Origin: an uncultured Faecalicatena sp.
GTDB lineage: Bacteria > Bacillota > Clostridia > Lachnospirales > Lachnospiraceae
Direction of reading: 5' to 3'
Assembly: GCA_948468385.1 (NCBI GenBank)
Contig: CAOKHZ010000003.1
Span: forward strand, 119,708-183,707
Length of the DNA: 64,000 nt
Below the pieces are notes generated by a model that was not told where the DNA came from, ran no database searches, and worked only from the letters and a program-made list of their open reading frames with translations. The position numbers and the translations under genes were made by a program. The stretch's first letter is position 1, and the number at the start of each line of letters is the position of its first letter. Shown here one piece after another: positions 1 to 64,000 of the stretch.

Positions 1-1
1 A

Positions 2-700
2 GAAAATCCCGCGAATTATAATGCGTGGTCCTACTTAGGCGAGTCTTTTGCCGGAAGCGGGCAGACGCAAGAAGCATTGTCTTGCATGGGACGCGTCATC
101 GAGCACGGGACGAGGCAGGCCATGGAGGATCGGGTAAACGCCGCCTTCGCGGTATGGTTTTCCGAAGCGTCTTTCTTGCCAGACGAGGAAATCGCATCCT
201 ACGAAGAGCGAGCCTGGAAATACTACGAACTCTTTTCGCGGACGGGGATCACATTCCCCGACGTGGAATTTTACATGGGCCGCTTTTTGTTGCGTATGGG
301 AAAGGAAGAAGACGGGGTTCGTTTCTTTGAGCTCACCTTGGAAAAGCTGGAGCGTTATAAGGGAAGCTCCTCGTTGAAGGTACCAAGCCAGTTGGGTCTT
401 ATTTATAACGTCCTCCAGACTTGGTACAAGGAACATGGCGACGCTTCCAAGTCCGTATACTATGGCACGCTGTCCTTACGTTTCAACTGCCATCAGGATG
501 AGACGCTGTCCACACTTTTATCAATGTTTCGAGACGACCCAAATACGACGTCGGAACAAGTCTTCGGCTTTTTAGCGGGACTGTATCATTTTGAAAACTT
601 GAAAGATAAGCTGTTTGTTCTAAAAGCGGCTATGAAGATAGAATATAAGGAATTGGAAGAACAAGTCAGAAGCAACTTGTCCGAAGAAGAAAACACATAA
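2..700 (+). CDS. TPR-type protein, C-terminal part (5' end outside window)
   Basis: The reading frame is already open at base 2 and no start is visible, so only the C-terminal 232 residues are present. An ATG at 77 is internal. The first visible stretch (ANYNAWSYLGESF followed by QTQEALSCMGRVIEHG) has the spacing of a tetratricopeptide helix pair. The rest is helical and charged, with a further TPR-like segment around the middle (GRFLLRMGKEEDGVRFFE). In Clostridia such TPR tails are often attached to GT2 glycosyltransferases in surface-glycan loci, which fits the genes downstream. That assignment is inference, since the catalytic part is outside the window. A strong terminator follows, so it closes the preceding transcription unit. 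Confidence 0.6.
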   Translation, partial: ENPANYNAWSYLGESFAGSGQTQEALSCMGRVIEHGTRQAMEDRVNAAFAVWFSEASFLPDEEIASYEERAWKYYELFSRTGITFPDVEFYMGRFLLRMGKEEDGVRFFELTLEKLERYKGSSSLKVPSQLGLIYNVLQTWYKEHGDASKSVYYGTLSLRFNCHQDETLSTLLSMFRDDPNTTSEQVFGFLAGLYHFENLKDKLFVLKAAMKIEYKELEEQVRSNLSEEENT

Positions 701-752
701 CCATTTCGTAACATAACAAAATTTTATTTTTTACAACTGAAAATGCTAGTAA

Positions 753-785
753 AGAGAAGGCTTTTAAAAATTAAAAGCCTTCTCT
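753..785 (+). terminator. Intrinsic terminator after TPR gene
   Basis: A perfect 15-bp inverted repeat (AGAGAAGGCTTTTAA and its complement) encloses a 3-nt AAA loop. The T-rich arm provides the U-rich 3' side. It separates the TPR gene from the glycan locus. Confidence 0.75.
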
Positions 786-807
786 AGTAAGGAAACAGAA
801 ACTTATC

Positions 808-834
808 AAAAAATACGTATAAGAAAAAATACGT
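808..834 (+). promoter_or_regulatory. Direct repeat in leader of the glycan locus
   Basis: Two exact copies of AAAAAATACGT start 16 bp apart (808 and 824), between the terminator and the first gene of the long + strand locus. They could be a regulator-binding site or part of the promoter. No good -35/-10 pair was recognised here. Confidence 0.3.
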
Positions 835-867
835 GAAATATGCTTGCTGTCAGGAAATGGAAGTCAT

Positions 868-2229
868 ATGAGAGAAAAACAAAAACAAGAGATTTTGGAA
901 GTCTTTGAAACGCTTCATGCGGCGCATGAAGCGATAAAAAATGCCGCAGAGAAGGGAAATGTCCGGAAGGCATGCGATATGCTCGCAGAATGTCAGCAGG
1001 CGGCTGTTGCAGTGGGTACAAATATTGAGCAGTCCGAAGGAGAAGGACATGTGGCGGTTTCCTATTTGGAAGAATATTGTGAGGCGGTATTTCGCGCTTA
1101 TGAGGAATTGGGAAAAGCCAATTACAGTGGCAACAAGGTATATAGGGGATTACGCAAGCAAATCGTAAAAGCGGAAAACGCGGCAAGAAATAATATATGC
1201 GTCAGAAAAGAAGTTGTTTTTTTCCCATATAAGGCAAGTATGTGGGATTCGCTAGAAAGCGTGTATCTTGCGGCAAAAGCCGATCCGAAATGCGATGCTT
1301 ACTGTGTGCCGATTCCTTACTTTGATCTCAATCCCGACCATAGCTTCGGCACAATGCATTTTGAGGGCGGAGAATATCCAAAAGACATTGAGATAATAGA
1401 CTGGCAGACCTATGACTTTGAAGAGAGAATGCCGGATGAAATATATATTCATAATGCTTATGATGATTGTAACTTTGTCACCAGCGTGCATCCGCGGTTT
1501 TATTCACGCAATCTGAAGAAATATACGGACAAGCTGGTATACATTCCATATTTTGTGCTGGATGAGGTTGAGCCGGATAACCAAAAGGCAACTGATTTCA
1601 TAAGGCACTTTGTCTGGCTGCCGGGTGTCATCCTTGCGGATCGGGTTATCGTTCAGTCCGAAAAAATGAAACAGATTTACGTGAATGAATATCTGAAGGC
1701 AGCGAGAGAAAACGGTTTAAAAGGTAGGCATCTTGATAGGAGATATCTGGAACAGAAAATAAGCGGATCCGGTTCTCCAAAACTGGATAGGGTGCGGAGA
1801 ATTAAAAAAGAGGATTTGGAGATACCCCGGGATTGGCTTAAGAATATTCAAAAAGTCAATGGCACATATAAAAAGATTATTTTTTACAATACAAGCATTG
1901 GTGCGTTGCTGGAGCATGGAGATAAGATGCTTAAGAAAATGGAACGTACATTTGAAATATTGAAAGAGTATAAGGATGAAGTGGCACTTTTGTGGCGTCC
2001 CCATCCACTGCTGACATCCACAATCCGCGCCATGCGCCCGCATTTATGGGCGGAATATAGCCGGATTGTGGAAAATTTCAAAGAGGAAGGTTGGGGAATC
2101 TATGATGACAGTGCGGATATTGACCGCGCGGTTCTTATAAGTGATGCCTATTATGGCGATAGGAGCAGCGTGGTACAACTTTGTAAAAAAAGAGAAATGC
2201 CTATTATGATACAGAATGTGGATGTATAA
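868..2229 (+). CDS. CDP-glycerol glycerophosphotransferase-like protein
   Basis: 453 residues. The frame is open from a TTG at 844, but the ATG at 868 is preceded by GGAAG at proper distance and is preferred. The N-terminal ~110 residues are helical. The C-terminal half has a GT-B-like layout with KIIFYNTSIGALLEH, ALLWRPHPLL and AYYGDRSSVVQLCK; these resemble the donor-site segments (HP and GD-S-S) of the TagB/TagF family that transfer polyol phosphates from CDP-polyols. A polyol-phosphate transferase would suit the CDP-pentitol genes at 24312-26167. It is soluble, with no signal peptide. It is the first gene of the locus. Family membership is likely, substrate unknown. Confidence 0.5.
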   Translation: MREKQKQEILEVFETLHAAHEAIKNAAEKGNVRKACDMLAECQQAAVAVGTNIEQSEGEGHVAVSYLEEYCEAVFRAYEELGKANYSGNKVYRGLRKQIVKAENAARNNICVRKEVVFFPYKASMWDSLESVYLAAKADPKCDAYCVPIPYFDLNPDHSFGTMHFEGGEYPKDIEIIDWQTYDFEERMPDEIYIHNAYDDCNFVTSVHPRFYSRNLKKYTDKLVYIPYFVLDEVEPDNQKATDFIRHFVWLPGVILADRVIVQSEKMKQIYVNEYLKAARENGLKGRHLDRRYLEQKISGSGSPKLDRVRRIKKEDLEIPRDWLKNIQKVNGTYKKIIFYNTSIGALLEHGDKMLKKMERTFEILKEYKDEVALLWRPHPLLTSTIRAMRPHLWAEYSRIVENFKEEGWGIYDDSADIDRAVLISDAYYGDRSSVVQLCKKREMPIMIQNVDV

Positions 2230-2295
2230 AAAGCTTACATAGAAGCGAAGGCCAGGTTATTCTTTATTATGATAAATAAAAAAGGTAGAAGACAA

Positions 2296-3444
2296 ATGCG
2301 AGAGAAATCAGATGTTATGTATGTAGAAGGCAACGCAGGGGTTGAATATAACGGAAAGGTTTATTTTTCATCATTTAACCCCACTGGCTGCTTATTTTGT
2401 TTTGATATAGAAAAAGGGACGACTACATTTATAAAACAGTTTTCGGTAGAAATCAACCAGGGAATGTGTCATATAGATGCTTTTCTTTGCGAAAACAATG
2501 CTTGGTTTATTCCATGGGGTGCACGGAGACTGGTATGTGTAAATTTGGACAATTTTGAAGAGGAGTATTTTGAAATAGAAGGTCATGATTACGCAAACGA
2601 ACATGCTTTTGTAGATTACTTGTCTTTTGAAGATGATAAACTCATTCTGATTCCTTGTGGACATAAGCTTGACACAATGGTAATCGTAGATTTAAAAAAA
2701 CGTACTATAAAAGAATTCCCCCATGTGATTCCAAAAGGAAAATGCATTGGAGCTTATGTATGGAGAAATAAGCTACACTTTTTGTCGGTATATGGTGAAG
2801 AGATTTCTTTGTTTGATTTAAAGAAAATGGAAGTTAAACATTTATGTGAGGAAGTTGAGGGAGATGCTTGGAAGTATTCTTCTCTGATTCAAAATGGTTC
2901 AATTGTATACTTAATTCCCCGTGAAGCAGACAATGTTCAGGTTATTGATCTTTGTACTAATGTACGGAGACCGATTATGCTTCCGTTCTCAGAAGAGCAA
3001 TTTTTGAGTGGAATATCGATTAATGGCGGTGTATTGCTGTTTGCGTGTTGCTATGGCGACGAAGTTTCTTTAAATAAGAAAGTAACAGACCGGGGTATGA
3101 TTCGATGCTTGAAGATTCATAGCAAAGAGAACCATATGGAGACTTGTAAATTTCCACATGGTCGTTCAACGAAATTTCAATATTATATGAGAAAAATATA
3201 TTCAGAGCAAGAGCAGAGCCGCCAGTTAATTATGGTGAGTGATGGGAATTTATTTCAAATTGACGAAAATGGATACATTGTAAATACTTGGGATTATAGC
3301 ATGGAAATTGCTTCGGATTGGTTAAAACCAAAGCTTGACCGTCGGATAGCCATGCAGGATATCCGAAGACATAATCCTGAAGTAATTATGGAAAGCGAGG
3401 GACTTCGCTTAGGGGATTTTATGCAGGCACTTATAAAAGGGTAA
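2296..3444 (+). CDS. Unknown protein, beta-propeller-like
   Basis: 382 residues from the ATG at 2296 (AGGTAGAAG upstream); an in-frame ATG at 2269 has a poorer ribosome site. No signal peptide or membrane segment. The sequence is a run of short beta-strand blocks of the type 'GKVYFSSFNPTGCLFCFDI', 'NKLHFLSVYGEEISLFDL' and 'SIVYLIPREADNVQVIDL', repeating about every 45-50 residues. This is what a six- or seven-bladed propeller looks like. There is no catalytic motif I recognise. Codon use is AT-rich, like its neighbours. It lies between the CDP-polyol-transferase-like gene and the sulfotransferase-like gene, so a role in glycan assembly is plausible but unproven. Confidence 0.5.
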   Translation: MREKSDVMYVEGNAGVEYNGKVYFSSFNPTGCLFCFDIEKGTTTFIKQFSVEINQGMCHIDAFLCENNAWFIPWGARRLVCVNLDNFEEEYFEIEGHDYANEHAFVDYLSFEDDKLILIPCGHKLDTMVIVDLKKRTIKEFPHVIPKGKCIGAYVWRNKLHFLSVYGEEISLFDLKKMEVKHLCEEVEGDAWKYSSLIQNGSIVYLIPREADNVQVIDLCTNVRRPIMLPFSEEQFLSGISINGGVLLFACCYGDEVSLNKKVTDRGMIRCLKIHSKENHMETCKFPHGRSTKFQYYMRKIYSEQEQSRQLIMVSDGNLFQIDENGYIVNTWDYSMEIASDWLKPKLDRRIAMQDIRRHNPEVIMESEGLRLGDFMQALIKG

Positions 3445-3473
3445 TCGCTAGATGACGCTGGAGGAGAATCAAG

Positions 3474-4856
3474 ATGCATAAAAATACATTGTTAATACAT
3501 ATAGGCACACCTAAAACCGGAAGTAGCAGCATACAACACTTTTGTTATCAGAATAATGAATTGCTGATGTCTTATGGATGGTGTTATCCACGATTTGAGG
3601 ATTTTTTTAATAAGCAGTATCACGAAATAAACGGAGGCGTATTTTGCTATCCGGATGAGTTTCACCTTATGGATAAAAATCATCCTCGTTGGGAAGCGAT
3701 TTGGGACAATATACTTCACTATTTAAAATCATATAGTGTACTTTTATCAAATGAAGTGTTTTGGTATCATGAGAATAGGAAATTATTAAAAGAAGCTGTA
3801 AAGAGATGGGAAAATGTAAAAGTATTAGTATATTTAAGAAGGCAGGATTTGTATTTTGAATCACTCTACATGAACCTTATAAGAGAAGGTGAGACAAAGA
3901 GTTTTAATGAGTGGATGAATATTTTTCTGAGCGGGAATTATAAAACTCCAGACACGGAGCATATAGAAACCATTAATTATTTGCAAGAGTTGAGGGATAT
4001 AGAGGAACTCGTTGGAATTGAAAATATGCATGTCCGAACATTCGACAAAACTCGGTGGAGACATGGAAGTTTAATAGAAGATTTTATGGATGTGTTAGGA
4101 ATCAAGGGAATAAACGAAAGGGAAATTACGGAGGATGTCATTGAAAACAGAGCTTTATCGATGGAAAAACTGGAGTTATACCGTGAGCTGAACCGAAGCA
4201 TATCACAAGGAGAACGTAATGCGTGGGGCTTTTTTAGATCATCAGGGACGGCCAAACTGGACGCTTTATTTTATCCAGACATGGATGGAAAGAAAAAATA
4301 TCTGTTGATGAACTCGGAACAGAGGAAGGAAATCTGGAAAAGATTTAAAAAGGAGAACGAAGAGATCGCATCCAGGTATCGGGATGGAAAAGAGTTGTTC
4401 GAATACAAGATGCCTGACGGAGTAGTTTGGCAGCCAATGCTTTCGGACATGCAGAGAGAAATGGTAAAATCGGCTTTTAAACTTCATCTGAAGGAATATG
4501 CAGAAATGCACAGATATAGTGTGCTGCTTACGATACGGGCTTTGTGCGGTGACCGGCGGCTGGCTCTTTATGGGATTGGCAAATGCGGGAAGGAGATTCT
4601 TGAAAAATACATTCTTCCGTTTGAGATTGTGATTGATAACGATCCACATAAGGGCACGCAAGTACCGCCGGGATTGGAAGTCATCTCATCGGACGAGGTT
4701 GAGGACTGGAAGAGTATGTTTTTTGTAATTGCCATACGGGATTCTGATGAAATCGAGATGCAGATGAAAGGGCATCATCTTATAAGAAATAAGGATTATG
4801 TATTAGGTATCGACTTTTTTGAATTGGTAAATTGGGATATGAGTAAGTTTCGCTGA
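3474..4856 (+). CDS. Sulfotransferase-like protein with C-terminal Rossmann-like module
   Basis: 460 residues; ATG 3474 is preceded by GGAGGAGAATCAAG. Residues 6-17 (LIHIGTPKTGSS) match the 5'-phosphosulfate-binding loop of PAPS-dependent sulfotransferases. VLVYLRRQDLYFESLYMN, near residues 123-140, is placed like the 3'-phosphate-binding segment. The domain probably ends near residue 340. Residues ~358-455 form a second unit (LALYGIGKCGKEILEKY, then IVIDNDP) like the tails of the two GT2 enzymes at 4917 and 16548. Predicted to move sulfate from PAPS to a glycan in the cytoplasm. The PAPS synthesis genes (19924-22681), the PAP phosphatase and the sulfate importer in the same locus support this. 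The acceptor is unknown. Confidence 0.7.
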   Translation: MHKNTLLIHIGTPKTGSSSIQHFCYQNNELLMSYGWCYPRFEDFFNKQYHEINGGVFCYPDEFHLMDKNHPRWEAIWDNILHYLKSYSVLLSNEVFWYHENRKLLKEAVKRWENVKVLVYLRRQDLYFESLYMNLIREGETKSFNEWMNIFLSGNYKTPDTEHIETINYLQELRDIEELVGIENMHVRTFDKTRWRHGSLIEDFMDVLGIKGINEREITEDVIENRALSMEKLELYRELNRSISQGERNAWGFFRSSGTAKLDALFYPDMDGKKKYLLMNSEQRKEIWKRFKKENEEIASRYRDGKELFEYKMPDGVVWQPMLSDMQREMVKSAFKLHLKEYAEMHRYSVLLTIRALCGDRRLALYGIGKCGKEILEKYILPFEIVIDNDPHKGTQVPPGLEVISSDEVEDWKSMFFVIAIRDSDEIEMQMKGHHLIRNKDYVLGIDFFELVNWDMSKFR

Positions 4857-4916
4857 AGATAATTGAAGATGGTTGAAGGAAATAAAAAATAGTTGAAGAT
4901 AGAGGAAGGAGTTTTG

Positions 4917-6089
4917 ATGAAGGAAAATACTAAGATAACCGTTGTGATTGCGGTACGTAATATGCCGGAAACTTTGAGCAGGGCGATAGAAAGTGTATTG
5001 AATCAGACTTATCCATATAAGGAATTGATTGTGATGGATGGGGCTTCTACGGATGATACGGTTGACGTTATCAGAAAATATGAAGATCAACTGGCATATT
5101 GGGTGTCCGAACCGGATCGCGGCCCTTCGGATGCAATTTCAAAGGCTTTGCCTCATGCAAGCGGCGAATTGATTGGGTTTTTAGGAGCGGATGACTGGTA
5201 TGAACCATATGCCCTTGAACTTGTGGCGGCAGCATATCAGGAATCACACGCGGATCTATGCTATGGAAATATGATGACGCGCGATGGTGATATATGTGAG
5301 CTTAAGAATCTGAAAAAGTTCAGCCCTGACAAACTCTTTATGGAGGGAACGCAGTGGATAGGCGCCGTATGCGCGTTTGTAAAGAAAGAGCTGCTAGAAG
5401 CAAATTACAAAAAGAAAAATGACGTGCTTTTGACAGATTATCTGTTTTTCTTGCGGCTATATGCGGAGGGACGCAAGTTTGCACATATCGGTGATGACCG
5501 GCACATTACGAACTTTTCCATAGGCGGCAGAACCACGGCCGGCATTTATCGTGCCATTCGTGATACCGAGGTAGTGCGAAAACAGTTTCTCGAAGAGTAT
5601 CCCCATATGCGTGAGCAGTATGCGAAATACGCAGAACGTATGGAGAAAGCATATGCCATGGGAATCGCGGATTACTATAGACAAGTTCTAAGCAAAGAAC
5701 AGTATAGGGAATATGTGAAAGAACTTCCGTGTTCTAATGAAGATTGTATTTTGTTTGGTTCGGGGAAACAAGGGCAGGCTTGCGCAAGGCTGATGAGAAT
5801 ATTCAATATCAAAATGGAATGTTTTGTTGATAATGACAGTTTAAAGTGGGAGCAGGAAGTCGAAGGGCTTCCAATTAGGAGTCCGGAAATTTTGAAAGAG
5901 GCCGCCAACAAATGCGTGGTGGTGACGCCGTCCTGGGATTTTGAGGACCAGATTATGGAACAGCTCTATGCCATGGGAATTGAAAAAAGGTGCAGCATAA
6001 TACATTATTCGGATATTGCAATCCAAGTATACCGCGTATTGGGTGAAGATGTGTTGGATGACGCATGGAATAAAGGACTGATATCTTAG
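4917..6089 (+). CDS. GT2 glycosyltransferase with C-terminal Rossmann-like module
   Basis: 390 residues. ATG 4917 follows AGGAAGGAG; the frame extends upstream to a TTG at 4893 without a ribosome site. The GT-A catalytic part is typical of GT2: TVVIAVRNMPETLSRAI, the nucleotide-binding VMDGASTDDTVDVI, the acceptor loop RGPSDAISKAL and the DXD-like GADDWY. Residues ~275-370 form a second module (ILFGSGKQGQACARLM, then CFVDND) shared with 3474-4856 and 16548-17720. No membrane segment. It is paralogous to the gene at 16548 along its whole length, including the ending (DDAWNKGLIS against TDAWKRGVIR). Donor sugar unknown; one of the heptose or polyol products of the locus is possible. Confidence 0.85.
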   Translation: MKENTKITVVIAVRNMPETLSRAIESVLNQTYPYKELIVMDGASTDDTVDVIRKYEDQLAYWVSEPDRGPSDAISKALPHASGELIGFLGADDWYEPYALELVAAAYQESHADLCYGNMMTRDGDICELKNLKKFSPDKLFMEGTQWIGAVCAFVKKELLEANYKKKNDVLLTDYLFFLRLYAEGRKFAHIGDDRHITNFSIGGRTTAGIYRAIRDTEVVRKQFLEEYPHMREQYAKYAERMEKAYAMGIADYYRQVLSKEQYREYVKELPCSNEDCILFGSGKQGQACARLMRIFNIKMECFVDNDSLKWEQEVEGLPIRSPEILKEAANKCVVVTPSWDFEDQIMEQLYAMGIEKRCSIIHYSDIAIQVYRVLGEDVLDDAWNKGLIS

Positions 6090-6096
6090 GAGAGAG

Positions 6097-7092
6097 ATGA
6101 TGATTATTACAAGAACACCATTACGTATATCTTTCTTCGGTGGCGGTACGGATCTTCCTGGTTATTATTTAAAACATGAAGGTGAAGTTCTGTCAACGAC
6201 GATAGATAAATATTTATATATCACTTGCAGGCATATGCCGCCTTTTTGGGATTACAAGCATAGATTCGTGTATGGTTCGAAAACAGAATGCGTATCAGAT
6301 ATAGAAGAGATTGAGCACCCTTCTATTAGGGAGACACTTCGTTTTATGAATATAGATTACGGCGTGGACATGCACTATAATACGGACATTCCGGCCAAAT
6401 CGGGAATAGGATCAAGTTCTTCATTTACGGTTGGGCTATTAAATACCTTGAACGGGCTTGAAGGAAGAATTTCATCGAAACGTCAACTGATGCGCGACAG
6501 CATTTATATTGAGCAGAACATGATCAAAGAGCCGGTTGGGGCGCAAGATCAGACCGCGGCGGCATATGGAGGCTTTAATCACATTGTTTTTCGACAAAAT
6601 GGGGAGATTGAAGTGATGCCGATAACAATACACGAGGATAGAATAAAAGAGCTGAATGATTCCCTGCTTTTAGTTTTCACCGGGTTTCAGAGATATTCCA
6701 AGAATATTGAAAAAAAGAAAATAGAACGAATCAATGAAAATATAAAACATCTTGATACAATGAAGCGGTATGTTTCGGACGCTCTGGCAATCCTTAATTC
6801 AAATGAGGACATACTTGAATTTGGTTCACTTCTGAATGAAACGTGGAAAATGAAGAAGATGCTTGCAGACAATGTGACCGATGAAAGAATTGATGCAATG
6901 TACCGTGCGGGGATGGAAAATGGCGCCGTGGGCGGAAAGCTATTAGGAGCAGGCGGAGGCGGTTTTATGTTGTTCTTTGTGTCAAGAGAGAAGCGTGAAG
7001 AACTAAAGAAAGCGATGAGGGATTATGTCTGCGTACCTTTTCGGTTTGAAAATTCTGGAAGCCAGGTGATTTATTATACTCACGGCGGATGA
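6097..7092 (+). CDS. hddA: D-glycero-D-manno-heptose 7-phosphate kinase (GHMP family)
   Basis: 331 residues, the usual HddA length. AGGAGAG sits just before ATG ATG (6097/6100). GHMP motifs are complete: N-terminal RTPLRISFFGGGTDLP (residues 6-21), the ATP loop PAKSGIGSSSS (99-109) and motif 3, GAVGGKLLGAGGGG (276-289). HddA phosphorylates the anomeric position of D-glycero-D-manno-heptose 7-phosphate on the way to GDP-heptose. The partner enzymes GmhA, GmhB and HddC are all downstream (14487-16517), which makes the heptose assignment much firmer than a generic sugar kinase. It lies 8 nt after the GT2 gene, in an apparent operon. Confidence 0.88.
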   Translation: MMIITRTPLRISFFGGGTDLPGYYLKHEGEVLSTTIDKYLYITCRHMPPFWDYKHRFVYGSKTECVSDIEEIEHPSIRETLRFMNIDYGVDMHYNTDIPAKSGIGSSSSFTVGLLNTLNGLEGRISSKRQLMRDSIYIEQNMIKEPVGAQDQTAAAYGGFNHIVFRQNGEIEVMPITIHEDRIKELNDSLLLVFTGFQRYSKNIEKKKIERINENIKHLDTMKRYVSDALAILNSNEDILEFGSLLNETWKMKKMLADNVTDERIDAMYRAGMENGAVGGKLLGAGGGGFMLFFVSREKREELKKAMRDYVCVPFRFENSGSQVIYYTHGG

Positions 7093-7120
7093 AATCTGAC
7101 AAGCAGGAGGATGAAAGAGG

Positions 7121-8056
7121 TTGAGAAAAAGTCTAAAAGGTCTAAAAAGTCTAAATGTAAGGGATAGGTTTTTTTATGAATTATACGACAAGGTAAAATC
7201 CGGAGAGGACATTTCCCTGGTCAGTACGGATCTTGGAGCTCCCAGTCTGGATGACTTTCGGCGGGATTTTCCACAGCGATTTATCAGCGTGGGGATTGCC
7301 GAACAAAATGCCATTGCCGTGGCCGGGGGACTTTGCCTTGCCGGAAAAAAAGTTGTCACCTATGGGTTAAACCCTTTTCCGGTCACCAGGGCTTTTGACC
7401 AGATTCGAAATTTGATGGCCTCCCTCGAACTGCCCATTACCGTTGCGGCGTTGAAAGCGGGAACCGCAACGGCTGAGGCTGGAATATCGCATATGGCCCT
7501 GGAAAATATATCGCTGCTCCGCACATTAAAAAATGTCAGGATTATCAGTCCGTCAGACGAAACCATCTCAAAGATGGCGGTGGATGAGATAATAAGAAGG
7601 CCTGCGCCGCGATATATACAGTTCGATCCATTTATCACGGACGCACTTTATGATGAGACGGAAATTGATTATAAAAAGGGGTTTGCCCTAAGTGGTCCTG
7701 AGAGTGATGTTGCAATTGTGGCTATGGGGATATGGGCTCACAAGTTGAAAAAAGAGAATCTGCCGTACAGACTTATTGACTGCTTCGCACTGCCGCTTTG
7801 CGAAAAAGAGTTCTGTGACGAACTGAAACAATATAAGCGGATCATAACCATCGAAGATGGTATAGACTGTGGCGGCATCGGGAGTATGACGCTGGAAATT
7901 TTAAATGATTTTGGTGTGGCCATTCCAGTGGAACGTATGGCACTTAAGTTCGGCAACGGATATCCCCGTGTATTTTCGGATCGAAATCTGATTTTTGAGC
8001 AGGAAGGTCTTACACTGGACAATCTTAAGAAAAAACTGGAAGGCGGGGAATCATAA
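7121..8056 (+). CDS. Transketolase-like C-terminal subunit (pyrimidine-binding)
   Basis: 311 residues. The start is TTG 7121, 10 nt after a perfect AGGAGG. The ATG at 7111 abuts the AGGAGG, is out of frame and stops at 7168. The protein has the pyrimidine domain with the catalytic glutamate in SVGIAEQNAIAVAGGL, followed by a C-terminal domain (VAIVAMGIWAHK and IITIEDGIDCGGIGS). It pairs with the TPP-binding subunit at 8056, which overlaps its stop by one base. Two possible roles in this locus: making sedoheptulose 7-phosphate for GmhA, or transferring a two-carbon ketol unit to a keto-sugar nucleotide. The sequence does not decide between them. A short repeated AGTCTAAA pattern follows the start. 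Confidence 0.8.
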   Translation: MRKSLKGLKSLNVRDRFFYELYDKVKSGEDISLVSTDLGAPSLDDFRRDFPQRFISVGIAEQNAIAVAGGLCLAGKKVVTYGLNPFPVTRAFDQIRNLMASLELPITVAALKAGTATAEAGISHMALENISLLRTLKNVRIISPSDETISKMAVDEIIRRPAPRYIQFDPFITDALYDETEIDYKKGFALSGPESDVAIVAMGIWAHKLKKENLPYRLIDCFALPLCEKEFCDELKQYKRIITIEDGIDCGGIGSMTLEILNDFGVAIPVERMALKFGNGYPRVFSDRNLIFEQEGLTLDNLKKKLEGGES

Positions 8057-8904
8057 TGACGGAAGCAAGAACATGTGCGGTAACGGCATGTGATGAAATA
8101 AAAAGCTATTATGAAAAGTCCTATAAAATGCGACAAAGGTTTATTGAACTTTTTTCCAATTTAGGATTTGGTCATCTGACGACGGCATTCTCTGAGACGG
8201 AGATTCTAATCGCGTTGTTTGAAAAGGTAATGCGGTTTGATAAAGATGGGAAGCCGATAGACCGATTTGTTTTAAGCAAGGGACACGGAGCCGGAATGGT
8301 GTATCCGATTCTGGAAGATATGGGGATATTTTCGAAGGAAGAAATCGATGAAATGGTGCAAATTGGCGGGGATTTGACAAAGATACGTGAATTTGTATAT
8401 CCGGGATTCGAGTTTTATGGCGGTTCCCTTGGTATTGGAATCGGTATGGCGGCCGGTCTTGCATTGGGTCTTAAGCAAAATAGGAAGGACAGTATCGTTT
8501 TCTGTCTGTGCGGAGATGCGGAATGCTATGAGGGATCCGTGTGGGAGGCGATGCTTTTTGCGGCACATAATCGGTTGAATAACCTTGTAATAATCGTGGA
8601 TCGGAATTATCTAGGTGTATCTGATTTTACGGAAAACATGTGCGCTTTCGAACCGTTTGCAGATAAGTGGAGAAGCTGCAATTGGGATGTCCGCGAAATC
8701 AACGGACATTCTTATGAAGAATTGTTTGACACGTTAGTGAATGTTTACAAGAGACCGTCCTCCAAACCGCTATGTATCATAGCGGATACCGTGAAAGGGA
8801 AAGGAGTTGGCGACTTATGCAATATTCCGTTAAAGCATGGCTATATGCCGACGGGAGAAAATGCTGATAATACAATGAAGAAACTGGAGCGATTTGGTAT
8901 ATGA
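8056..8904 (+). CDS. Transketolase-like N-terminal subunit (TPP-binding)
   Basis: 282 residues; ATG 8056 shares one base with the TAA of the partner subunit. The TPP diphosphate/metal motif is present as CLCGDAECYEGSVWEA (GD...E) followed ~25 residues later by the metal-ligand region VDRNYLGVS. The N-terminal SKGHGAGMVYPIL is the usual substrate-side histidine segment of transketolases. The gene order is C-terminal half first, then N-terminal half; the reverse is more common in two-gene transketolases. The 3' end overlaps the radical SAM gene by ATGA, so translation is probably coupled. Confidence 0.82.
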   Translation: MTEARTCAVTACDEIKSYYEKSYKMRQRFIELFSNLGFGHLTTAFSETEILIALFEKVMRFDKDGKPIDRFVLSKGHGAGMVYPILEDMGIFSKEEIDEMVQIGGDLTKIREFVYPGFEFYGGSLGIGIGMAAGLALGLKQNRKDSIVFCLCGDAECYEGSVWEAMLFAAHNRLNNLVIIVDRNYLGVSDFTENMCAFEPFADKWRSCNWDVREINGHSYEELFDTLVNVYKRPSSKPLCIIADTVKGKGVGDLCNIPLKHGYMPTGENADNTMKKLERFGI

Positions 8905-10406
8905 GTGTGAATAAAACGGATTTACTACTGATTCATCCCAATGATCAAAAGGCCGTCTATGGGGACACGATAAAATATACGGCATGCGAGCCGCCGTATT
9001 GGTGCGCGGTAGCGGCGCAATACTGTCTTGATAAGGGACTGCTGGTTCGGATTGTGGATGCTGAAGCGGAGGATTTATCCGCCCGGCAGGTGGCAGATAA
9101 GGTAAAGGAATATGCCCCGGCGTTGACGGGAATTTTTGTCACCGGGACAAATCTTTCCGCGTCCACGCAGAAAATGCCAGGAGCGGATGCAACCTGCAAG
9201 GCGATAAAGGAAATGGGAAACTATCCGATTTTTTTATGGGGACTCCATCCTTCGGCACTGCCAGAACGAACCTTAATGGAAAATGACGCTGATTATGTCG
9301 TGACGGGTGAAGGGTTTGAGACGATTGTAAATCTTACACGTTTTCAAAGGGGTGAAGACGTATCGTTTACGGCGGAGTCACTTGGTGGTTTGTGCTATCG
9401 AAAAGCTGACAGCATTGAACGTTTTGGTACTTCGAAACTGCTTGATACGGTACAGATACCAATGCCGGCATGGGGGCTGCTTCCTATGGAAAAATACATG
9501 CCGCATAATTGGCACGTCATGGGAGATGACAGACCAGAGGATGCAAAGGGAAGGTATGGCGTTATTTCCACATCAATAGGGTGCCCCTTCAACTGCTCCT
9601 ATTGTGCCATATCGGCATTGTTTGGCACAAAGAGACTGCGGTTTTGGGATATTGACCGGGTGATGGATGAGTTCGAACGTCTGGTAAATGTATATAATGT
9701 GAAATACATAAAGATTCTGGATGAATGTTTTGTATTGAAAAAGGATTATGTGAGTGAACTTTGTGACAAGCTTGCAGAGAAAAAATATGATTTGAATATC
9801 TGGGCGTATGCCAGGGTGGACACCGTGGATCAAGAGATATTGGAAAAGCTGAGAAAAGCGGGAATCCGATGGCTTGCATATGGAATTGAAAGCGCGGATG
9901 CGGACGTTCTCTCTGAGGTGTCAAAAGCACAGTATACCGCTGACAAGACAAGGACGGTCATGCAGTGGACAAAGGATGCCGGAATCAATATACTTGCGAA
10001 CTTTATGTTCGGACTGCCCGACGATACAAAGGAGTCCATGGAAAAGACGTTGAGACTTTGCAGAGAGGTCAATCCTGAGTGGATCAATTTTTATGTGACA
10101 ATGCCGTATCCGGGATCAAAAGATTACTTTACGGCCGTGAAAAACGGAAAAATTAAAAATGACCGTTGGATTGAATATGCACAGTATAGTTATGAATGTC
10201 GTCCCGCCGGAGGAAAATATCTGACCCCGAAGGAAATCCTTGCATTCAGGGATTATGCGTTTAACGCCTTTTTCGAGGGGAATGACAGATATTTTGACAT
10301 GATACGGCAGAAGTTTGGCCAGCAATATGTAGACAGTATTAAGGACATCACCAAGAATAAACTTCGCAGGAAGTTGCTAGAAGATGAAAGTGATATTTCT
10401 ATATGA
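8901..10406 (+). CDS. B12-binding-domain radical SAM enzyme
   Basis: 501 residues, ATGA overlap at both ends. Residues 1-~170 look like a cobalamin-binding Rossmann domain (LLLIHPNDQKAVYGDT, then FLWGLHPSALPERTL). The radical SAM cluster motif follows in GCPFNCSYCAIS (CX3CX2C), then the usual barrel segments ILDECFVLKKDYV, WAYARVDTV and WLAYGIESADADVL. The layout is that of the BchE/HpnR-like B12 radical SAM class, which carries out C-methylation and ring rearrangements. The classical DXHXXG corrinoid motif is not obvious, so true B12 binding is uncertain. Its coupling to transketolase and sugar-nucleotide oxidoreductases suggests it modifies the GDP-heptose carbon skeleton or an intermediate. 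Confidence 0.8.
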   Translation: MSVNKTDLLLIHPNDQKAVYGDTIKYTACEPPYWCAVAAQYCLDKGLLVRIVDAEAEDLSARQVADKVKEYAPALTGIFVTGTNLSASTQKMPGADATCKAIKEMGNYPIFLWGLHPSALPERTLMENDADYVVTGEGFETIVNLTRFQRGEDVSFTAESLGGLCYRKADSIERFGTSKLLDTVQIPMPAWGLLPMEKYMPHNWHVMGDDRPEDAKGRYGVISTSIGCPFNCSYCAISALFGTKRLRFWDIDRVMDEFERLVNVYNVKYIKILDECFVLKKDYVSELCDKLAEKKYDLNIWAYARVDTVDQEILEKLRKAGIRWLAYGIESADADVLSEVSKAQYTADKTRTVMQWTKDAGINILANFMFGLPDDTKESMEKTLRLCREVNPEWINFYVTMPYPGSKDYFTAVKNGKIKNDRWIEYAQYSYECRPAGGKYLTPKEILAFRDYAFNAFFEGNDRYFDMIRQKFGQQYVDSIKDITKNKLRRKLLEDESDISI

Positions 10407-11380
10407 CGAGTATGAAGAACATGGATAAGCAAAGTAAAATATATGTCGCAGGACATACAGGACTCGTAGGTTCCGCCATTGTCCGAGAGTTGAAAAAGCA
10501 GGGATATGGCAATCTTCTTATCATGCGGCATAAAGAACTTGATCTTCGGGATCAACAAGCAGTAAATGACTGGTTTAAAAAGGAGATGCCGGAATTTGTG
10601 TTTCTTGCGGCCGCGACGGTAGGCGGGGTTGTCGTAAACGACCGGTTTCCGGGGATGTTCTTTTATGACAATATGACAATCGGCACGAACGTGATTCATG
10701 CGGCATATGAAAATGGCGTGAAAAAACTTCTGTATCTTGGAAGCAATTGCATCTATCCAAGGGAAGCACCGCAGCCCTACAAGGAGGAATCACTCCTGAC
10801 AGGGCTTCCTGAAAAAACAAACGAGGCGTATGCCATCGCGAAGATTGCCTGCGTGAAGATGTGTGAGTTTTATAACCGCCAATATGGGACGAACTTTATT
10901 TCTTGTATGCCTTGCAGCGCCTATGGCCCCGGAGATAATTTTGATCCGGAAGGCTCCCACGTCGTGCCGGCATTGATTCGAAAATTTCATGAAGCAAAGA
11001 AATCAGGCGCTTCCGAGGTAGTGATGTGGGGAACCGGGAAACCGTATCGGGAATTCATATACATTGATGATATTGCAAAAGCAGCGATATTTTTGATGAA
11101 TCAATATTCTGGAAATGAACCGGTTAACATAGGCACGGGAACGGAATATACCATAGGAGAGTTGGCGGAAATCATAAGGCGTGTGGTCGGATTCGAGGGA
11201 GAAATCGTTCATGATACGTCGAAACCGGACGGAATCCCTAAGAAACTTCTGGATTCCTCAAAGATTTTTTCACTTGGATGGAGACCTGAAACAGATTTTG
11301 AATCTGGTATTCATATCACGTATGAGGATTTTGTGAAACATGAGAAAAATTACATTGAAAAGGGAGGAAAATTACGATGA
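10403..11380 (+). CDS. GDP-L-fucose synthase/ColC-like C4 reductase-epimerase
   Basis: 325 residues, ATGA overlap with the radical SAM gene. Extended SDR: GHTGLVGSAIVRELKKQG (NADP site), SNCIYP with the family cysteine, and the catalytic Y-X3-K in NEAYAIAKIA. CMPCSAYGPGDNFDPEGSHV is typical of GDP-fucose synthase (Fcl/WcaG). Relatives in Campylobacter heptose clusters (Cj1428 type) reduce GDP-4-keto-heptoses, and ColC in the colitose pathway acts after ColD. The neighbouring Cj1427-like and ColD-like genes favour such a role here rather than fucose; no GDP-mannose 4,6-dehydratase is visible. Whether it also epimerises C5 cannot be read from the sequence. Confidence 0.8.
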   Translation: MTSMKNMDKQSKIYVAGHTGLVGSAIVRELKKQGYGNLLIMRHKELDLRDQQAVNDWFKKEMPEFVFLAAATVGGVVVNDRFPGMFFYDNMTIGTNVIHAAYENGVKKLLYLGSNCIYPREAPQPYKEESLLTGLPEKTNEAYAIAKIACVKMCEFYNRQYGTNFISCMPCSAYGPGDNFDPEGSHVVPALIRKFHEAKKSGASEVVMWGTGKPYREFIYIDDIAKAAIFLMNQYSGNEPVNIGTGTEYTIGELAEIIRRVVGFEGEIVHDTSKPDGIPKKLLDSSKIFSLGWRPETDFESGIHITYEDFVKHEKNYIEKGGKLR

Positions 11381-12312
11381 GCAAAATACTTGTGACAGGC
11401 GGAGCGGGATATATCGGGTCGGTGCTGGTTCCCATGCTCCTTGACAAAGGACACGACGTGACCGTGGTGGATAACTTCTACTATAATCAGCCAACTCTTC
11501 TTGACCAGTGCATCAGGGAAGGATTTCACATTGTACGTGGTGACGTCCGTGACAGGGAACTGATGAAAAGCTTGATGGAGGATAAGGACTATATCATTCC
11601 CCTTGCGGCCATGGTAGGGTTTCCTTTATGTAAAAAGGATGAGACGGCGGCAAAAACCATCAATCTTGATGCCGTCCGTATGATTATTGAATTGAGGCGG
11701 CCCGATCAGAAAATCATTTATCCATGTACAAACAGCGGATATGGTGTCGGGCAGGGAGACAAGTTCTGTACCGAGGATACGCCAATGAACCCCATATCGC
11801 TCTATGGAATTACGAAATCAGAGGCAGAAAAGGCCGTGCTGGATTCCGGCAATTCCCTCACCTTCCGCTTTGCAACGGTGTTCGGGGCTTCCCCTCGCAT
11901 GAGGCTGGATCTTTTGGTTAATGACTTTGTATACCGGGCGGTCTTTGATAAAACTGCCGTAATCTTCCAAGGGGAATTCAAGCGGAACTATATCCATATC
12001 AGGGATGCTGCTGCTGCTTTTGTTTTTGCTATTGAGCACTTTGAAGAGATGAAGGGGAAGCCGTATAACTGTGGATTGTCGTCGGCGAACCTTTCAAAAA
12101 TCGAGTTATGCGAAAAGATCAAGGAGCATCTACCGGATTTTGTATATCTGGAAGCTCCGGTAGGCGAAGATCCGGATAAAAGAGACTATATCGTTTCTAA
12201 TGAACGTTTGGAGAAAGCAGGATGGAAGCCAAAGTATTCTCTTGATGATGGGATAGAAGAACTGATTAAGGTATATACGGTTATTAAGAAGAACCAGTAT
12301 TCAAACATCTAA
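11377..12312 (+). CDS. GDP-heptose 4-dehydrogenase-like SDR (Cj1427 family)
   Basis: 311 residues, ATGA overlap with the reductase gene; GGAGG upstream. Extended SDR with VTGGAGYIGSVLVPMLL, the active-site segment YPCTNSGYGVG and the catalytic LYGITK. From memory, the run PLAA-VG-PLCKK, then FRLATVFG-SPRMRLDLLVND and GEDPDKRDY-VSN, is very close to Campylobacter jejuni Cj1427. That enzyme oxidises C4 of GDP-D-glycero-manno-heptose with tightly bound NAD and recycles it with 2-oxoglutarate. This would produce the 4-keto sugar needed by the ColD-like enzyme at 13281. The match was recalled, not computed. Confidence 0.75.
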   Translation: MSKILVTGGAGYIGSVLVPMLLDKGHDVTVVDNFYYNQPTLLDQCIREGFHIVRGDVRDRELMKSLMEDKDYIIPLAAMVGFPLCKKDETAAKTINLDAVRMIIELRRPDQKIIYPCTNSGYGVGQGDKFCTEDTPMNPISLYGITKSEAEKAVLDSGNSLTFRFATVFGASPRMRLDLLVNDFVYRAVFDKTAVIFQGEFKRNYIHIRDAAAAFVFAIEHFEEMKGKPYNCGLSSANLSKIELCEKIKEHLPDFVYLEAPVGEDPDKRDYIVSNERLEKAGWKPKYSLDDGIEELIKVYTVIKKNQYSNI

Positions 12313-12323
12313 ACGGAGGGACA

Positions 12324-13262
12324 ATGGAATCTGTAGCTGTGACGATACGTGTATGTCTGCCAATTTATATCATGATTGCGGTTGGATATATGGCAAATAG
12401 ACGCGGCATGGTAAGCCGGCTTACACGAAAAGAGCTAAATACAAGTGTTTTTCGTATTTTTCTCCCGCTACTGCTCTTTGAGAATATGTATACCTCGCAT
12501 TTGGATGTGAGCAACATAAAGGTACTTTTGTTTGCAGTTGCAAGTGTGATTCTTATATTCCTGATATGCCATGCGGTTATTTTTCACGTGGTTGGAAACA
12601 AGTCAATGGCGGCAACGATGGTACAGGGAATGTATCGGAGCAATTTTGCACTTCTTGGAATTGCACTTACGGAGACGCTGTACGGTTTGGGAGAAACGGA
12701 AGTCACGGGAATGCTTGTGGCGGTAATTATACCGTTGTACAACGTACTTGCAGTGATACTTTTTGAAAGCAGCTGCCAGAACGAGAAAACCGGGATGGGA
12801 AGGATTGTGAAAGGAATCTTGAAGAACCCGCTGATTTTATGGACATGCATAGGATTGGCTTTCAACCTTCTTCATATCAGTATTCCGGTTGCAGTTAACA
12901 GTGCGGTGGTATCCCTGGGACAAGTTGCGACACCACTGGCACTGTTTGTGATGGGAGGGAATTTTGAGGCTGCAAAGACAAGAAAGAATAGGAAGCCATT
13001 AATGGCCGTATCAATGACGAGACTTATCATAGTACCGGTTTTGTGCACGGCCATGTCCGTCGTTTTAGGTTTTAGAGGAAAATCGCTATATGCATTATTT
13101 CTGATGTATGCGACGCCGACTGCCGTTGCATCTTACGCGATGGCATCGTCGATGGGAGGCGATGAAGATCTCGCTGGAGAGATTGTTCTTGTGACAACGG
13201 CGGTATCCATGGTTTCTATTGGGATTGGTGTTTATGTGCTCACCGCGTTGCGGCTCATATGA
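12324..13262 (+). CDS. AEC-family (auxin efflux carrier) membrane transporter
   Basis: 312 residues, GGAGGG before ATG 12324. About ten hydrophobic helices, in two five-helix halves separated by a polar loop near residues 150-160. IYIMIAVGYMANRRGMVS, RIFLPLLLFENMY and YRSNFALLGIALTETLYG are typical of the AEC/malonate transporter family. The helix with ATPLALFVMGGNF begins the second half. Members move organic anions such as malate or malonate. Why one sits between two sugar-nucleotide enzymes is unclear; 2-oxoglutarate or 2-hydroxyglutarate exchange linked to the Cj1427-like enzyme is one speculation. Spacing on each side is under 20 nt, so it belongs to the operon. Confidence 0.8.
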   Translation: MESVAVTIRVCLPIYIMIAVGYMANRRGMVSRLTRKELNTSVFRIFLPLLLFENMYTSHLDVSNIKVLLFAVASVILIFLICHAVIFHVVGNKSMAATMVQGMYRSNFALLGIALTETLYGLGETEVTGMLVAVIIPLYNVLAVILFESSCQNEKTGMGRIVKGILKNPLILWTCIGLAFNLLHISIPVAVNSAVVSLGQVATPLALFVMGGNFEAAKTRKNRKPLMAVSMTRLIIVPVLCTAMSVVLGFRGKSLYALFLMYATPTAVASYAMASSMGGDEDLAGEIVLVTTAVSMVSIGIGVYVLTALRLI

Positions 13263-13280
13263 AACAAGGATGGAGGAAAA

Positions 13281-14450
13281 ATGCTAAACATACCATTAAT
13301 GCAAAACAATATTGACAAGGATGATCTAAATATATTGATTGATTTTTTACAGTCATCGGATCGGTTTACGAATGGTCCGAAGGTGCGTGAATTTGAAGAG
13401 GCATGGTCGCAGTGGCTGGGCGGAGGATACTACTGCGTGTTCGTCAATTCCGGCTCCTCCGCGAACTATATCACGATGGCGGCACTTAAGGAGAAGTACG
13501 GGGATGGTGAGATTATTGTTCCTCCGATCGGATGGACAAGTGATATCGCCTCGGTCATCACGGCCGGCTTCAAGCCGGTATTTGCCGACGTAAATCTCCA
13601 TAATCTCGCCATCAACGAGGATGAGATTGAATCAAAAATCACCGGTAACACCAGGGCAGTATTGTTGACTCATGTATTAGGATATAACGGTCTGTCGGAC
13701 AAAATTATGGATTTATGCAAAAGCAAAAATATTATCTTGATTGAGGATACCTGCGAGTCCCATGGGGCGGTCTTTAGAGGGCAAAAATGTGGCTCTTTTG
13801 GAGACATTTCCAATTTTTCTTTTTACTATGCACATCATATGAGCACGATTGAAGGCGGCATGATTTGCACAAAGGATAAAGAACTGTACCGTCTGATGAG
13901 GATGATTCGTTCCCACGGCATGCTCAGGGAATGTAGTGACGAAAGCTATATGGCGGAAATTGCGAAGAAATACCCTGAAGTTCATCCGGAATTTATCTTC
14001 ACCGTGCCGGGATTTAACATGAGGAGTACTGAGTTGAATGCTGTGCTTGGATTAAATCAATTAAAACGTCTGGATGCCAATGTGGAAAAAAGAAGAAAAA
14101 ACTACGATTTGTTTATAAACAATCTGGATGGTGGCAAGTATTATACGGATTTTGCACATGAAGGAAACAGTAATTACGCTTTTGTCGTTATGCCGCACGC
14201 GTCCGTGACCGGTTTGTATGACAGAATGATTCAGGGATTTCGTGATGAGAATGTGGAATTCAGAAGAGGCACGGCCGGCGGCGGTAACATGATAAGGCAA
14301 CCCTATATAAGAAAACGATATCCCCATATTAGTCCTGCCGATTATCCGAATGCGGAATATATCCATGAAAATGGCGTGTACATAGGCAATTATCCTGACC
14401 TGCCAAAGGAGAAGATAGAAGGATTATGTGAGATGCTAAATTCTTTGTAA
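13281..14450 (+). CDS. ColD-like PLP-dependent sugar-nucleotide 3-dehydratase
   Basis: 389 residues, GGAGG before ATG. DegT/DnrJ/EryC1 fold: PLP phosphate-binding segment VNSGSSANYIT (55-65), pyridine-binding aspartate in IEDTCESHGA (D156), and the position of the internal-aldimine lysine in SFYYAHHMSTIEGG (180-193). The lysine is replaced by histidine (H185). That replacement is known from GDP-4-keto-6-deoxymannose 3-dehydratase (ColD) and the CDP-sugar E1 enzyme (RfbH), which remove the C3 hydroxyl instead of transaminating. There is no CX2CX7C-type iron-sulfur ligand pattern as in E1, and the length matches ColD (~388). Predicted to make a 3-deoxy-4-keto sugar nucleotide. Confidence 0.82.
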   Translation: MLNIPLMQNNIDKDDLNILIDFLQSSDRFTNGPKVREFEEAWSQWLGGGYYCVFVNSGSSANYITMAALKEKYGDGEIIVPPIGWTSDIASVITAGFKPVFADVNLHNLAINEDEIESKITGNTRAVLLTHVLGYNGLSDKIMDLCKSKNIILIEDTCESHGAVFRGQKCGSFGDISNFSFYYAHHMSTIEGGMICTKDKELYRLMRMIRSHGMLRECSDESYMAEIAKKYPEVHPEFIFTVPGFNMRSTELNAVLGLNQLKRLDANVEKRRKNYDLFINNLDGGKYYTDFAHEGNSNYAFVVMPHASVTGLYDRMIQGFRDENVEFRRGTAGGGNMIRQPYIRKRYPHISPADYPNAEYIHENGVYIGNYPDLPKEKIEGLCEMLNSL

Positions 14451-14486
14451 TAGGATGTTTTGAATCTCGATGAAGGAGGATGTCTG

Positions 14487-15812
14487 ATGATAGCGGTTAT
14501 TATGGCAGGTGGAAAGGGAACGCGCATTTCTTCTGTTACTTCAGACGTTCCCAAGCCGATGATTCCTATAAATGGAATGCCCGTGATGGAGTATCAGATC
14601 GAGCGTTTAAGAACGCAGGGAATAAGGGACGTCATCATTACCGTATCACATAAAAAAGAAGTGATAATGGATTATTTTGGAGACGGGAAAAAATTATCGC
14701 GGGTAACGGGAAAGCCTTTTGATGTCAATATTTCATACTATGAGGAGGATGCTCCCCTTGGAAATGCAGGGGCTTTGTTTCGGCTGAGGGATTGGCTTAA
14801 GGAAGATTTTTTGCTCATCAATGCCGATGTGGTATTTGATATTGACATAGAAGGATTTGTTGATTTTCATAAAAACATGGGCGGACTTGCAACATTATTT
14901 ACACATCCCAACAACCACCCGTTTGATAGTGGATTACTTTTTGTAGATAAGGACAAAACATTAACCGCATGGCTCTCCAGAGAGGATGCGCGGCCTGAGT
15001 ATTACAAAAATAGGGTAAACGCCGGTATTCATATCATGACTCCTAAAATTCTTGATATCACAAGGGAGCGATTTATAAAAGAATATGGACAACTGCCTGA
15101 GAAGATTGACTTGGATAGAGATTTGTTAAAGCCTCTTGCCGGAACCGGAATGGTGTATTGTTATGACAGTTGCGAATATGTCAGGGACATGGGCACTCCA
15201 AAACGGTATGAACAAGTTTGCCGTGATATGGCATTGGGAAATATCGGCATAAAGAATCTTCAAAAAAAACAGAGAGCAATTTTTCTTGACAGAGATGGAA
15301 CGATAAATAAAGAGGTGGGAATTCTTAGTAATATTGACCGATTTGAGCTTCTCCCGGGTGTCGGCGAGGCAATTCAAAAGATTAATCAGTCAGGCTATCT
15401 TGCAATCGTCATCACAAATCAGCCAGTGATTGCAAGAGGAGAATTATCCTATGAAGGATTGGAAGAAATTCACAATAAAATGGAAACACTTTTGGGAAAA
15501 GAGGGGGCATACCTTGACGGCATTTACTACTGTCCGCATCATCCCCACAGCGGATACGAGGGCGAGGTCAGGCAATTAAAGGTAGACTGTGCCTGCCGAA
15601 AGCCCAAGCCGGGGATGTTGTATGCGGCGGCGGAGGCGTTCCACATAGATTTAAAAAGATCGTGGATGATAGGGGACGGAGAACGTGACATTGCCGCAGG
15701 GAGAAGCGCGGGTTGTAAGACAGCCTTGATAGGAAGGGAAGCTTTTGGACAAGATATGAGCGTGGATTCATTGTCAGAAGCAGTTCTGATGATGCTGGAT
15801 GAGAAAAAATGA
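14487..15812 (+). CDS. hddC-gmhB: Fused GDP-heptose guanylyltransferase and heptose-bisphosphate phosphatase
   Basis: 441 residues from ATG 14487 (GGAGGA six nt upstream); the frame opens at a TTG at 14460. Residues 1-~240 are a nucleotidyltransferase: MIAVIMAGGKGTRISS, then the metal aspartate in LINADVVFDIDIEGF. Residues ~258-430 are a GmhB-type HAD phosphatase: FLDRDGTINKE (nucleophile and acid aspartates), the zinc-loop cysteines and histidines in YYCPHHPHSGYEG and VDCACRKPKPG, and MIGDGERDIAAG. These are the HddC and GmhB steps of GDP-D-glycero-D-manno-heptose synthesis, normally separate proteins. The chemical order is GmhA, HddA, GmhB, HddC, so the fusion joins the last two steps. Confidence 0.87.
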   Translation: MIAVIMAGGKGTRISSVTSDVPKPMIPINGMPVMEYQIERLRTQGIRDVIITVSHKKEVIMDYFGDGKKLSRVTGKPFDVNISYYEEDAPLGNAGALFRLRDWLKEDFLLINADVVFDIDIEGFVDFHKNMGGLATLFTHPNNHPFDSGLLFVDKDKTLTAWLSREDARPEYYKNRVNAGIHIMTPKILDITRERFIKEYGQLPEKIDLDRDLLKPLAGTGMVYCYDSCEYVRDMGTPKRYEQVCRDMALGNIGIKNLQKKQRAIFLDRDGTINKEVGILSNIDRFELLPGVGEAIQKINQSGYLAIVITNQPVIARGELSYEGLEEIHNKMETLLGKEGAYLDGIYYCPHHPHSGYEGEVRQLKVDCACRKPKPGMLYAAAEAFHIDLKRSWMIGDGERDIAAGRSAGCKTALIGREAFGQDMSVDSLSEAVLMMLDEKK

Positions 15813-15866
15813 AGGACTCGTTATCGGACGCGGTTTGGATGATACTGGGAGGAGAGAACGTGAAGG

Positions 15867-16517
15867 ATGCGTGATTCATGGAAATACATAAACGACTTGT
15901 TTGTCAGATATCCCAAGCTGGAAGAAACAAGAGGCGATTTACTGGACGCGTATGAGCTGCTCAGGCGGTGCTTTGAGGCCGGGAACAAACTGCTTGTTGC
16001 GGGAAACGGAGGCTCGGCGGCAGATGCAGAGCATATCGCGGGAGAATTAATGAAAGGATTTTTGTGTAAACGTCCCCTTTCAGAGGAGTTGCGACATCGT
16101 TTTGCTGAAATAGAACCAATAAAAGGCCGGGAAATATCAGAGCGGCTTCAGGGCGCGTTGCCGGTTCTGCCACTAACGTCACAAGATGCGTTATCCACAG
16201 CCTTTTTAAATGATATGGACGTTGAAAACATATTTGCACAGAAGCTTTTAGGTTATGGCAAAAAGGGGGATGTTTTCCTGGCGATTTCAACAAGCGGCGA
16301 TAGTGAGAACATCATTCATGCGGCAATTACGGCAAGGGCCTTGAATATAAAGGTAATCGGGCTGACGGGAAGTACGGGCGGCAAACTGAAAAGCTACTGC
16401 GACGTGCTAGTGAAAGTGCCTGAAAGTGAAACCTATAAGATTCAAGAGTTGCATTTACCAATTTATCATAGTTGGAGCTTGATGCTTGAAGAATATTTCT
16501 TTGGCATGGGAGAATGA
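15867..16517 (+). CDS. gmhA: Phosphoheptose isomerase
   Basis: 216 residues, somewhat longer than E. coli GmhA (192). GGAGGAGAG lies 9 nt before ATG 15867. The SIS fold is evident: LLVAGNGGSAADAEHIAGEL (substrate loop) and FLAISTSGDSENIIHA (phosphate-binding STSG). The helix-loop between them carries an extra stretch (residues ~65-100). It isomerises sedoheptulose 7-phosphate to D-glycero-D-manno-heptose 7-phosphate. It follows the fused HddC-GmhB gene and, with HddA, completes the GDP-heptose pathway in the locus. The paired transketolase subunits could feed it sedoheptulose 7-phosphate. Confidence 0.92.
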   Translation: MRDSWKYINDLFVRYPKLEETRGDLLDAYELLRRCFEAGNKLLVAGNGGSAADAEHIAGELMKGFLCKRPLSEELRHRFAEIEPIKGREISERLQGALPVLPLTSQDALSTAFLNDMDVENIFAQKLLGYGKKGDVFLAISTSGDSENIIHAAITARALNIKVIGLTGSTGGKLKSYCDVLVKVPESETYKIQELHLPIYHSWSLMLEEYFFGMGE

Positions 16518-16547
16518 AGAATATTTTTTTGATATGGGAGACTGAAC

Positions 16548-17720
16548 ATGTATGAGCCACGAATTACGGTAATGATTCCGGTATTTAATATGCAGGGGAC
16601 GATTACCAAGGCCATAGACAGCTTTTTTAGGCAGGATTATAAAAACAAGGAACTCTTGGTTTTGGACGGAGGCTCGACGGATGACACCGTGAATCTCATA
16701 AAACAATATGGCGGTTCCGTTGATTATTTTGTATCACAAAAAGATGGCGGGCCGTCCGACGCAATGGCAAAAAATTTAAAATATGCCACGGGCGACCTGG
16801 TTGCAATACTTGGAGCAGATGACTGGTATAACCAGGGTGCTCTTACGGCAGCGGCAAATACGTATAGGAAACACCAGGCCGACGTTCTTTATGGAGATTG
16901 CTGTTGTATACATTCTACTGGTGAAAGAGTGATCAAAAGTGCAAAAAACAAGGTGTTGGAAGACTTATATTATTATAATGCCGTCTTTACCAATGCCGCC
17001 TTTGTAAAAAAAGAATTGTTAGAGAAATATTATGAACAATACTGGCGGAAAAATAAGGAGAGAATCCATATTTCCACAGATCATTATCTTTGGCTTCTTC
17101 TTTATCATCAGGGAAAGCTTTTTGAATATATAGACTCAAGGGATGCTCTGACCAATTATTCGGTTTCAGGAAGATCCGCGGAAAAAGAGTATGAGGGCTG
17201 CATGGATGATGCAGAGATATTTCGGCTGGTTGTCGGAAATGACAGTGAAGCCGTAAAAAAATATTTACCCAAATTCAAAAGATATTTTGCGGCGCGTACT
17301 ATCTTATATTATGAAGATACCATGGCAAAAGAAGATTTTGAACTTGAACTTAAGAAATACCTGCCAGAAGGGGAACGTTATGTGATTTTTGGCACGGGAC
17401 ATATCGGAAATAAGGCAGAGCGGTTGGTGAGGCTTAGCAACGGGAAACTGGAATATTTTGTTGACAATAACTATGTCGCCAATACGGGAGACTATTTGGG
17501 TTACAAGATTTGTTCGCCGGAAAGGATAAAACAAGAGAAAAACCTATCTGTCATTATTTCTGCATTGGGGTGTGAAAATGCCATAATGAACCAACTGAAA
17601 GAGATGGGACTGGATGCTTCCATAAAGGTTATAGATTATTCTGATCTATGTGAGAACATACAAAATACGCTAGGTGTGGAGATTCTGACGGATGCATGGA
17701 AAAGGGGCGTTATCAGGTAG
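16548..17720 (+). CDS. GT2 glycosyltransferase with C-terminal Rossmann-like module
   Basis: 390 residues. Catalytic part: ITVMIPVFNMQGTITKAI, LVLDGGSTDDTVNLI, DGGPSDAMAKNL and the metal site GADDWYNQGAL. It aligns by eye with the GT2 at 4917 over the full length and the two are paralogues. The C-terminal module starts near residue 280 (VIFGTGHIGNKAERLV, then EYFVDNNY) and may read out or bind a nucleotide or sugar. Just upstream, the words GAATATTTCTTT and TTTGATATGGGAGA partly repeat the end of gmhA. The stop is one base from the next start. Cytoplasmic; donor unknown. Confidence 0.85.
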   Translation: MYEPRITVMIPVFNMQGTITKAIDSFFRQDYKNKELLVLDGGSTDDTVNLIKQYGGSVDYFVSQKDGGPSDAMAKNLKYATGDLVAILGADDWYNQGALTAAANTYRKHQADVLYGDCCCIHSTGERVIKSAKNKVLEDLYYYNAVFTNAAFVKKELLEKYYEQYWRKNKERIHISTDHYLWLLLYHQGKLFEYIDSRDALTNYSVSGRSAEKEYEGCMDDAEIFRLVVGNDSEAVKKYLPKFKRYFAARTILYYEDTMAKEDFELELKKYLPEGERYVIFGTGHIGNKAERLVRLSNGKLEYFVDNNYVANTGDYLGYKICSPERIKQEKNLSVIISALGCENAIMNQLKEMGLDASIKVIDYSDLCENIQNTLGVEILTDAWKRGVIR

Positions 17721-17721
17721 A

Positions 17722-18111
17722 ATGGAAGAAAGGAAGAAACTCTATATAGCGGGGGCACATTCCCGTTCCCGTACTTTGAAATCATACTTGAATTATCTTT
17801 ACCCGGACGTGGAGGTTTTGGCCTATCTCGTCAGTGAGGAATTACAAGATGAAAATCCTGATTTCATTGATGGAATTCCTGTTTTTCCTATTGTATATGG
17901 CAAGCAAAAGCAGGCCGTGGATAAAGATTCTCCGGTTTATCTCGGCACACGGGGGATAAATCATTCCAAGTTAATGAAAGAATTGTCGGCGGCAGGCTTT
18001 TCTGAAATCATTCCGGTGACGGTGGACATGGATATGGAGCTTCGCAATGCATATATGGAAAAATGGTATCGGGAGCAAGGAAGAGAATTTATTCTTATAG
18101 ATGATCTTTAG
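17722..18111 (+). CDS. Stand-alone Rossmann-like domain, DUF4422-associated
   Basis: 129 residues from ATG 17722, just after the GT2 stop; an ATG at 17692 in the same frame overlaps the GT2 gene and is unlikely. The protein starts KLYIAGAHSRSRTLKSYLNY and ends EFILIDDL. It resembles the nucleotide-binding modules attached to the GT2 and sulfotransferase proteins here. My recollection is that this sequence commonly forms the N-terminal part of DUF4422 proteins in Lachnospiraceae. The next gene is a DUF4422 protein in the same frame 120 nt on, and a dispersed repeat begins exactly at this stop codon. It may therefore be the front half of a split gene. Confidence 0.6.
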   Translation: MEERKKLYIAGAHSRSRTLKSYLNYLYPDVEVLAYLVSEELQDENPDFIDGIPVFPIVYGKQKQAVDKDSPVYLGTRGINHSKLMKELSAAGFSEIIPVTVDMDMELRNAYMEKWYREQGREFILIDDL

Positions 18112-18155
18112 TTACTATTCACGGGGCTGTGCGCTCCGCCGCACAGTCTCCGTCC
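18111..18155 (+). repeat. Dispersed repeat, family A (copy in glycan locus)
   Basis: Begins GTTACTATTCACGGGGCTG and continues with a GC-rich hairpin (GTGCG...CGCAC). The same word occurs at 31965, 38569, 50027 (reverse) and elsewhere. This is the only copy found inside the AT-rich 868-26160 block. It overlaps the TAG stop of the preceding gene. Confidence 0.75.
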
Positions 18156-18231
18156 GATAAAGCAATGATGTCGATTAGGCATTATGGAACCATAAAGAAA
18201 TAGGTATAAAACAAGAACAATAGGCGGGTGT

Positions 18232-18936
18232 ATGAAAGAAAACAAAACGGCGAGAATTTATGTGGCAAGTTCTATTTATGACAAGCCATTAAAGGGAGAA
18301 AGTTATAGTCCGAGGAAAGACGAGGCTGTCTTACAAGTTGGAGCCGCATTGACGGATCAGAGGATTTATAGCGGGGTAATGACAGATGATACGGGTGAGA
18401 ATATTTCGAAAAAAAATCAACAGTATTGTGAACTGACGGGGCTATATTGGATATGGAAAAATGCCAGGGAAGATTATGTCGGGATGGTACAGTACCGCAG
18501 GCATTTCCTCTTGCCGGAAAACTGGCTGGAAAGAATGATAGAGAATGACATCGATGTGATTTTGCCGGTACCGCTTTATGTTGCCCCGTGCCTTTCTAAG
18601 AATTATAGAGAGCGACACATAGCGTCGGATTGGGATTTTTTGATGGAACACATCCGGAAAAACCTTCCCGCGGAATACGAGCCGGCAACGAAATTTTTTG
18701 ACGGGAGCCTATATTCACCATGTAATATGCTGATTGCTAAAAAGCCTATCTTTGATGAGTTATGTTCGTGGCTGTTTCCGATTTTGGACGCGGTGGCCGC
18801 GCATATCGGGCGAAAGGAAGACAAGTACCAGAACCGTTACCCGGGCTTTATGTCGGAGAGGCTTATGACTTATTTTTTTGAGGGACGAAAACGTCAATAT
18901 AACGTAGTATATGCAAATAAAAACTTTTTGATTTGA
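18232..18936 (+). CDS. DUF4422 protein (putative glycosyltransferase)
   Basis: 234 residues; ribosome site AGGCGGG before ATG 18232. ARIYVASSIYDKPL, then NISKKNQQYCELTGLYWIWK, YVGMVQYRRHFLLPE, DVILPVPLYV, and the C-terminal LYSPCNMLIAKKPIFDELC and YPGFMSERLMTYFF are the signature blocks of DUF4422. This family is found in capsular and exopolysaccharide loci and thought to be glycosyltransferase-like. It is in the same frame as 17722-18111, separated by stops at 18109 and 18166. Together they would form a protein of the common two-part layout. Confidence 0.8.
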   Translation: MKENKTARIYVASSIYDKPLKGESYSPRKDEAVLQVGAALTDQRIYSGVMTDDTGENISKKNQQYCELTGLYWIWKNAREDYVGMVQYRRHFLLPENWLERMIENDIDVILPVPLYVAPCLSKNYRERHIASDWDFLMEHIRKNLPAEYEPATKFFDGSLYSPCNMLIAKKPIFDELCSWLFPILDAVAAHIGRKEDKYQNRYPGFMSERLMTYFFEGRKRQYNVVYANKNFLI

Positions 18937-18950
18937 GGGCGGAAGGCATC

Positions 18951-19892
18951 ATGAATATCAAGAGTGATTTTAAAAAATATTGCGCAATCGTAGGATATGG
19001 CATAGGGCAAGATTATAATAAAATGAAACGGCTTTTTGACGGGAAATTGGCATTTGATTATCTGGCTGACAAGAAATGGGAAAATTCAGATGTTGAAGAA
19101 TATGACGGGATTCCAATTATACGGTTACATCAATTGAGACGGATGAAGGGGGCTTTAATTGTCCTATTTCCGAGGTTCGCTTCGGTCAGGAAGGTTATTT
19201 TACGGGAGTTGGAAGACGTGGAATCCGAGATATGTTATGTCCATGACATATTTCCCACGGAGCGTTGTATCCGAAGCGAGGAACTGATTGCGCTACTTCC
19301 TAATACGGTATTTATGGATGATTTTCAAAACAAGATTGTATATGACGAGACGATTCCTGCTAATATCAGGATTTTTTTCACGGGCAGAAACAGCGTGGTT
19401 AGGATAGGCGGTAATCTGTCCGTTAACCATCTGGATATTTATTGTGAAGATGATGGGAATTGTACGATTGGCAAGCGAACGTCCGTGGAAGGGGCAGAAC
19501 TTTATGTTGCAGGAGCTAAACTGCAATTAGGGGAAGATTGTATGCTTTCCCGCGGGGTCAGGGTACGTACACATGATCTTCATCATATTTTTGATAGGTC
19601 GACCCATAAAAGAGTGAATTATGCGCAAGACGTGGTGATTGGAAATGGAGTTTGGATTGGTCAGGAGGCGGTTCTTCTTGCCGGTTCAAAGATTGGTACG
19701 GGCTCTATAGTTGGAGAAAGGGCGGTAACGTCTTCTGCTTTTGGAGAACATGTAATTATTGCAGGATGTCCGGCTAAAGTAATCAGAGAAGACATATGCT
19801 GGAGCAGAGACGGCACCGGATTTTTTAACCATGAACGGTTGGAAGAATGTATTGATGACACTGGATTTAGATATATAAATGAGAGTGATTAG
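18951..19892 (+). CDS. Left-handed beta-helix acyltransferase with N-terminal Rossmann-like domain
   Basis: 313 residues from ATG 18951 (GGAAGG upstream); a TTG at 18933 overlaps the previous stop. N-terminal ~115 residues: CAIVGYGIGQDYNKMKRLF with a following FDYLAD, again the sugar-binding-like module seen in its neighbours. Residues ~135-285 carry hexapeptide repeats (VVRIGGNLSVNHLDIYCED, CTIGKRTSV, VVIGNGVWIGQEAVLLAGS, IVGERAVTSSAF) and end with the family motif IAGCPAKVIRED. The histidine in HDLHHIFD could be catalytic. Likely O- or N-acetylates a sugar of the surface glycan. Confidence 0.8.
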   Translation: MNIKSDFKKYCAIVGYGIGQDYNKMKRLFDGKLAFDYLADKKWENSDVEEYDGIPIIRLHQLRRMKGALIVLFPRFASVRKVILRELEDVESEICYVHDIFPTERCIRSEELIALLPNTVFMDDFQNKIVYDETIPANIRIFFTGRNSVVRIGGNLSVNHLDIYCEDDGNCTIGKRTSVEGAELYVAGAKLQLGEDCMLSRGVRVRTHDLHHIFDRSTHKRVNYAQDVVIGNGVWIGQEAVLLAGSKIGTGSIVGERAVTSSAFGEHVIIAGCPAKVIREDICWSRDGTGFFNHERLEECIDDTGFRYINESD

Positions 19893-19923
19893 TGAGTAAG
19901 ATTAGTGATGACAGGAGATGAGA

Positions 19924-20853
19924 ATGATGAATTTTGAATCAATGGCCTCTGGTGCCGATTATGGCAGTCTGGACAAGTTAGAAGCGGAAGCCATATATAT
20001 TATGCGGGAGGTCGTAGCGGAGTGCGAGAAGCCGGTGATGCTTTACTCCATTGGAAAAGACAGCTCTGTCATGCTGCACCTTGCATTAAAGGCCTTCTAT
20101 CCGGAGAAACCGCCGTTCCCATTTATGCATATCGATACAACATGGAAGTTCCAGGAGATGATTACCTTTCGTGATCGGATGGCAGAAAAGTATAGCCTGA
20201 ACATGATTGTCTATACCAATGAAGACGGTGTGAAAAACGGAATCAATCCCTTTGATCACGGGGCGGCATATACGGATATCATGAAAACGGAAGCTTTGAA
20301 GCAGGCTCTTACGAAATATGGATTTACCGCGGCATTTGGCGGCGGCAGAAGAGACGAGGAGAAATCAAGGGCAAAAGAACGGGTCTTTTCTTTCCGAAAC
20401 AGTGCGCAGGCCTGGGAACCGAAGAACCAACGCCCGGAGCTATGGAAACTTTATAACACTCATATGAAAACGGGCGAGAGTATACGGGTTTTTCCACTTT
20501 CTAATTGGACGGAAAAGGATATCTGGCAATATATCCGCAGAGAAAACATTGAGATTGTACCGCTGTATTTTGCCAAGGAGCGGCCGGTGGTTTACCGGGA
20601 CGGAAACATCATCATGGTGGATGATGATAGGATGAAGCTGCTTCCCGGAGAGGAAATACGGCATAAGAAGGTGCGTTTTAGGACGCTTGGATGCTATCCG
20701 CTGACAGGCGGAGTTGAATCCGAGGCGGATACTCTGGATGCAATCGTGGCTGAGATTCTTGGAGCCGTCACGTCGGAGCGTACCAGCCGTGTCATAGATA
20801 AGGACGGCGGCAGTGCAAGCATGGAAAAGAGAAAGAGAGAGGGGTACTTTTGA
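19924..20853 (+). CDS. cysD: Sulfate adenylyltransferase subunit 2
   Basis: 309 residues. AGGAG at 19913-19917 best suits the ATG at 19924 (or 19927); the ATG at 19918 is too close. PAPS-reductase-type ATP pyrophosphatase fold with the PP-loop [20 protein letters not shown], then [57 protein letters not shown] and the C-terminal [16 protein letters not shown]. All are hallmarks of CysD. With CysN it makes adenosine 5'-phosphosulfate from sulfate and ATP. The next gene starts one base after its stop. Confidence 0.95.
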
Positions 20854-20854
20854 A

Positions 20855-22681
20855 ATGAGTGACCTTTTGAAATTTATCACGTGCGGCAGCGTGGATGACG
20901 GAAAGTCAACGCTTATCGGACATATGTTGTATGATGCAAAGTTGCTCTTTGCCGATCAGAAACAAGCTTTGGAACTTGACAGCAAGGTAGGCAGTCGGGG
21001 AGGTGCCATCGATTACTCCCTTCTGCTGGACGGCCTGATGGCGGAACGTGAGCAGGGAATTACAATTGATGTCGCGTACCGTTATTTTACGACGGAGAAA
21101 AGAAGTTTTATCGTTGCGGATACGCCGGGACACGAGGAATATACAAGGAATATGGCGGTGGGAGCTTCCTTTGCGGAGCTTGCAGTTATTTTGGTGGATG
21201 CTTCGAAAGGGATTCTGACTCAGACAAGAAGGCATGCAAGAATCTGCGCGCTGATGGGAATTCGCTATTTTTGTTTTGCCGTGAATAAGATGGACCTTTT
21301 GCAGTATAGGTGGAAAGAATTTGAGAAAATTGAAAAGGCCATAAAAAAGCTTTCGATTGATCTTGAACTGTTCGATGTGACCGTGATTCCCGTTTCCGCC
21401 ACGGAGGGTGATAATGTCACAAGGCTATCCGAAAACATGCCGTGGTATCAGGGAAAAACGCTTCTTGACTATCTGGAAACGATAGATATTACGGATACGG
21501 ATACGGAAAACGGATTTATCCTTCCAATCCAGAGGGTATGCAGGCCAAATCATAATTTTCGTGGCTTTGAGGGGCAAGTGGAGGCAGGTGGCATCCATAC
21601 AGATGACGAGATAATGGTTCTGCCAAGTGGTGAAAAAGCATCCATAAAGTCAATTCTTGTTGCGGGAACAGAGACCCCCGAGGCAAGAAAAGGGATGCCG
21701 ATTACAATTTCGTTAGACAGAGATATTGATGTTTCAAGAGGATGTGTCATTGCCTCAAACGCAGGGCTTCATACGGGCAATTTATTTACGGCGCAGCTTT
21801 TGTGGATGGACGACGAGAACCTGATGGAGGGAAAAAATTATCTCCTTAAGCTTGGTACAAAAGAAATTCCCGCATCTATCATGAAGATTAAATATAAGCT
21901 GGACGTGAACAGCGGAGAACAGTTGAGCGCAAAACGACTTTACAAGAATGAGATTGCCGTGTGTGATATCAGTACGTCCCAATCCATTGTTTATGAGGAG
22001 TTTCGCATCTGCAAATCCATGGGCAGTTTTATCTTGATTGACCGGATATCGGATATGACCTCCGGCTGCGGAGTGATTCTCCATCCTTTAAGACGCTCCG
22101 AGAATCTTACTTTGCAAAGGACTGATATCACAAGAAGTCTTCGGGAAGAGCATATGCTTCAGAAGGCCGTGACCATATGGTTTACGGGATTGTCAGGATC
22201 CGGAAAATCAACTCTCGCCAACGAGCTTGAAAAGAGACTTTTTAATAAGGGACGATATACGATGCTTTTAGATGGTGACAACATCCGCATGGGGCTGAAT
22301 AAAAATCTGGGCTTTGAGCCGGAAGACCGTATTGAAAATATTCGTCGCATTGCTGAGACGGCGAAGCTCTTAAATGATGCGGGATTAATTGTGATTACGG
22401 CTTTTATTTCACCCTTTGAGAGTGATCGCTTGAGAGCACGGGAGATTATCGGAAATGAAAGTTTCATAGAGATATACGTAAGTACGTCTCTTGAGGAATG
22501 TGAGAGGCGGGATGTAAAGGGATTGTACAAAAAGGCAAGAGATGGCAGTATTCCGAACTTCACCGGTATTACAAGCCCGTATGAAAAGCCGCAGAATCCA
22601 GATATTCTCATAGACACGGAAAAAATTAGTTGTGAGGAAGCAGTAAATTTGATATTGCAAAAATTAGACGTTTATATGTGA
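20855..22681 (+). CDS. cysNC: Sulfate adenylyltransferase GTPase subunit fused to APS kinase
   Basis: 608 residues from ATG 20855. N-terminal EF-Tu-like GTPase: CGSVDDGKSTLIGHMLYD (G1), DTPGHEEYTRNM (G3) and AVNKMD (G4), then two beta-barrel domains up to ~residue 430. The C-terminal ~175 residues are APS kinase: WFTGLSGSGKSTLANELE (P-loop near 445), LLDGDNIRMGLNKNLGF, ENIRRIAETAKLL, CERRDVKGLYKKAR and FTGITSPYEKP. It makes PAPS, the sulfate donor. No sulfite or PAPS reductase gene is present, so the product is for sulfation rather than assimilation. CysN-CysC fusions are known in bacteria. Confidence 0.95.
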   Translation: MSDLLKFITCGSVDDGKSTLIGHMLYDAKLLFADQKQALELDSKVGSRGGAIDYSLLLDGLMAEREQGITIDVAYRYFTTEKRSFIVADTPGHEEYTRNMAVGASFAELAVILVDASKGILTQTRRHARICALMGIRYFCFAVNKMDLLQYRWKEFEKIEKAIKKLSIDLELFDVTVIPVSATEGDNVTRLSENMPWYQGKTLLDYLETIDITDTDTENGFILPIQRVCRPNHNFRGFEGQVEAGGIHTDDEIMVLPSGEKASIKSILVAGTETPEARKGMPITISLDRDIDVSRGCVIASNAGLHTGNLFTAQLLWMDDENLMEGKNYLLKLGTKEIPASIMKIKYKLDVNSGEQLSAKRLYKNEIAVCDISTSQSIVYEEFRICKSMGSFILIDRISDMTSGCGVILHPLRRSENLTLQRTDITRSLREEHMLQKAVTIWFTGLSGSGKSTLANELEKRLFNKGRYTMLLDGDNIRMGLNKNLGFEPEDRIENIRRIAETAKLLNDAGLIVITAFISPFESDRLRAREIIGNESFIEIYVSTSLEECERRDVKGLYKKARDGSIPNFTGITSPYEKPQNPDILIDTEKISCEEAVNLILQKLDVYM

Positions 22682-22690
22682 GGGAGACAA

Positions 22691-23470
22691 ATGTGGAATA
22701 TAGAGCTTGAGAATGCAAAAAGGGCGGCAGTTGCTGCTGGATTTGAAATTATGAAAGTATACGAAAACCACGAAAATTTGGAAATCTCATACAAGGATGA
22801 CGATATGCCGCTGACCATTGCGGACAGACGATCGAATGATTTGATTGTTTCTATGCTTCGAAGAGAATTTCCGAAGTATGCCATTTTGTCTGAGGAGGAA
22901 AAAGATAATAGGGGGCGGCTTTTAAATGACTATTGTTTTGTCATAGATCCGTTGGACGGAACGAAAGAGTTTATCAAACGCAACGGGCAGTTTACGGTGA
23001 ATATTGCACTCTCCTACAAAGGGAAGTCTGTTATGGACGTGATCTATGTTCCCGTTACACAAGAATTATATTATGCATCCGAGGGAGATGGTGCGTATAT
23101 AAAATACGGGGATGGAAGTATAAAAAAACTACATGTATCAGAGATTACGGATAAATCAAATATACGCGTGGTGATGAGTCGTTCCCATAGCTGTCATGAA
23201 ATGGATGAACTCATTAAAAAATACGGTTTTAAGAATCTCATCAGTATGGGAAGTTCTCTCAAAGGCTGCCTGATTGCAGAAGGTAAAGCGGAACTTTATT
23301 ATCGGTATAATCCAACAATGGAGTGGGATACGGCGGCAATGCAGTGTATCGTGGAGGAGGCCGGCGGGATTTTTAAGCAAATGGATGATACAGAAATGAG
23401 ATATAACCGGAATCATTCTTTGAACGATAAAGGGTTTTATGTAATAAACAGAGTCGAAAACAGACTTTAG
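22691..23470 (+). CDS. cysQ: 3'(2'),5'-bisphosphate nucleotidase
   Basis: 259 residues, 9 nt after cysNC. Inositol-monophosphatase fold with the metal ligands SEEEKD (67-72) and DPLDGTKEF (86-94), and the third metal aspartate in MEWDTAAMQCIVEEAGG. KRNGQFTVNIAL is typical of CysQ. It hydrolyses the PAP left by sulfotransferases and so relieves product inhibition. Its place directly behind cysDNC supports steady PAPS consumption by a sulfotransferase. Confidence 0.92.
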   Translation: MWNIELENAKRAAVAAGFEIMKVYENHENLEISYKDDDMPLTIADRRSNDLIVSMLRREFPKYAILSEEEKDNRGRLLNDYCFVIDPLDGTKEFIKRNGQFTVNIALSYKGKSVMDVIYVPVTQELYYASEGDGAYIKYGDGSIKKLHVSEITDKSNIRVVMSRSHSCHEMDELIKKYGFKNLISMGSSLKGCLIAEGKAELYYRYNPTMEWDTAAMQCIVEEAGGIFKQMDDTEMRYNRNHSLNDKGFYVINRVENRL

Positions 23471-23560
23471 ACGATTACCGAGAAGAAAGTAATGACACAT
23501 TGTTGGGAACGTGATATTTTAATCCAAGATAATTTAGAGGGGTAATGGTGAAACAGAGAA

Positions 23561-24238
23561 ATGAATTTTGAATTGACAGCATCTATGATGTGCGCGAACT
23601 TTGGTAACTTAGAAAAAGAAATCAAGGAACTCGATGAGGGTGGCATCGATTCTTTTCATATTGATGTTATGGACGGACGCTTTGTGCCAAACTTTGCTAT
23701 GTCTTTAAACGACATGAAATACATCGCCAGTGCAACAAAAAAACCGCTAGACGTACACTTGATGATTGAACATCCAAACAATAATGTGCAATTATTTCTA
23801 AATTATTTAAGACCCGCTGATACCGTATACATCCATCCAGAAGCAGAGTATCATCCCTCTACAACCCTGCAAAAGATTATTGATGCGGGGGTGACTCCAG
23901 GCATAGCGATTAATCCGGGTACAAGTGTGGAGACGATTTATGAGATGTTGCGTATTGTCAGGAAAGTGTTAATTATGACGGTCAATCCCGGCAATGCGGG
24001 TCAGATGTTTATGCCCTATGTGGGAGAAAAAATAACACGTCTTTTGAACTTGAAGTCTGAGATGAAATTCAAGGCCTATTGGGATGGGGCGTGCAGCGCG
24101 GACAAGATTATAAAGTACGCGCCGTTAGGAATGGATGGTTTTGTGCTTGGCACAACATTATTATTTGGGAAAGACAAACCTTATAAAGAAGTCATACAAG
24201 AAATCCGTAGGTATGGCGATGATGAAGATGAGAATTAA
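23561..24238 (+). CDS. Ribulose-phosphate 3-epimerase family protein
   Basis: 225 residues. TIM-barrel with the RPE pattern: SMMCANFGNLEKEI, FHIDVMDGRFVPNF (H33, D35), PLDVHLMIEHP (H66), IMTVNPGNAGQMF and WDGACSADKI (D175). The two catalytic aspartates and both histidines are kept, but the last loop reads DGAC rather than the usual DGG(V/I). This suggests a changed phosphate loop or a different ketose. It sits directly before the cytidylyltransferase/dehydrogenase pair, so interconverting ribulose and xylulose 5-phosphate for CDP-pentitol synthesis is reasonable. It could also feed the transketolase. The ribosome site is weak, and a short out-of-frame ATG reading frame (23547) precedes it. 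Confidence 0.8.
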   Translation: MNFELTASMMCANFGNLEKEIKELDEGGIDSFHIDVMDGRFVPNFAMSLNDMKYIASATKKPLDVHLMIEHPNNNVQLFLNYLRPADTVYIHPEAEYHPSTTLQKIIDAGVTPGIAINPGTSVETIYEMLRIVRKVLIMTVNPGNAGQMFMPYVGEKITRLLNLKSEMKFKAYWDGACSADKIIKYAPLGMDGFVLGTTLLFGKDKPYKEVIQEIRRYGDDEDEN

Positions 24239-24311
24239 TAAGGGGAGTTTGTGAAGGAAACCATTAAAAATATGGCGGTAGCCATGTAGCAAGCGTTAGG
24301 AAATCAATACA

Positions 24312-25076
24312 ATGAATATGGCAATTTTATTATCAGGTGGCGTTGGAAGCCGTATACATTCGGACGTGCCTAAACAATATATACATATCGGCGGCAGGAT
24401 GTTGGTTACATATGCACTTGCGACGCTGATAGAAGCTTCTTCCATTGACAAGATATTGATTGTGGCAGAATATGAGTGGTACGAAATTATCATGGCAGAT
24501 GCTAAGAAGAACCAAATTTCCATAGATAAAGTCATGGGATTTGCCACTCCCGGTTTTAACAGGCAAGCATCCATATTGAATGGGATGCAGGAAATATTGC
24601 GCCAAATTGCTCCTGAAATGTTGAGCGAGTGCCTAAATTGTAATGAAAACCGGGAAGATGTTGCAAACAATGATACGGTTTTCATTCATGATGCTGCCCG
24701 TCCGATGCTGTCGCAGAAACAAATAAGAGATTGTTTTGCTGCTCTTGCAGGGCATGATGGTGTGATGCCCGTGCTTCCAATGAAGGATACGGTATATTTA
24801 AGCCAAAATGGAAAGGTGGTTTCTAACCTATTAAATAGGAATCAAATTTTTGCCGGACAAGCACCGGAGCTGTTCCGCTTCAAAAAATATTATCAGGCAA
24901 ACTTGGCACTGATGCCGGATCGTCTGGCATCAGTTAATGGTTCTACAGAGCCCGCGGTGCTCGCCGGTATGGACATCGTCATGATTCCCGGCGACGAAAA
25001 AAACTTTAAGATTACAACGCCGGAAGATTTGGAGCGTTTCCATAGTCTGAGAAGTTGCAACATGTCTGACTTTTAA
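24312..25076 (+). CDS. IspD/TarI-type cytidylyltransferase
   Basis: 254 residues; AGGAAA upstream of ATG 24312. MNMAILLSGGVGSRIHSD and VPKQYIHIG form the nucleotide-binding loop. VFIHDAARPMLSQKQI and the C-terminal FKITTPEDLERFHSL are shared by IspD and TarI. The loop is LLSGGVGSR rather than the LAAG(x)G(x)R of housekeeping IspD. The next gene is a zinc polyol-phosphate dehydrogenase, the TarI-TarJ or AbpA-AbpB arrangement. The product is therefore more likely a CDP-pentitol than the isoprenoid precursor. Which pentitol phosphate it uses cannot be told. Confidence 0.8.
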   Translation: MNMAILLSGGVGSRIHSDVPKQYIHIGGRMLVTYALATLIEASSIDKILIVAEYEWYEIIMADAKKNQISIDKVMGFATPGFNRQASILNGMQEILRQIAPEMLSECLNCNENREDVANNDTVFIHDAARPMLSQKQIRDCFAALAGHDGVMPVLPMKDTVYLSQNGKVVSNLLNRNQIFAGQAPELFRFKKYYQANLALMPDRLASVNGSTEPAVLAGMDIVMIPGDEKNFKITTPEDLERFHSLRSCNMSDF

Positions 25077-25096
25077 CAGCAAAATGGGGGAATGTG

Positions 25097-26167
25097 ATGA
25101 AAGCGTGGGTTTTACAGAATATAGGAGAAATTACATATGTTGACATGCCCATTCCGGAACCCGGTAAAGCGGAAGTGTTGGTCAGGGTAAGGGCGGCTGG
25201 AATCTGTGGTTCCGACATTCCGCGTATTTATCGTGATGGTGCTCATAAAATGCCATTGATTCCCGGACACGAATTCACCGGGGAAGTTGTAGGACTTGGG
25301 AAAGGTTCGGATAAAGGATGGCTGCACAAGCAGGTCGGTATATATCCACTGATTCCTTGCCGTTCTTGTGCGGCTTGTCAGAAAGGGCAATATGAGATGT
25401 GCAGACAGTATGGCTATCTCGGTTCAAGACGCGACGGCGGGTTTGCAGAGTATGCGATTGTTCCGCAGAATAATCTGATTGCATTGCCAGAGTGTGTGCC
25501 ATATGAACAAGCAGCTATGCTAGAGCCTTTGTCAGTGGCAATACATGCCATGCGCAGAGTTGCCGTCACGCAAAATGACACGGTTACGGTGTGCGGACTG
25601 GGAACCATTGGTATGCTGCTTGCAATGCTTTTACAAGAGCGCGGCATAGAAAAACTTTTACTTATTGGAAATAAAGAATATCAAAAAAAGAAAGCGTTGG
25701 CAATGGGAATACCGAAAGAGCATTATTGCGACTGTAGAAATGAGAATGTAGCGGTGTGGTTGACACAACATACAAATGGAAACGGTACAGACGTATTTTT
25801 TGAATGTGTTGGCAAGAATCAGACTGTTTTGCAAGCGGTGAACCTGACAGCGACGGGCGGCAGGATATGTCTTGTTGGAAATCCCCATACAGATATGATA
25901 CTGGACAAATCGACTTATTGGAAGATTCTTAGAAATCAGCTCTTGGTGACGGGCACATGGAACTCATCATTTTTTGCGGCCGCAGATATAAACGGGCAAG
26001 AAAGTACGGACTGGGAGCATGCTCTGGTTATGCTGGAGCAGGAACGGATTTTGTCAAAGCAGCTGATATCACATCGATTTGGTATGTCACAACTGGATAA
26101 AGGTCTGCGAATCATGAGGGACAAGAAGGAAGAATATATGAAAATTATAATTGGAGGTCAGTTATGA
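25097..26167 (+). CDS. Zinc-dependent polyol-phosphate dehydrogenase (TarJ/GatD-like)
   Basis: 356 residues from ATG 25097 (GGGGGA upstream; a GTG at 25094 is possible). MDR family: catalytic zinc ligands in AAGICGSDIPRI and PGHEFTGEV, structural zinc cysteines in IPCRSCAACQKGQYEMCRQY, and the NAD site VCGLGTIGMLLAMLL. LGSRRDGGFAEYAIVP is a block I associate with galactitol-1-phosphate 5-dehydrogenase and its relatives. With the cytidylyltransferase it would reduce a pentulose phosphate to the pentitol phosphate activated as CDP-polyol. The stop overlaps the next start (ATGA), joining it to the sulfate transporter genes. Confidence 0.82.
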   Translation: MKAWVLQNIGEITYVDMPIPEPGKAEVLVRVRAAGICGSDIPRIYRDGAHKMPLIPGHEFTGEVVGLGKGSDKGWLHKQVGIYPLIPCRSCAACQKGQYEMCRQYGYLGSRRDGGFAEYAIVPQNNLIALPECVPYEQAAMLEPLSVAIHAMRRVAVTQNDTVTVCGLGTIGMLLAMLLQERGIEKLLLIGNKEYQKKKALAMGIPKEHYCDCRNENVAVWLTQHTNGNGTDVFFECVGKNQTVLQAVNLTATGGRICLVGNPHTDMILDKSTYWKILRNQLLVTGTWNSSFFAAADINGQESTDWEHALVMLEQERILSKQLISHRFGMSQLDKGLRIMRDKKEEYMKIIIGGQL

Positions 26168-27186
26168 AAAAAGTGGCATGTACAGTTTCCATCATCGTTA
26201 CTACCGCCCTCTTGGCGACAGGATGCGCCAGCGACGCGTCTTCATCGAGCGGCAACGAGAAAACCGAACTTTTAAACGTTTCCTACGACCCCACGCGGGA
26301 ATTTTATTCCCAATATAATGATCTATTTTGCGCATACTGGAAAGGGGAAACCGGGGAGGACGTGGTCGTCACCCAGTCCCACGGTGGCTCCGGTTCGCAG
26401 GCCCGCTCCGTAATCGAAGGAAATGAGGCGGACGTGGTAACGTTGGCACTTGCCCATGACATCACGGCTATCGAAGAGGCCGGGTTGATCGAGGAAGGAT
26501 GGATGGCTGAATTCGAGCACGAAAGCGCCCCCTACACTTCCACCATCGTATTTTTGGTTCGAAACGGAAACGAACAAAACATAAGGGATTGGGACGACCT
26601 GGTGAAGGACGGGATTGAAATCATCACGCCGAACCCCAAAACGTCCGGCGGAGCGTGTTGGAATTTCCTGGCCGCCTGGGCGTACCGGCAAAAGCAAAAT
26701 GGCGGGGACGAAAAGGACACCGCCAAATTTATGAAGGAATTGTACCAAAACGTGCTCGTGTTGGATTCGGGTGCCCGCGGGGCGACAAACACCTTCGTGG
26801 AAAACGGGCAGGGGGACGTGCTAATCGCCTGGGAGAACGAGGCGTACCTGGCAATGCGGGAGCACCCTGACCAGTATGAAATCGTAACCCCGAGCGTCAG
26901 CATCCTCGCGCAGCCGTCCGTGGCCGTGGTGGATGAAAATGCGAAGGCCCACAAAACAGAAGGGCTTGCCCAGGCATATTTAGAGTATCTCTATAGCGAC
27001 GAGGCACAACGACTGGCCGGCGAGAACTATTACCGCCCGTCAAACGAAGAAATCCTACAAGAGTTTTCCGACCAGTTCGACTTGGAAATGAGCCTCGTCA
27101 CGCTTGAGGACTTTGGCGGATGGGACGCGGCATACGAAACATATTTTGCCGATGGCGCGATTTTTGACCAAATTTGCACGCAGTAA
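26164..27186 (+). CDS. Sulfate-binding lipoprotein of ABC importer
   Basis: 340 residues; ATGA overlap with the dehydrogenase. Lipoprotein signal MKKVACTVSI...LLATGC with the lipidated cysteine at 21. The mature part is a type II periplasmic-binding fold of the CysP/Sbp family: LNVSYDPTREFYSQYN, QSHGGSGSQARSVIEG, ADVVTLALAHDI, ITPNPKTSGGACWNFLAAW, DSGARGATNTFVENGQGDVLIAWENEA. These segments line the sulfate pocket in known members. GC-rich codons begin here, in contrast to every gene from 868 to 26167. It delivers sulfate to the permease and ATPase that follow. Confidence 0.93.
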   Translation: MKKVACTVSIIVTTALLATGCASDASSSSGNEKTELLNVSYDPTREFYSQYNDLFCAYWKGETGEDVVVTQSHGGSGSQARSVIEGNEADVVTLALAHDITAIEEAGLIEEGWMAEFEHESAPYTSTIVFLVRNGNEQNIRDWDDLVKDGIEIITPNPKTSGGACWNFLAAWAYRQKQNGGDEKDTAKFMKELYQNVLVLDSGARGATNTFVENGQGDVLIAWENEAYLAMREHPDQYEIVTPSVSILAQPSVAVVDENAKAHKTEGLAQAYLEYLYSDEAQRLAGENYYRPSNEEILQEFSDQFDLEMSLVTLEDFGGWDAAYETYFADGAIFDQICTQ

Positions 27187-27239
27187 CGAACTGGCGAAAA
27201 AGGAAAAACACAGGAATACGACAAGGGAAGGGGACATCC

Positions 27240-28955
27240 ATGGAACAAGAGATTGCAAAGGTAAAAAATAAAAGGGGGGTTCGAATCATTCCGGGATTTG
27301 GGCTCTCCCTTGGCGTGACCATGGCCATGCTTGGCTGTCTGGTCTTAATCCCCCTCGCCTCTCTTTTCCTAAGTGCCGGCAAGCTTGGGTTTAGCGAATT
27401 CATTGACGTGGTCTCCTCTCCCCAAATCGTCTCGGGATACGCAGTCAGCCTTTCCTGCGCCTTTTTGGCCGCCCTCATAAACGCATTTCTGGGAATGATT
27501 CTGGCATGGGTCCTGGTGCGTTATAACTTCCCGGGAAAACGTTTGATGGACGGGCTCATCGAGCTGCCTTTCGCATTACCCACGGCGGTGGCCGGAATTT
27601 CCCTGACATACCTTTATTCCAGCCAGGGATGGATAGGCAGCCTTTTCGAAAAAATCGGAATCAAAATTGCATACACCCGCATCGGAATCACCCTCGCCAT
27701 GATTTTCGTGGGAATTCCCTTCGTGGTAAGGGCCGTACAGCCCGTATTGGAAAAACTGGACAAGCAATACGAAGAAGCGGCGATGATGCTGGGAGCCGGA
27801 AGGTGCCGCATCTTTTTCCGCATCATATTGCCGGAGCTCTTTCCCGCGCTCCTGGCCGGGTTCGGCCTGGCCTTCGCCCGGGGAATCGGCGAATATGGCA
27901 GCGTGGTGTTCATCGCGGGAAACATCCCTTACAAGACGCAGATTGCCCCGCTTTTAATCATGTCAAAGCTGGAGCAATACAAATACGGGGATGCCACCGC
28001 CATCGCGCTGGTGCTGCTCTTGATTTCCTTTTTGCTGATGCTGTTCATCAATTCTTTGCAAATTTACATGCAAAAATTCAGCAAGGGCGGCGACGCGACC
28101 GGAGACGGCCTCAATTCCCTGCGAAAGGTGATTGAACCGCACCATAGCGAGGGGAACACCCTCGTCAAATACGTGCTGATTGGCATCAGTGCCTTGTTTT
28201 TGGCGGTCATGCTCGTGCTGCCCTTGTTCGTGGTGCTGGTAAACGCACTGCAGGACGGGGTTCATGCGTATATGGAGGCGGTTTTGGACGAGTACACGGT
28301 AAAGGCGTTCGGGATCACGGTGCTTTCCACCCTCGTTTCCGTCGCCGTGAACATGCTGTTCGGGCTTTTTGCCGCGTTCCTGCTGTCAAAATTTTATTTT
28401 CGCGGTCGTCAGGTCATTGCCACCCTGATTGACCTCCCGTTCTCCATTTCCCCGGTCATCGCCGGGCAGGTGTTCATTTTGACGTTTGGCAACATCGGGT
28501 GGATGGGTGAATTTCTCAAGACGCATGGGATAAAAATCGTGTTCGCGGTTCCCGGGGTCATATTGGCCACGGTCTTCGTGACGTTTCCCTTTGTCTTCCG
28601 TGAACTTTTCCCCGTCATGAACGCCGTGGGAAAAGACGAGGAAGAGGCGGCGGCCCTGATGGGGGCGGGCGGGTTCACCATTTTTCGGAAGATTACGTTC
28701 CCGCATATTAAGTGGGCGTTGCTGTACGGGATGGTTCTGTGCGCCGCGCGGGCGATGGGCGAGTTCGGCGCCGTGTCGGTCATTTCGGGCCACTTGCGGG
28801 GAAAGACCAACACCCTCCCGCTCCATGTGGAAATCTTGTACAACGAATTTCAAACGACGGCGGCCTTCGCGGTGTCGTCCGTTTTGGTGATTTTGGCGAT
28901 TGTCATTTTGATTGTGAGGAACCTGGTCGAGTGGAAGAAAAGGACGGCGCGGTAA
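27240..28955 (+). CDS. Fused sulfate permease (CysT-CysW in one chain)
   Basis: 571 residues from ATG 27240 (GGGAAGGGG upstream). Two homologous BPD_transp_1 halves. The first (to ~residue 280) has FALPTAVAGISLTYLYS and the EAA loop EEAAMMLGAGRCRIFFRIIL. The second (from ~310) has DLPFSISPVIAGQVFIL and EEAAALMGAGGFTIFRKIT. Each half has six hydrophobic helices. A charged linker near 285-315 joins them. CysT and CysW are separate ~280-residue proteins in most bacteria, so this is a fusion of the two. Together with the lipoprotein and ATPase it should import sulfate (or thiosulfate). Confidence 0.92.
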   Translation: MEQEIAKVKNKRGVRIIPGFGLSLGVTMAMLGCLVLIPLASLFLSAGKLGFSEFIDVVSSPQIVSGYAVSLSCAFLAALINAFLGMILAWVLVRYNFPGKRLMDGLIELPFALPTAVAGISLTYLYSSQGWIGSLFEKIGIKIAYTRIGITLAMIFVGIPFVVRAVQPVLEKLDKQYEEAAMMLGAGRCRIFFRIILPELFPALLAGFGLAFARGIGEYGSVVFIAGNIPYKTQIAPLLIMSKLEQYKYGDATAIALVLLLISFLLMLFINSLQIYMQKFSKGGDATGDGLNSLRKVIEPHHSEGNTLVKYVLIGISALFLAVMLVLPLFVVLVNALQDGVHAYMEAVLDEYTVKAFGITVLSTLVSVAVNMLFGLFAAFLLSKFYFRGRQVIATLIDLPFSISPVIAGQVFILTFGNIGWMGEFLKTHGIKIVFAVPGVILATVFVTFPFVFRELFPVMNAVGKDEEEAAALMGAGGFTIFRKITFPHIKWALLYGMVLCAARAMGEFGAVSVISGHLRGKTNTLPLHVEILYNEFQTTAAFAVSSVLVILAIVILIVRNLVEWKKRTAR

Positions 28956-29101
28956 GACGTGATGGTTTACACCGTTTGCCGCGGGCACGGGCGGCAGCGA
29001 ATCCGAGCGATAGGAAACGTGGTACCAAGGTGGAATTTTGACGGGGCAGACAGTGGAAAACGTGAGGCTGCCAGAAATTTTGGTGGATGGAGGAACGATG
29101 C

Positions 29102-29845
29102 ATGTACGTGGAAATGAAGCACATTTTTAAGACGTTTGACGGGTTTTGTGCCTCGAACGATGTGAGTTTTGGGGTAAAAAAAGGACAACTTGCGGCACTG
29201 CTCGGTCCCAGCGGGAGCGGAAAGACGACGATTTTGCGAATGATTGCCGGACTCGACGCGCCGGACTCCGGCGACATCATGATCAATGGGGAACGGGTGA
29301 ACCAACTGCCTGGGAACAGGCGCGGCATCGGTTTCGTGTTCCAGAACTACGCACTGTTCCGTTACATGACCGTGGCCGAGAACATTGCCTTCGGCCTGGA
29401 GGTGCAGAAGAAATCAAAACATGAAATCCGGGAACGGGTGGACGAGCTTTTGGAACTCATTTCCATGCAAGATTTGGGAAAACGCTACCCACACCAGCTT
29501 TCCGGCGGTCAGAAGCAACGAGTGGCATTCGCCCGTGCGCTAGCTCCGAACCCGCAGCTGCTTTTATTGGACGAGCCGTTCGCGGCAATCGACGCGAAAG
29601 TGCGGCGGGAACTGCGAGGCTGGCTGAAGGACATGATCGCCCGGGTGGGCATCACGAGCATCTTCGTGACGCACGACCAAGAGGAGGCGATGGAATTATC
29701 CGACATGATCATCCTTACGAACCATGGACGGATCGAGCAAATGGGCTCGCCGGAGGAAATTTGCCAAAATCCCCGGACGGACTTTGTGAAGGACTTTATT
29801 GACGTGGAACTGTTCGAGGCCAAAATGTCACGACACCGCCAATGA
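29102..29845 (+). CDS. cysA: Sulfate ABC transporter ATPase
   Basis: 247 residues from ATG 29102, 8 nt after GGAGG; the in-frame ATG at 29087 precedes the ribosome site. All ABC motifs are present: LLGPSGSGKTTIL (Walker A), FVFQNYALFRYMT (Q-loop), HQLSGGQKQRVAFARAL (signature), LLLLDEPFAAID (Walker B) and VTHDQEEAMELSD (H-loop). It lacks the C-terminal regulatory TOBE domain of enteric CysA (~365 residues). It sits 146 nt after the permease, with no other gene between. Last gene of the + strand glycan/sulfation locus. Confidence 0.93.
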   Translation: MYVEMKHIFKTFDGFCASNDVSFGVKKGQLAALLGPSGSGKTTILRMIAGLDAPDSGDIMINGERVNQLPGNRRGIGFVFQNYALFRYMTVAENIAFGLEVQKKSKHEIRERVDELLELISMQDLGKRYPHQLSGGQKQRVAFARALAPNPQLLLLDEPFAAIDAKVRRELRGWLKDMIARVGITSIFVTHDQEEAMELSDMIILTNHGRIEQMGSPEEICQNPRTDFVKDFIDVELFEAKMSRHRQ

Positions 29846-29927
29846 ACCGATTGGGGTATCCTCTGGCATTTTGTCCACACGCTTTCCCCTCCTCACTGAT
29901 AGACCTGAAAATTAGCGGATTAAGAAG

Positions 29928-29968
29928 TTATCCACATTTTCCACATAAAAAATCGAGACTTATCAACA
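29928..29968. other. Cluster of DnaA-box-like sequences
   Basis: TTATCCACA and TTTTCCACA are exactly back to back (29928-29945), and TTATCAACA follows at 29960. The first two fit the DnaA-box consensus TTWTNCACA. The surrounding 29846-30097 gap has no gene and becomes AT-rich. This may be DnaA-dependent control, DnaA titration or the remains of a replication origin of an inserted element. Confidence 0.4.
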
Positions 29969-30097
29969 AAAAACACGTTGAAATTTGTAGCATAAGGTGT
30001 TATCGTATTAATATGGATAAGCCAATTGAAAAAGTTGTTAAACTTTTGTCTTTTTTCTGCATAAAATAATTGAAAGCTTGAGGATACACGTATAAAG

Positions 30098-30370
30098 ATG
30101 GGATTGACAAATAATATGGCTGGTATAGTTCAAGAGGTGGTGAATTTAACACCAAAAGAGATAACCAATATGAGCATTGAAGAGATTGCCAGACACGCGA
30201 AGGTAATGAGAAAGAAAAATAGAATGTTTTACAAACTTTGGAAAATTCGTTTTCCTAAGATAAGAATAGTTAAATTTTCAGAAATTTTACCAAGAGGCTC
30301 TATGATTGCGGCACACCATAGATTTTCATATCCTGAAAAAACAAATAAGCAAATAATGAAAATAAGGTAA
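30098..30370 (+). CDS. Small unknown protein, AT-rich
   Basis: 90 residues; weak ribosome site (AGGA 14 nt upstream). Not recognised. N-terminal half helical and acidic to neutral (LTPKEITNMSIEEIARHAKV), C-terminal half very basic (KKNRMFYKLWKIRFPKIRIV). Such a pattern could be membrane- or nucleic-acid-associated. Base composition is strongly AT-rich, unlike cysA before it and the epimerase after it. It lies 7 nt before the next unknown gene and they probably form a pair. May be a remnant of a mobile element. Confidence 0.45.
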   Translation: MGLTNNMAGIVQEVVNLTPKEITNMSIEEIARHAKVMRKKNRMFYKLWKIRFPKIRIVKFSEILPRGSMIAAHHRFSYPEKTNKQIMKIR

Positions 30371-30377
30371 AGATACT

Positions 30378-30986
30378 ATGGATGCAAAAGAGAATCAGGT
30401 TGTAAAAAACGAAATTTTTACCAAAATGTACGATTTAAATTATAGTTATGAGAATGTGGTAAAAGTCTTGTTGGCAACAATAGAATCTTTAGATGAAAGA
30501 ATGCCAATCTCCATTTTCAACGAGTCAAGAGCGTTTACAGATCATTTGGCCAGATGCTATGTAAATAACACGGATAAAAAGTATATAGATGAGCAATTAG
30601 ATAGAGCAGAGCGACATCTGAATAGAATGATAATGGACTGTTATAAAGAACTGTTTATTATCTATTATCGAAGAATTGAGGATTTTAAAAAATATATTCG
30701 ACGTATAGATTTATCATATGTCAGTGATGGCAAATTTTATGTCACATATAAAACATTACTAGGCGACGCTGAACTAAAAAAGATTGAGGCAAAGAAATGT
30801 GTTTCATATGAAGAAGATTATCTCAAATTTGAAGAAGCTTGTCCTCTCCAGGACACGCCTCCATGCTATGAGGCCTTACCCTCGCCCAACAAGTCGGCAT
30901 ACATCTCCTTTAGTCCTTTTGTCGGCTGCCAGCCCAGTTTCCGCAGTTTTTGTGCACTAAGGCGCAATTTAGTGTTGGCGGCATAA
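30378..30986 (+). CDS. Unknown AT-rich protein with run-over 3' end
   Basis: 202 residues. Not recognised. Residues 1-~155 are helical, charged and AT-rich (YENVVKVLLATIESLDERM, DKKYIDEQLDRAERHLNRMI), possibly coiled-coil. From about residue 160 (ACPLQDTPPCYEALPSPN onwards) codon use and composition change abruptly, because the frame runs 121 nt into the 3' end of the convergent epimerase gene. The native end seems to have been lost by a junction near 30840-30865, and translation now ends in foreign sequence. Function unknown. Confidence 0.4.
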   Translation: MDAKENQVVKNEIFTKMYDLNYSYENVVKVLLATIESLDERMPISIFNESRAFTDHLARCYVNNTDKKYIDEQLDRAERHLNRMIMDCYKELFIIYYRRIEDFKKYIRRIDLSYVSDGKFYVTYKTLLGDAELKKIEAKKCVSYEEDYLKFEEACPLQDTPPCYEALPSPNKSAYISFSPFVGCQPSFRSFCALRRNLVLAA

Positions 30987-31861
30987 CCATGGACGTTTTG
31001 TTCGGGAATGTCAAACACGACACGGCTCTTTCCGCCGGAAAATTCCGTGCACACCAATTCCGCCATCTCACGGATGGTCATCGTGCAGGATTCATTTACG
31101 ACGTTATACGCCTCACCATTCTCACCGCATTTTAATATCTGCAAAATCCCATTTACGGCATCTTCAATGGCACAATAATTCCCCATGGAACTTCCGTCCG
31201 TATGCAGGACGATATCCTTTTTCTCTTTTATGGCACGCGCAAATTGCGAGAAGACACGGCTGTCTCCCGCAGGCACGCCATGGCCAAAGGTCTGGGCAAG
31301 TCTGGCAATTTTGACCGGAAGGTTATATTCCTTATAATAGGAAAAACATAAATTTTCTGCCATGCGTTTGCCCAGGGGATAACAGCTTCGCACATTCAAA
31401 AGAGCTACCTCCCCCTTTGCCACGTCTTCTTCCGTGGCCAATTGTCCCTTCGGACAATCCATATTTCCATATACTTCCATCGAAGAAAGAAACACGACGC
31501 TTTTCGCCCTGCCGCGTTTTGCCAATTCTAACATATTTTCTGTTCCGGCAATAATTCCATGGCTTACTTCCACCGGATGCATTGCCATTTCCACAGATTT
31601 CGTCACGGCGGCACAGTGAATGACATAATCAAAGCAAACGCGACTTGCGGCTTTCGGTGCTATTTTCAGTGTGGCTTCCAACGCCGCCATATCGGACACG
31701 TCTGCCAAAACAAATGTCACCCCGGCCGGAAACATTTTGCACGCCTTGTCCAAGTCCCGCACCACGGCGATAATTTCCACGTCATTTTCTTCTTGTAATA
31801 AATGCCGAACCAGCGTGGAGCCAATGTATCCCGTGGCTCCCGTTATCAAATATTTCACCAT
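30866..31861 (-). CDS. NAD-dependent epimerase/dehydratase
   Basis: 331 residues from the internal ATG (complement of 31861), preceded by GGGAGGG; the frame extends 7 codons upstream. Extended SDR fold: YLITGATGYIGSTLVRHLL, DVIH-type FDYVIHCAAVTKS, FLSSMEVYGN and the catalytic YPLGKRMAE. The substrate-binding LAQTFGHGVPAGDSRVF and MGNYCAIEDAVNGIL are typical of nucleotide-sugar epimerases/dehydratases. Specific substrate unknown. Its GC-rich codons match the genomic backbone, not the glycan locus. Transcribed toward the AT-rich pair. Confidence 0.82.
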   Translation of the reverse strand: MVKYLITGATGYIGSTLVRHLLQEENDVEIIAVVRDLDKACKMFPAGVTFVLADVSDMAALEATLKIAPKAASRVCFDYVIHCAAVTKSVEMAMHPVEVSHGIIAGTENMLELAKRGRAKSVVFLSSMEVYGNMDCPKGQLATEEDVAKGEVALLNVRSCYPLGKRMAENLCFSYYKEYNLPVKIARLAQTFGHGVPAGDSRVFSQFARAIKEKKDIVLHTDGSSMGNYCAIEDAVNGILQILKCGENGEAYNVVNESCTMTIREMAELVCTEFSGGKSRVVFDIPEQNVHGYAANTKLRLSAQKLRKLGWQPTKGLKEMYADLLGEGKAS

Positions 31862-31964
31862 GCGCCCTCCCTTGTATGTCAATATCTTCCACTGCTATTA
31901 TACGAAGTTTCACCACGGAAATCTAGTATGAATTTGCAAAGGAGCCTACCTAGGCAAGATTCTT

Positions 31965-32003
31965 GTTACTATTCACGGGGCTGTGCGCCCCTTGAATAGT
32001 AAC
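31965..32003. repeat. Dispersed repeat, family A, complete palindrome
   Basis: GTTACTATTCA and its exact complement TGAATAGTAAC flank a second hairpin (GGGGC, TGTGC loop, GCCCC). The whole 39 nt can fold into one stem. It is the cleanest copy in the window and probably shows the intact unit. Confidence 0.8.
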
Positions 32004-32133
32004 AGATTCTTTGTTTTTGTCTTTTCTCTGAAAAGTGACGAAGAAAACAAATTTTTTAACACAAACGCAAATTCATGGTATGCATGTCCGCCCGCCATGC
32101 TTTATAATAGTATAAACTATAACTATTCAAGTC

Positions 32134-32140
32134 AGGAGGT
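32134..32140 (+). promoter_or_regulatory. Ribosome site of GH2 gene; TATAAT upstream
   Basis: AGGAGGT 5 nt before ATG 32145 fixes the start of the glycosidase against a longer frame that opens at 31983. A TATAAT at 32103-32108 is a likely -10; no matching TTGACA-type -35 was found. Confidence 0.6.
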
Positions 32141-32144
32141 ATAT

Positions 32145-34382
32145 ATGAGAAGGGTAGAATTATTCAACAATAACTGGGATTTTAAACGGGAGGGCAAAGA
32201 GCCTGAAGTCGTGAACGTCCCCCACACTTGGAACGCAGTAGACGGACAAGATGGCGGGGATGATTATTTCCGTGGCATTGGTACTTATCGCAAAACCTTT
32301 GCGAAACCAAAGTTAAACGACAATCAACGCTTGTACGTGGAATTTCGCGGCGTGAATTCTTCGTCCGAAGTAAAGATAAACGGCAAGACCGTCGCCACCC
32401 ACGACGGCGGTTATTCCACGTTCCGGGCAGACTTAACGGACGAGTTACAGGCTGAAAACGTATTGGAGGTCATCGCCGACAACAAGGCGAACGACCACGT
32501 ATACCCGCAGCGCGCGGATTTTACGTTCTACGGCGGCATTTACCGCGACGTTTACCTGATTACGGTGAACGCGGCGCATTTCGACCTCGATTATTTTGGC
32601 GGAAACGGCTTAAAAATCACGCCGACGGTAAACGGCACGAATGCCGATATCAAGTTAGAAGCCTATGTCACCGGCAAGGCCGACAGCGTGACTTTCACCA
32701 TTCCGGGTGTTGGAGAAGCGAGCGCGCCGATTTCCTACGGCTCTGACGATGCGGCCGATGGCACGGCTTGCGGCTACGCGGTAGCCAACATCGCGATTGA
32801 AAACGTACATTTGTGGGACGGTCTGGAAGATCCGTATTGCTATGATGCCAGGGCCGAATTGATCGCAAACGGCCAGGTAACGGACGAAGTGGATTCTTAT
32901 TTCGGTTGCCGCACGTATCACGTTGACCCGGAAAAGGGCTTTTTCTTAAACGGCAGAAGTTATCCATTGCACGGCGTTTCCCGCCATCAGGATCGCCGGG
33001 GATACGGCAACGCACTGACGAAGGAAATGCACGAGGAAGACATCGACATGATTCTCTCCATGGGAACCAATGCCATTCGTCTGGCGCATTATCAGCATGA
33101 CCAGTATTTTTATGAATTGTGTGATCGCAAGGGTCTGGTCGCCTGGGCGGAAATTCCCTATATTTCCATGCATTTGCCGAATGCGCGTGAAAACACCATT
33201 AGCCAGATGAAGGAACTGATCACGCAGAATTACAATCATCCGTGTATCATCTGCTGGGCCTTGTCCAACGAAATCAGCCTGACCGGCGTGACGGACGATT
33301 TGATGGAAAATCACGTCATTTTGAACGACTTGGCACACAAGATGGACTCGACGCGTCTGACCGCGATGGCCAATTTGTTCATGTTGGACATTGACGCTCC
33401 GCTCATTGACGTGCCGGACATCCGTTCCTACAACTTGTATTACGGCTGGTACGTGGGCGACTTGGAGCAAAACGACGAGTTCTTTGACGAATTCCATTCC
33501 AAGTTCCCGAACAAGGCAATCGGTTTGTCCGAATACGGAGCGGACACGCATTATACGATTCAGTCGCCAAATCCGGTGAAAGGGGACTATTCCGAACAGT
33601 ATCAGGCATTGTACCACGAGCATATGTTGGAAATGTTCTCCACGAGGCCATATCTTTGGTCCACTTTCGTCTGGAACATGTTTGATTTTGCCGCGGATGC
33701 CCGGGAAGAGGCCGGGGACAACGGAGTCAACCACAAGGGCTTGATTTCCTTTGACCGCAAGGTGAAAAAAGATGCGTTTTACATTTATAAGGCATGGTGG
33801 AGCAAGGAACCTTTCGTCCATGTATGCGGCAGCCGCTACATAGACCGCGTGGAGGACGAGACGGAAATCAAAGTATACAGCAATCAACCAAAGGTCGCTC
33901 TTTACGTCAATGGAGCATTGGTGGAAGAAAAGGAAGGAAACCACATTTTTACCTTCAAAATCGCCAATGTTGGCGAACAGACCGTCGAGGCGAAGGCCGG
34001 CGAACTAACCGACCGTATTTCCATCCGCAAGGTGGACACGCCGAATCCGGATTATTTCTTCAAAGAGCAAGTTTCAGTGAAGAACTGGTTCGAAGAGGAA
34101 GGAATGGAAATCATTCCGGGATATTATTCCATCAAGGATACGCTGGGCGATATCTGCAAATGTCCGGAGGGTGCCGCTTTTGTCGAGCAGTTGCAGACGC
34201 AGATGGCAAAGAATTCTTCGATGGCCTCCATGGCGGAGAACGTGGTCATGACTGATCAGATAAAGAAAATGATGATGCGTTTCACGGTCGAGAACTTGTT
34301 AAAACAAGCTGGCGGAGACCCGGATCCGCAGATGGTGGTGGCCATTAACAAGCAGTTATGCAAGATTAAAAAAGTAGACTAA
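32145..34382 (+). CDS. GH2 family glycosidase (beta-galactosidase type)
   Basis: 745 residues from ATG 32145. The GH2 plan is clear: N-terminal sugar-binding jelly roll (VNVPHTWNAVDGQDGG, FTFYGGIYRDVYLI), an immunoglobulin-like domain, and the catalytic barrel (YPLHGVSRHQDRRG, AIRLAHYQHDQYFYELCD). The acid/base is E376 in WALSNEISL and the nucleophile E463 in GLSEYGADTHY. No signal peptide, so cytoplasmic. C-terminal ~75 residues, ending in NKQLCKIKKVD, resemble the tail of the second GH2 gene at 52706; the two are paralogues. The exact linkage (beta-galactoside or beta-glucuronide) cannot be assigned. It stands alone, with no sugar transporter nearby. Confidence 0.9.
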   Translation: MRRVELFNNNWDFKREGKEPEVVNVPHTWNAVDGQDGGDDYFRGIGTYRKTFAKPKLNDNQRLYVEFRGVNSSSEVKINGKTVATHDGGYSTFRADLTDELQAENVLEVIADNKANDHVYPQRADFTFYGGIYRDVYLITVNAAHFDLDYFGGNGLKITPTVNGTNADIKLEAYVTGKADSVTFTIPGVGEASAPISYGSDDAADGTACGYAVANIAIENVHLWDGLEDPYCYDARAELIANGQVTDEVDSYFGCRTYHVDPEKGFFLNGRSYPLHGVSRHQDRRGYGNALTKEMHEEDIDMILSMGTNAIRLAHYQHDQYFYELCDRKGLVAWAEIPYISMHLPNARENTISQMKELITQNYNHPCIICWALSNEISLTGVTDDLMENHVILNDLAHKMDSTRLTAMANLFMLDIDAPLIDVPDIRSYNLYYGWYVGDLEQNDEFFDEFHSKFPNKAIGLSEYGADTHYTIQSPNPVKGDYSEQYQALYHEHMLEMFSTRPYLWSTFVWNMFDFAADAREEAGDNGVNHKGLISFDRKVKKDAFYIYKAWWSKEPFVHVCGSRYIDRVEDETEIKVYSNQPKVALYVNGALVEEKEGNHIFTFKIANVGEQTVEAKAGELTDRISIRKVDTPNPDYFFKEQVSVKNWFEEEGMEIIPGYYSIKDTLGDICKCPEGAAFVEQLQTQMAKNSSMASMAENVVMTDQIKKMMMRFTVENLLKQAGGDPDPQMVVAINKQLCKIKKVD

Positions 34383-34385
34383 CAA

Positions 34386-34423
34386 AAGGGAGAACATGAT
34401 TCGCGAGAATTATGTTCTCCCTT
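34386..34423. terminator. Hairpin between convergent genes
   Basis: AAGGGAGAACAT and its complement form a 12-bp stem around a 14-nt loop. On the minus strand the stem is followed by TTTTG, on the plus strand by a mixed GTTCTCTTTC. It can serve the GH2 gene and the convergent DUF2589 operon. Confidence 0.6.
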
Positions 34424-34471
34424 GTTCTCTTTCGCGTTCACGCAAGAACAGAAATACGCCCTCCAAGCCCG

Positions 34472-35326
34472 TCAGCTCTTCTTGCTCACGTCTATTGGTT
34501 CCATCGCCTGCGCAAACAAGGATGTCAATTTTGCCATGCCTTCCGACGGCGGCTGCTGCACGGCACGGGCATGAATCTTATAAGTGGCCGTGCTGTCCGT
34601 CTGCCTCTTATGCTCCGTGTCCGAAGAAACATTTCCGGTAATCGAAGCATCCAGTCCGAACCAGGAATTATATTTCACGGTAGTACTTGCGTCCGCATGA
34701 GTCTTGCTGTCCGACAAGTTCATGTCCTTGACTTCCATGTTAAAGTCAACCGTCAGCTCGTCCATCGTGAAAGCGGGAAGCGGCACGAGAGAAAGAACGG
34801 GAGCGCTTATTGTATATTCCTGCGAGTCGACGGACCCATCTTGTTTTATGATTGGACGGTTATATGAAAAATCCAACGTGTTAGTTTTGTCCTGATCCTT
34901 GTATGCCAACTTTTTAATGCCGTCGATGTACACCGCGGTCAGCTCTTGCTGCGCCTGGGCGGCCGCCACGATAGGCTTGCATATCAATGACTCAATCGGA
35001 AGCCCGGTAAAACTGTCCGCCACGCCGTCATTTCTAGGAGCATCCCCCTCCACTTTGCCCGCGCCTGAAGCAGCCTCGCTTGCTGCCGCGGGATCTTCTG
35101 CCTTCATTTCATGAGCCGAAGCCACGGCCTTCACCGCCGCACTGACGGCAGAACTCATCGCTTCTGCCACAATAGGCGCTCCTACCGCGACTTCCGGGGT
35201 GGCAGCCGCAACGTTCGCCGCCGTGCCCTTCTTCTCGGCCTTCGCCTCAAGCGTCACCGCCTTACTGTTTTCATTTGTAATTTCGTTGACATTTTCATTT
35301 GTTGCCACGTTGTTGTCCTTAGCCAT
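34472..35326 (-). CDS. DUF2589 protein, long form
   Basis: 284 residues; AAGGAGG lies 10 nt before the start. N-terminal ~100 residues are low-complexity and alanine-rich (ANVAAATPEVAVGAPIVAEA). From ~105 the DUF2589 pattern is clear: LPIESLICKPIVAAAQAQQ, TLDFSYNRPI, VLSLVPLPAFTMDELTVDFN, then a beta-rich segment and YKIHARAVQQPPSEGMAKL. No signal peptide or enzyme motif. The family has no experimentally settled function that I know of. Last gene of a minus-strand operon with a shorter relative and a zinc-binding protein. Confidence 0.75.
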   Translation of the reverse strand: MAKDNNVATNENVNEITNENSKAVTLEAKAEKKGTAANVAAATPEVAVGAPIVAEAMSSAVSAAVKAVASAHEMKAEDPAAASEAASGAGKVEGDAPRNDGVADSFTGLPIESLICKPIVAAAQAQQELTAVYIDGIKKLAYKDQDKTNTLDFSYNRPIIKQDGSVDSQEYTISAPVLSLVPLPAFTMDELTVDFNMEVKDMNLSDSKTHADASTTVKYNSWFGLDASITGNVSSDTEHKRQTDSTATYKIHARAVQQPPSEGMAKLTSLFAQAMEPIDVSKKS

Positions 35327-35391
35327 ATTCTCGTGTCCTCCTTGTAGGTTCTTGCCTTATTCTTTATACCGATAGATTCATAGTAAACGCC

Positions 35392-35832
35392 TTACAACGC
35401 CCTTAAATGATGGTTCTCCACCCTTGCCGTTCCTTCCGCCGGCGGTGCCGTCCGAAACTGCATTGACAGTTCACTGACCGAATACATGTCACTGTCGTCC
35501 CCTTCGGATTTGACCTTGACCTCAACCTCCTCTCCATCACTTTCTTCAATCAGGAACCGTAACTTGACGTTGACCTGCTCTAGTTGGAGCGTCGAATGGT
35601 GCATGAGCGCGGTAGCCGGAACCTCCAATTTCTTATTTCCCCCGCCTGCCGGGAGCCCAAGCGTGTAAGTGACGGGAGTATAAAAAGACGTTCCCCCATC
35701 TTCTCCCATTTCCTCTCCCCTCCTATAGCCTTGGTTCAAATACACGTCAACCGCCCGTTCCTCAATTGCCGCGTTGGCATTCTGCACGGCGGTTCCAATG
35801 TCTTTCATCAATTTTGACAACGCAATACCCAT
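35392..35832 (-). CDS. DUF2589-like protein, short form
   Basis: 146 residues from the ATG at the complement of 35832, preceded by GGGAGG; a longer frame begins inside the 34-bp repeats but lacks a ribosome site. It begins GIALSKLMKDIGTAVQNANAA. The middle (VPATALMHHSTLQLEQVNVK) lines up by eye with the VPLP...ELTVDF block of the DUF2589 protein downstream. The ending TAPPAEGTARVENHHLRAL matches its PPSEGMAKL motif. Both thus share the C-terminal pattern PP-x-E-G-x-A-K/R. Small, cytoplasmic, function unknown. Confidence 0.6.
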   Translation of the reverse strand: MGIALSKLMKDIGTAVQNANAAIEERAVDVYLNQGYRRGEEMGEDGGTSFYTPVTYTLGLPAGGGNKKLEVPATALMHHSTLQLEQVNVKLRFLIEESDGEEVEVKVKSEGDDSDMYSVSELSMQFRTAPPAEGTARVENHHLRAL

Positions 35833-35854
35833 AAACAAATTTTCCTCCCTTAGT

Positions 35855-35965
35855 ATCCATGTACAGATGTCAGCACGGCTGCGTTGGCATCCATGTACAG
35901 ATGTCAGCGCGGTTGCATTGGTATCCATGTACAGATGTCAGTGCGGTTGCGTTGGCATCCATATA
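35855..35965. repeat. 34-bp tandem repeat (three copies plus a partial)
   Basis: Units start at 35855, 35889, 35923 and 35957 (partial) with core ATCCATGTACAGATGTCAG. They fill the gap between the zinc-binding protein gene and the short DUF2589-like gene. Each full unit contains an ATG on the minus strand. Because 34 is not a multiple of three, changing copy number would change the frame of those ATGs relative to the gene below. Confidence 0.85.
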
Positions 35966-35976
35966 CTGGCTTGTCA

Positions 35977-36627
35977 TCAATAGTAATAAAAACCAGCACT
36001 CCCATAAATTCCCCAACCGTCCCCACCGCTTCCCCGACTGGGACCAGACGGCCCGGAAACGGCCGAAAACGCAGAGCTAACCGATGGCGCACTCCGCGAT
36101 ATATAACTACTGTCATATGTATCCAACTGCACATTCACATACTTTGCCAGCTCCAGCTCCCACTCTCGACTCCGTCCGTCTACCATATCAATATATTGAC
36201 CATTTTTCCCAATCTTATAACCGTTTTGATCTTCCCAAAACCCCCAAGTTTCGTTATACAAATATTCCCACAAATGCATCAACTTGACATCTCGCCTCAG
36301 CTGCATATAGGAGGATTTTTGATTGCATATGTCACAAATCGGCGCGATAAACACCCGATTTCCACCTTCCAAAACCCTGCTCTCGGCACTTGCTTCCCCT
36401 TGATTGCCCCCTGTCCCTAAAACGACATGTCCCCCGACAATCCTATGCCTTAAAGATTGTTGCCTTCCGCAAACACAACACCTCTTTTCTCCCCTCGTCG
36501 CCGCCTGCCATGCATCAATCCAGCTCTGTAATGCATCGGGAGGGATCGTGTCCCTCTCGCTTCCGTTCACGTTTCGTATGTATTTTCCTCGTTCCAATGA
36601 ATATACTTGGGTATCGATCAGCGACAT
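35977..36627 (-). CDS. Zinc-binding, HNH-like protein of DUF2589 operon
   Basis: 216 residues; AAGGAGAATGAGCC before ATG. Not a family I can name. Residues 50-53 (CCVC), H61, RIVGGHVVLG (H67), N90 and APICDICNQK (C98, C101) give two CXXC pairs enclosing His and Asn. That is the layout of HNH or treble-clef zinc folds. A WGFWEDQNGYKIG segment follows. The last ~40 residues are Ser/Gly/Pro-rich and end GFYYY. It is the first gene of the minus-strand operon leading to two DUF2589 or DUF2589-like genes. Enzymatic activity is a hypothesis only. Confidence 0.5.
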   Translation of the reverse strand: MSLIDTQVYSLERGKYIRNVNGSERDTIPPDALQSWIDAWQAATRGEKRCCVCGRQQSLRHRIVGGHVVLGTGGNQGEASAESRVLEGGNRVFIAPICDICNQKSSYMQLRRDVKLMHLWEYLYNETWGFWEDQNGYKIGKNGQYIDMVDGRSREWELELAKYVNVQLDTYDSSYISRSAPSVSSAFSAVSGPSGPSRGSGGDGWGIYGSAGFYYY

Positions 36628-36652
36628 GGCTCATTCTCCTTTTCGGTTACAA

Positions 36653-36713
36653 GTGCGCATTCTCCCGGAGGGTTTTTGTGATATGGGAAACAAAGTTTCC
36701 CATATCACAAAAA
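36653..36713. repeat. Dispersed repeat, family B
   Basis: TGCGCAT, CCCGGAGGGTTTTTGTG and a perfect 19-bp inverted repeat (36673-36691 and 36695-36713, core ATATGGGAAAC) with AAA loop. A diverged second copy lies in inverted orientation at 49931-49980. Confidence 0.7.
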
Positions 36714-36758
36714 TGGCAATAAGTTTCCCGGTTACCTAAACCAAGAAACTTATTGCCA
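36714..36758 (-). terminator. Terminator of pgm
   Basis: TGGCAATAAGTTTC and its exact complement (14 bp) enclose a 17-nt loop. On the minus strand the stem is followed by TTTTTGTG. It lies 43 nt past the end of pgm. Confidence 0.8.
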
Positions 36759-36801
36759 CCGAAGATAGCATAACACAATTTGACTTTTTTTGCAACAACT
36801 T

Positions 36802-38535
36802 TTACGCCAGCATCGCGTCTATCATGGCCAGTACTTCCTTGCCCATCGCGGCGGATTTCTCATCCGCGTCCTCAAGCGACGTACCCTTGACCCCGTAATA
36901 GAACTTCACCTTCGGCTCGGTTCCCGACGGCCTTACGCAAAGCCACGTGCCGTCCGGCATGTCGTAGTAAAGCACGTTGGAACTGGGCAGTCCGGTCGGC
37001 GTAACCTCGCCCGTCTCCATGTCCTTCACCGTGTCCGCCATGTAATCCCTTGCCTTCAGAACCTTATATCCGGCAATCTCGGTCGGCGGGTTCTTGCGCA
37101 GCGTGTCCAGGATTTCCTGAATCTTGGCAAGCCCCTCGATGCCCTTAAGCGTAATGGACTTGATGTCATCCTTGTAGTATCCATACCGCTCGTACATCGC
37201 CACCATCGCGTCCCACAAGTTCATGCCAATGCTCTTGTAATACGCCGCGGCCTCCGCGAGCGCCATGGTCGCCACGATGGCATCCTTGTCCCTCGCGTGC
37301 GTTCCAATTAGACAGCCATAGCTTTCCTCGAAGCCAAACAAATACTCACCCTTGCCCGACGTCTCAAAACCAAGAATCTGCTGGCCGATGTACTTGAATC
37401 CAGTCAGGCATTCAATCACGCCCACACCGTAATATTTGGCAATCGCGTCGGCCATGTTGGTCGTCACGATGGTCTTGATCAGATAACCGTCCTCCGGCAG
37501 GCCTTTCAACTCCTTGCGCTCCCCAATCTCATAATCCGCCAGCAAGCAGCCCGACATGTTTCCGGTCAGGGTATGGTACTCGCCCTTGCTGTCCTTCACG
37601 CGTACGCCGAGTCTGTCCGCATCCGGGTCGGTTGCCAACACGAGATCCGCATCCAGCTCCTTTGCCAGTTTCAGTCCCAGCTCAAACGCCTCGTCCGCCT
37701 CTGGATTCGGATAGGAAACGGTCGGGAACTCACCATCCGGCAGCTCCTGCTCAGGCACCACGTACACGTTCTCAAATCCAAGTTCCTTAAGCACCCGGCG
37801 CGCCGGGATGTTTCCCGTACCATGCAGCGGGGAATAGACAATCTTGATGTCTTTCGCCACGGCATCAATGGCATCCTGATGAAGCACCTGCTTCTTCAAC
37901 TCCGCCATGTACGCGTCATCTATCTCTTTGCCAATCACTTCATAAAGTCCGGCCGCCTTCGCCGCTTCCAAATCCATCGTCTTCAAGGTCGTATAATCGG
38001 TGATGGCCTTCACGTCGGCCATGATGCCCTTGTCATGCGGAGGCGTAATCTGCGCGCCATCCTCCCAATATACCTTGTAACCGTTGTATTCCGGCGGGTT
38101 GTGGCTGGCCGTGATGTTGATGCCGGCGATGCAGCCCAGCTTCCTCACCGCGAACGACAACTCGGGAGTCGGACGAAGCGACTCGAACACGTACGCCTTG
38201 ATGCCGTTTGCCGCCAGGCACAATGCCGCCACGTCGGCAAACTCCGGCGACATGCGCCTAGAATCATAGGCAATGGCCACGCCCTGATCCTGCTTTCCAC
38301 TCTTCTTAATATAATTTGCCAGTCCCTGCGTCGCCTTGCGCACCACGTATGTATTCATACGGTTCGTGCCCGCCCCGATAATGCCGCGCAGCCCGGCGGT
38401 TCCAAACTCCAAGTCTTGGTAGAAACGTTCTTTAATCTCATTCTCGTTATCTTGAATGCTTTTAAGCTCCGCCTTCGTATCTTCGTCAAAATACGGATTC
38501 GACAGCCACTCCTGATACTTTTCCATGTACTCCAT
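36802..38535 (-). CDS. pgm: Phosphoglucomutase/phosphomannomutase
   Basis: 577 residues from the ATG at the complement of 38535 (AGGAGGT about 9 nt before); the frame runs on upstream through repeat DNA. Alpha-D-phosphohexomutase family: FGTAGLRGIIGAGTNRMN, the phosphoserine loop ITASHNPPEYNGYKVYW, the metal loop ATDPDADRLGV, the sugar loop FGFEESYGCLIG and the phosphate-binding VRPSGTEPKVKFYYG. It interconverts hexose 1- and 6-phosphates and supplies sugar-nucleotide synthesis. Length fits the Firmicute PgcA type. Complete, with its own terminator. Confidence 0.95.
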   Translation of the reverse strand: MEYMEKYQEWLSNPYFDEDTKAELKSIQDNENEIKERFYQDLEFGTAGLRGIIGAGTNRMNTYVVRKATQGLANYIKKSGKQDQGVAIAYDSRRMSPEFADVAALCLAANGIKAYVFESLRPTPELSFAVRKLGCIAGINITASHNPPEYNGYKVYWEDGAQITPPHDKGIMADVKAITDYTTLKTMDLEAAKAAGLYEVIGKEIDDAYMAELKKQVLHQDAIDAVAKDIKIVYSPLHGTGNIPARRVLKELGFENVYVVPEQELPDGEFPTVSYPNPEADEAFELGLKLAKELDADLVLATDPDADRLGVRVKDSKGEYHTLTGNMSGCLLADYEIGERKELKGLPEDGYLIKTIVTTNMADAIAKYYGVGVIECLTGFKYIGQQILGFETSGKGEYLFGFEESYGCLIGTHARDKDAIVATMALAEAAAYYKSIGMNLWDAMVAMYERYGYYKDDIKSITLKGIEGLAKIQEILDTLRKNPPTEIAGYKVLKARDYMADTVKDMETGEVTPTGLPSSNVLYYDMPDGTWLCVRPSGTEPKVKFYYGVKGTSLEDADEKSAAMGKEVLAMIDAMLA

Positions 38536-38568
38536 CTCCAAGGTACCTCCTAATAGAATAGTGTATTC

Positions 38569-38625
38569 GTTACTATCCACGGATCCGTGCGCCCCGCCGC
38601 GCGGCCATAGGGCATGAATAGTAAC
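38569..38625. repeat. Dispersed repeat, family A (upstream of pgm)
   Basis: GTTACTATCCACGG at the left and TGAATAGTAAC at the right are the inverted ends. Between them is a GC-rich, partly palindromic middle (GCGCCCCGCCGCGCG). It is inserted between pgm and the CotS-like gene. Confidence 0.75.
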
Positions 38626-38651
38626 CCATGTCCTTAGTATACACCACTTGC

Positions 38652-39800
38652 TCACAAATGAAAAGAGAATATCCTTTCTAAAAAGCGAATTTTTTCATCC
38701 GTCTGGGTGACGGAAAGCATCAATTTCTCCACGTTCTTCTCCGGAACCCACACTTTGTTGGAATGATAGTAGGAATTCATCGTCTTCCAAAACTTTTCAG
38801 GATAGGAAAGCTTCAAGGCCATATACTCCAGTTCCTCCCGCTTAAGTGGACGGATTTTCCCATATGCCTCCAACATGGCGTCCCCAAGTTCCTCGTTCCA
38901 TTGATATTTTTCCATTACCTTGCGTAGGAAATAACACAAATCTTGTACCTGAACATCCAGGCAAAAATGCTCAAAATTCGTCGTCGCCACCTCCGCGGCG
39001 GGAAGCATCAGCACGTTATGATAATTATAATCCCCATGAACCAGGCAATTGCCCATGACACTTTTACGATACAAGTCATCATAGCCCGACTCCTTCAAAC
39101 GATCCGCCACTTGTTCCGCCACCGAAAACATCCTATCAAAGTGGGCAAGGAACAAATAGTCAAACGAATCCTTGCTGCTTTTCTTTCTCACAAAGCCACG
39201 AATCTTTTTCAGTTCACGGTTATGGCAAAGAAATTCCTCCAGTAAGTGCCGCCCCGTCGGCGGATGTGCCTCCCTTTGCCCCACGGCGCGTTGAGCCCGT
39301 GTTTCTCCTTCTTCCTCCATGACGCGGCGGGGTTCACCCTCTTCCTCCATGACGCGGCGCGCACGAGGTTCGCCCTCTTCCTCCATGACGCACTGTGGCC
39401 ACAGTTCACCCTCTTCCGCTATTTCACACTGCGGCTGCCAGCGCAATTTTTGGTGCAGGTTCGCCAAATTTGCCACTGCCTCAAGCACGTCGCTCTCCCG
39501 GCGCACGTCACATTCCCGTCCACCGTACCATTTTTTCAAAAGATACCGCCTGCCCTCCCGCGAAGTGGCGACAAGCTTCCCCTCCTTCGTAAAGACCGGG
39601 GTATCCACGTGCGCGTATCCCCCCGCCTCCAGATGGGTGAGAACGATATACAATAAAGGCGCGCGCCGGTCGGAAATATCCGTCTCCCGCAAAAGCATCG
39701 TACCTTCATTCGTGTCGATAAAAAACGCACCCCTTATTTTGCGGGTGCTTTTCACTTCCATATGATATTGATCTAGTACCTCCAGTTCATACTCCCTCAT
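38652..39800 (-). CDS. CotS-like/aminoglycoside phosphotransferase-family protein
   Basis: 382 residues. Kinase-like fold of the CotS/YsxE/APH type: N-terminal FFIDTNEGTMLLRET, the catalytic HGDYNYHNVLMLPA (HGD-N), and the metal-binding LDVQVQDLCYFLRKV. Relatives in spore formers are spore-coat or sugar-kinase proteins. Residues ~139-180 hold an unusual insert of degenerate repeats (three copies of VMEEEGEPR-like units), which interrupts the domain between its lobes. No membrane segment. It lies between pgm and cca, probably in its own unit. Confidence 0.75.
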   Translation of the reverse strand: MREYELEVLDQYHMEVKSTRKIRGAFFIDTNEGTMLLRETDISDRRAPLLYIVLTHLEAGGYAHVDTPVFTKEGKLVATSREGRRYLLKKWYGGRECDVRRESDVLEAVANLANLHQKLRWQPQCEIAEEGELWPQCVMEEEGEPRARRVMEEEGEPRRVMEEEGETRAQRAVGQREAHPPTGRHLLEEFLCHNRELKKIRGFVRKKSSKDSFDYLFLAHFDRMFSVAEQVADRLKESGYDDLYRKSVMGNCLVHGDYNYHNVLMLPAAEVATTNFEHFCLDVQVQDLCYFLRKVMEKYQWNEELGDAMLEAYGKIRPLKREELEYMALKLSYPEKFWKTMNSYYHSNKVWVPEKNVEKLMLSVTQTDEKIRFLERIFSFHL

Positions 39801-39867
39801 GGCCGCCCCCTGTTTTTATTCGATTCATAACTCTTTTCAATTTATGAAAGAGACGGCCAAAGTATGA

Positions 39868-41202
39868 CTATAAACCCAATTTTTCTTTTACGTATTCACA
39901 TAATATTTCCTTTTTATTACAAGACGGCTCGTCGATCACCCATTCGAGCAACTCGTTCAGCATGACGCCCAACTCCCGTCCTGGCTTCATCCCCAATGCC
40001 AAAAGGTCACGGCCGCCAACCGCCAGGTCCTTCAACGTCACGCACTCTTCTTTCTCCAGCACCTCTTGATAGACCTCCCGCATGGCAATGATGTTTTCAA
40101 TCTTCTCCCTCCGCTTGTAGGGACTTTGCGCCTTCACGTCCGCGAGACGTATCGCCAGATAATATGGAAACAATTCCACGCCAATCCGGTTCATGGCACG
40201 GCGCACGTTTCTCTCCGTCGCCTCGACGCGGTAATCATGGAAACAGACCAGGCGCGTCACTTTTTTTATCGTTTCATTGTCAAAGCGTAAACGCAGCATG
40301 ACGTTCCTGGCTATCTCCTCACTCACGAGGGCGTGTTTCTTAAAATGATCCTGCCCGCTTTCATCGGTCGTCTTCATCTGCGGCTTGCCCATGTCATGAA
40401 AGAGCATCACCAGACGCAATATCTTATCCTTTTTGACGTTCTTCATGGCATGTATCGTGTGCTCCGCCACGTCATATTTGTGGTGCGGGGTATTTTGCGC
40501 CACTCCGACCATAGCGTCCCACTCTGGAAGGATTACCTTCGTAATTCCAAGTTCGTACGCGTCTTGTATCCGCTCGGGATGGTCGGACGTCAAAAGCTTG
40601 ACCAACTCGGCCTGAATGCGTTCCGCGCTGATAACCGCCAAGGTCGGTGCCAACTGGCGAATCGCCTCCGCCGTCATCGGCTCAATTGGAAAGTCGAGCT
40701 GTGCCGAAAAACGCACCGCCCGTAACATGCGCAAGGCATCCTCCGAAAAACGCTCCCGCGCGTCGCCGACGCAACGAATCAAGTGGCGGTTCAAATCCTG
40801 CATCCCGCCAAACACATCCACCAGACGTACTTCATCATTATACGCCATGGCATTGATAGTGAAATCCCGCCTTTTTAAATCTTCTTCAAGCCTCCTGGTA
40901 AACCGGACCTCCTTCGGATGACGGCCATCCTCGTAAACGCCGTCAACGCGGTACGTCGTCACCTCGAAGCTTTCCCTGCCAAGCAGCACGGTCACGGTTC
41001 CATGCTCGATGCCGGTATCCACCGTGCGCGGAAACAGCCTTTTAATCTGTTCCGGCCTGGCCGAAGTCGTGATGTCCCAATCCTTAGGACGTATCGCCAG
41101 TATGGAATCCCGCACGCACCCCCCGACCGCATAAGCCTCAAACCCATGCATCCGCAAATTTTCAATAATCATAATCACCTTGTTCGGCAACACAATCTTC
41201 AT
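39868..41202 (-). CDS. cca: CCA tRNA nucleotidyltransferase with HD domain
   Basis: 444 residues. Class II nucleotidyltransferase head: YAVGGCVRDSIL and KDWDITTSA (the two catalytic aspartates), then EVTTYRVDGVYEDGRHP, EEDLKRRDFTINAMAY and RFSEDALRMLRAVRFSAQ. A C-terminal HD domain carries LFHDMGKPQ and CFHDYRVEAT. It adds or repairs the 3' CCA of tRNAs. A housekeeping gene with the GC-rich backbone composition. Confidence 0.94.
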   Translation of the reverse strand: MKIVLPNKVIMIIENLRMHGFEAYAVGGCVRDSILAIRPKDWDITTSARPEQIKRLFPRTVDTGIEHGTVTVLLGRESFEVTTYRVDGVYEDGRHPKEVRFTRRLEEDLKRRDFTINAMAYNDEVRLVDVFGGMQDLNRHLIRCVGDARERFSEDALRMLRAVRFSAQLDFPIEPMTAEAIRQLAPTLAVISAERIQAELVKLLTSDHPERIQDAYELGITKVILPEWDAMVGVAQNTPHHKYDVAEHTIHAMKNVKKDKILRLVMLFHDMGKPQMKTTDESGQDHFKKHALVSEEIARNVMLRLRFDNETIKKVTRLVCFHDYRVEATERNVRRAMNRIGVELFPYYLAIRLADVKAQSPYKRREKIENIIAMREVYQEVLEKEECVTLKDLAVGGRDLLALGMKPGRELGVMLNELLEWVIDEPSCNKKEILCEYVKEKLGL

Positions 41203-41260
41203 AAAATACTAATTCCTCTTTCTACATTAAACATACAAGCATGACCTTTTGACCCTGGTA

Positions 41261-42652
41261 TCACAATTCACAATTATTCACCGTTCTCGGGAACGGAATC
41301 ACGTCGCGGATATTCTGCATTCCCGTCAAATACATCACGCAACGTTCAAACCCTAGTCCGAATCCCGCATGCCGGGTGGAACCATATTTTCGCAAGTCCA
41401 AATAAAAACGATAGTCCTCCTCCTTAAGCCCCAGTTCGTTCATCCGCGCGAGAAGCTTGTCGTAGTCGTCCTCCCTCTGGCTGCCGCCGATGATTTCCCC
41501 GATGCCCGGCACCAGGCAGTCCACTGCCGCGACCGTCTTCCCGTCATCATTCTGCTTCATGTAAAACGCCTTGATTTCCTTCGGATAATCCGTCACGAAC
41601 ACCGGACGCTTATAAACCTGCTCGGTCAGGTAGCGCTCATGCTCGGTTTGCAAGTCCGCTCCCCATGACACCTTGTACTCAAACTTGTCGTTATTCTTCT
41701 GCAACAGTTCCACGGCTTCCGTGTAGGTCACCCTTGCAAAATCGGATTCCACCACGTTCTTCAACCGCTCAAGAAGCCCCTTGTCCACAAACGAATTAAA
41801 GAAATTCATCTCCTCCGGTGCCTGCTCCATCACATAATTTATGACATATTTCAACATGGACTCGGCCAGCTCCATGTCGTCTTGCAAATCCGCAAAGGCA
41901 ATCTCCGGCTCAATCATCCAAAATTCCGCCGCGTGCCTCGTCGTGTTGGAATTTTCCGCACGGAAGGTCGGCCCAAACGTATAAATATTGCGGAATGCCT
42001 GGGCATACGTCTCACCGTTTAGCTGACCGCTGACGGTCAGGCTCGTCTCCTTGCCAAAGAAATCTTGTGCATAATCCACGCCGCCATCGGCATTCTTCGG
42101 CAGGTTGTCCATGTCAAGGGTCGTCACCCGAAACATCTCGCCCGCACCCTCACAGTCACTGCCCGTTATGAGCGGGGTGTGCACGTAGACGAAGCCCCTC
42201 TCCTGAAAAAACTTGTGAATCGCATAGGCCGCGAGCGACCGCACGCGAAATACCGCCTGAAACGTGTTCGTGCGCGGACGCAAATGCGAAATCGTCCGCA
42301 AGTACTCAAAGCTATGCCGCTTTTTCTGCAGCGGGTAGTCCGGCGCGGACGCGCCCTCAATCTCCACGCTCTCCGCCTGAACCTCGAACGGCTGCTTCGC
42401 CTGCGGGGTCGCGGTCAGCGTCCCGCTCACGATAATCGCCGTGCCCACGTTCTGCTTGGAAATCTCCTGAAAGTTTTCCATCTTGTCCGAATACACCACC
42501 TGCAACGGTTCGAAATATGATCCGTCATTCACCACGATAAACCCAAACGTCTTAGAATCACGAATGCTGCGAATCCAACCGCCAACCGTGACCGTCCGTC
42601 CCAAATATTGCTCCTTGTTTTTAAAAATCTCCCGAATCGTAATCAATTCCAT
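41261..42652 (-). CDS. asnS: Asparaginyl-tRNA synthetase
   Basis: 463 residues, typical length. N-terminal OB fold ([20 protein letters not shown]) and class IIb catalytic core: [42 protein letters not shown] (motif 2, asparagine type with ENSNT), and the motif 3 [15 protein letters not shown]. It charges tRNA-Asn. I looked for a T-box leader on the minus strand between 42653 and 43163 and found no T-box core sequence. Confidence 0.96.
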
Positions 42653-42999
42653 TTTAAACTACTCCTTTCAACTCGCGATGTGAACGTACTTCTTCCCATT
42701 TCGCCCACACAGATTTGTTACCACTCACGCCCCGGCGCGGGAGGTGAACGGCAGCCAGATATCATTGATTATAAACCGAACCCGCAAGAAATACAATCCC
42801 ATATCCAAATGTTTACCCCTCTTTCGTCGTTATATTCGTATTAAATCCGTGTTAAATTCGTGTCATGTCTCTATCTCTACCTATTATAAATGTGATTTTA
42901 AATGGCCGGATGTCATTACCGTCACGGCCATAGGCCGTTAAGAGTGACAAATTTATCCCGCTCTTAACCGATTATTAAGGATTTCGTTACAGATGCCAG
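42653..42999. other. Gene-free stretch upstream of asnS and the dlt-like operon
   Basis: No convincing gene. Contains a degraded family A repeat at 42717 (GTTACCACTCACGCCCCG, with GTGAACGG downstream). It also contains a short word TTTTAAATGGCCGGATG (42894) that recurs with changes near 61952. The minus-strand asnS promoter must lie here; none was clear. Confidence 0.5.
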
Positions 43000-43029
43000 T
43001 TGACAACCGACGGCATGTGGGAGTATAAT
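43000..43029 (+). promoter_or_regulatory. Consensus sigma-A promoter of dlt-like operon
   Basis: TTGACA (43000-43005) and TATAAT (43024-43029) are separated by 18 nt. The leader of ~130 nt contains the word ACCAGGGTCAAAA (43060) and a hairpin TCGTGGCC/GGCCACGA (43119-43137) 26 nt before the start codon. Confidence 0.88.
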
Positions 43030-43163
43030 TCCTATTGTTTATGCTTATATGGTGATGACACCAGGGTCAAAACTTTGGGAAAGGGTAACCCACGTCAATA
43101 ACGACAAGTTTTCATTTATCGTGGCCAACGGCCACGACGCATATTTAGTGAGGGATATATCAT

Positions 43164-44648
43164 ATGTTTCAAAACGTAATGGATTACCTCGGTTTCGGGG
43201 ATGATATAAAAGATGATTTTGATTTTGTTTTATTTATAGACAAGGACAAGCGGTTTACGTTCCGCGAGTTCTGTCAAAAGGTGGCCCAGGCCGCGTTTCA
43301 TTTTATCGAAAAGGAAGTCTTGCACCAACCGGTCGCGGTCGTCGCCGACCATTGCACGGATACTTTGGCCTGGTATCTAGGAGCACTTGCCAGCGGCAAC
43401 TATTATGTTCCGGTCAATCCCGACATCAAGGAAGATAAACTGGAAAGAATCAAATCGCTTGCCGGTATCAGTCATGTTTGCCGGGGCGGCTTGGACTGTC
43501 CGCGGCAGTTTTCTGACGACGAGCTGTCAGAAGCCTTTCGAACGTTCCAGGACATTTACCGGAACGTTCCCGCCGACCTGCCGATGTACGTCATTTTCAC
43601 GTCAGGCTCCACCGGGGAACCGAAAGGCATTATAAAGACTCACCAAGGCATGATAAGTTTTATTGATGCCTATGTCCGCGAGTTTCATTTTAACCGGGAT
43701 ACTTGCCTCGCAAGCCAGACGCCGTTTTATTTTGACGCTTCCGCCAAGGACATTTTTACGGCATTGAAAGTCCGTTGCCCGATGCACATGTTGGATTCGA
43801 AACTATTTTTGATGCCGCTTAAATTAGGCGAATATATACGGGACAATCACATTAACACCTTGCAATGGGTGCCATCCGCGCTTTCCATCCTTTCAACTTT
43901 GAAGGTATTCGAAAAGGCCGACCTGACGACGATACAAAAGGTCTTGTTCGTTGGCGAAGTCTTTCCTCCCAAGCAGCTCAAGGCATGGATGGAGGCCTTG
44001 CCGGACACGGAGTTCGTCAACTTGTACGGCTCCTCGGAAATGTCCGGTATCTGCGCGTTTTACCGGGTCAAGGAAATGCCTGCAAACGGGAGCGTGCCGA
44101 TTGGTTACCCGCTCTCCAACAGCCGCCTTTACCTGGTGGATGACGGCAAGGTAATTCACGAACCGGACGTGGTCGGAGAAATTTATGTCGCAAGCGACGC
44201 GCTCGCCGCTGGTTATCTGAAGGATACCGAAAAGACCGCCGCCGTATTTACCGGACGGCCTTCGCCCGACTTGCCGGAGGGCACTTATTATCGCAGCGGC
44301 GATTTGGCAAAATACGGAAAGGACGACGAATTGGTTTTTGTCTCCCGCAGGGACTACCAAATCAAGCATATGGGGCATCGGATTGAACTGGGTGAGATTG
44401 AGACGATTACCCTCGGCGTTCCCGGCGTGGAAAAATGTTGTTGCATTTATCACGACTCAAAGATTACTTTGTTTTATACGGGGAGCATTGACAAGGCAGG
44501 CTTAAGCCGCCAGCTTCGGGAACGGCTTTTATCCTACATGGTTCCAAACAGGGTGGTGTGGATGGAAAACCTGCCGCTAAATGCAAACGGAAAAATTGAC
44601 AGAACCCAACTATTGGACAAGGTTATCAATCGTAAAGTAATCAAGTGA
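43164..44648 (+). CDS. dltA: D-alanine carrier protein ligase-like adenylating enzyme
   Basis: 494 residues; GTGAGGGATATATC before ATG. ANL superfamily with the ATP loop FTSGSTGEPKG (145-155), NLYGSSEMSG, YRSGDLAKYG, QIKHMGHRIELGEIE and the C-terminal catalytic lysine K477 in NANGKIDRTQL. DltA activates D-alanine and loads it on the carrier protein DltC, for esterification of teichoic acids. The carrier protein, acyltransferase and SGNH genes downstream support this. The order differs from the classic dltABCD because a transglutaminase-like gene follows directly. Confidence 0.85.
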   Translation: MFQNVMDYLGFGDDIKDDFDFVLFIDKDKRFTFREFCQKVAQAAFHFIEKEVLHQPVAVVADHCTDTLAWYLGALASGNYYVPVNPDIKEDKLERIKSLAGISHVCRGGLDCPRQFSDDELSEAFRTFQDIYRNVPADLPMYVIFTSGSTGEPKGIIKTHQGMISFIDAYVREFHFNRDTCLASQTPFYFDASAKDIFTALKVRCPMHMLDSKLFLMPLKLGEYIRDNHINTLQWVPSALSILSTLKVFEKADLTTIQKVLFVGEVFPPKQLKAWMEALPDTEFVNLYGSSEMSGICAFYRVKEMPANGSVPIGYPLSNSRLYLVDDGKVIHEPDVVGEIYVASDALAAGYLKDTEKTAAVFTGRPSPDLPEGTYYRSGDLAKYGKDDELVFVSRRDYQIKHMGHRIELGEIETITLGVPGVEKCCCIYHDSKITLFYTGSIDKAGLSRQLRERLLSYMVPNRVVWMENLPLNANGKIDRTQLLDKVINRKVIK

Positions 44649-44657
44649 GGTGTAAAA

Positions 44658-46229
44658 ATGGCAAACAATGGACAGCAAAGAAACCGTGAAGGTGGCTACC
44701 GGGGTCAGGGCCGCGACAGTTCCGCCCGTGAAAGCCGTGACCGTGCGCCTTCTTCCAGACGAAGCCGAAGCACGGTTTCGGTGAGGAACATGGAACACGG
44801 CGTGGTTTCCCCTTCCAGGACCGAGAGATATGGCAAGGCCAGGCCGGAAGGGCGCGGCACAACTTCCTCCAGAAGCGCGGGTACCTCGCGCAGGAGTTCG
44901 GAACGGGGCATCACGTCCCCAAGGAGAGGCTCCGGACGTGACGAAGAATTTTCAGGGCGCGGCACGTCTTCCCGGCGCGGCACCGGCCGAAGTCAGGCTC
45001 CCGGCAGGAGACGGCCGAAAAACAAATATGCCAGGGGCTTGCAAAGCGGGCCGCTTCGCATCGTACTTGTCCTTTTGGCCGCCATCGTCCTCATTTTCCT
45101 GGCAGTCCTTTTGATTAAAAGTTTTCTCTGCAAAGGTACCGTCACGATCGAGGCCGGCGAAAGCTACGACATTTCGGATTTCTTGAAGCAGGATAATCCG
45201 GACGCGTCATTTGCCGCAAACAGCGACACCGTGGACACGAATGTTCCCGGAAAATATAAGTTAAGAATCAAAAATGGAATTTTCACGCATAATTGTACAT
45301 TGGAAGTAAAAGATACCATTGCCCCTCAAGGCACGGCCAACGACATGTCGACCGTCCTCGGGAAAGAACTCGAGGCTTCGGCCTTCGTAACAGACATCGT
45401 GGACGTGACCCCGGTGACCGTTTCCTATTCGGTGAAGCCGGACTTTACACAGGAAGGCTCTCAAGCCGTGGAGTTGATCTTAGAGGACACCTCGAAAAAC
45501 AAGACGACCCTGACGGCCATGCTGACGCTCATGCGTGATACGGAAGCCCCCGTCATTACCGGTGTGAGGGATATCACGCACAGCATTGGCAGCGGCATTT
45601 CCTATAAGGCGAACGTCATCGTCACGGACAACCTTGATCCGGACGTGGAGCTTGAAGTCAACACCGACGGCGTGGACCTAAACACGGAAGGTACTTATCA
45701 GGTCACCTACTCCGCGACGGATTTTTCTGGTAACTCCACGTCACAGAGCGCAACCGTGACCGTCATCCGCTCGAATCATAACGAAGAGGAGATTATGGGC
45801 ATCGCCAACGACATTCTGGCAGAGATAACCACCGAGGACATGAGTCCTTATGACAAGGCATCCGCCATTTATGACTGGGTAAGGGGACACATCAGTTATG
45901 CGGGAAGCAGCAGCGAGGCATGGACGGATGCCGCATATGAGGGACTCGTACAAGGCAGGGGCGATTGCTGGGCCTACACCAGTGCCGCGCGGGCACTTTT
46001 GACCGCCGCCGGAATCGAGAACATGGTCATTCGCAAGATTCCTTCCGACACGACCCATGCCTGGAACCTGGTGGATTTGGGCGAAGGGTGGTATCACTTT
46101 GACGCCACCCCGAGGGCATCCCACAATGAACGTTTCTTCATGTGGACGGACGCGCAGCTGATGGAGTATTCCAACGCTTACGGGTTGACGCACAACTACG
46201 ACAAGACGCAATACCCAAACATTAACTAA
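44658..46229 (+). CDS. Membrane-anchored transglutaminase-like protein with Arg/Ser-rich head
   Basis: 523 residues, 9 nt after dltA. Residues 1-~130 are cytoplasmic, very basic and low-complexity (many R, S, G). One transmembrane helix follows (IVLVLLAAIVLIFLAVLLIK). Outside it are two or three immunoglobulin-like repeats (GKYKLRIKNGIFTHNCTLEV, DTEAPVITGV with YQVTYSATDFSGNST). The end is a transglutaminase-like domain with the triad Cys in GRGDCWAYTSAARALL, His in THAWNLVDLG and Asp in YHFDATP. Its place between dltA and the carrier protein is unusual. It may act on cell-wall peptides or proteins during acylation. Confidence 0.8.
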   Translation: MANNGQQRNREGGYRGQGRDSSARESRDRAPSSRRSRSTVSVRNMEHGVVSPSRTERYGKARPEGRGTTSSRSAGTSRRSSERGITSPRRGSGRDEEFSGRGTSSRRGTGRSQAPGRRRPKNKYARGLQSGPLRIVLVLLAAIVLIFLAVLLIKSFLCKGTVTIEAGESYDISDFLKQDNPDASFAANSDTVDTNVPGKYKLRIKNGIFTHNCTLEVKDTIAPQGTANDMSTVLGKELEASAFVTDIVDVTPVTVSYSVKPDFTQEGSQAVELILEDTSKNKTTLTAMLTLMRDTEAPVITGVRDITHSIGSGISYKANVIVTDNLDPDVELEVNTDGVDLNTEGTYQVTYSATDFSGNSTSQSATVTVIRSNHNEEEIMGIANDILAEITTEDMSPYDKASAIYDWVRGHISYAGSSSEAWTDAAYEGLVQGRGDCWAYTSAARALLTAAGIENMVIRKIPSDTTHAWNLVDLGEGWYHFDATPRASHNERFFMWTDAQLMEYSNAYGLTHNYDKTQYPNIN

Positions 46230-46293
46230 ACGCGCTGCCATTCGCGGACACGAAACAGATAATCAAAACCAAATATGAAAGGATGAAAAAACA

Positions 46294-46524
46294 ATGGATG
46301 AATTAATGGAATTTCTTGAGGAACTGCACCCGGACGTGGACTATGAAACTTGTGACACGCTGATTGACGACGGAATCCTGGACTCGTTCGACATCATCAG
46401 CATCATTTCGGAGGTCGCCGACATGTTCGACGTGACGATTTCGGCGGAATACATCGTTCCAGAAAACTTTAATTCCGCACAGGCACTCTATGACTTGATT
46501 ACCTATTTGGAAGACGAGGGTTAA
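46294..46524 (+). CDS. dltC: D-alanyl carrier protein-like acyl carrier protein
   Basis: 76 residues, acidic. The phosphopantetheine attachment serine is in [14 protein letters not shown], and the following helix [13 protein letters not shown] matches DltC. Carries the activated acyl group (probably D-alanine) from DltA to the membrane acyltransferase, whose gene starts 6 nt downstream. AAAGGATG precedes the start. Length matches DltC (78-81). Confidence 0.85.
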
Positions 46525-46530
46525 TGCATA

Positions 46531-48120
46531 ATGCAATTTGTTTCCTATAGCTTTTTACTGTTTTTGGCGGTCGTCTTTGTCGTGTATTATTTGGTTCCGG
46601 GACGTTTCCAATGGATGGTCCTGCTCGCGGCAAGTTATGTGTTCTACCTTTTTGCCGGACCGAAATACCTGATTTATATCATGGCGACCACGTTGACCAC
46701 CTGGCTTGCCGCAAGGCAGATTGACAATCTCAAGGCGCGGCAGGACCTTTATCTCGAGGAGAACAAGAAAAGCTTAAGCAGAGAAGAAAAAAAGCTGTAT
46801 AAGACAGCCACGAAGAAAAAACAGCGACTCGTGATGCTGGGAGCCTTGTTGTTAAACCTTGGCATTTTGGCGGTCGTGAAATACACGAATTTTGCCATTT
46901 CCAACATCAACGCGGTCATCAATCTGGCTGGCGGAAAGCCGCTTGGCTTTGTCAGCCTCGTGCTGCCCCTTGGTATTTCCTTTTATACCTTCCGGGCATT
47001 AAGCTACCTGATTGACGTTTACCGCAAGACGATACCGGCCGAAAAGAACGTGTTCAAATTCGCGCTGTTCGTGTCGTTCTTCCCACAGCTCATACAAGGA
47101 CCCATCAGCCGCTTCACCCAGTTGGAATCGGGGTTGTTTTCGCCCCACCGGCTGAGTTGGAAACGGGTCTCCTTTGGACTTCAGCGGATACTTTGGGGCT
47201 ACATGAAGAAAATGGTGATTGCCGACCGCATCGTAATCGGACTAAATACGATGACCGGCGACACCGCCACGTACGCCGGCGCGTACGTGCTCGTGGAAGT
47301 GTTCTTTTATGCCATCCAGCTTTATGCGGACTTTTCCGGCGGACTTGACATGGCCATCGGGGCCGGACAGATTTTCGGCGTCACGTTGCCCGAAAACTTT
47401 GAGCGGCCGTTCTTTTCCAAGTCCATCAAGGAGTATTGGAATCGGTGGCACATTACCATGGGCGCGTGGTTTACTGACTATATCTTTTATCCGATTTCAG
47501 TGTGCAAACCGATGCTGAACCTTTCCAAATGGAGTCGGTCGCACCTTGGCCCCGTGCTTGGCAGGCGGCTTAGCGTGTACCTATCTTCGTTCGCCGTCTG
47601 GCTGGCCACGGGCGTATGGCATGGCGCGAGCTGGAACTTTGTGTTCTGGGGGCTTTCCAACTACCTCGTAATTATGATTTCGCAGGAACTGGAACCCTTG
47701 TACCGGCGTTTCCATCAGAAGTTCGACGTAAATGGAAATTTACTTTACAAAATATTCCAAGTGGCGAGAACCTTTTTGTTAATGGGATTTTTGCGCATGT
47801 ATGACTGCTTTGACAGCGTGCTCACCACCTGGCGCATGGTCGCAGGCGTGCCTTTTGGCGGAAATTGGAACATCCTATGGAACGGCTCGCTGATGCAAAT
47901 CGGGCTGACGGCGGCGGACTACGTGATTCTCGGTGCGGGGATTCTCCTTATGTTCCTTGTCAGCATGTCGCAACGAAGCGGCTCCGTGCGGGAAAAGATT
48001 CACGCAAAGCCTTATGCCGTCCGGTTCGTCATCTGGACCGCGTTGTTCATGGTGGTATTGCTGACGGGCGCATATGGAATCGGTTATGACGCTTCCAACT
48101 TTATATACAATCAGTTCTGA
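46531..48120 (+). CDS. MBOAT acyltransferase (DltB/AlgI-like)
   Basis: 529 residues, polytopic. SYSFLLFLAVVFVVYYLVP and MVLLAASYVFYLFAGPKYL at the front are typical of the AlgI/DltB group. RFTQLESGLFSPHRL, KMVIADRIVI, RPFFSKSIKEYWNRWHITMG and the catalytic histidine region ATGVWHGASWNFVFWG follow. At 529 residues it is closer to AlgI than to classical DltB (~400), so the transferred group is not certain. Co-transcription with DltA- and DltC-like genes argues for D-alanyl transfer across the membrane. Confidence 0.88.
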   Translation: MQFVSYSFLLFLAVVFVVYYLVPGRFQWMVLLAASYVFYLFAGPKYLIYIMATTLTTWLAARQIDNLKARQDLYLEENKKSLSREEKKLYKTATKKKQRLVMLGALLLNLGILAVVKYTNFAISNINAVINLAGGKPLGFVSLVLPLGISFYTFRALSYLIDVYRKTIPAEKNVFKFALFVSFFPQLIQGPISRFTQLESGLFSPHRLSWKRVSFGLQRILWGYMKKMVIADRIVIGLNTMTGDTATYAGAYVLVEVFFYAIQLYADFSGGLDMAIGAGQIFGVTLPENFERPFFSKSIKEYWNRWHITMGAWFTDYIFYPISVCKPMLNLSKWSRSHLGPVLGRRLSVYLSSFAVWLATGVWHGASWNFVFWGLSNYLVIMISQELEPLYRRFHQKFDVNGNLLYKIFQVARTFLLMGFLRMYDCFDSVLTTWRMVAGVPFGGNWNILWNGSLMQIGLTAADYVILGAGILLMFLVSMSQRSGSVREKIHAKPYAVRFVIWTALFMVVLLTGAYGIGYDASNFIYNQF

Positions 48121-48134
48121 TAGGAAAGGAAATT

Positions 48135-49184
48135 ATGAAACGTAGAAAAATTTTTTGGCGACGGTTCTTTCGCGTCACCGTCTCGGGCATCGTGATTTGT
48201 AGCATGCTTTTCCTGCTAGAACGTCTGCTCGTTCCAAAGTATTCCGTGGGAACGCAGGACGGCGCGATGATTGCCGAGTATTATGACGATGCGCCGAAGC
48301 ATAACCTGATCATCATCGGCGACAGCGAGATGTACGAAAATATTTCGCCGCTCGTCCTATGGCAAAATTATGGCATCAACTGTTACATCCGCGGCAGTGC
48401 GCAGCAGTTAATCTGGCAATCTTGCTATTTGCTGGAAGACACGTTGCGGCACGAGACCCCGGAGGCGGTCATTATCAACATCACCTCCATGCAGTATGCC
48501 GAGCCGCAAAAGGAGAGCTACAACCGAATGACGCTCGAGGGCATGCGCTGGTCCACCTCCAAGGTAAAGGCGATTTTTGCCTCCATGACGGAGGAGGAAA
48601 GCTTTTGGGAATATGTATTCCCCTTGTTGCGCTACCACAGCCGGTGGAACGATTTGACCGAGGATGATTTCCGGCTGATGTTTTCCGAAGAACCCGTTTC
48701 CTTAAACGGATACATGATGCAGGTCGGCGTCAAGCCGGCGGAAAACGTTCCGGCAGGACGGCCCTTGGCCGATTACGCGTTCAGCGACGTGTGTTACGAA
48801 TATTTGGACAAGATAACCGCGTTGTGCAAGGAATATGGTGTAGAATTGATTTTGATGAAATCCCCCAGCGTTTACCCCTACTGGTACGACGAGTGGGACG
48901 CGCAGATAAAGGAATATGCGGAAAAAAACCAGATAAAGTACCTCAATTGCGTCAATAATGAAGAAATCGGCCTTAACTTCCAGACCGACACCTTTGACGG
49001 TGGGCTGCACTTAAACGTGGGCGGCGCGGAGATTTACAGCAACTTCCTGGGAAGATGGCTGCAAAGTGAAACGGGAATTTCCGACCTTCGCGGCGATAGC
49101 GAGCTTTCCCATGAATGGGAGCAAAAGGCGGCCGACTACGACGCAAAAAAATCCGAAAAATATAGAGAACTGACGGATTCGTAG
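48135..49184 (+). CDS. DltD-like SGNH protein
   Basis: 349 residues with an N-terminal membrane anchor (VTVSGIVICSMLFLLERLL). SGNH-type blocks: LIIIGDSEMYENISP (serine nucleophile), an asparagine in VIINITSMQYAEPQ and the C-terminal catalytic pair in FDGGLHLNVGGAEIYSNF (D, H). Such proteins work with MBOAT partners at the outer face of the membrane. It starts 14 nt after the MBOAT gene. Low similarity to canonical DltD, so called by position and fold. Confidence 0.75.
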   Translation: MKRRKIFWRRFFRVTVSGIVICSMLFLLERLLVPKYSVGTQDGAMIAEYYDDAPKHNLIIIGDSEMYENISPLVLWQNYGINCYIRGSAQQLIWQSCYLLEDTLRHETPEAVIINITSMQYAEPQKESYNRMTLEGMRWSTSKVKAIFASMTEEESFWEYVFPLLRYHSRWNDLTEDDFRLMFSEEPVSLNGYMMQVGVKPAENVPAGRPLADYAFSDVCYEYLDKITALCKEYGVELILMKSPSVYPYWYDEWDAQIKEYAEKNQIKYLNCVNNEEIGLNFQTDTFDGGLHLNVGGAEIYSNFLGRWLQSETGISDLRGDSELSHEWEQKAADYDAKKSEKYRELTDS

Positions 49185-49296
49185 TTACATTCACAGTAAC
49201 GATTCGTAATCGAACCGTCACGTTAACGGCCGGCGGCCGTGCGGCGGGAAAACCTCCCGCAAATGGCAACAAACAATTTAAGAAAAGAAAGGATGT

Positions 49297-49848
49297 ATGA
49301 AAATGAAAAAGAAACTAGTAAGTCTTATGTTGGTAATTATGGTTTGCATGTTCTCACTCGTCGCCTGCGGCGGTGGTGATGACAAAGGAAACGACGGTAA
49401 CAATGACGGCGGCGGCGCGTCCAATACGCCGGGTGATTCTACCTCGGGTTACACGTTCGAATACAAGGGAACGAGCATCAGCGTGAATACCGCCATTGAG
49501 CCCGTCGTGGAGAAAATTGGCGATCCGACCTCCAAGTTCGAGGCTCCGAGTTGCGCGGGACAAGGGACGGACTTTATTTACACCTACAGCGGATTTGAGA
49601 TTGACACGTCACCGGCCGAAAACATCACGAACGCCATCGCGGCCATCATCATCGTCTCTGACGAGGTGGAGACGCCGGAGGGCATCACGATTGGCAGCAC
49701 GAAGGAAGACGTCGAGGCCGCCTACGGCACCGACTATACCGAGAGCAACGGCATGATGACCTACACGAAGGGAGACATGAAATTAAACTTCCTGCTTAAG
49801 AACAACGTCGTGGATTCCGTACAATATATGTCGAACGCGCTGAACTAA
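49297..49848 (+). CDS. Small lipoprotein, unknown function
   Basis: 183 residues. Lipoprotein signal with box FSLVACGGG (Cys at 24), then a Gly/Asn/Asp-rich linker and a ~120-residue globular domain. The domain includes VVEKIGDPTSKFEAPSCAGQ, TIGSTKEDVEAAYGTDYT and MKLNFLLKNNVVDSVQY. That ordering recalls small beta-rich surface lipoproteins of Firmicutes in which a 'GS-T-K-E-D-V-x-x-x-Y-G' motif recurs. A 112-nt gap with a family A repeat separates it from the DltD-like gene; it is probably the last gene of the operon, as a strong terminator follows. Confidence 0.7.
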   Translation: MKMKKKLVSLMLVIMVCMFSLVACGGGDDKGNDGNNDGGGASNTPGDSTSGYTFEYKGTSISVNTAIEPVVEKIGDPTSKFEAPSCAGQGTDFIYTYSGFEIDTSPAENITNAIAAIIIVSDEVETPEGITIGSTKEDVEAAYGTDYTESNGMMTYTKGDMKLNFLLKNNVVDSVQYMSNALN

Positions 49849-49878
49849 TGAAACCGTACTCGTTCGCCTTACACACTT

Positions 49879-49927
49879 AAAAAGGATGCCATTCATGGCC
49901 AAACGGCCTTGATGGCATCCCCTTTTT
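49879..49927 (+). terminator. Terminator of dlt-like operon
   Basis: AAAAAGGATGCCAT and ATGGCATCCCCTTTTT enclose an inner GGCC/GGCC hairpin. The run of T follows the stem on the plus strand. Confidence 0.85.
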
Positions 49928-49930
49928 ATG

Positions 49931-49980
49931 CCATAGGAAACTTCGTTCCCTATGACACAAACCCCTCCGGGGGATGCGCA
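49931..49980. repeat. Dispersed repeat, family B (inverted copy)
   Basis: CATAGGAAAC, TTC loop and GTTCCCTATG, followed by ACACAAACCCCTCCGGGGGA. The reverse complement corresponds block for block with 36653-36691 (GCGCAT, CCCGGAGGG, GTTTGTG, CAT-GGGAAC). Confidence 0.7.
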
Positions 49981-50001
49981 AGCAAGCTTGCGAGCCGACT
50001 T

Positions 50002-51057
50002 TCAAGCTTCATCTGACTGTGAATAGTAACAGCTTTCTTCAAAAATAACTTTGCAGTCCTTGACATGACACGCAATCCCGCATTTTATGATTTTCGTCAT
50101 ACCGTCCAAACGCGGCTGAGAAAGATAGTCTTCATCCAGAATCTGTTGCAATGCTTTTGCGCACCCCACATCCAAATTACCGTCATCCGAATATTTAACC
50201 TCAATCACAATTCCAAGTTTCTCCGTCTGCGATTCGATAACGATGTCCGCATATCCTTTTCCACTTTCCCGATTCGAGATGACCTTCCAATCTTCCCTAT
50301 GTCGCAACAACCCGAGCAAAAATCCGTGATAAAAGTTTTCCTTTAAATCTTTTCTAATCGCTGTATCCCGGATGCTAATCGTCTCATTCAGATTTTCAGA
50401 AAAGATTCGTTGCACCGTCTTTGCATCAGCCGTCCGAAAAGCCTCACAAAGCGCGGCTCGTCTTGAACTATTTTCCGCCGCCTTCACCTGAACCCAGTCG
50501 GAAATGTTTTCCATAAAAATATTGAGGATTTCCCTATTGGGGATTGCAAGTGTCCACATATTCTCTGGCCGCTTCCCCCTCTGTGTCAAATACCCCGTGG
50601 TAAAAAGAACGCTCCACACATGATCAATCTTATTATAAAGTTCCTTATACGCCAGTTCCTCATTTACTTTCTTCGTAATAGTTTCACCGGCAATCAGCCG
50701 TTCTATATCATCCCTCGTCTCAGGCTTCGACATTTCCAGCAGGCACCTGACCACTTCATTACTACTGGTGTTCGACCAGTAATCTTGCGGTTCGGCATTC
50801 TCATCATCTAACAAATCATCACAATAACTGATAACGTCCCACGGACAATAAACATCTACATTACCGAAACGGCGCGGGCGTGTAAACAAGCTGACCTTGC
50901 TACGCCTTTTCAGCAAATCTTTTATCATCCTTGTCTTATCAACATAATAATATCCTTCCGTCCGAATTTCCTCAAAATTTTCAATCCCGACGGGCAACAT
51001 TTTCTTTTCTAAATCCGGCATCCATCGTCGCGCCGGGATAGGCTGCGCAAGCAGCAT
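50002..51057 (-). pseudogene. AAA-ATPase/PD-(D/E)XK family protein with internal deletion
   Basis: 351 residues, open frame. Residues ~20-65 (LPVGIENFEEIRTEGYYYVD, LFTRPRRFG) match the start of the common AAA-plus-DUF1703 proteins. There FGKT-type ATP-binding and ~200 further residues normally follow. Here FTRPRRFG jumps straight to NVDVYCPWDVISYCDDL, a segment near the C-terminal part of the AAA region. The C-terminal nuclease-like domain remains (GYADIVIESQTEKLGIVIEV with D...E-V-K). An in-frame deletion has removed the ATPase core, so function is probably lost. The last codons (YYSQSDEA) are encoded by a family A repeat. Confidence 0.75.
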
Positions 51058-51085
51058 ATACCTTTCCGTCCCGTGTGCAAATCAA

Positions 51086-51119
51086 AAAGGGTGAATTTCC
51101 TGAATGAAATTCACCCTTT
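51086..51119 (-). terminator. Terminator of the two-TM protein gene
   Basis: A perfect 14-bp stem (AAAGGGTGAATTTC) with a 6-nt loop. On the minus strand it is followed by TTG and AT-rich DNA. It sits between the stop of 51194-52315 and the next minus-strand gene. Confidence 0.75.
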
Positions 51120-51193
51120 CGAAAACGGATTACCACTGCAAGTCGGGTCATCCTCTTCTATCTCGACGCTTCTAAAACATCACGAACTTACAT

Positions 51194-52315
51194 TTACTCA
51201 TTCTCACCGTATCCCGGCTGTGACACGTTTCCAGACATCACCGGACGATACTTCAAATCCATGAATGCCGGGAAGTTCTTCTTCCATGTCTTCTCCAAAT
51301 CATCCGAATATCCCAGAATCATCTGTGGCTGCTCGTTTGCATAGTAGCCAAGCGCCTCCTTCGTCTGTTCCTCGCTCAGGCTGACACCGGTAACCTTCCC
51401 GTCCGTCGTGTACAGCCGCATCTCGCTCACGCTGTTCCGCCCCGTACGCCTGAAATAGTATGCCCAAATCAGGTTCCGGTTCGTCACGATGGAAGCCTTC
51501 GTGCCACGGATGTATATCGTCCAACGCCTGCCGACCCAGGTTTCCTTGCCAATTGGATGAGCCGTCTCGAAGTCCGCGTCGATGTCCGACAAGGAAACCG
51601 CGCTGTTCTCGCGCAGGTACTTATGTATCTGAGACGCATACTGGGTGCCAAAGATACCAATAATGTTATAAATGGCAAACAGAGCCAACGCCAAGGCCAC
51701 GATTTGTAATACCCAGAAGAACACGTAATACACGCCGCCAAGCTTGTCGGTTTCCAAATTATAGAAGTAGAACTTGTCAGTCGCTCCCTCTTCAAAACCA
51801 TACTCCGCCAGAGTTTCCCGGTAGTAACGCTCCATCTCCGGATCCATCGGAGTCCACGTTCCCTTAAACTTCGCAGAATCCGGCGGGGCGACCGTCCCGG
51901 TCTCGTCACTAAAATAATCCCAGGCCTGATTCATCAAGTTGTACATCTTGTTCTGCTCGGACTTCCTCGTATAAATGCTGTAGAAATACCAAATTTCCGT
52001 ATCATTCTCATAATCAGGAATCGACGTAAACGCAATGTAGCTGTAGCCGTCCGTGCTCGTGCTGCTGCCGCCGTACTTACGCGTCGTCGTGGTCGTATGC
52101 TCCACGTACTCCTCCAGAATACAGTCCGCCTCGACTTCCACATACTTCCACTCGTAAGTGGCCGGATCTTTTTCCACGTCAAGGTCAATGGCCCCGGTTA
52201 TCACGTTGAACACCGCGAACTTCGTCCAAACCAAAATCCCTATCACCACTACAAGCGAAATGACCGCCCTGATTACATGGGACTTTCTGGCCTTCTTTCT
52301 CAATGTCTCAAGCAT
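51194..52315 (-). CDS. Two-transmembrane unknown protein
   Basis: 373 residues from the ATG at the complement of 52315 (GGAAGGGTGA upstream); the longer frame reaches into repeat DNA. Helix 1 near residues 18-40 (AVISLVVVIGILVWTKFAVF), a ~180-residue extracellular segment (EYVEHTTTTTRKYGGSSTST, IWYFYSIYTRKSEQN), helix 2 (FFWVLQIVALALALFAIYNI), and a C-terminal cytoplasmic domain. I recognise the layout from uncharacterised Clostridia membrane proteins but cannot name a function. It has its own terminator. Confidence 0.65.
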   Translation of the reverse strand: MLETLRKKARKSHVIRAVISLVVVIGILVWTKFAVFNVITGAIDLDVEKDPATYEWKYVEVEADCILEEYVEHTTTTTRKYGGSSTSTDGYSYIAFTSIPDYENDTEIWYFYSIYTRKSEQNKMYNLMNQAWDYFSDETGTVAPPDSAKFKGTWTPMDPEMERYYRETLAEYGFEEGATDKFYFYNLETDKLGGVYYVFFWVLQIVALALALFAIYNIIGIFGTQYASQIHKYLRENSAVSLSDIDADFETAHPIGKETWVGRRWTIYIRGTKASIVTNRNLIWAYYFRRTGRNSVSEMRLYTTDGKVTGVSLSEEQTKEALGYYANEQPQMILGYSDDLEKTWKKNFPAFMDLKYRPVMSGNVSQPGYGENE

Positions 52316-52705
52316 TTTTCTGTCACCCTTCCTCTCGTACACCCACATGGGACATGCTTGAAATAATCCATGGGGCGTCGCCTTTTTATTATAAAAGATG
52401 CCGTATAGAGTACACTTCACGAAGCCGTGAATCGTAACGCCGCCGGCGACATCTTTTTTCGGAGAAATGCCACCATGCACATGGCCGTCTGTCGACACTT
52501 CTCACACCTTATACATATTATCATTTATTTCCCCAAAAAACAATGTTTTTATCTGTTTTTCAACGAATTTTTTCGAGACTAGACAGTAGCATGGTAACAA
52601 CCATTTTACACAATCCTGCAAAAAAAATACTAGAGCCTTTTATGCAAATGTGTTATAGTGAAACAAACTAAAACAGACTCGAAAGTAAAAGGAGGAACGT
52701 GCAAC
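52316..52705. other. Intergenic region between divergent genes
   Basis: No convincing gene. Holds a reverse family A repeat (GTTACGATTCACGGC on the minus strand at 52424-52438) and then an AT-rich stretch (52500-52620). TTATAGTGAAAC near 52653 could be the -10 of the GH2 gene. AGGAGG at 52690-52695 sets its start. Confidence 0.5.
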
Positions 52706-54967
52706 ATGAAAATGAATTGGAACGCGGGATGGAAATTTACCAAGGACTCCGTCCAAATCAGAGCAAACGAATCCATATACGGGCAGGGAAACTGGGAGGC
52801 AGTCGACCTTCCGCACACCTGGAACGGGACGGACGGGCAGGACGGCGGCAATGATTACTACCGCGGAACCTGCCTCTACGCCAAGACTTTGAAGAAAGAG
52901 GACGTTTCCGGCGCGGACGACGTATATCTGGAATTCGAAGGTGCCAACTCTTCCGCCGACGTTTATGTAAACGGGCAGGCGGCCGGACATCATGACGGCG
53001 GCTACTCGACCTGGCGGGTCAACGTCACCGAACTGCTCAAAGAGGAAAATGAAATTGTCGTGGCAGTGGACAACGCTCCCAACGACCACGTTTATCCGCA
53101 GATGGCAGACTTTACCTTCTACGGCGGACTCTATCGGAACGTTAATTTACTCTGCGTGAACAAGGCACGTTTCGACCTTGATTATTATGGCGGCCCCGGC
53201 CTCATGGTCACTCCGAAAGTCGAAGGTGCCGACGCGAAAGTGCACGTCGAGGCATTCCTCACGGGAACGAACGGCACCCAAAGCGTCACCTTCACTATAC
53301 TTGACGGAGAAAATGTCGTGGCCGAAACTTCCACGGCGGCAACGGACGCGAAAGCCGACATGGAAATTTTAAGCGTCCGTTTCTGGAACGGAAAGAAAGA
53401 TCCGCATTTATACACGATGAAAGCCGTATTGTCCGATAACGGCAACGTTCTGGACGAGCGGATTGTCCGTTTTGGCTGCCGCAGCTTTTCCATTGACCCG
53501 GAAAAGGGATTTTTCCTGAACGGGGAAAGCTATCCGCTGCACGGCGTGTCCCGTCATCAGGACCGCCCGCAAATTGGCAACGCCCTATGCAAAGAACACC
53601 ACAAGGAAGACATTGACCTGATTCTGGAAATGGGAGCGGGCACCATCCGTCTCGCGCACTACCAGCATGACCAGTATTTTTACGACCTCTGCGATGAGAA
53701 AGGACTCGTCATCTGGGCCGAGATTCCGTACATTTCCCAGCACATGCCGGGCGGCCGTGAAAACACGATTTCCCAGATGAAGGAACTCATCACGCAAAAC
53801 TACAACCATCCTTCTATCGTGGTCTGGGGATTGTCCAATGAAATCACGATGGGCGGGGCCGATGACCCCGACTTATTGGAAAACCACCGAATCCTCAACG
53901 ACCTGGCACATGAAATGGATTCCACGCGCCTGACGACGGCGGCGGTAATTTCCATGTGTAGCACCGAGGCCGAATATATCAAGATTCCAGACGTGATTTC
54001 CTACAACCATTATTACGGATGGTATGGCGGCGACACGTCGATGAACGGGGAATTTTTCGACAAGTTCCATTCCGAGCACCCGGACATCGCCATTGGCATG
54101 AGCGAATATGGCTGCGAGGCGCTGAACTGGCACACCTCCCATCCGGAACAAGGGGACTACACCGAAGAATATCAGGCCTATTATCATGAAGAACTTATCA
54201 AGCAGCTCTTCACGCGGCCGTTCATCTGGGCCACCCACGTATGGAACATGTTTGATTTCGCGGCCGACGCAAGAGCCGAGGGCGGCGAGGACGGCATGAA
54301 CCACAAAGGGTTGGTAACCTTTGACCGCAAATACAAAAAGGATTCTTTCTACGCCTACAAGGCATGGCTGTCCGACGAGCCGTTCGTGCATGTCTGCGGC
54401 AAGCGCTACGTTGACCGCGTGGAAGATGTGACGAAAGTGACCGTGTACTCCAACCAGCCGGAGGTGGAACTGTTTGCAAACGGGGAAAGCCTTGGCAGGC
54501 AAACGTCGGACGTGCATTTCTTCTACTTCGACGTGCCGAATACGGGTGAGACGACCATCGTGGCCAAGGCAGGCGAATGCTCGGACGAAAGCCACATCCG
54601 CAAGGTGGATGAGTTCAACGAGGAATATCGCATGAAGGAAACGGGTGACGTCATCAACTGGTTTGAAATCGACATGCCGGAAGGGTATTTTTCCATCAAT
54701 GACAAAATCAGCGACATCCTTGCCACCATGCAGGGGAAGATGTTCATGATGTCGTTTGGCGCTTCCATGATGAAGAAGATGAAAGGCGACGGCAAAAAGG
54801 GCGCCGGTGCCGGATTCGACCTGAAAAATACGGACATGATGAAAATGATTGGCGGCTTCAGCGTGAAGCGAATCCTTTCCATGATGGGCACCATGGGTGC
54901 GGAAGCCATGTCCAAGGAGGAAATTCTTGAATTAAATAAAAAATTAAATAAGATCAAGAAAAAGTAA
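52706..54967 (+). CDS. GH2 family glycosidase, second paralogue
   Basis: 753 residues from ATG 52706. Same domain plan as 32145-34382: DLPHTWNGTDGQDGG, FTFYGGLYRNVNLL, YPLHGVSRHQDRPQIG. Acid/base E379 in WGLSNEITM and nucleophile E467 in GMSEYGCEALNW. No signal peptide. The tail after ~residue 670 is rich in Met and Lys (MSFGASMMKKMKGDGKK) and ends KKLNKIKKK, like its paralogue. The 3' end overlaps the convergent TetR gene by 14 nt. Likely beta-galactosidase or beta-glucuronidase; which is not decidable here. Confidence 0.9.
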   Translation: MKMNWNAGWKFTKDSVQIRANESIYGQGNWEAVDLPHTWNGTDGQDGGNDYYRGTCLYAKTLKKEDVSGADDVYLEFEGANSSADVYVNGQAAGHHDGGYSTWRVNVTELLKEENEIVVAVDNAPNDHVYPQMADFTFYGGLYRNVNLLCVNKARFDLDYYGGPGLMVTPKVEGADAKVHVEAFLTGTNGTQSVTFTILDGENVVAETSTAATDAKADMEILSVRFWNGKKDPHLYTMKAVLSDNGNVLDERIVRFGCRSFSIDPEKGFFLNGESYPLHGVSRHQDRPQIGNALCKEHHKEDIDLILEMGAGTIRLAHYQHDQYFYDLCDEKGLVIWAEIPYISQHMPGGRENTISQMKELITQNYNHPSIVVWGLSNEITMGGADDPDLLENHRILNDLAHEMDSTRLTTAAVISMCSTEAEYIKIPDVISYNHYYGWYGGDTSMNGEFFDKFHSEHPDIAIGMSEYGCEALNWHTSHPEQGDYTEEYQAYYHEELIKQLFTRPFIWATHVWNMFDFAADARAEGGEDGMNHKGLVTFDRKYKKDSFYAYKAWLSDEPFVHVCGKRYVDRVEDVTKVTVYSNQPEVELFANGESLGRQTSDVHFFYFDVPNTGETTIVAKAGECSDESHIRKVDEFNEEYRMKETGDVINWFEIDMPEGYFSINDKISDILATMQGKMFMMSFGASMMKKMKGDGKKGAGAGFDLKNTDMMKMIGGFSVKRILSMMGTMGAEAMSKEEILELNKKLNKIKKK

Positions 54968-55649
54968 AAAGATCCATGGAATTTAAAAGGATGCGGATAT
55001 CCCCTAGCAAACCGTCCACGTCCTCCCATGAGGGAGCCGTCGCCCACTTTTTGCAAATCTGAACCAGGCCGCCGACGATAAAGGAGCAGGCGGTCTCGGG
55101 TGACACCCGCATGGGATTTCCCGCTTTTATATACTCCATGAACTCGAGGAAAAAACTGCGGTACATCTCCTCGGTGAGGATGTCGAGCAACACGGAAAAA
55201 GCACCGCTTTCCATGACATTACCGATAATCTTTTCATGTTGATGCAAAAATTCAAAAAAATGAACCGACATTAAATAACAGTATTCCAACGGGGGAGCGA
55301 GTGTCTCCCCCGTTTTCGCGCCCGCCTCCCCGGCTTGTCCTGCCTCCGCGTCCACTGCCTTCGCGTCCGCCATCCCCGCGTCCGCCACTCCCGCGTCTAC
55401 CACCCGCTCTTCCTGCATCCGGGTCAGGCTCTTCGCGTAAAATCCTTCCGAAATGTGCCGCACGAAAGCCGCGAAAAAGTCATACTTGTCCGCGAAGTGT
55501 TTGTAAAACGTGGCCCTTCTTACCATGGCCTTCTCACAAAGCGCGTTGACCGTGATGGAATCGAAGCCCTCCTGCTGCAGAAATTCCAAAAACGTGTCAA
55601 ACAAGGCCTTCCTCGTCTTAACAATTCTCAAATCCACTTTTTCTTCCAT
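54954..55649 (-). CDS. TetR-family transcriptional regulator
   Basis: 231 residues from the ATG at the complement of 55649 (GGAGG 8 nt before). N-terminal HTH: RIVKTRKALFDTFLEFLQQE, FDSITVNALCEKAMVRRATFYKHFADKYDFF. The ligand-binding part ends with ETACSFIVGGLVQICKKW. Between them, residues ~82-115 hold an Ala/Asp/Gly-rich low-complexity insert (VVDAGVADAGMADAK). Divergent from the MMPL gene; inverted repeats in the shared upstream region are probable operators, so it likely represses the transporter and itself. Confidence 0.88.
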   Translation of the reverse strand: MEEKVDLRIVKTRKALFDTFLEFLQQEGFDSITVNALCEKAMVRRATFYKHFADKYDFFAAFVRHISEGFYAKSLTRMQEERVVDAGVADAGMADAKAVDAEAGQAGEAGAKTGETLAPPLEYCYLMSVHFFEFLHQHEKIIGNVMESGAFSVLLDILTEEMYRSFFLEFMEYIKAGNPMRVSPETACSFIVGGLVQICKKWATAPSWEDVDGLLGDIRILLNSMDLFTFS

Positions 55650-55757
55650 CGCGTCAGCCTCCGTTCGTTTGCAAATACCGGTCATCTGTCAATTAAGTAA
55701 CAAAATAAAAATACTGTACGTTGTAAAATCCCTTTCTTTTGTATATTATCATAATAC

Positions 55758-55809
55758 GTAACATATGTCAATTAAATACGCAAACGTCATTTAAAAGCAC
55801 ATATGTTAC
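55758..55809. promoter_or_regulatory. Paired inverted repeats, candidate TetR operators
   Basis: GTAACATATGT (55758-55768) and its complement ACATATGTTAC (55799-55809) flank a 30-bp AT-rich spacer. Each contains the palindrome ACATATGT. They lie between the TetR and MMPL genes. Confidence 0.65.
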
Positions 55810-55890
55810 CGTTACAATTCAGCGCCGCGCCAGCGCGGGCTGGTTACTTTTTACATTAACGATTTGAAACAAGAGGAGGGGAACAAAAAC

Positions 55891-58500
55891 ATGGGCGCAA
55901 AAACCAAAAACAAGCCAGACAAAAACTTCATGCTGCGTCTCTCCAACCTAATCGTGGACAAACGCAACCTGATTTTCTTTTTGTACATCATTCTGGTCAT
56001 TTTTTCGGCATTTTCCAACAACTGGGTCAACGTGGAAAACGACCTGACCGCCTACCTGCCGCCGGACTCCGCAACAAGGCGCGGCCTTGACGTGATGGCG
56101 GAAGAGTTCGTCACGTTCGGAACGGACCAAGTCATGATTGACAGCATTACATATGACGAAGCCAAGCGGCTTTCGGATACGATTGCCGCGATGGACGGCG
56201 TACAGTCCGTGGAATTTAACGACGGAAAAGAGCATTATTGCCAATCGGCCGCCCTTTACTCGGTGACTTACGATTACGACGAATCGGATGAACGTTGCAT
56301 GGAGGCGCACGAGGCGGTTCTTGGCGCGCTGTCGGCCTACGACCTCTATTATACGTCTTCTTTTGAAAATACTTCCGAGGAAATCATTACCATGGAAATG
56401 AGCAAAATCGTGGTCTACGTGGCCGTCGTCGTCGTGCTGGTGCTAATACTGACCTCCCAGACCTATGCGGAAGTGCCGGTACTGCTTTTGACCTTCGTCT
56501 CCGCCGCCATCGTCAACATGGGAACCAACTTTTTACTGGGTACGATTTCCTTCGTCTCCAACTCGGTCACCATCGTGCTGCAGCTCGCGCTATCCGTGGA
56601 TTACGCGGTCATTTTCTGCAACCGTTATAAAGAAGAACATCAGACGCTGCCGGTTCGCGACGCGGTGGTCGTCGCACTGAGCAAGGCAATCCCGGAAATC
56701 TGTGCCAGCAGCCTTACCACGATTGGCGGGCTGGCCGCGATGATGTTCATGCAATTCAAAATCGGACCGGACATGGGCATTTGCTTAATCAAGGCCATCA
56801 TTTTGAGCCTTTTGTCCGTCTTCCTGCTCATGCCGGGACTGCTGGTGCTTTTCGGCAAGTGGATGGACAAAACCGTGCACAAGAACTTCGTCCCCCAGAT
56901 TCCCTTCGTGGGGAGATTTGACTACAAGACCCGTTTTGTCATTCCGCCGGTTTTCGTGCTGTTGATTATCGCGGGCTATTTTTTCTCCGCAAAATGTCCC
57001 TACGTCTACGGCTACGGCTCCCTGACGACGCCCCAGCTAAATGACACGCAGATTGCGGCGCAAAAAATCAAGGACACGTTTGGCTCGGACAACATGGTGG
57101 CGCTCGTCGTCCCTGCCGGAAACTACGGCAAGGAAAGCCAGCTCCTCGAAGAACTTTCCAATTTTGATGAAGTTTCCTCGACGCTCGGACTCTCCAACAC
57201 GGAAGCCATGAGCGGCTACATGTTGACCGACAAACTGACCCCACGTCAATTTTCGGAATTGATAGACATGGATTACGAACTGGCCGAGCTTGTCTATACC
57301 GCCTATGCAGCGGACAAAGAGGATTACGGCAAAATCGTCGGCGGGATTTCCGGCTATGGCGTGCCGCTGATGGATATGTTTTTCTTTGTCTACGAGGAAG
57401 TGCAAGAGGGCTACGTGACGCTTGACGATGACCTGATGGACACATTGGAGGATGCCTATTCGCAGATGAGCAACGGCAAAAAACAGCTTCAGGGGGAAAA
57501 CTACAGCCGGGCGCTCATTTACCTGACCCTTCCGACAAGCGGCGACGAAACCTACGCGTTTCTCGACACGATAGAAAAAACGGCTCGCAAATATTACCCC
57601 GAGGGGGATGTTTACGTGGTGGGGGATTCCTCCAGCGAATATGATTTCCAGAAAACCTTTTCCACGGACAACATTATCATCAGCATCGTTTCCATCCTCA
57701 TCGTGCTGGCGGTACTCTTGTTCACGTTCAACTCCGTCGGCATGCCGTTGCTTTTGATATTGGTCATCCAGGGCTGTATCTGGATTAATTTCAGCATCCC
57801 GTACCTGCAAAACCAAGGTGTATTTTTCATGAGTTACCTGGTCGTAAGTTCCGTGCAGATGGGAGCCAACATTGATTACGCCATCGTCATTTCCAGCCGT
57901 TACATGGAATTAAAAGACAAGATGGCAAAAAAGGATGCCATCATCGAAACGTTGAATTTCGCGTTCCCGACCATCATCACCTCCGGCTCCATGATGGCGC
58001 TCGCGAGCGTCTTGATTGGAAACCTTACCTCGGAAGCCGCCATCGCCGGCATCGGGCAAAGCCTGGGACGCGGCACGGTGATTTCCATCCTCATCGTCAT
58101 GTTCGTGCTGCCGCAGCTTTTACTGCTGGGCGAAAAGTGGATTGACCGAACCTCGTTCGCCATTTCAACTCCGTTAAAACGCGGAACGTGGAAAGGAACG
58201 ACCCGCATCGACGGCCTCGTGTCAGGAGAAATTTCGGGTCGCGTTTACGGCGTGGTAAACGTGGTAGTGGACGGCGATGTCAACGTGAACTTGATATACG
58301 GAAATGCCGTAAACGACGAGGCCGAAAAGACGCCGGCGGGATACATTGAAGAAAGCCTCGCAAGCAGGGCGGACGACGATGTGGCACCGACACGTACAAG
58401 CGATGCGGATTGCAATGCGGTGCCGACACGTACAAGCGGCGCAAACGCGTCAGGCAATAACGGCGATGACGGCAATAACATCAAAATGGAGGACGTGTAA
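55891..58500 (+). CDS. MMPL/RND-family exporter
   Basis: 869 residues from ATG 55891 (GAGGAGGGG upstream). Two repeats, each an extracellular loop plus a five-helix bundle: VVYVAVVVVLVLILTSQTYAE, VALSVDYAVIFCNRYKEEH and, in the second half, IVSILIVLAVLLFTFNSVGM and VQMGANIDYAIVISSRYMELK. The aspartate in SVDYA and NIDYA is the usual proton-relay residue. The loop after helix 1 has the family ADLP-like LTAYLPPDSATRRG. The last ~60 residues are low-complexity with two APTRTS units, close to the stop. It may export a lipid or peptide. Co-transcribed with the next gene. Confidence 0.88.
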   Translation: MGAKTKNKPDKNFMLRLSNLIVDKRNLIFFLYIILVIFSAFSNNWVNVENDLTAYLPPDSATRRGLDVMAEEFVTFGTDQVMIDSITYDEAKRLSDTIAAMDGVQSVEFNDGKEHYCQSAALYSVTYDYDESDERCMEAHEAVLGALSAYDLYYTSSFENTSEEIITMEMSKIVVYVAVVVVLVLILTSQTYAEVPVLLLTFVSAAIVNMGTNFLLGTISFVSNSVTIVLQLALSVDYAVIFCNRYKEEHQTLPVRDAVVVALSKAIPEICASSLTTIGGLAAMMFMQFKIGPDMGICLIKAIILSLLSVFLLMPGLLVLFGKWMDKTVHKNFVPQIPFVGRFDYKTRFVIPPVFVLLIIAGYFFSAKCPYVYGYGSLTTPQLNDTQIAAQKIKDTFGSDNMVALVVPAGNYGKESQLLEELSNFDEVSSTLGLSNTEAMSGYMLTDKLTPRQFSELIDMDYELAELVYTAYAADKEDYGKIVGGISGYGVPLMDMFFFVYEEVQEGYVTLDDDLMDTLEDAYSQMSNGKKQLQGENYSRALIYLTLPTSGDETYAFLDTIEKTARKYYPEGDVYVVGDSSSEYDFQKTFSTDNIIISIVSILIVLAVLLFTFNSVGMPLLLILVIQGCIWINFSIPYLQNQGVFFMSYLVVSSVQMGANIDYAIVISSRYMELKDKMAKKDAIIETLNFAFPTIITSGSMMALASVLIGNLTSEAAIAGIGQSLGRGTVISILIVMFVLPQLLLLGEKWIDRTSFAISTPLKRGTWKGTTRIDGLVSGEISGRVYGVVNVVVDGDVNVNLIYGNAVNDEAEKTPAGYIEESLASRADDDVAPTRTSDADCNAVPTRTSGANASGNNGDDGNNIKMEDV

Positions 58501-58501
58501 A

Positions 58502-61500
58502 ATGCGAAAACCAAATCAAAGACCCCGCCGCAATCAGCGGGGCATCAAACTTGAAACGCCCCGAGGGGCGGGGTATTTGACCCTCGCGGCAGTCGCCAAA
58601 TGCCTGCAAGCAGTCACTTGGCTCGTTGCTCGCGGGAATAAAGCCCATGGTCATAACTTGATGAAAACATTGGCGGCGTTTCTGGCCGCGTCACTCGTGC
58701 TCTCCCTACCATTACCGGTCTTGGCGGACAATGGCGCGTCCGGGCAGGGAGACTTGGAGCCAGGTAACTGCGAGCAGGACGGCTCTGGGCAAAGCGTCCC
58801 CGGGCAGGATGCGTCCAATCCAGATAAATTTAATCAGGCGGTGGTCGTCCTAAGCTCCGCGCAAGATTTGCTCACCCTGGAAAAACGCTGCTCGCTCGAC
58901 ACGTACTCGCGCGGAAAAACATTTCTCTTGGAAAACGACGTCGACCTTGGTGACAAGACGGTGACCATCCCCAGCTTCGGCGGAGTATTCGACGGGCAGG
59001 GACACACGATTTCCGGTCTCGTGATCACGGAGGGAATATCCGACTGCGGCTTGTTCGCATACGTGCAGGAAACGGGCGAAATCCGCCACCTAAACGTGGA
59101 GGGCATGGTGGTTCCCGCCGGAACACAAGCACGGGTCGGGGGCATCGCCGGAAACAACGGCGGCACCATTTTGGAATGTTCTTTTTCCGGCCTTGTTCGC
59201 GGCACGGATTACGTGGGCGGCATCGCCGGAAACAACGAGGCCGGCGGACAGCTTGTCAACAGCACCATGACGGGAGCCGTGATCGGCACGCATTTTACCG
59301 GCGGCATCACGGGACAAAACGAAGGTGTCATCTTCTCCTGCCATAATCACGCGGCAGTGAACACCGTGCTTACTGAGACCCAAAACAATCTCGAAGGACT
59401 CGGCGATATGGTCTACCGCCTCTGGAAGAGCTACAATTCTGAGGAAGGGGTTCCCTCCACGACGGACACCGGCGGAATCGCCGGTTATTCGACCGGCATC
59501 ATCCGCGAATGTGAAAATGCCGGGGACGTGGGATATCCGCACGTCGGCTACAACGTGGGCGGTATCGTCGGCAGGCAGTGCGGCTACATGGCGGCATGCA
59601 AGAATGAGGGACACGTTTACGGCAGAAAGGACGTTGGGGGCATCGCCGGCCAAATGGTTCCCAACGTAAGCCTCGCGTATGAAAATAGCCCCATGGCGGA
59701 AATCCGTGGCGAGCTTGACACATTGCAAACGATGTTAGACCAGCTCATGACCGACGCCGGAAACGCCGGAGACAAAATTTACGCCCGCCTGAAACAGATT
59801 TCTACATATACTGACAGTGCCAGGGACAGTGCGCGGTGGATGGGCGACTACATGGTGGATTATGCCAATGACGGAATCCAAAAGGTCAACGACGCGTCGG
59901 CAGTCGCCGCAAGCTACCAAAGCCGCTTACAAACCATTCGCGGCGAATTTGAAGACATCCAAGAACGATTTGGAGATTGCCGTCAGGATCTGCAAAATCT
60001 GCGGGAAGAAGTGGAAAACTCCGAAAATTTCAATCACCTAGGGGAATTGGCCGACCAGCTGGACACACAGCTTCAAGACTTGTGGCAGGGCTCGGAGGAC
60101 GGAAATTTTGACATAAATGACGACGTCGACGCGCTGCGCCAAAGGCTGCAGGCCGTCAATGACACACTGTCCGCGATAAGGGACGAAATCAACAACTGTT
60201 TCGGCGACGAAGAAAAAGACGAGTTGAAATCCATCCGCGACAATTTCAACGCCGTTTGCGACGACCTGGACGCTTCGTCGGAGCACCTGCACCAGTGCCT
60301 ATCCGACATGCTAAACGAGGAACCGGTCAGCATTCCGGCAATTGACGGCGAATTTTCCAACCAGTCGCAACAACTTTCCTCCTCGTTAAATGCCATCTCC
60401 GGCCAGCTTTCCCTGATGAACGACGAGATGCGCACCTCAAAAGACAACATTCTTGCCGACATGCAGAACGTCAACAAACAATTTATGAAGATTATGAACC
60501 TCTTTCTTGACGCGTTGGACGAAGTGCAGGACTTGTCTTATGAGGACGTGTACGAGGACGTTTCGGACGAGGACATCGCAAATACCACGCGGGGCAAGGT
60601 GGAAGGCTGCACGAACCTCGGCGTAATCGAGGCAGACGTAAACGTTGGTGGCATCGCCGGGGCGATGGCCATGGAATATGACTTTGACCCGGAGGACGAC
60701 GAGAAGGATGCCGAGCACAAATCCTACCGTTATACTTACCAGACGCGGGCAATTCTTTCAGGCTGCGTCAATTATGGCGAAATCCTGGCAAAGAAAAATT
60801 GCTCCGGCGGCGTGGCGGGACGCATGGATCTGGGAATCATTATTGGCGGGCAAAGCTATGGCATCATAAGCAGCAACGGAGGGGATTACGTGGGCGGCAT
60901 TTGCGGCTACTCCCTCTCCACCATCCGTGACAGCCATGCCAAATGCATTTTGGGAGGCGGAAAATACGTCGGCGGGATTGCCGGATCCGGCGGAACGATA
61001 AGCCGCTGTCGCTCCATGGTTTCCATCGTCTCCGCGAACCAATTCGCCGGGGCAATCGCCGGCGAAGTCGAGGGCGCGGCAAATGAGAACTATTTTGTGT
61101 CGGAACAACTTGCCGGCATCAACCGCACGAGCTACGCCGGGCAGGCCGAAGGCATTTCCTATGAACAAATGCTCTCCTTGCCGGAAATCCCTGATGCCTT
61201 CCGCTGTCTGACCGTGACGTTTCGCACGGATGACCGGCTGGGAGAAACGCAACAATCCGAGAAGGATCTGAAAAATTATGAACATACGGTGCAAAAAATG
61301 CTCTGGCTTCCTTATGGAAGCCGGGTTGCGACGACAGATTACCCACAGCCGGAACCGCCGCAAGGCTACTATTTGGCCTGGGATCAGCCAGAAATTGTAA
61401 CACTCACGGCGGACACGGTCGTGACCGGGCACTATTTACAATATGCCACGCTGCTGTCTGCCGATATCCTACAAGAAGACGGCCGGCCCGCGGTTCTCGT

Positions 61501-61810
61501 GGAAGGACAATTTAAGCAGGACGACGTCGTCTCGGCGGCGCAGACGGGCGCGGCAAGCGAGGAGCGCGTCAACGGACACGAGGTACTTGAACATTGGGTC
61601 GTGTGCTGGCCTGACGACGGCCAGGAGAGCCGGAACGTGCGCTACCACCCGAACAATGGAAACATGAAAAAAATATGCATTTATGTCAAGGGTGAAAATG
61701 GATGGGAAAAGGCCGATACCACCGTGAGCGGCGGACACGTCCTGATTCCCGCAACGGGCGGCGAACTTGAATTCGCCGTAGTAAAAACATCACTTTTCGC
61801 GGGTATGTAA
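58502..61810 (+). CDS. Giant secreted GLUG-repeat/coiled-coil protein
   Basis: 1102 residues; ATG 58502 with GGAGG 8 nt upstream, one base after the MMPL stop. A hydrophobic stretch near 58661 (MKTLAAFLAASLVLSLPLPV, then LADNG) is a signal sequence with a Lys-rich start; translation may begin there. Then GLUG-type repeats (GGIAGNNGGTILECSFSG, VGGIAGNNEAGGQLVNS) from ~residue 200, a long coiled-coil of ~280 residues (~400-680), more GLUG-type repeats (~713-863), and a charged C-terminal domain. No LPXTG or transmembrane tail. The layout recalls YhgE/Pip-like proteins, which carry coiled-coils. Function unknown; likely surface or export partner of the MMPL protein. Confidence 0.75.
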   Translation: MRKPNQRPRRNQRGIKLETPRGAGYLTLAAVAKCLQAVTWLVARGNKAHGHNLMKTLAAFLAASLVLSLPLPVLADNGASGQGDLEPGNCEQDGSGQSVPGQDASNPDKFNQAVVVLSSAQDLLTLEKRCSLDTYSRGKTFLLENDVDLGDKTVTIPSFGGVFDGQGHTISGLVITEGISDCGLFAYVQETGEIRHLNVEGMVVPAGTQARVGGIAGNNGGTILECSFSGLVRGTDYVGGIAGNNEAGGQLVNSTMTGAVIGTHFTGGITGQNEGVIFSCHNHAAVNTVLTETQNNLEGLGDMVYRLWKSYNSEEGVPSTTDTGGIAGYSTGIIRECENAGDVGYPHVGYNVGGIVGRQCGYMAACKNEGHVYGRKDVGGIAGQMVPNVSLAYENSPMAEIRGELDTLQTMLDQLMTDAGNAGDKIYARLKQISTYTDSARDSARWMGDYMVDYANDGIQKVNDASAVAASYQSRLQTIRGEFEDIQERFGDCRQDLQNLREEVENSENFNHLGELADQLDTQLQDLWQGSEDGNFDINDDVDALRQRLQAVNDTLSAIRDEINNCFGDEEKDELKSIRDNFNAVCDDLDASSEHLHQCLSDMLNEEPVSIPAIDGEFSNQSQQLSSSLNAISGQLSLMNDEMRTSKDNILADMQNVNKQFMKIMNLFLDALDEVQDLSYEDVYEDVSDEDIANTTRGKVEGCTNLGVIEADVNVGGIAGAMAMEYDFDPEDDEKDAEHKSYRYTYQTRAILSGCVNYGEILAKKNCSGGVAGRMDLGIIIGGQSYGIISSNGGDYVGGICGYSLSTIRDSHAKCILGGGKYVGGIAGSGGTISRCRSMVSIVSANQFAGAIAGEVEGAANENYFVSEQLAGINRTSYAGQAEGISYEQMLSLPEIPDAFRCLTVTFRTDDRLGETQQSEKDLKNYEHTVQKMLWLPYGSRVATTDYPQPEPPQGYYLAWDQPEIVTLTADTVVTGHYLQYATLLSADILQEDGRPAVLVEGQFKQDDVVSAAQTGAASEERVNGHEVLEHWVVCWPDDGQESRNVRYHPNNGNMKKICIYVKGENGWEKADTTVSGGHVLIPATGGELEFAVVKTSLFAGM

Positions 61811-61861
61811 GAAACATTGGCAGTCCGATCTCGCTCCTTACGGATAAGAAGCATTTACGGG

Positions 61862-61885
61862 GTTGCTGTTCACGGGGCTGTGCGC
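61862..61885 (+). repeat. Dispersed repeat, family A (decayed)
   Basis: GTTGCTGTTCACGGGG then CTGTGCGC, the same order of words as at 18111 and 31965. The right-hand end is not found. The rest of the 61811-62064 gap holds no gene. Confidence 0.6.
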
Positions 61886-62064
61886 TTCTACGCTCCCGCT
61901 CTGGTCCGTCCTAAGCGTGCGCCACTGGCACACAGCACCGCCGTAGCCGATTTAAAATGGCCGAATGCCGTGACTATCCAGAAAAGATGGCACTTGCATT
62001 CGCCAGGAAATAATGATAAACTACCAATATCGCATCGTCACACTCATGCGAATCGGAGGTTGGC

Positions 62065-62793
62065 ATGAAATCAAAGACAAAGAAAATCATTTTATTCACC
62101 CTGCTTGCCATCGCAATTCTCATTGCCACGTTGTTAATCGGCGGCAGAATGTATTTAAAGAACGTTAAGTTCCCGCGTCCCCCTAAGGTTGACGCAAACA
62201 AAAGGCACATCGCCTGCATTGGCGACAGCGTCACTTATGGTGCGGGCGTGCTTGGTCAAAGAAGCACCTCAACCTACCCGGTATATTTGCAAGGCTTGGT
62301 CGGCGACGACTGGCAAGTACTCAATTACGGCCTGAGCGGACGGACGCTGATGGACTCCGCAGACGTGCCCTACACGAAGGAAGAAATGTATCCCGAAACG
62401 CTTGCCTGCGAGGCAGACGTCTACATCGTCATGCTGGGTACGAATGACGCAAAATATTTTAACTGGAACGCTGAAAATTATGAAAGCGACCTGACGGCCT
62501 TCCTGCAAAAATATATCGAAATCGCCGGAGCTGACGGCGTGTACGTCATACAGCCATTAAAGTGCTTCGTCGTGGAAGGGAAAACCGAGGTAGGACATGC
62601 CATTAAAAACGAAAACGTCATCGAGGCTTGTGAAATTATCGCCCGTGTCGCCCAAAAACTGCAGGTAAACGTCATCGACTTGTACACGTTTGCCGAAGAT
62701 CATCCCGAATGGCTTCCCGATGGCATCCATCCAAACGCCGAGGGCAATCGGGAAATTGCGAACTACATTTACTCACATCTTGATTTAAGTTGA
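62065..62793 (+). CDS. Membrane-anchored SGNH hydrolase
   Basis: 242 residues; GGAGG 6 nt before ATG. N-terminal anchor (IILFTLLAIAILIATLLIGG). SGNH blocks I, II, III and V are all present: ACIGDSVTYGAG (Ser), NYGLSGRTLMD (Gly), MLGTNDAKYFNW (Asn) and LPDGIHPNAEG (Asp, His). Likely an esterase or acetylesterase at the cell surface, perhaps for glycan de-O-acetylation. Monocistronic, with a hairpin-rich region downstream. Confidence 0.88.
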   Translation: MKSKTKKIILFTLLAIAILIATLLIGGRMYLKNVKFPRPPKVDANKRHIACIGDSVTYGAGVLGQRSTSTYPVYLQGLVGDDWQVLNYGLSGRTLMDSADVPYTKEEMYPETLACEADVYIVMLGTNDAKYFNWNAENYESDLTAFLQKYIEIAGADGVYVIQPLKCFVVEGKTEVGHAIKNENVIEACEIIARVAQKLQVNVIDLYTFAEDHPEWLPDGIHPNAEGNREIANYIYSHLDLS

Positions 62794-62865
62794 TAAATCG
62801 TTTGAAAATACGCGTTACCTGTGTACCATGACACTTTAATTTTAAAACAAATTGTTTGGAACAAC

Positions 62866-62936
62866 GAGTCCGGCTTGCCGGACTCTCGCGCCGGGCATCC
62901 GTCAGCTCTAGCTGACATACTTCCTTTGGATGCCCG
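62866..62936. repeat. Stack of hairpins downstream of SGNH gene
   Basis: GAGTCCGG/CCGGACTC (62866-62885), then CGGGCATCC/GGATGCCCG (62892-62900 with 62928-62936) enclosing a nested GTCAGC/GCTGAC (62901-62916). The group is followed by a terminator. Could be an RNA-end structure or an inserted repeat; no function known. Confidence 0.6.
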
Positions 62937-62944
62937 TGTGCATA

Positions 62945-62975
62945 AAAAGGGCGAGACATCATGTCTCGCCCTTTT
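62945..62975. terminator. Bidirectional terminator
   Basis: AAAAGGGCGAGACA and TGTCTCGCCCTTTT form a perfect 14-bp stem with a 3-nt loop and T runs in both directions. It separates convergent genes. Confidence 0.9.
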
Positions 62976-63006
62976 AAAAAACAATTTAACCTTCAAATAC
63001 CTATTA

Positions 63007-63774
63007 TTATGCCACCGCCAGGAACCCGCCGTTATATCCCGCGTTCTCCTGCGCCTGCTTCATCGCCGGACTCTGCTGCGCCGCCGTCACAGTACGGGTC
63101 GTGCCGCCAGATACATAAACGTCGCCGCATTCCGGACAAATATCAGTCTTGTACGTGACGGACTGGCTTACAACCTCACGGCCTTCCCTCATCGCCTCGG
63201 CACGCTCTCTTCCCACATGCTCCATCTCATGTCCGCGCACCTTCGAAGCCGACTGCTCCGGAGCTATATGTGACGCCGTCTTGAAAGACACGCCCGGATC
63301 GTCCGAACCATCCTGATACTTACGGTTCGCGCACGTCTGACACTCCGACTCCTTCATGACCTCCTGGGCACTCTTGCCCTCGGAAGCATCCTGCACCCGA
63401 TCGTCCAACGCCGCTCTGCGCTCTATGGCCGCCTTGTTCCCATCCAAATACTCAATCCTGCTGCGCACCGCCATCGCCGTCGTGTCCGACAAGAGCTTGC
63501 GCATAAGCTCCGTCTTGTCCACCGGTGCTTCCGTCACCTGCCTGACCGGGTTGACCGGCTGTACCGGCGTACCCGTCTGTGCCTCGGGTATGACCGACAT
63601 GCGAACCTGCGGCGTATCCTGTGTCTGTGATGCCGCGCGAACCTGCGCTGCCTGCGTCTCGGTCGCCGATGCCGCACGATTTATCGAACTTTCAACGGTT
63701 CCCTGTACGGAAGAAATCGGCTTATACGGAGTTACATACGGTGTATAACCAACACTTGATATGGCCCCTATCAT
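63007..63774 (-). CDS. HEMEH metallopeptidase-like protein
   Basis: 255 residues from the ATG at the complement of 63774, with GGGAGG upstream; the frame extends 3 codons to a GTG. N-terminal ~90 residues are low-complexity (Thr, Gln, Ala, Pro). Residues 145-148 (CQTC) and 213-216 (CPEC) are CXXC pairs; between them is KVRGHEMEHVGRERAEA with H182-E183-H186, the HEXXH zinc-peptidase signature. This matches the pattern of SprA-related putative metalloproteases and a conserved Lachnospiraceae protein. No signal peptide. Substrate unknown. A good minus-strand promoter lies upstream. Confidence 0.65.
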   Translation of the reverse strand: MIGAISSVGYTPYVTPYKPISSVQGTVESSINRAASATETQAAQVRAASQTQDTPQVRMSVIPEAQTGTPVQPVNPVRQVTEAPVDKTELMRKLLSDTTAMAVRSRIEYLDGNKAAIERRAALDDRVQDASEGKSAQEVMKESECQTCANRKYQDGSDDPGVSFKTASHIAPEQSASKVRGHEMEHVGRERAEAMREGREVVSQSVTYKTDICPECGDVYVSGGTTRTVTAAQQSPAMKQAQENAGYNGGFLAVA

Positions 63775-63872
63775 AAAAAACACCTCCCATGTCCTACCAA
63801 CCTAACGCCCCGCTCCCTCTCACAAATCAAATGGAACGACACGTTAAAACTTCTTGCTTTTTCTTTGTAAAT

Positions 63873-63901
63873 AGTATAACTCCGCTTTTAAAAAAAGGCA
63901 A
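63873..63901 (-). promoter_or_regulatory. Sigma-A promoter for the HEMEH gene
   Basis: On the minus strand TTGCCT (63901-63896) and TATACT (63878-63873) are spaced by 17 nt, about 100 nt before the start codon. Family A repeat (GTTACTTTTCACGGGG) lies beyond, at 63949-63964, near the window end. Confidence 0.7.
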
Positions 63902-64000
63902 GAGAAAACTTTTGATTCTAACCATATTCAACAATTAACTGTTACTTTGTTACTTTTCACGGGGTGGGGAAATAAGACACGATAATAAGGGACTCTTGTG

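Follow-up and report, generated by a model that had tools for sequence, protein, structure and literature searches.

An operon in an uncultured Faecalicatena species probably makes a GDP-linked 3-deoxy-heptose that is branched at C4, by a route in which a split transketolase would attach the branch and a radical SAM enzyme and an SDR would finish the sugar. The operon lies in the window, the 64,000-nucleotide stretch of DNA that was analysed (Table 1). A preliminary description had assigned it the span 10403-16517 and a plain 3-deoxy-heptose as product. The genes named there are all open frames at the positions given and fall within that span, except for the HddA-like kinase gene at 6097, and the route as far as GDP-3-deoxy-4-keto-heptose is upheld. 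However, both transketolase halves (7121 and 8056) and the gene for the B12-binding radical SAM enzyme (8901), members of the same overlapping operon, had been omitted, and the content and co-occurrence of these ThDP and radical SAM genes make a C4-branched product the likelier one.

Operon organization and predicted pathway

Overlaps of 1-4 nt join the genes at 7121, 8056, 8901, 10403 and 11377, and the two transketolase halves share a stop/start overlap, TAATG, at 8054-8058. A flagellin gene is located just upstream of the operon, and flagellin may be the target of the sugar. A ribulose-phosphate epimerase-like gene (23561) occurs downstream, and ORFs 844, 2269, 3474 and 17692 matched no Pfam family.

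Table 1. Genes of the predicted heptose operon and neighboring glycosyltransferases, with the matches on which their names are based.
Coordinates	Strand	Product	Evidence
4893..6089	+	GT2 glycosyltransferase, possible user of the sugar	PF00535
6097..7092	+	HddA-like GHMP kinase (heptose 7-phosphate to 1,7-bisphosphate)	NF049969 best family, 161 bits, cut-off 600
7121..8056	+	ThDP enzyme subunit: pyrimidine-binding C-terminal half of a transketolase	PF02779/PF02780
8056..8904	+	ThDP enzyme subunit: ThDP-binding N-terminal half of a transketolase	PF00456, 80 bits
8901..10406	+	Radical SAM enzyme with B12-binding domain	PF04055 and PF02310
10403..11380	+	SDR, GDP-fucose-synthase-like ketoreductase/epimerase	NF047922, 455 bits (454.9), cut-off 500
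11377..12312	+	SDR, predicted Cj1427-like GDP-glycero-manno-heptose 4-dehydrogenase	6vo6, 384 bits; next best 82
12324..13262	+	Permease within the operon	PF03547; also in locus L019
13281..14450	+	Predicted ColD-like PLP-dependent C3-dehydratase (His185)	ColD, 199 bits; PF01041, 248 bits
14460..15812	+	Fused HddC-like sugar-1-phosphate nucleotidyltransferase and GmhB-like HAD phosphatase	PF00483, GmhB families
15867..16517	+	GmhA-like sedoheptulose 7-phosphate isomerase	SIS domain; TIGR00441, 125 bits, cut-off 209
16548..17720	+	GT2 glycosyltransferase, possible user of the sugar	PF00535

In the proposed pathway, GmhA, HddA, GmhB and HddC would convert sedoheptulose 7-phosphate to GDP-D-glycero-manno-heptose, 11377 would oxidize it at C4, and 13281 would remove the C3 hydroxyl in a ColD-type reaction dependent on PMP and glutamate. 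The transketolase (7121 and 8056) would add a hydroxyacetyl group, a ketol of two carbons donated for instance by a ketose or hydroxypyruvate, at the C4 ketone. The resulting branched sugar of nine carbons would be finished by 8901 and the Fcl-like SDR 10403, in one order or the other. All of these reactions, above all the transketolase acceptor and the radical step, are ones that we infer from gene content, residues and conserved co-occurrence, which are themselves observed.

The heptose supply genes are named from their best family and their context because all four score below the NCBIfam equivalog cut-offs (HddC, 90 bits against 300; GmhB, 166 against 178; HddA and GmhA, Table 1). The HddA-like kinase shares 41-60% identity with kinases of other cellular Cj1427-like clusters. 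Among SDRs of known structure, the product of 11377 is by far the closest to 6vo6, a chain labelled merely as a putative sugar-nucleotide epimerase, which we take to be Cj1427; the earlier assignment of a Cj1427-like GDP-manno-heptose 4-dehydrogenase is borne out by these scores. The best solved relative of 13281 is ColD, with SFYYAHHMSTIEGG aligned to SSFYSHHIATMEGG, and among 16 aligned DegT proteins, nine have His and seven Lys at the PLP-lysine site. Both alignments agree with the previous report that a ColD-like His185 replaces the lysine in 13281, and on this residue a PLP aminotransferase is rejected. The C-x-C-x2-C motif of the iron-sulfur E1 type, present in S. magneticus and at locus L062, is absent from 13281, which places it in the ColD subtype. 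In a tree, it falls with the DegT proteins of phage cassettes in a clade of their own (support 100/100), outside the ColD clade but neighboring it. The Cj1427-like 11377 and His185 make GDP-3-deoxy-4-keto-heptose a well-supported predicted intermediate.

The transketolase, the radical SAM enzyme and their co-occurrence

In the window transketolase, residues H37, H77, D155, E157, N185, K244, H258 and E366 (human numbering), presumably ThDP-binding and catalytic, are kept, while positions presumed to be on the substrate side are changed (H110I, H416K, D424A and R474P). The enzyme thus appears to retain its cofactor site without the residues that bind sugar phosphates. Because H416 and D424 are variable among other split transketolases as well (kept in six and five of 12, respectively), only H110 and R474 distinguish the window enzyme from these; R474 is kept in the phage transketolases. 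Three further split transketolases are encoded in the same genome. Relatives of the N-terminal half on plasmids, among the 30 listed of 188 records, are mostly ordinary transketolases, and of three contexts opened among those beyond Streptomyces, two look catabolic and one is pectin-related. It is the operon and the co-occurrence described below that link this pair to the predicted 4-keto deoxy-sugar nucleotide pathway.

The radical SAM enzyme 8901 is of the B12 type by sequence, with a B12-binding domain (PF02310) and a CxxxCxxC motif that is invariant across 24 sequences. The fold nearest to its structural model is that of AprD4, a sugar diol dehydratase, but TsrM has an equal E-value, and the cobalamin-dependent methyltransferases TsrM, MgmA and CysS are all among the nearest folds; the fold alone does not decide whether 8901 is a methyltransferase. 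Close relatives occur in four of 72,556 plasmid records, and only with such clusters: all four also have the Cj1427-like gene, the DegT-His gene and the ThDP pair.

The cluster has relatives among bacteria of soil and sediment. On Azospirillum and Solidesulfovibrio plasmids, genes for a Cj1427-like protein, a DegT-His protein and a thiamine enzyme recur together, mostly accompanied by an 8901-type radical SAM gene. Of 12 cellular loci whose Cj1427-like gene shares at least 54% identity (G401, the same genome as L019, counted once), eight have the ThDP pair and seven have DegT-His; all seven DegT-His loci have the pair, and the four loci that lack the pair have no DegT-His, although the loci are partly related and the counts not independent. 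No ThDP enzyme was found at locus L148, which has DegT-His, and B510 has a ThDP enzyme without DegT. Apart from one Lys-type DegT (L020), a search of genome contigs yielded only L019, from a mouse-gut relative of the bacterium.

Similar genes form a compact five-gene cassette, with Cj1427-like, DegT-His and thiamine-enzyme members, in contigs of T4-like phages. Single-protein searches of viral contigs gave no relatives, but an alignment-based search did, and the counts that follow refer to the best 80 of its 228 loci, less L098, in which no Cj1427 frame was labelled (79 loci). In the phage record set, a transketolase search turned up matches of 25-29%, in records that were unannotated or unrelated, and a search with 11377 a single 33% match. 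Where at least 6.5 kb of upstream sequence was available (28 of the 79 loci were left out), a ThDP enzyme was present in 33 of 34 contigs with DegT versus 8 of 17 without (p 6.6e-5), and in 18 of 19 versus 3 of 8 when one contig was taken per 90% cluster (p 0.0037). These loci, like the cellular ones, are partly related, and the counts are therefore not independent. A radical SAM gene scoring above 150 bits (weaker matches in L135 and L158 were uncounted) accompanies all 31 phage loci with both DegT and ThDP enzyme, and all 55 of the phage DegT proteins that were readable there have His at the PLP-lysine site. Eight phage loci have a ThDP enzyme without DegT. Three ThDP classes occupy the same cassette slot: transketolase, a pyruvate-dehydrogenase-E1-like pair and an acetolactate-synthase-like enzyme.

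Alternative products and known systems

The preliminary description ended the pathway with a ColC/Fcl-like C4 reduction by 10403, which is not supported in an operon that also encodes a ThDP enzyme altered at its substrate site and a co-travelling radical SAM enzyme. The 10403 product scores below the GDP-L-fucose synthase/ColC equivalog cut-off, as does the genome's other Fcl (467 bits), and is 54-58% identical to that second Fcl and to Fcl proteins at GDP-mannose 4,6-dehydratase (GMD) loci, 50-51% to the SDRs in seven phage loci and 30-43% to those of other cellular heptose clusters. The Ser, Tyr, Lys, Cys and His of E. coli Fcl, which we take to be the catalytic triad and the epimerase residues, are all conserved. 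A C4 reductase of this kind would compete with branching. Conserved Fcl residues would suit a plain GDP-3-deoxy-heptose, in which 10403 epimerizes and reduces C4, the role of the transketolase is just to provide sedoheptulose 7-phosphate, and 8901 acts on something else; the downstream epimerase-like gene also fits, and the two-step route followed by C4 reduction works in vitro with Campylobacter enzymes, according to passages of PMC10680097. This product is nonetheless quite unlikely. A mere supplier of sedoheptulose 7-phosphate is at odds with the altered substrate residues, the other split transketolases in the genome and its replacement elsewhere by enzymes of the E1 and acetolactate-synthase types, which are not known to produce that compound; the co-occurrence of the radical SAM gene also speaks against this product.

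The earlier statement that there is no GMD holds for the 64-kb window, which has no strong match (best PF16363, 98.6 bits), but not for the genome, where contig C37 encodes one above its family cut-off (TIGR01472, 494 bits, cut-off 415). GDP-colitose or another 3,6-dideoxyhexose thus stays as a rival: 13281 and 10403 would act as ColD and ColC on GDP-4-keto-6-deoxymannose, the heptose genes would serve another sugar, and loci of this type, with GMD, DegT-His and Fcl, do exist in the family (L056 and L062). It is highly improbable, as the operon itself has no GMD, 13281 groups with DegT proteins of phage heptose cassettes and not with ColD, and the Azospirillum and Solidesulfovibrio listings, whose gene tables are incomplete, name no GMD beside DegT-His genes. 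The branched product is favored because the operon includes both a ThDP enzyme whose substrate site is altered and a radical SAM enzyme, and because these co-occur with DegT-His and Cj1427-like genes.

C-methylation by 8901, giving a C-methylated branched 3-deoxy-heptose, is possible if doubtful: the B12-binding domain and the methyltransferase folds are consistent with it, but AprD4 is nearest, if only equally with TsrM, and the conserved gene set is explicable without methylation. More speculatively, and on the whole improbably, 8901 could be a sugar carbocyclase that abstracts hydrogen from C7 and joins this carbon to that of the branch ketone in a redox-neutral ring closure, giving a cyclopentane fused to the pyranose. 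Caryose (4,8-cyclo-3,9-dideoxy-nonose) of Pseudomonas (Trinickia) caryophylli is similar in having nine carbons, a 3-deoxy position and C4 bonded to an extra carbon, and is an isomer of 3-deoxy-4-C-acetyl-heptose. An acetyl branch from the E1- or acetolactate-synthase-type enzymes would lead to its formula and skeleton, and the window transketolase to the 9-hydroxy analogue, 4,8-cyclo-3-deoxy-nonose.

The CDP-hexose of yersiniose A derives from a 4,6-dehydratase. The yersiniose A pathway resembles the proposed one in its ThDP step: with pyruvate, YerE adds two carbons to the keto group of CDP-3,6-dideoxy-4-keto-glucose, likewise a 3-deoxy-4-keto sugar nucleotide, as outlined in part of PMC12247030. 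YerE is of the decarboxylase type and its substrate a CDP-hexose, whereas the operon here would act on a GDP-heptose by means of a split transketolase, a radical SAM enzyme and a 4-dehydrogenase. The same 2025 review, in its sections on split-gene transketolases, has those of miharamycin and amipurimycin placing a proposed hydroxyacetyl branch on a keto sugar; these are antibiotic pathways, unlike the GDP-heptose context in gut Bacillota, Azospirillum and phages. Its 13 split candidates by gene context are all from Streptomycetes and uncharacterized, and ketone-accepting transketolases are described there as proposed, with none characterized. GDP-heptose modification in Campylobacter jejuni shares a homologous 4-dehydrogenase and PLP C3-dehydratase: Cj1427 (serotype HS:2) and the HS:5 C3-dehydratase make GDP-3-deoxy-4-keto-heptose (m/z 616) in vitro, with products that portions of PMC10680097 call novel. 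However, the words 'transketolase' and 'thiamin' are absent from that text, and the HS:5 pathway itself, as presented in part of PMC10440746, uses a 4,6-dehydratase and makes 3,6-dideoxy-heptoses. A literature search found no description of such a branched-deoxyheptose pathway.

If correct, the proposal would provide a route to a C-branched heptose by a ketone-acting split transketolase beyond the Streptomycetes. Were 8901 also a carbocyclase, the five-gene phage cassette would cover the steps specific to a carbocyclic sugar and rely on GmhB and HddC functions supplied elsewhere; caryose biosynthesis would then have an explanation. The cassette is small, so the question can be tested with purified proteins. 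A single rare sugar chemistry would be shared between bacteria (gut Bacillota, Azospirillum and a sulfate reducer) and T4-like phages, which raises the question of what the phages attach such a sugar to.

Gene content and surroundings of the operon

Every gene that the preliminary description had named in a pathway to a GDP-linked 3-deoxy-heptose is present in the window. The Cj1427-like 4-dehydrogenase, 11377 (genes are named by start coordinate), scores 384 bits against 6vo6, which we take to be the Cj1427 structure, compared with 82 bits against the next solved SDR. The DegT-fold protein 13281, read as a C3-deoxygenating enzyme, does carry His185 at the position of the lysine in transaminases of this fold, is nearest by sequence to ColD (199 bits) and lacks the C-x-C-x2-C motif of iron-sulfur type. 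The Fcl-like SDR 10403 has intact catalytic residues but scores below the NCBIfam cut-off, and the kinase, nucleotidyltransferase-phosphatase fusion and isomerase are consistent with GDP-manno-heptose synthesis, although all fall below equivalog cut-offs. Outside the window, the same genome encodes a GDP-mannose 4,6-dehydratase (GMD) above its family cut-off and a second Fcl. A split transketolase and a B12-binding radical SAM enzyme had been overlooked; from 7121 through 8056, 8901 and 10403 to 11377, each gene overlaps the next by one to four bases.

Operon genes absent from the preliminary description
Feature	Start	Location
Transketolase C half	7121	between kinase and 10403
Transketolase N half	8056	between kinase and 10403
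B12-binding radical SAM enzyme	8901	between kinase and 10403

Immediately upstream of the window (L057) is a flagellin gene, together with one of GT2/TPR type. Two flagellin-like genes there (L057:14255-15949 and L057:6956-8623, on G000:C3) adjoin GT2/TPR genes, one bordering the window; the first was called by Pfam and the second by a start identical to the first. These genes are perhaps a flagellin glycosylation island. Genes at window positions 19918-23470 and 3474-4856 hint at a sulfated glycan: CysD, a CysN-CysC fusion and CysQ, located downstream and each above its NCBIfam cut-off, and an ORF judged sulfotransferase-like by eye, which has no Pfam match and starts LLIHIGTPKTGSSS in the copy of a genus relative (L019). 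Given the flagellin upstream and CysD, CysN-CysC and CysQ downstream, one possible destination of the sugar would be a sulfated flagellin glycan. DUF4422 proteins, encoded in the window cluster (18232-18936) and within one phage cassette (L090:5862-6692), are candidate glycosyltransferases for this sugar. Consecutive Rpe-like, IspD-like and zinc alcohol dehydrogenase genes (window 23561-26167) are reminiscent of CDP-ribitol synthesis (TarI/TarJ).

The split transketolase and a possible route

Three further split transketolases are encoded in the genome, and the window's is an outlier among them (79 bits to PF00456 versus 182-211; N half 33-35% identical to the others). With residues placed on the human and Carboxydothermus enzymes via printed alignments, it retains the cofactor and catalytic residues, while H110, H416, D424 and R474, positions on the substrate side, are replaced by I, K, A and P, respectively. 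In twelve other split transketolases (L019 and its genome, G401, left out), position 110 is always His and position 474 always Arg or Lys; six retain H416 and five D424, and these two positions are less telling because both vary. Phage N halves have Phe at H110 (12/12) and Glu at D155. In phage C halves (13/13), H416 is Gly and D424 is either Ala or Ser, with R474 retained. Split transketolases also occur on a Paenibacillus plasmid (L066:12100-14930), where the N half lies within an SDR-annotated gene, the C half adjoins it, and neighboring CDP-glucose genes rfbF and rfbG make a CDP-linked branched sugar possible, and, with a FabG-annotated SDR, in a pseudaminic acid-type cluster of Solidesulfovibrio carbinolicus (L067:7383-9927).

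C4 oxidation and C3 deoxygenation of the heptose are supported by close in vitro precedent. The thiamine diphosphate (ThDP) enzyme would then move its unit onto the C4 ketone, as suggested by the residue changes and by the pattern in which ThDP enzymes replace one another. For the radical SAM enzyme, the model (pLDDT 88, pTM 0.90) is nearest to AprD4, a radical diol dehydratase acting on a sugar, and then to TsrM with equal E-value; the predicted fold does not decide between methylation, dehydration and ring closure. 3-Deoxy-4-C-acetyl-heptose and caryose, whose structure is given in PMC9026286, have the same computed formula, C9H16O7. A more speculative hypothesis is that the phage cassette performs a redox-neutral closure to a caryose-like sugar; as the last step, such closure would make a reductase unnecessary there. 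No description of the gene set, branched GDP-heptoses or caryose genes was found among the titles, abstract openings and passages covered in the open-access literature, which mostly excludes subscription journals.

Relatives in cells, plasmids and phages

A near-identical cluster is present in one further genus genome (L019; 2/12, own included). Relatives of 11377 are rare: 2/397 family genomes at E<=1e-60 and 3/388 phylum genomes at 1e-80, own genome counted in both. Twelve cellular loci were compared: the window, L019, G381, G612, G495, five from Azospirillum, Sinorhizobium fredii and Solidesulfovibrio magneticus. The ThDP pair occurs in eight and a DegT with His at the PLP-lysine site (DegT-His) in seven, all seven with the ThDP pair, counts that represent few independent events because of the kinship within the Azospirillum loci and within the window loci. 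Within the stretches read, neither was found in G381, G612 (a 12.2 kb contig), G495 or S. fredii; in Azospirillum B510, which has the transketolase, DegT was not found. About 16 kb separate the 4-dehydrogenase from DegT in A. argentinense. S. magneticus has a single run of radical SAM, kinase, pyruvate-dehydrogenase-E1-like (E1) pair, Fcl-like, DegT-His and Cj1427-like genes, with one NUDIX gene intervening. Among 72,556 plasmid records, seven carry a Cj1427-like gene (54-63% identity) and four a close, full-length radical SAM relative (39.8-43.2%; next matches 26.5-27.7%). All four of the latter also encode Cj1427-like, DegT-His and ThDP pair proteins, more than 20 kb from the radical SAM gene in two; the A. 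thermophilum record with a Cj1427-like locus has no close radical SAM relative.

A search of viral contigs with an alignment of eight Cj1427-like proteins gave 228 loci; the best 80 were retained, and gene content was counted in the 51 of these that extend 6.5 kb or more upstream. Radical SAM, ThDP enzyme, kinase, DegT and Cj1427-like genes, mostly in that order, occur together in 29/51. Radical SAM cassettes are mentioned in a pelagimyophage paper (PMC7029224). Major head protein, UvsY, UvsW, late sigma factor and SbcCD genes surround the L115 block, by which this one contig is classed as a T4-like genome. DegT is present in 34 loci, 33 of which have a ThDP enzyme (transketolase 9, E1 22, TPP 2); the 17 DegT-less loci have E1 genes in eight and no ThDP enzyme in nine (Fisher p 6.6e-5; when each 90% cluster contributes a single locus, counts 18, 1, 3, 5, p 0.0037). 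Every locus with radical SAM has both DegT and ThDP enzyme (31/31; 16/16 clusters). Phage DegTs have His in 55/55 readable cases, and three more have a gap at the site. A second phage type (L124, L137, L145, L146, L147, L151, L157) has Cj1427-like and E1 genes and, in most, Fcl-like SDRs; DegT and radical SAM were not found in these loci, and perhaps branching occurs there without 3-deoxygenation.

Assembly of the gene set

Three kinds of enzyme occupy the ThDP slot in phages: paired transketolase halves, paired E1-type proteins, and a TPP enzyme of 617-619 aa encoded by one gene. The one TPP enzyme searched (L107) is nearest to 8rph, a thiamine enzyme we take to be YerE-like JanthE (309 bits; acetolactate synthases 280), and falls below the acetolactate synthase family cut-off. 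A review (PMC12247030) names three ThDP classes for branched sugars: decarboxylases, E1-type enzymes and transketolases.

A tree of 34 DegT sequences groups the window pair with T4-like cassette DegTs (100/100), places Azospirillum DegTs and four phage DegTs (L087, L092, L098, L118) in the ColD clade (100/99), and pairs S. magneticus with phage L135 (100/99), to which L062 is nearest (90/83). L062 belongs to a genome of the same family (G029; L062:2769-11859) with two GMD genes, Fcl, an E1 pair and a DegT that has both His and C-x-C-x2-C. This is the gene content to be expected of a hexose version, possibly making a GDP-linked branched 3,6-dideoxyhexose. That one 4-dehydrogenase family recurs with DegTs of several lineages and with three ThDP classes argues for a function common to these gene sets and against inheritance of a single block.
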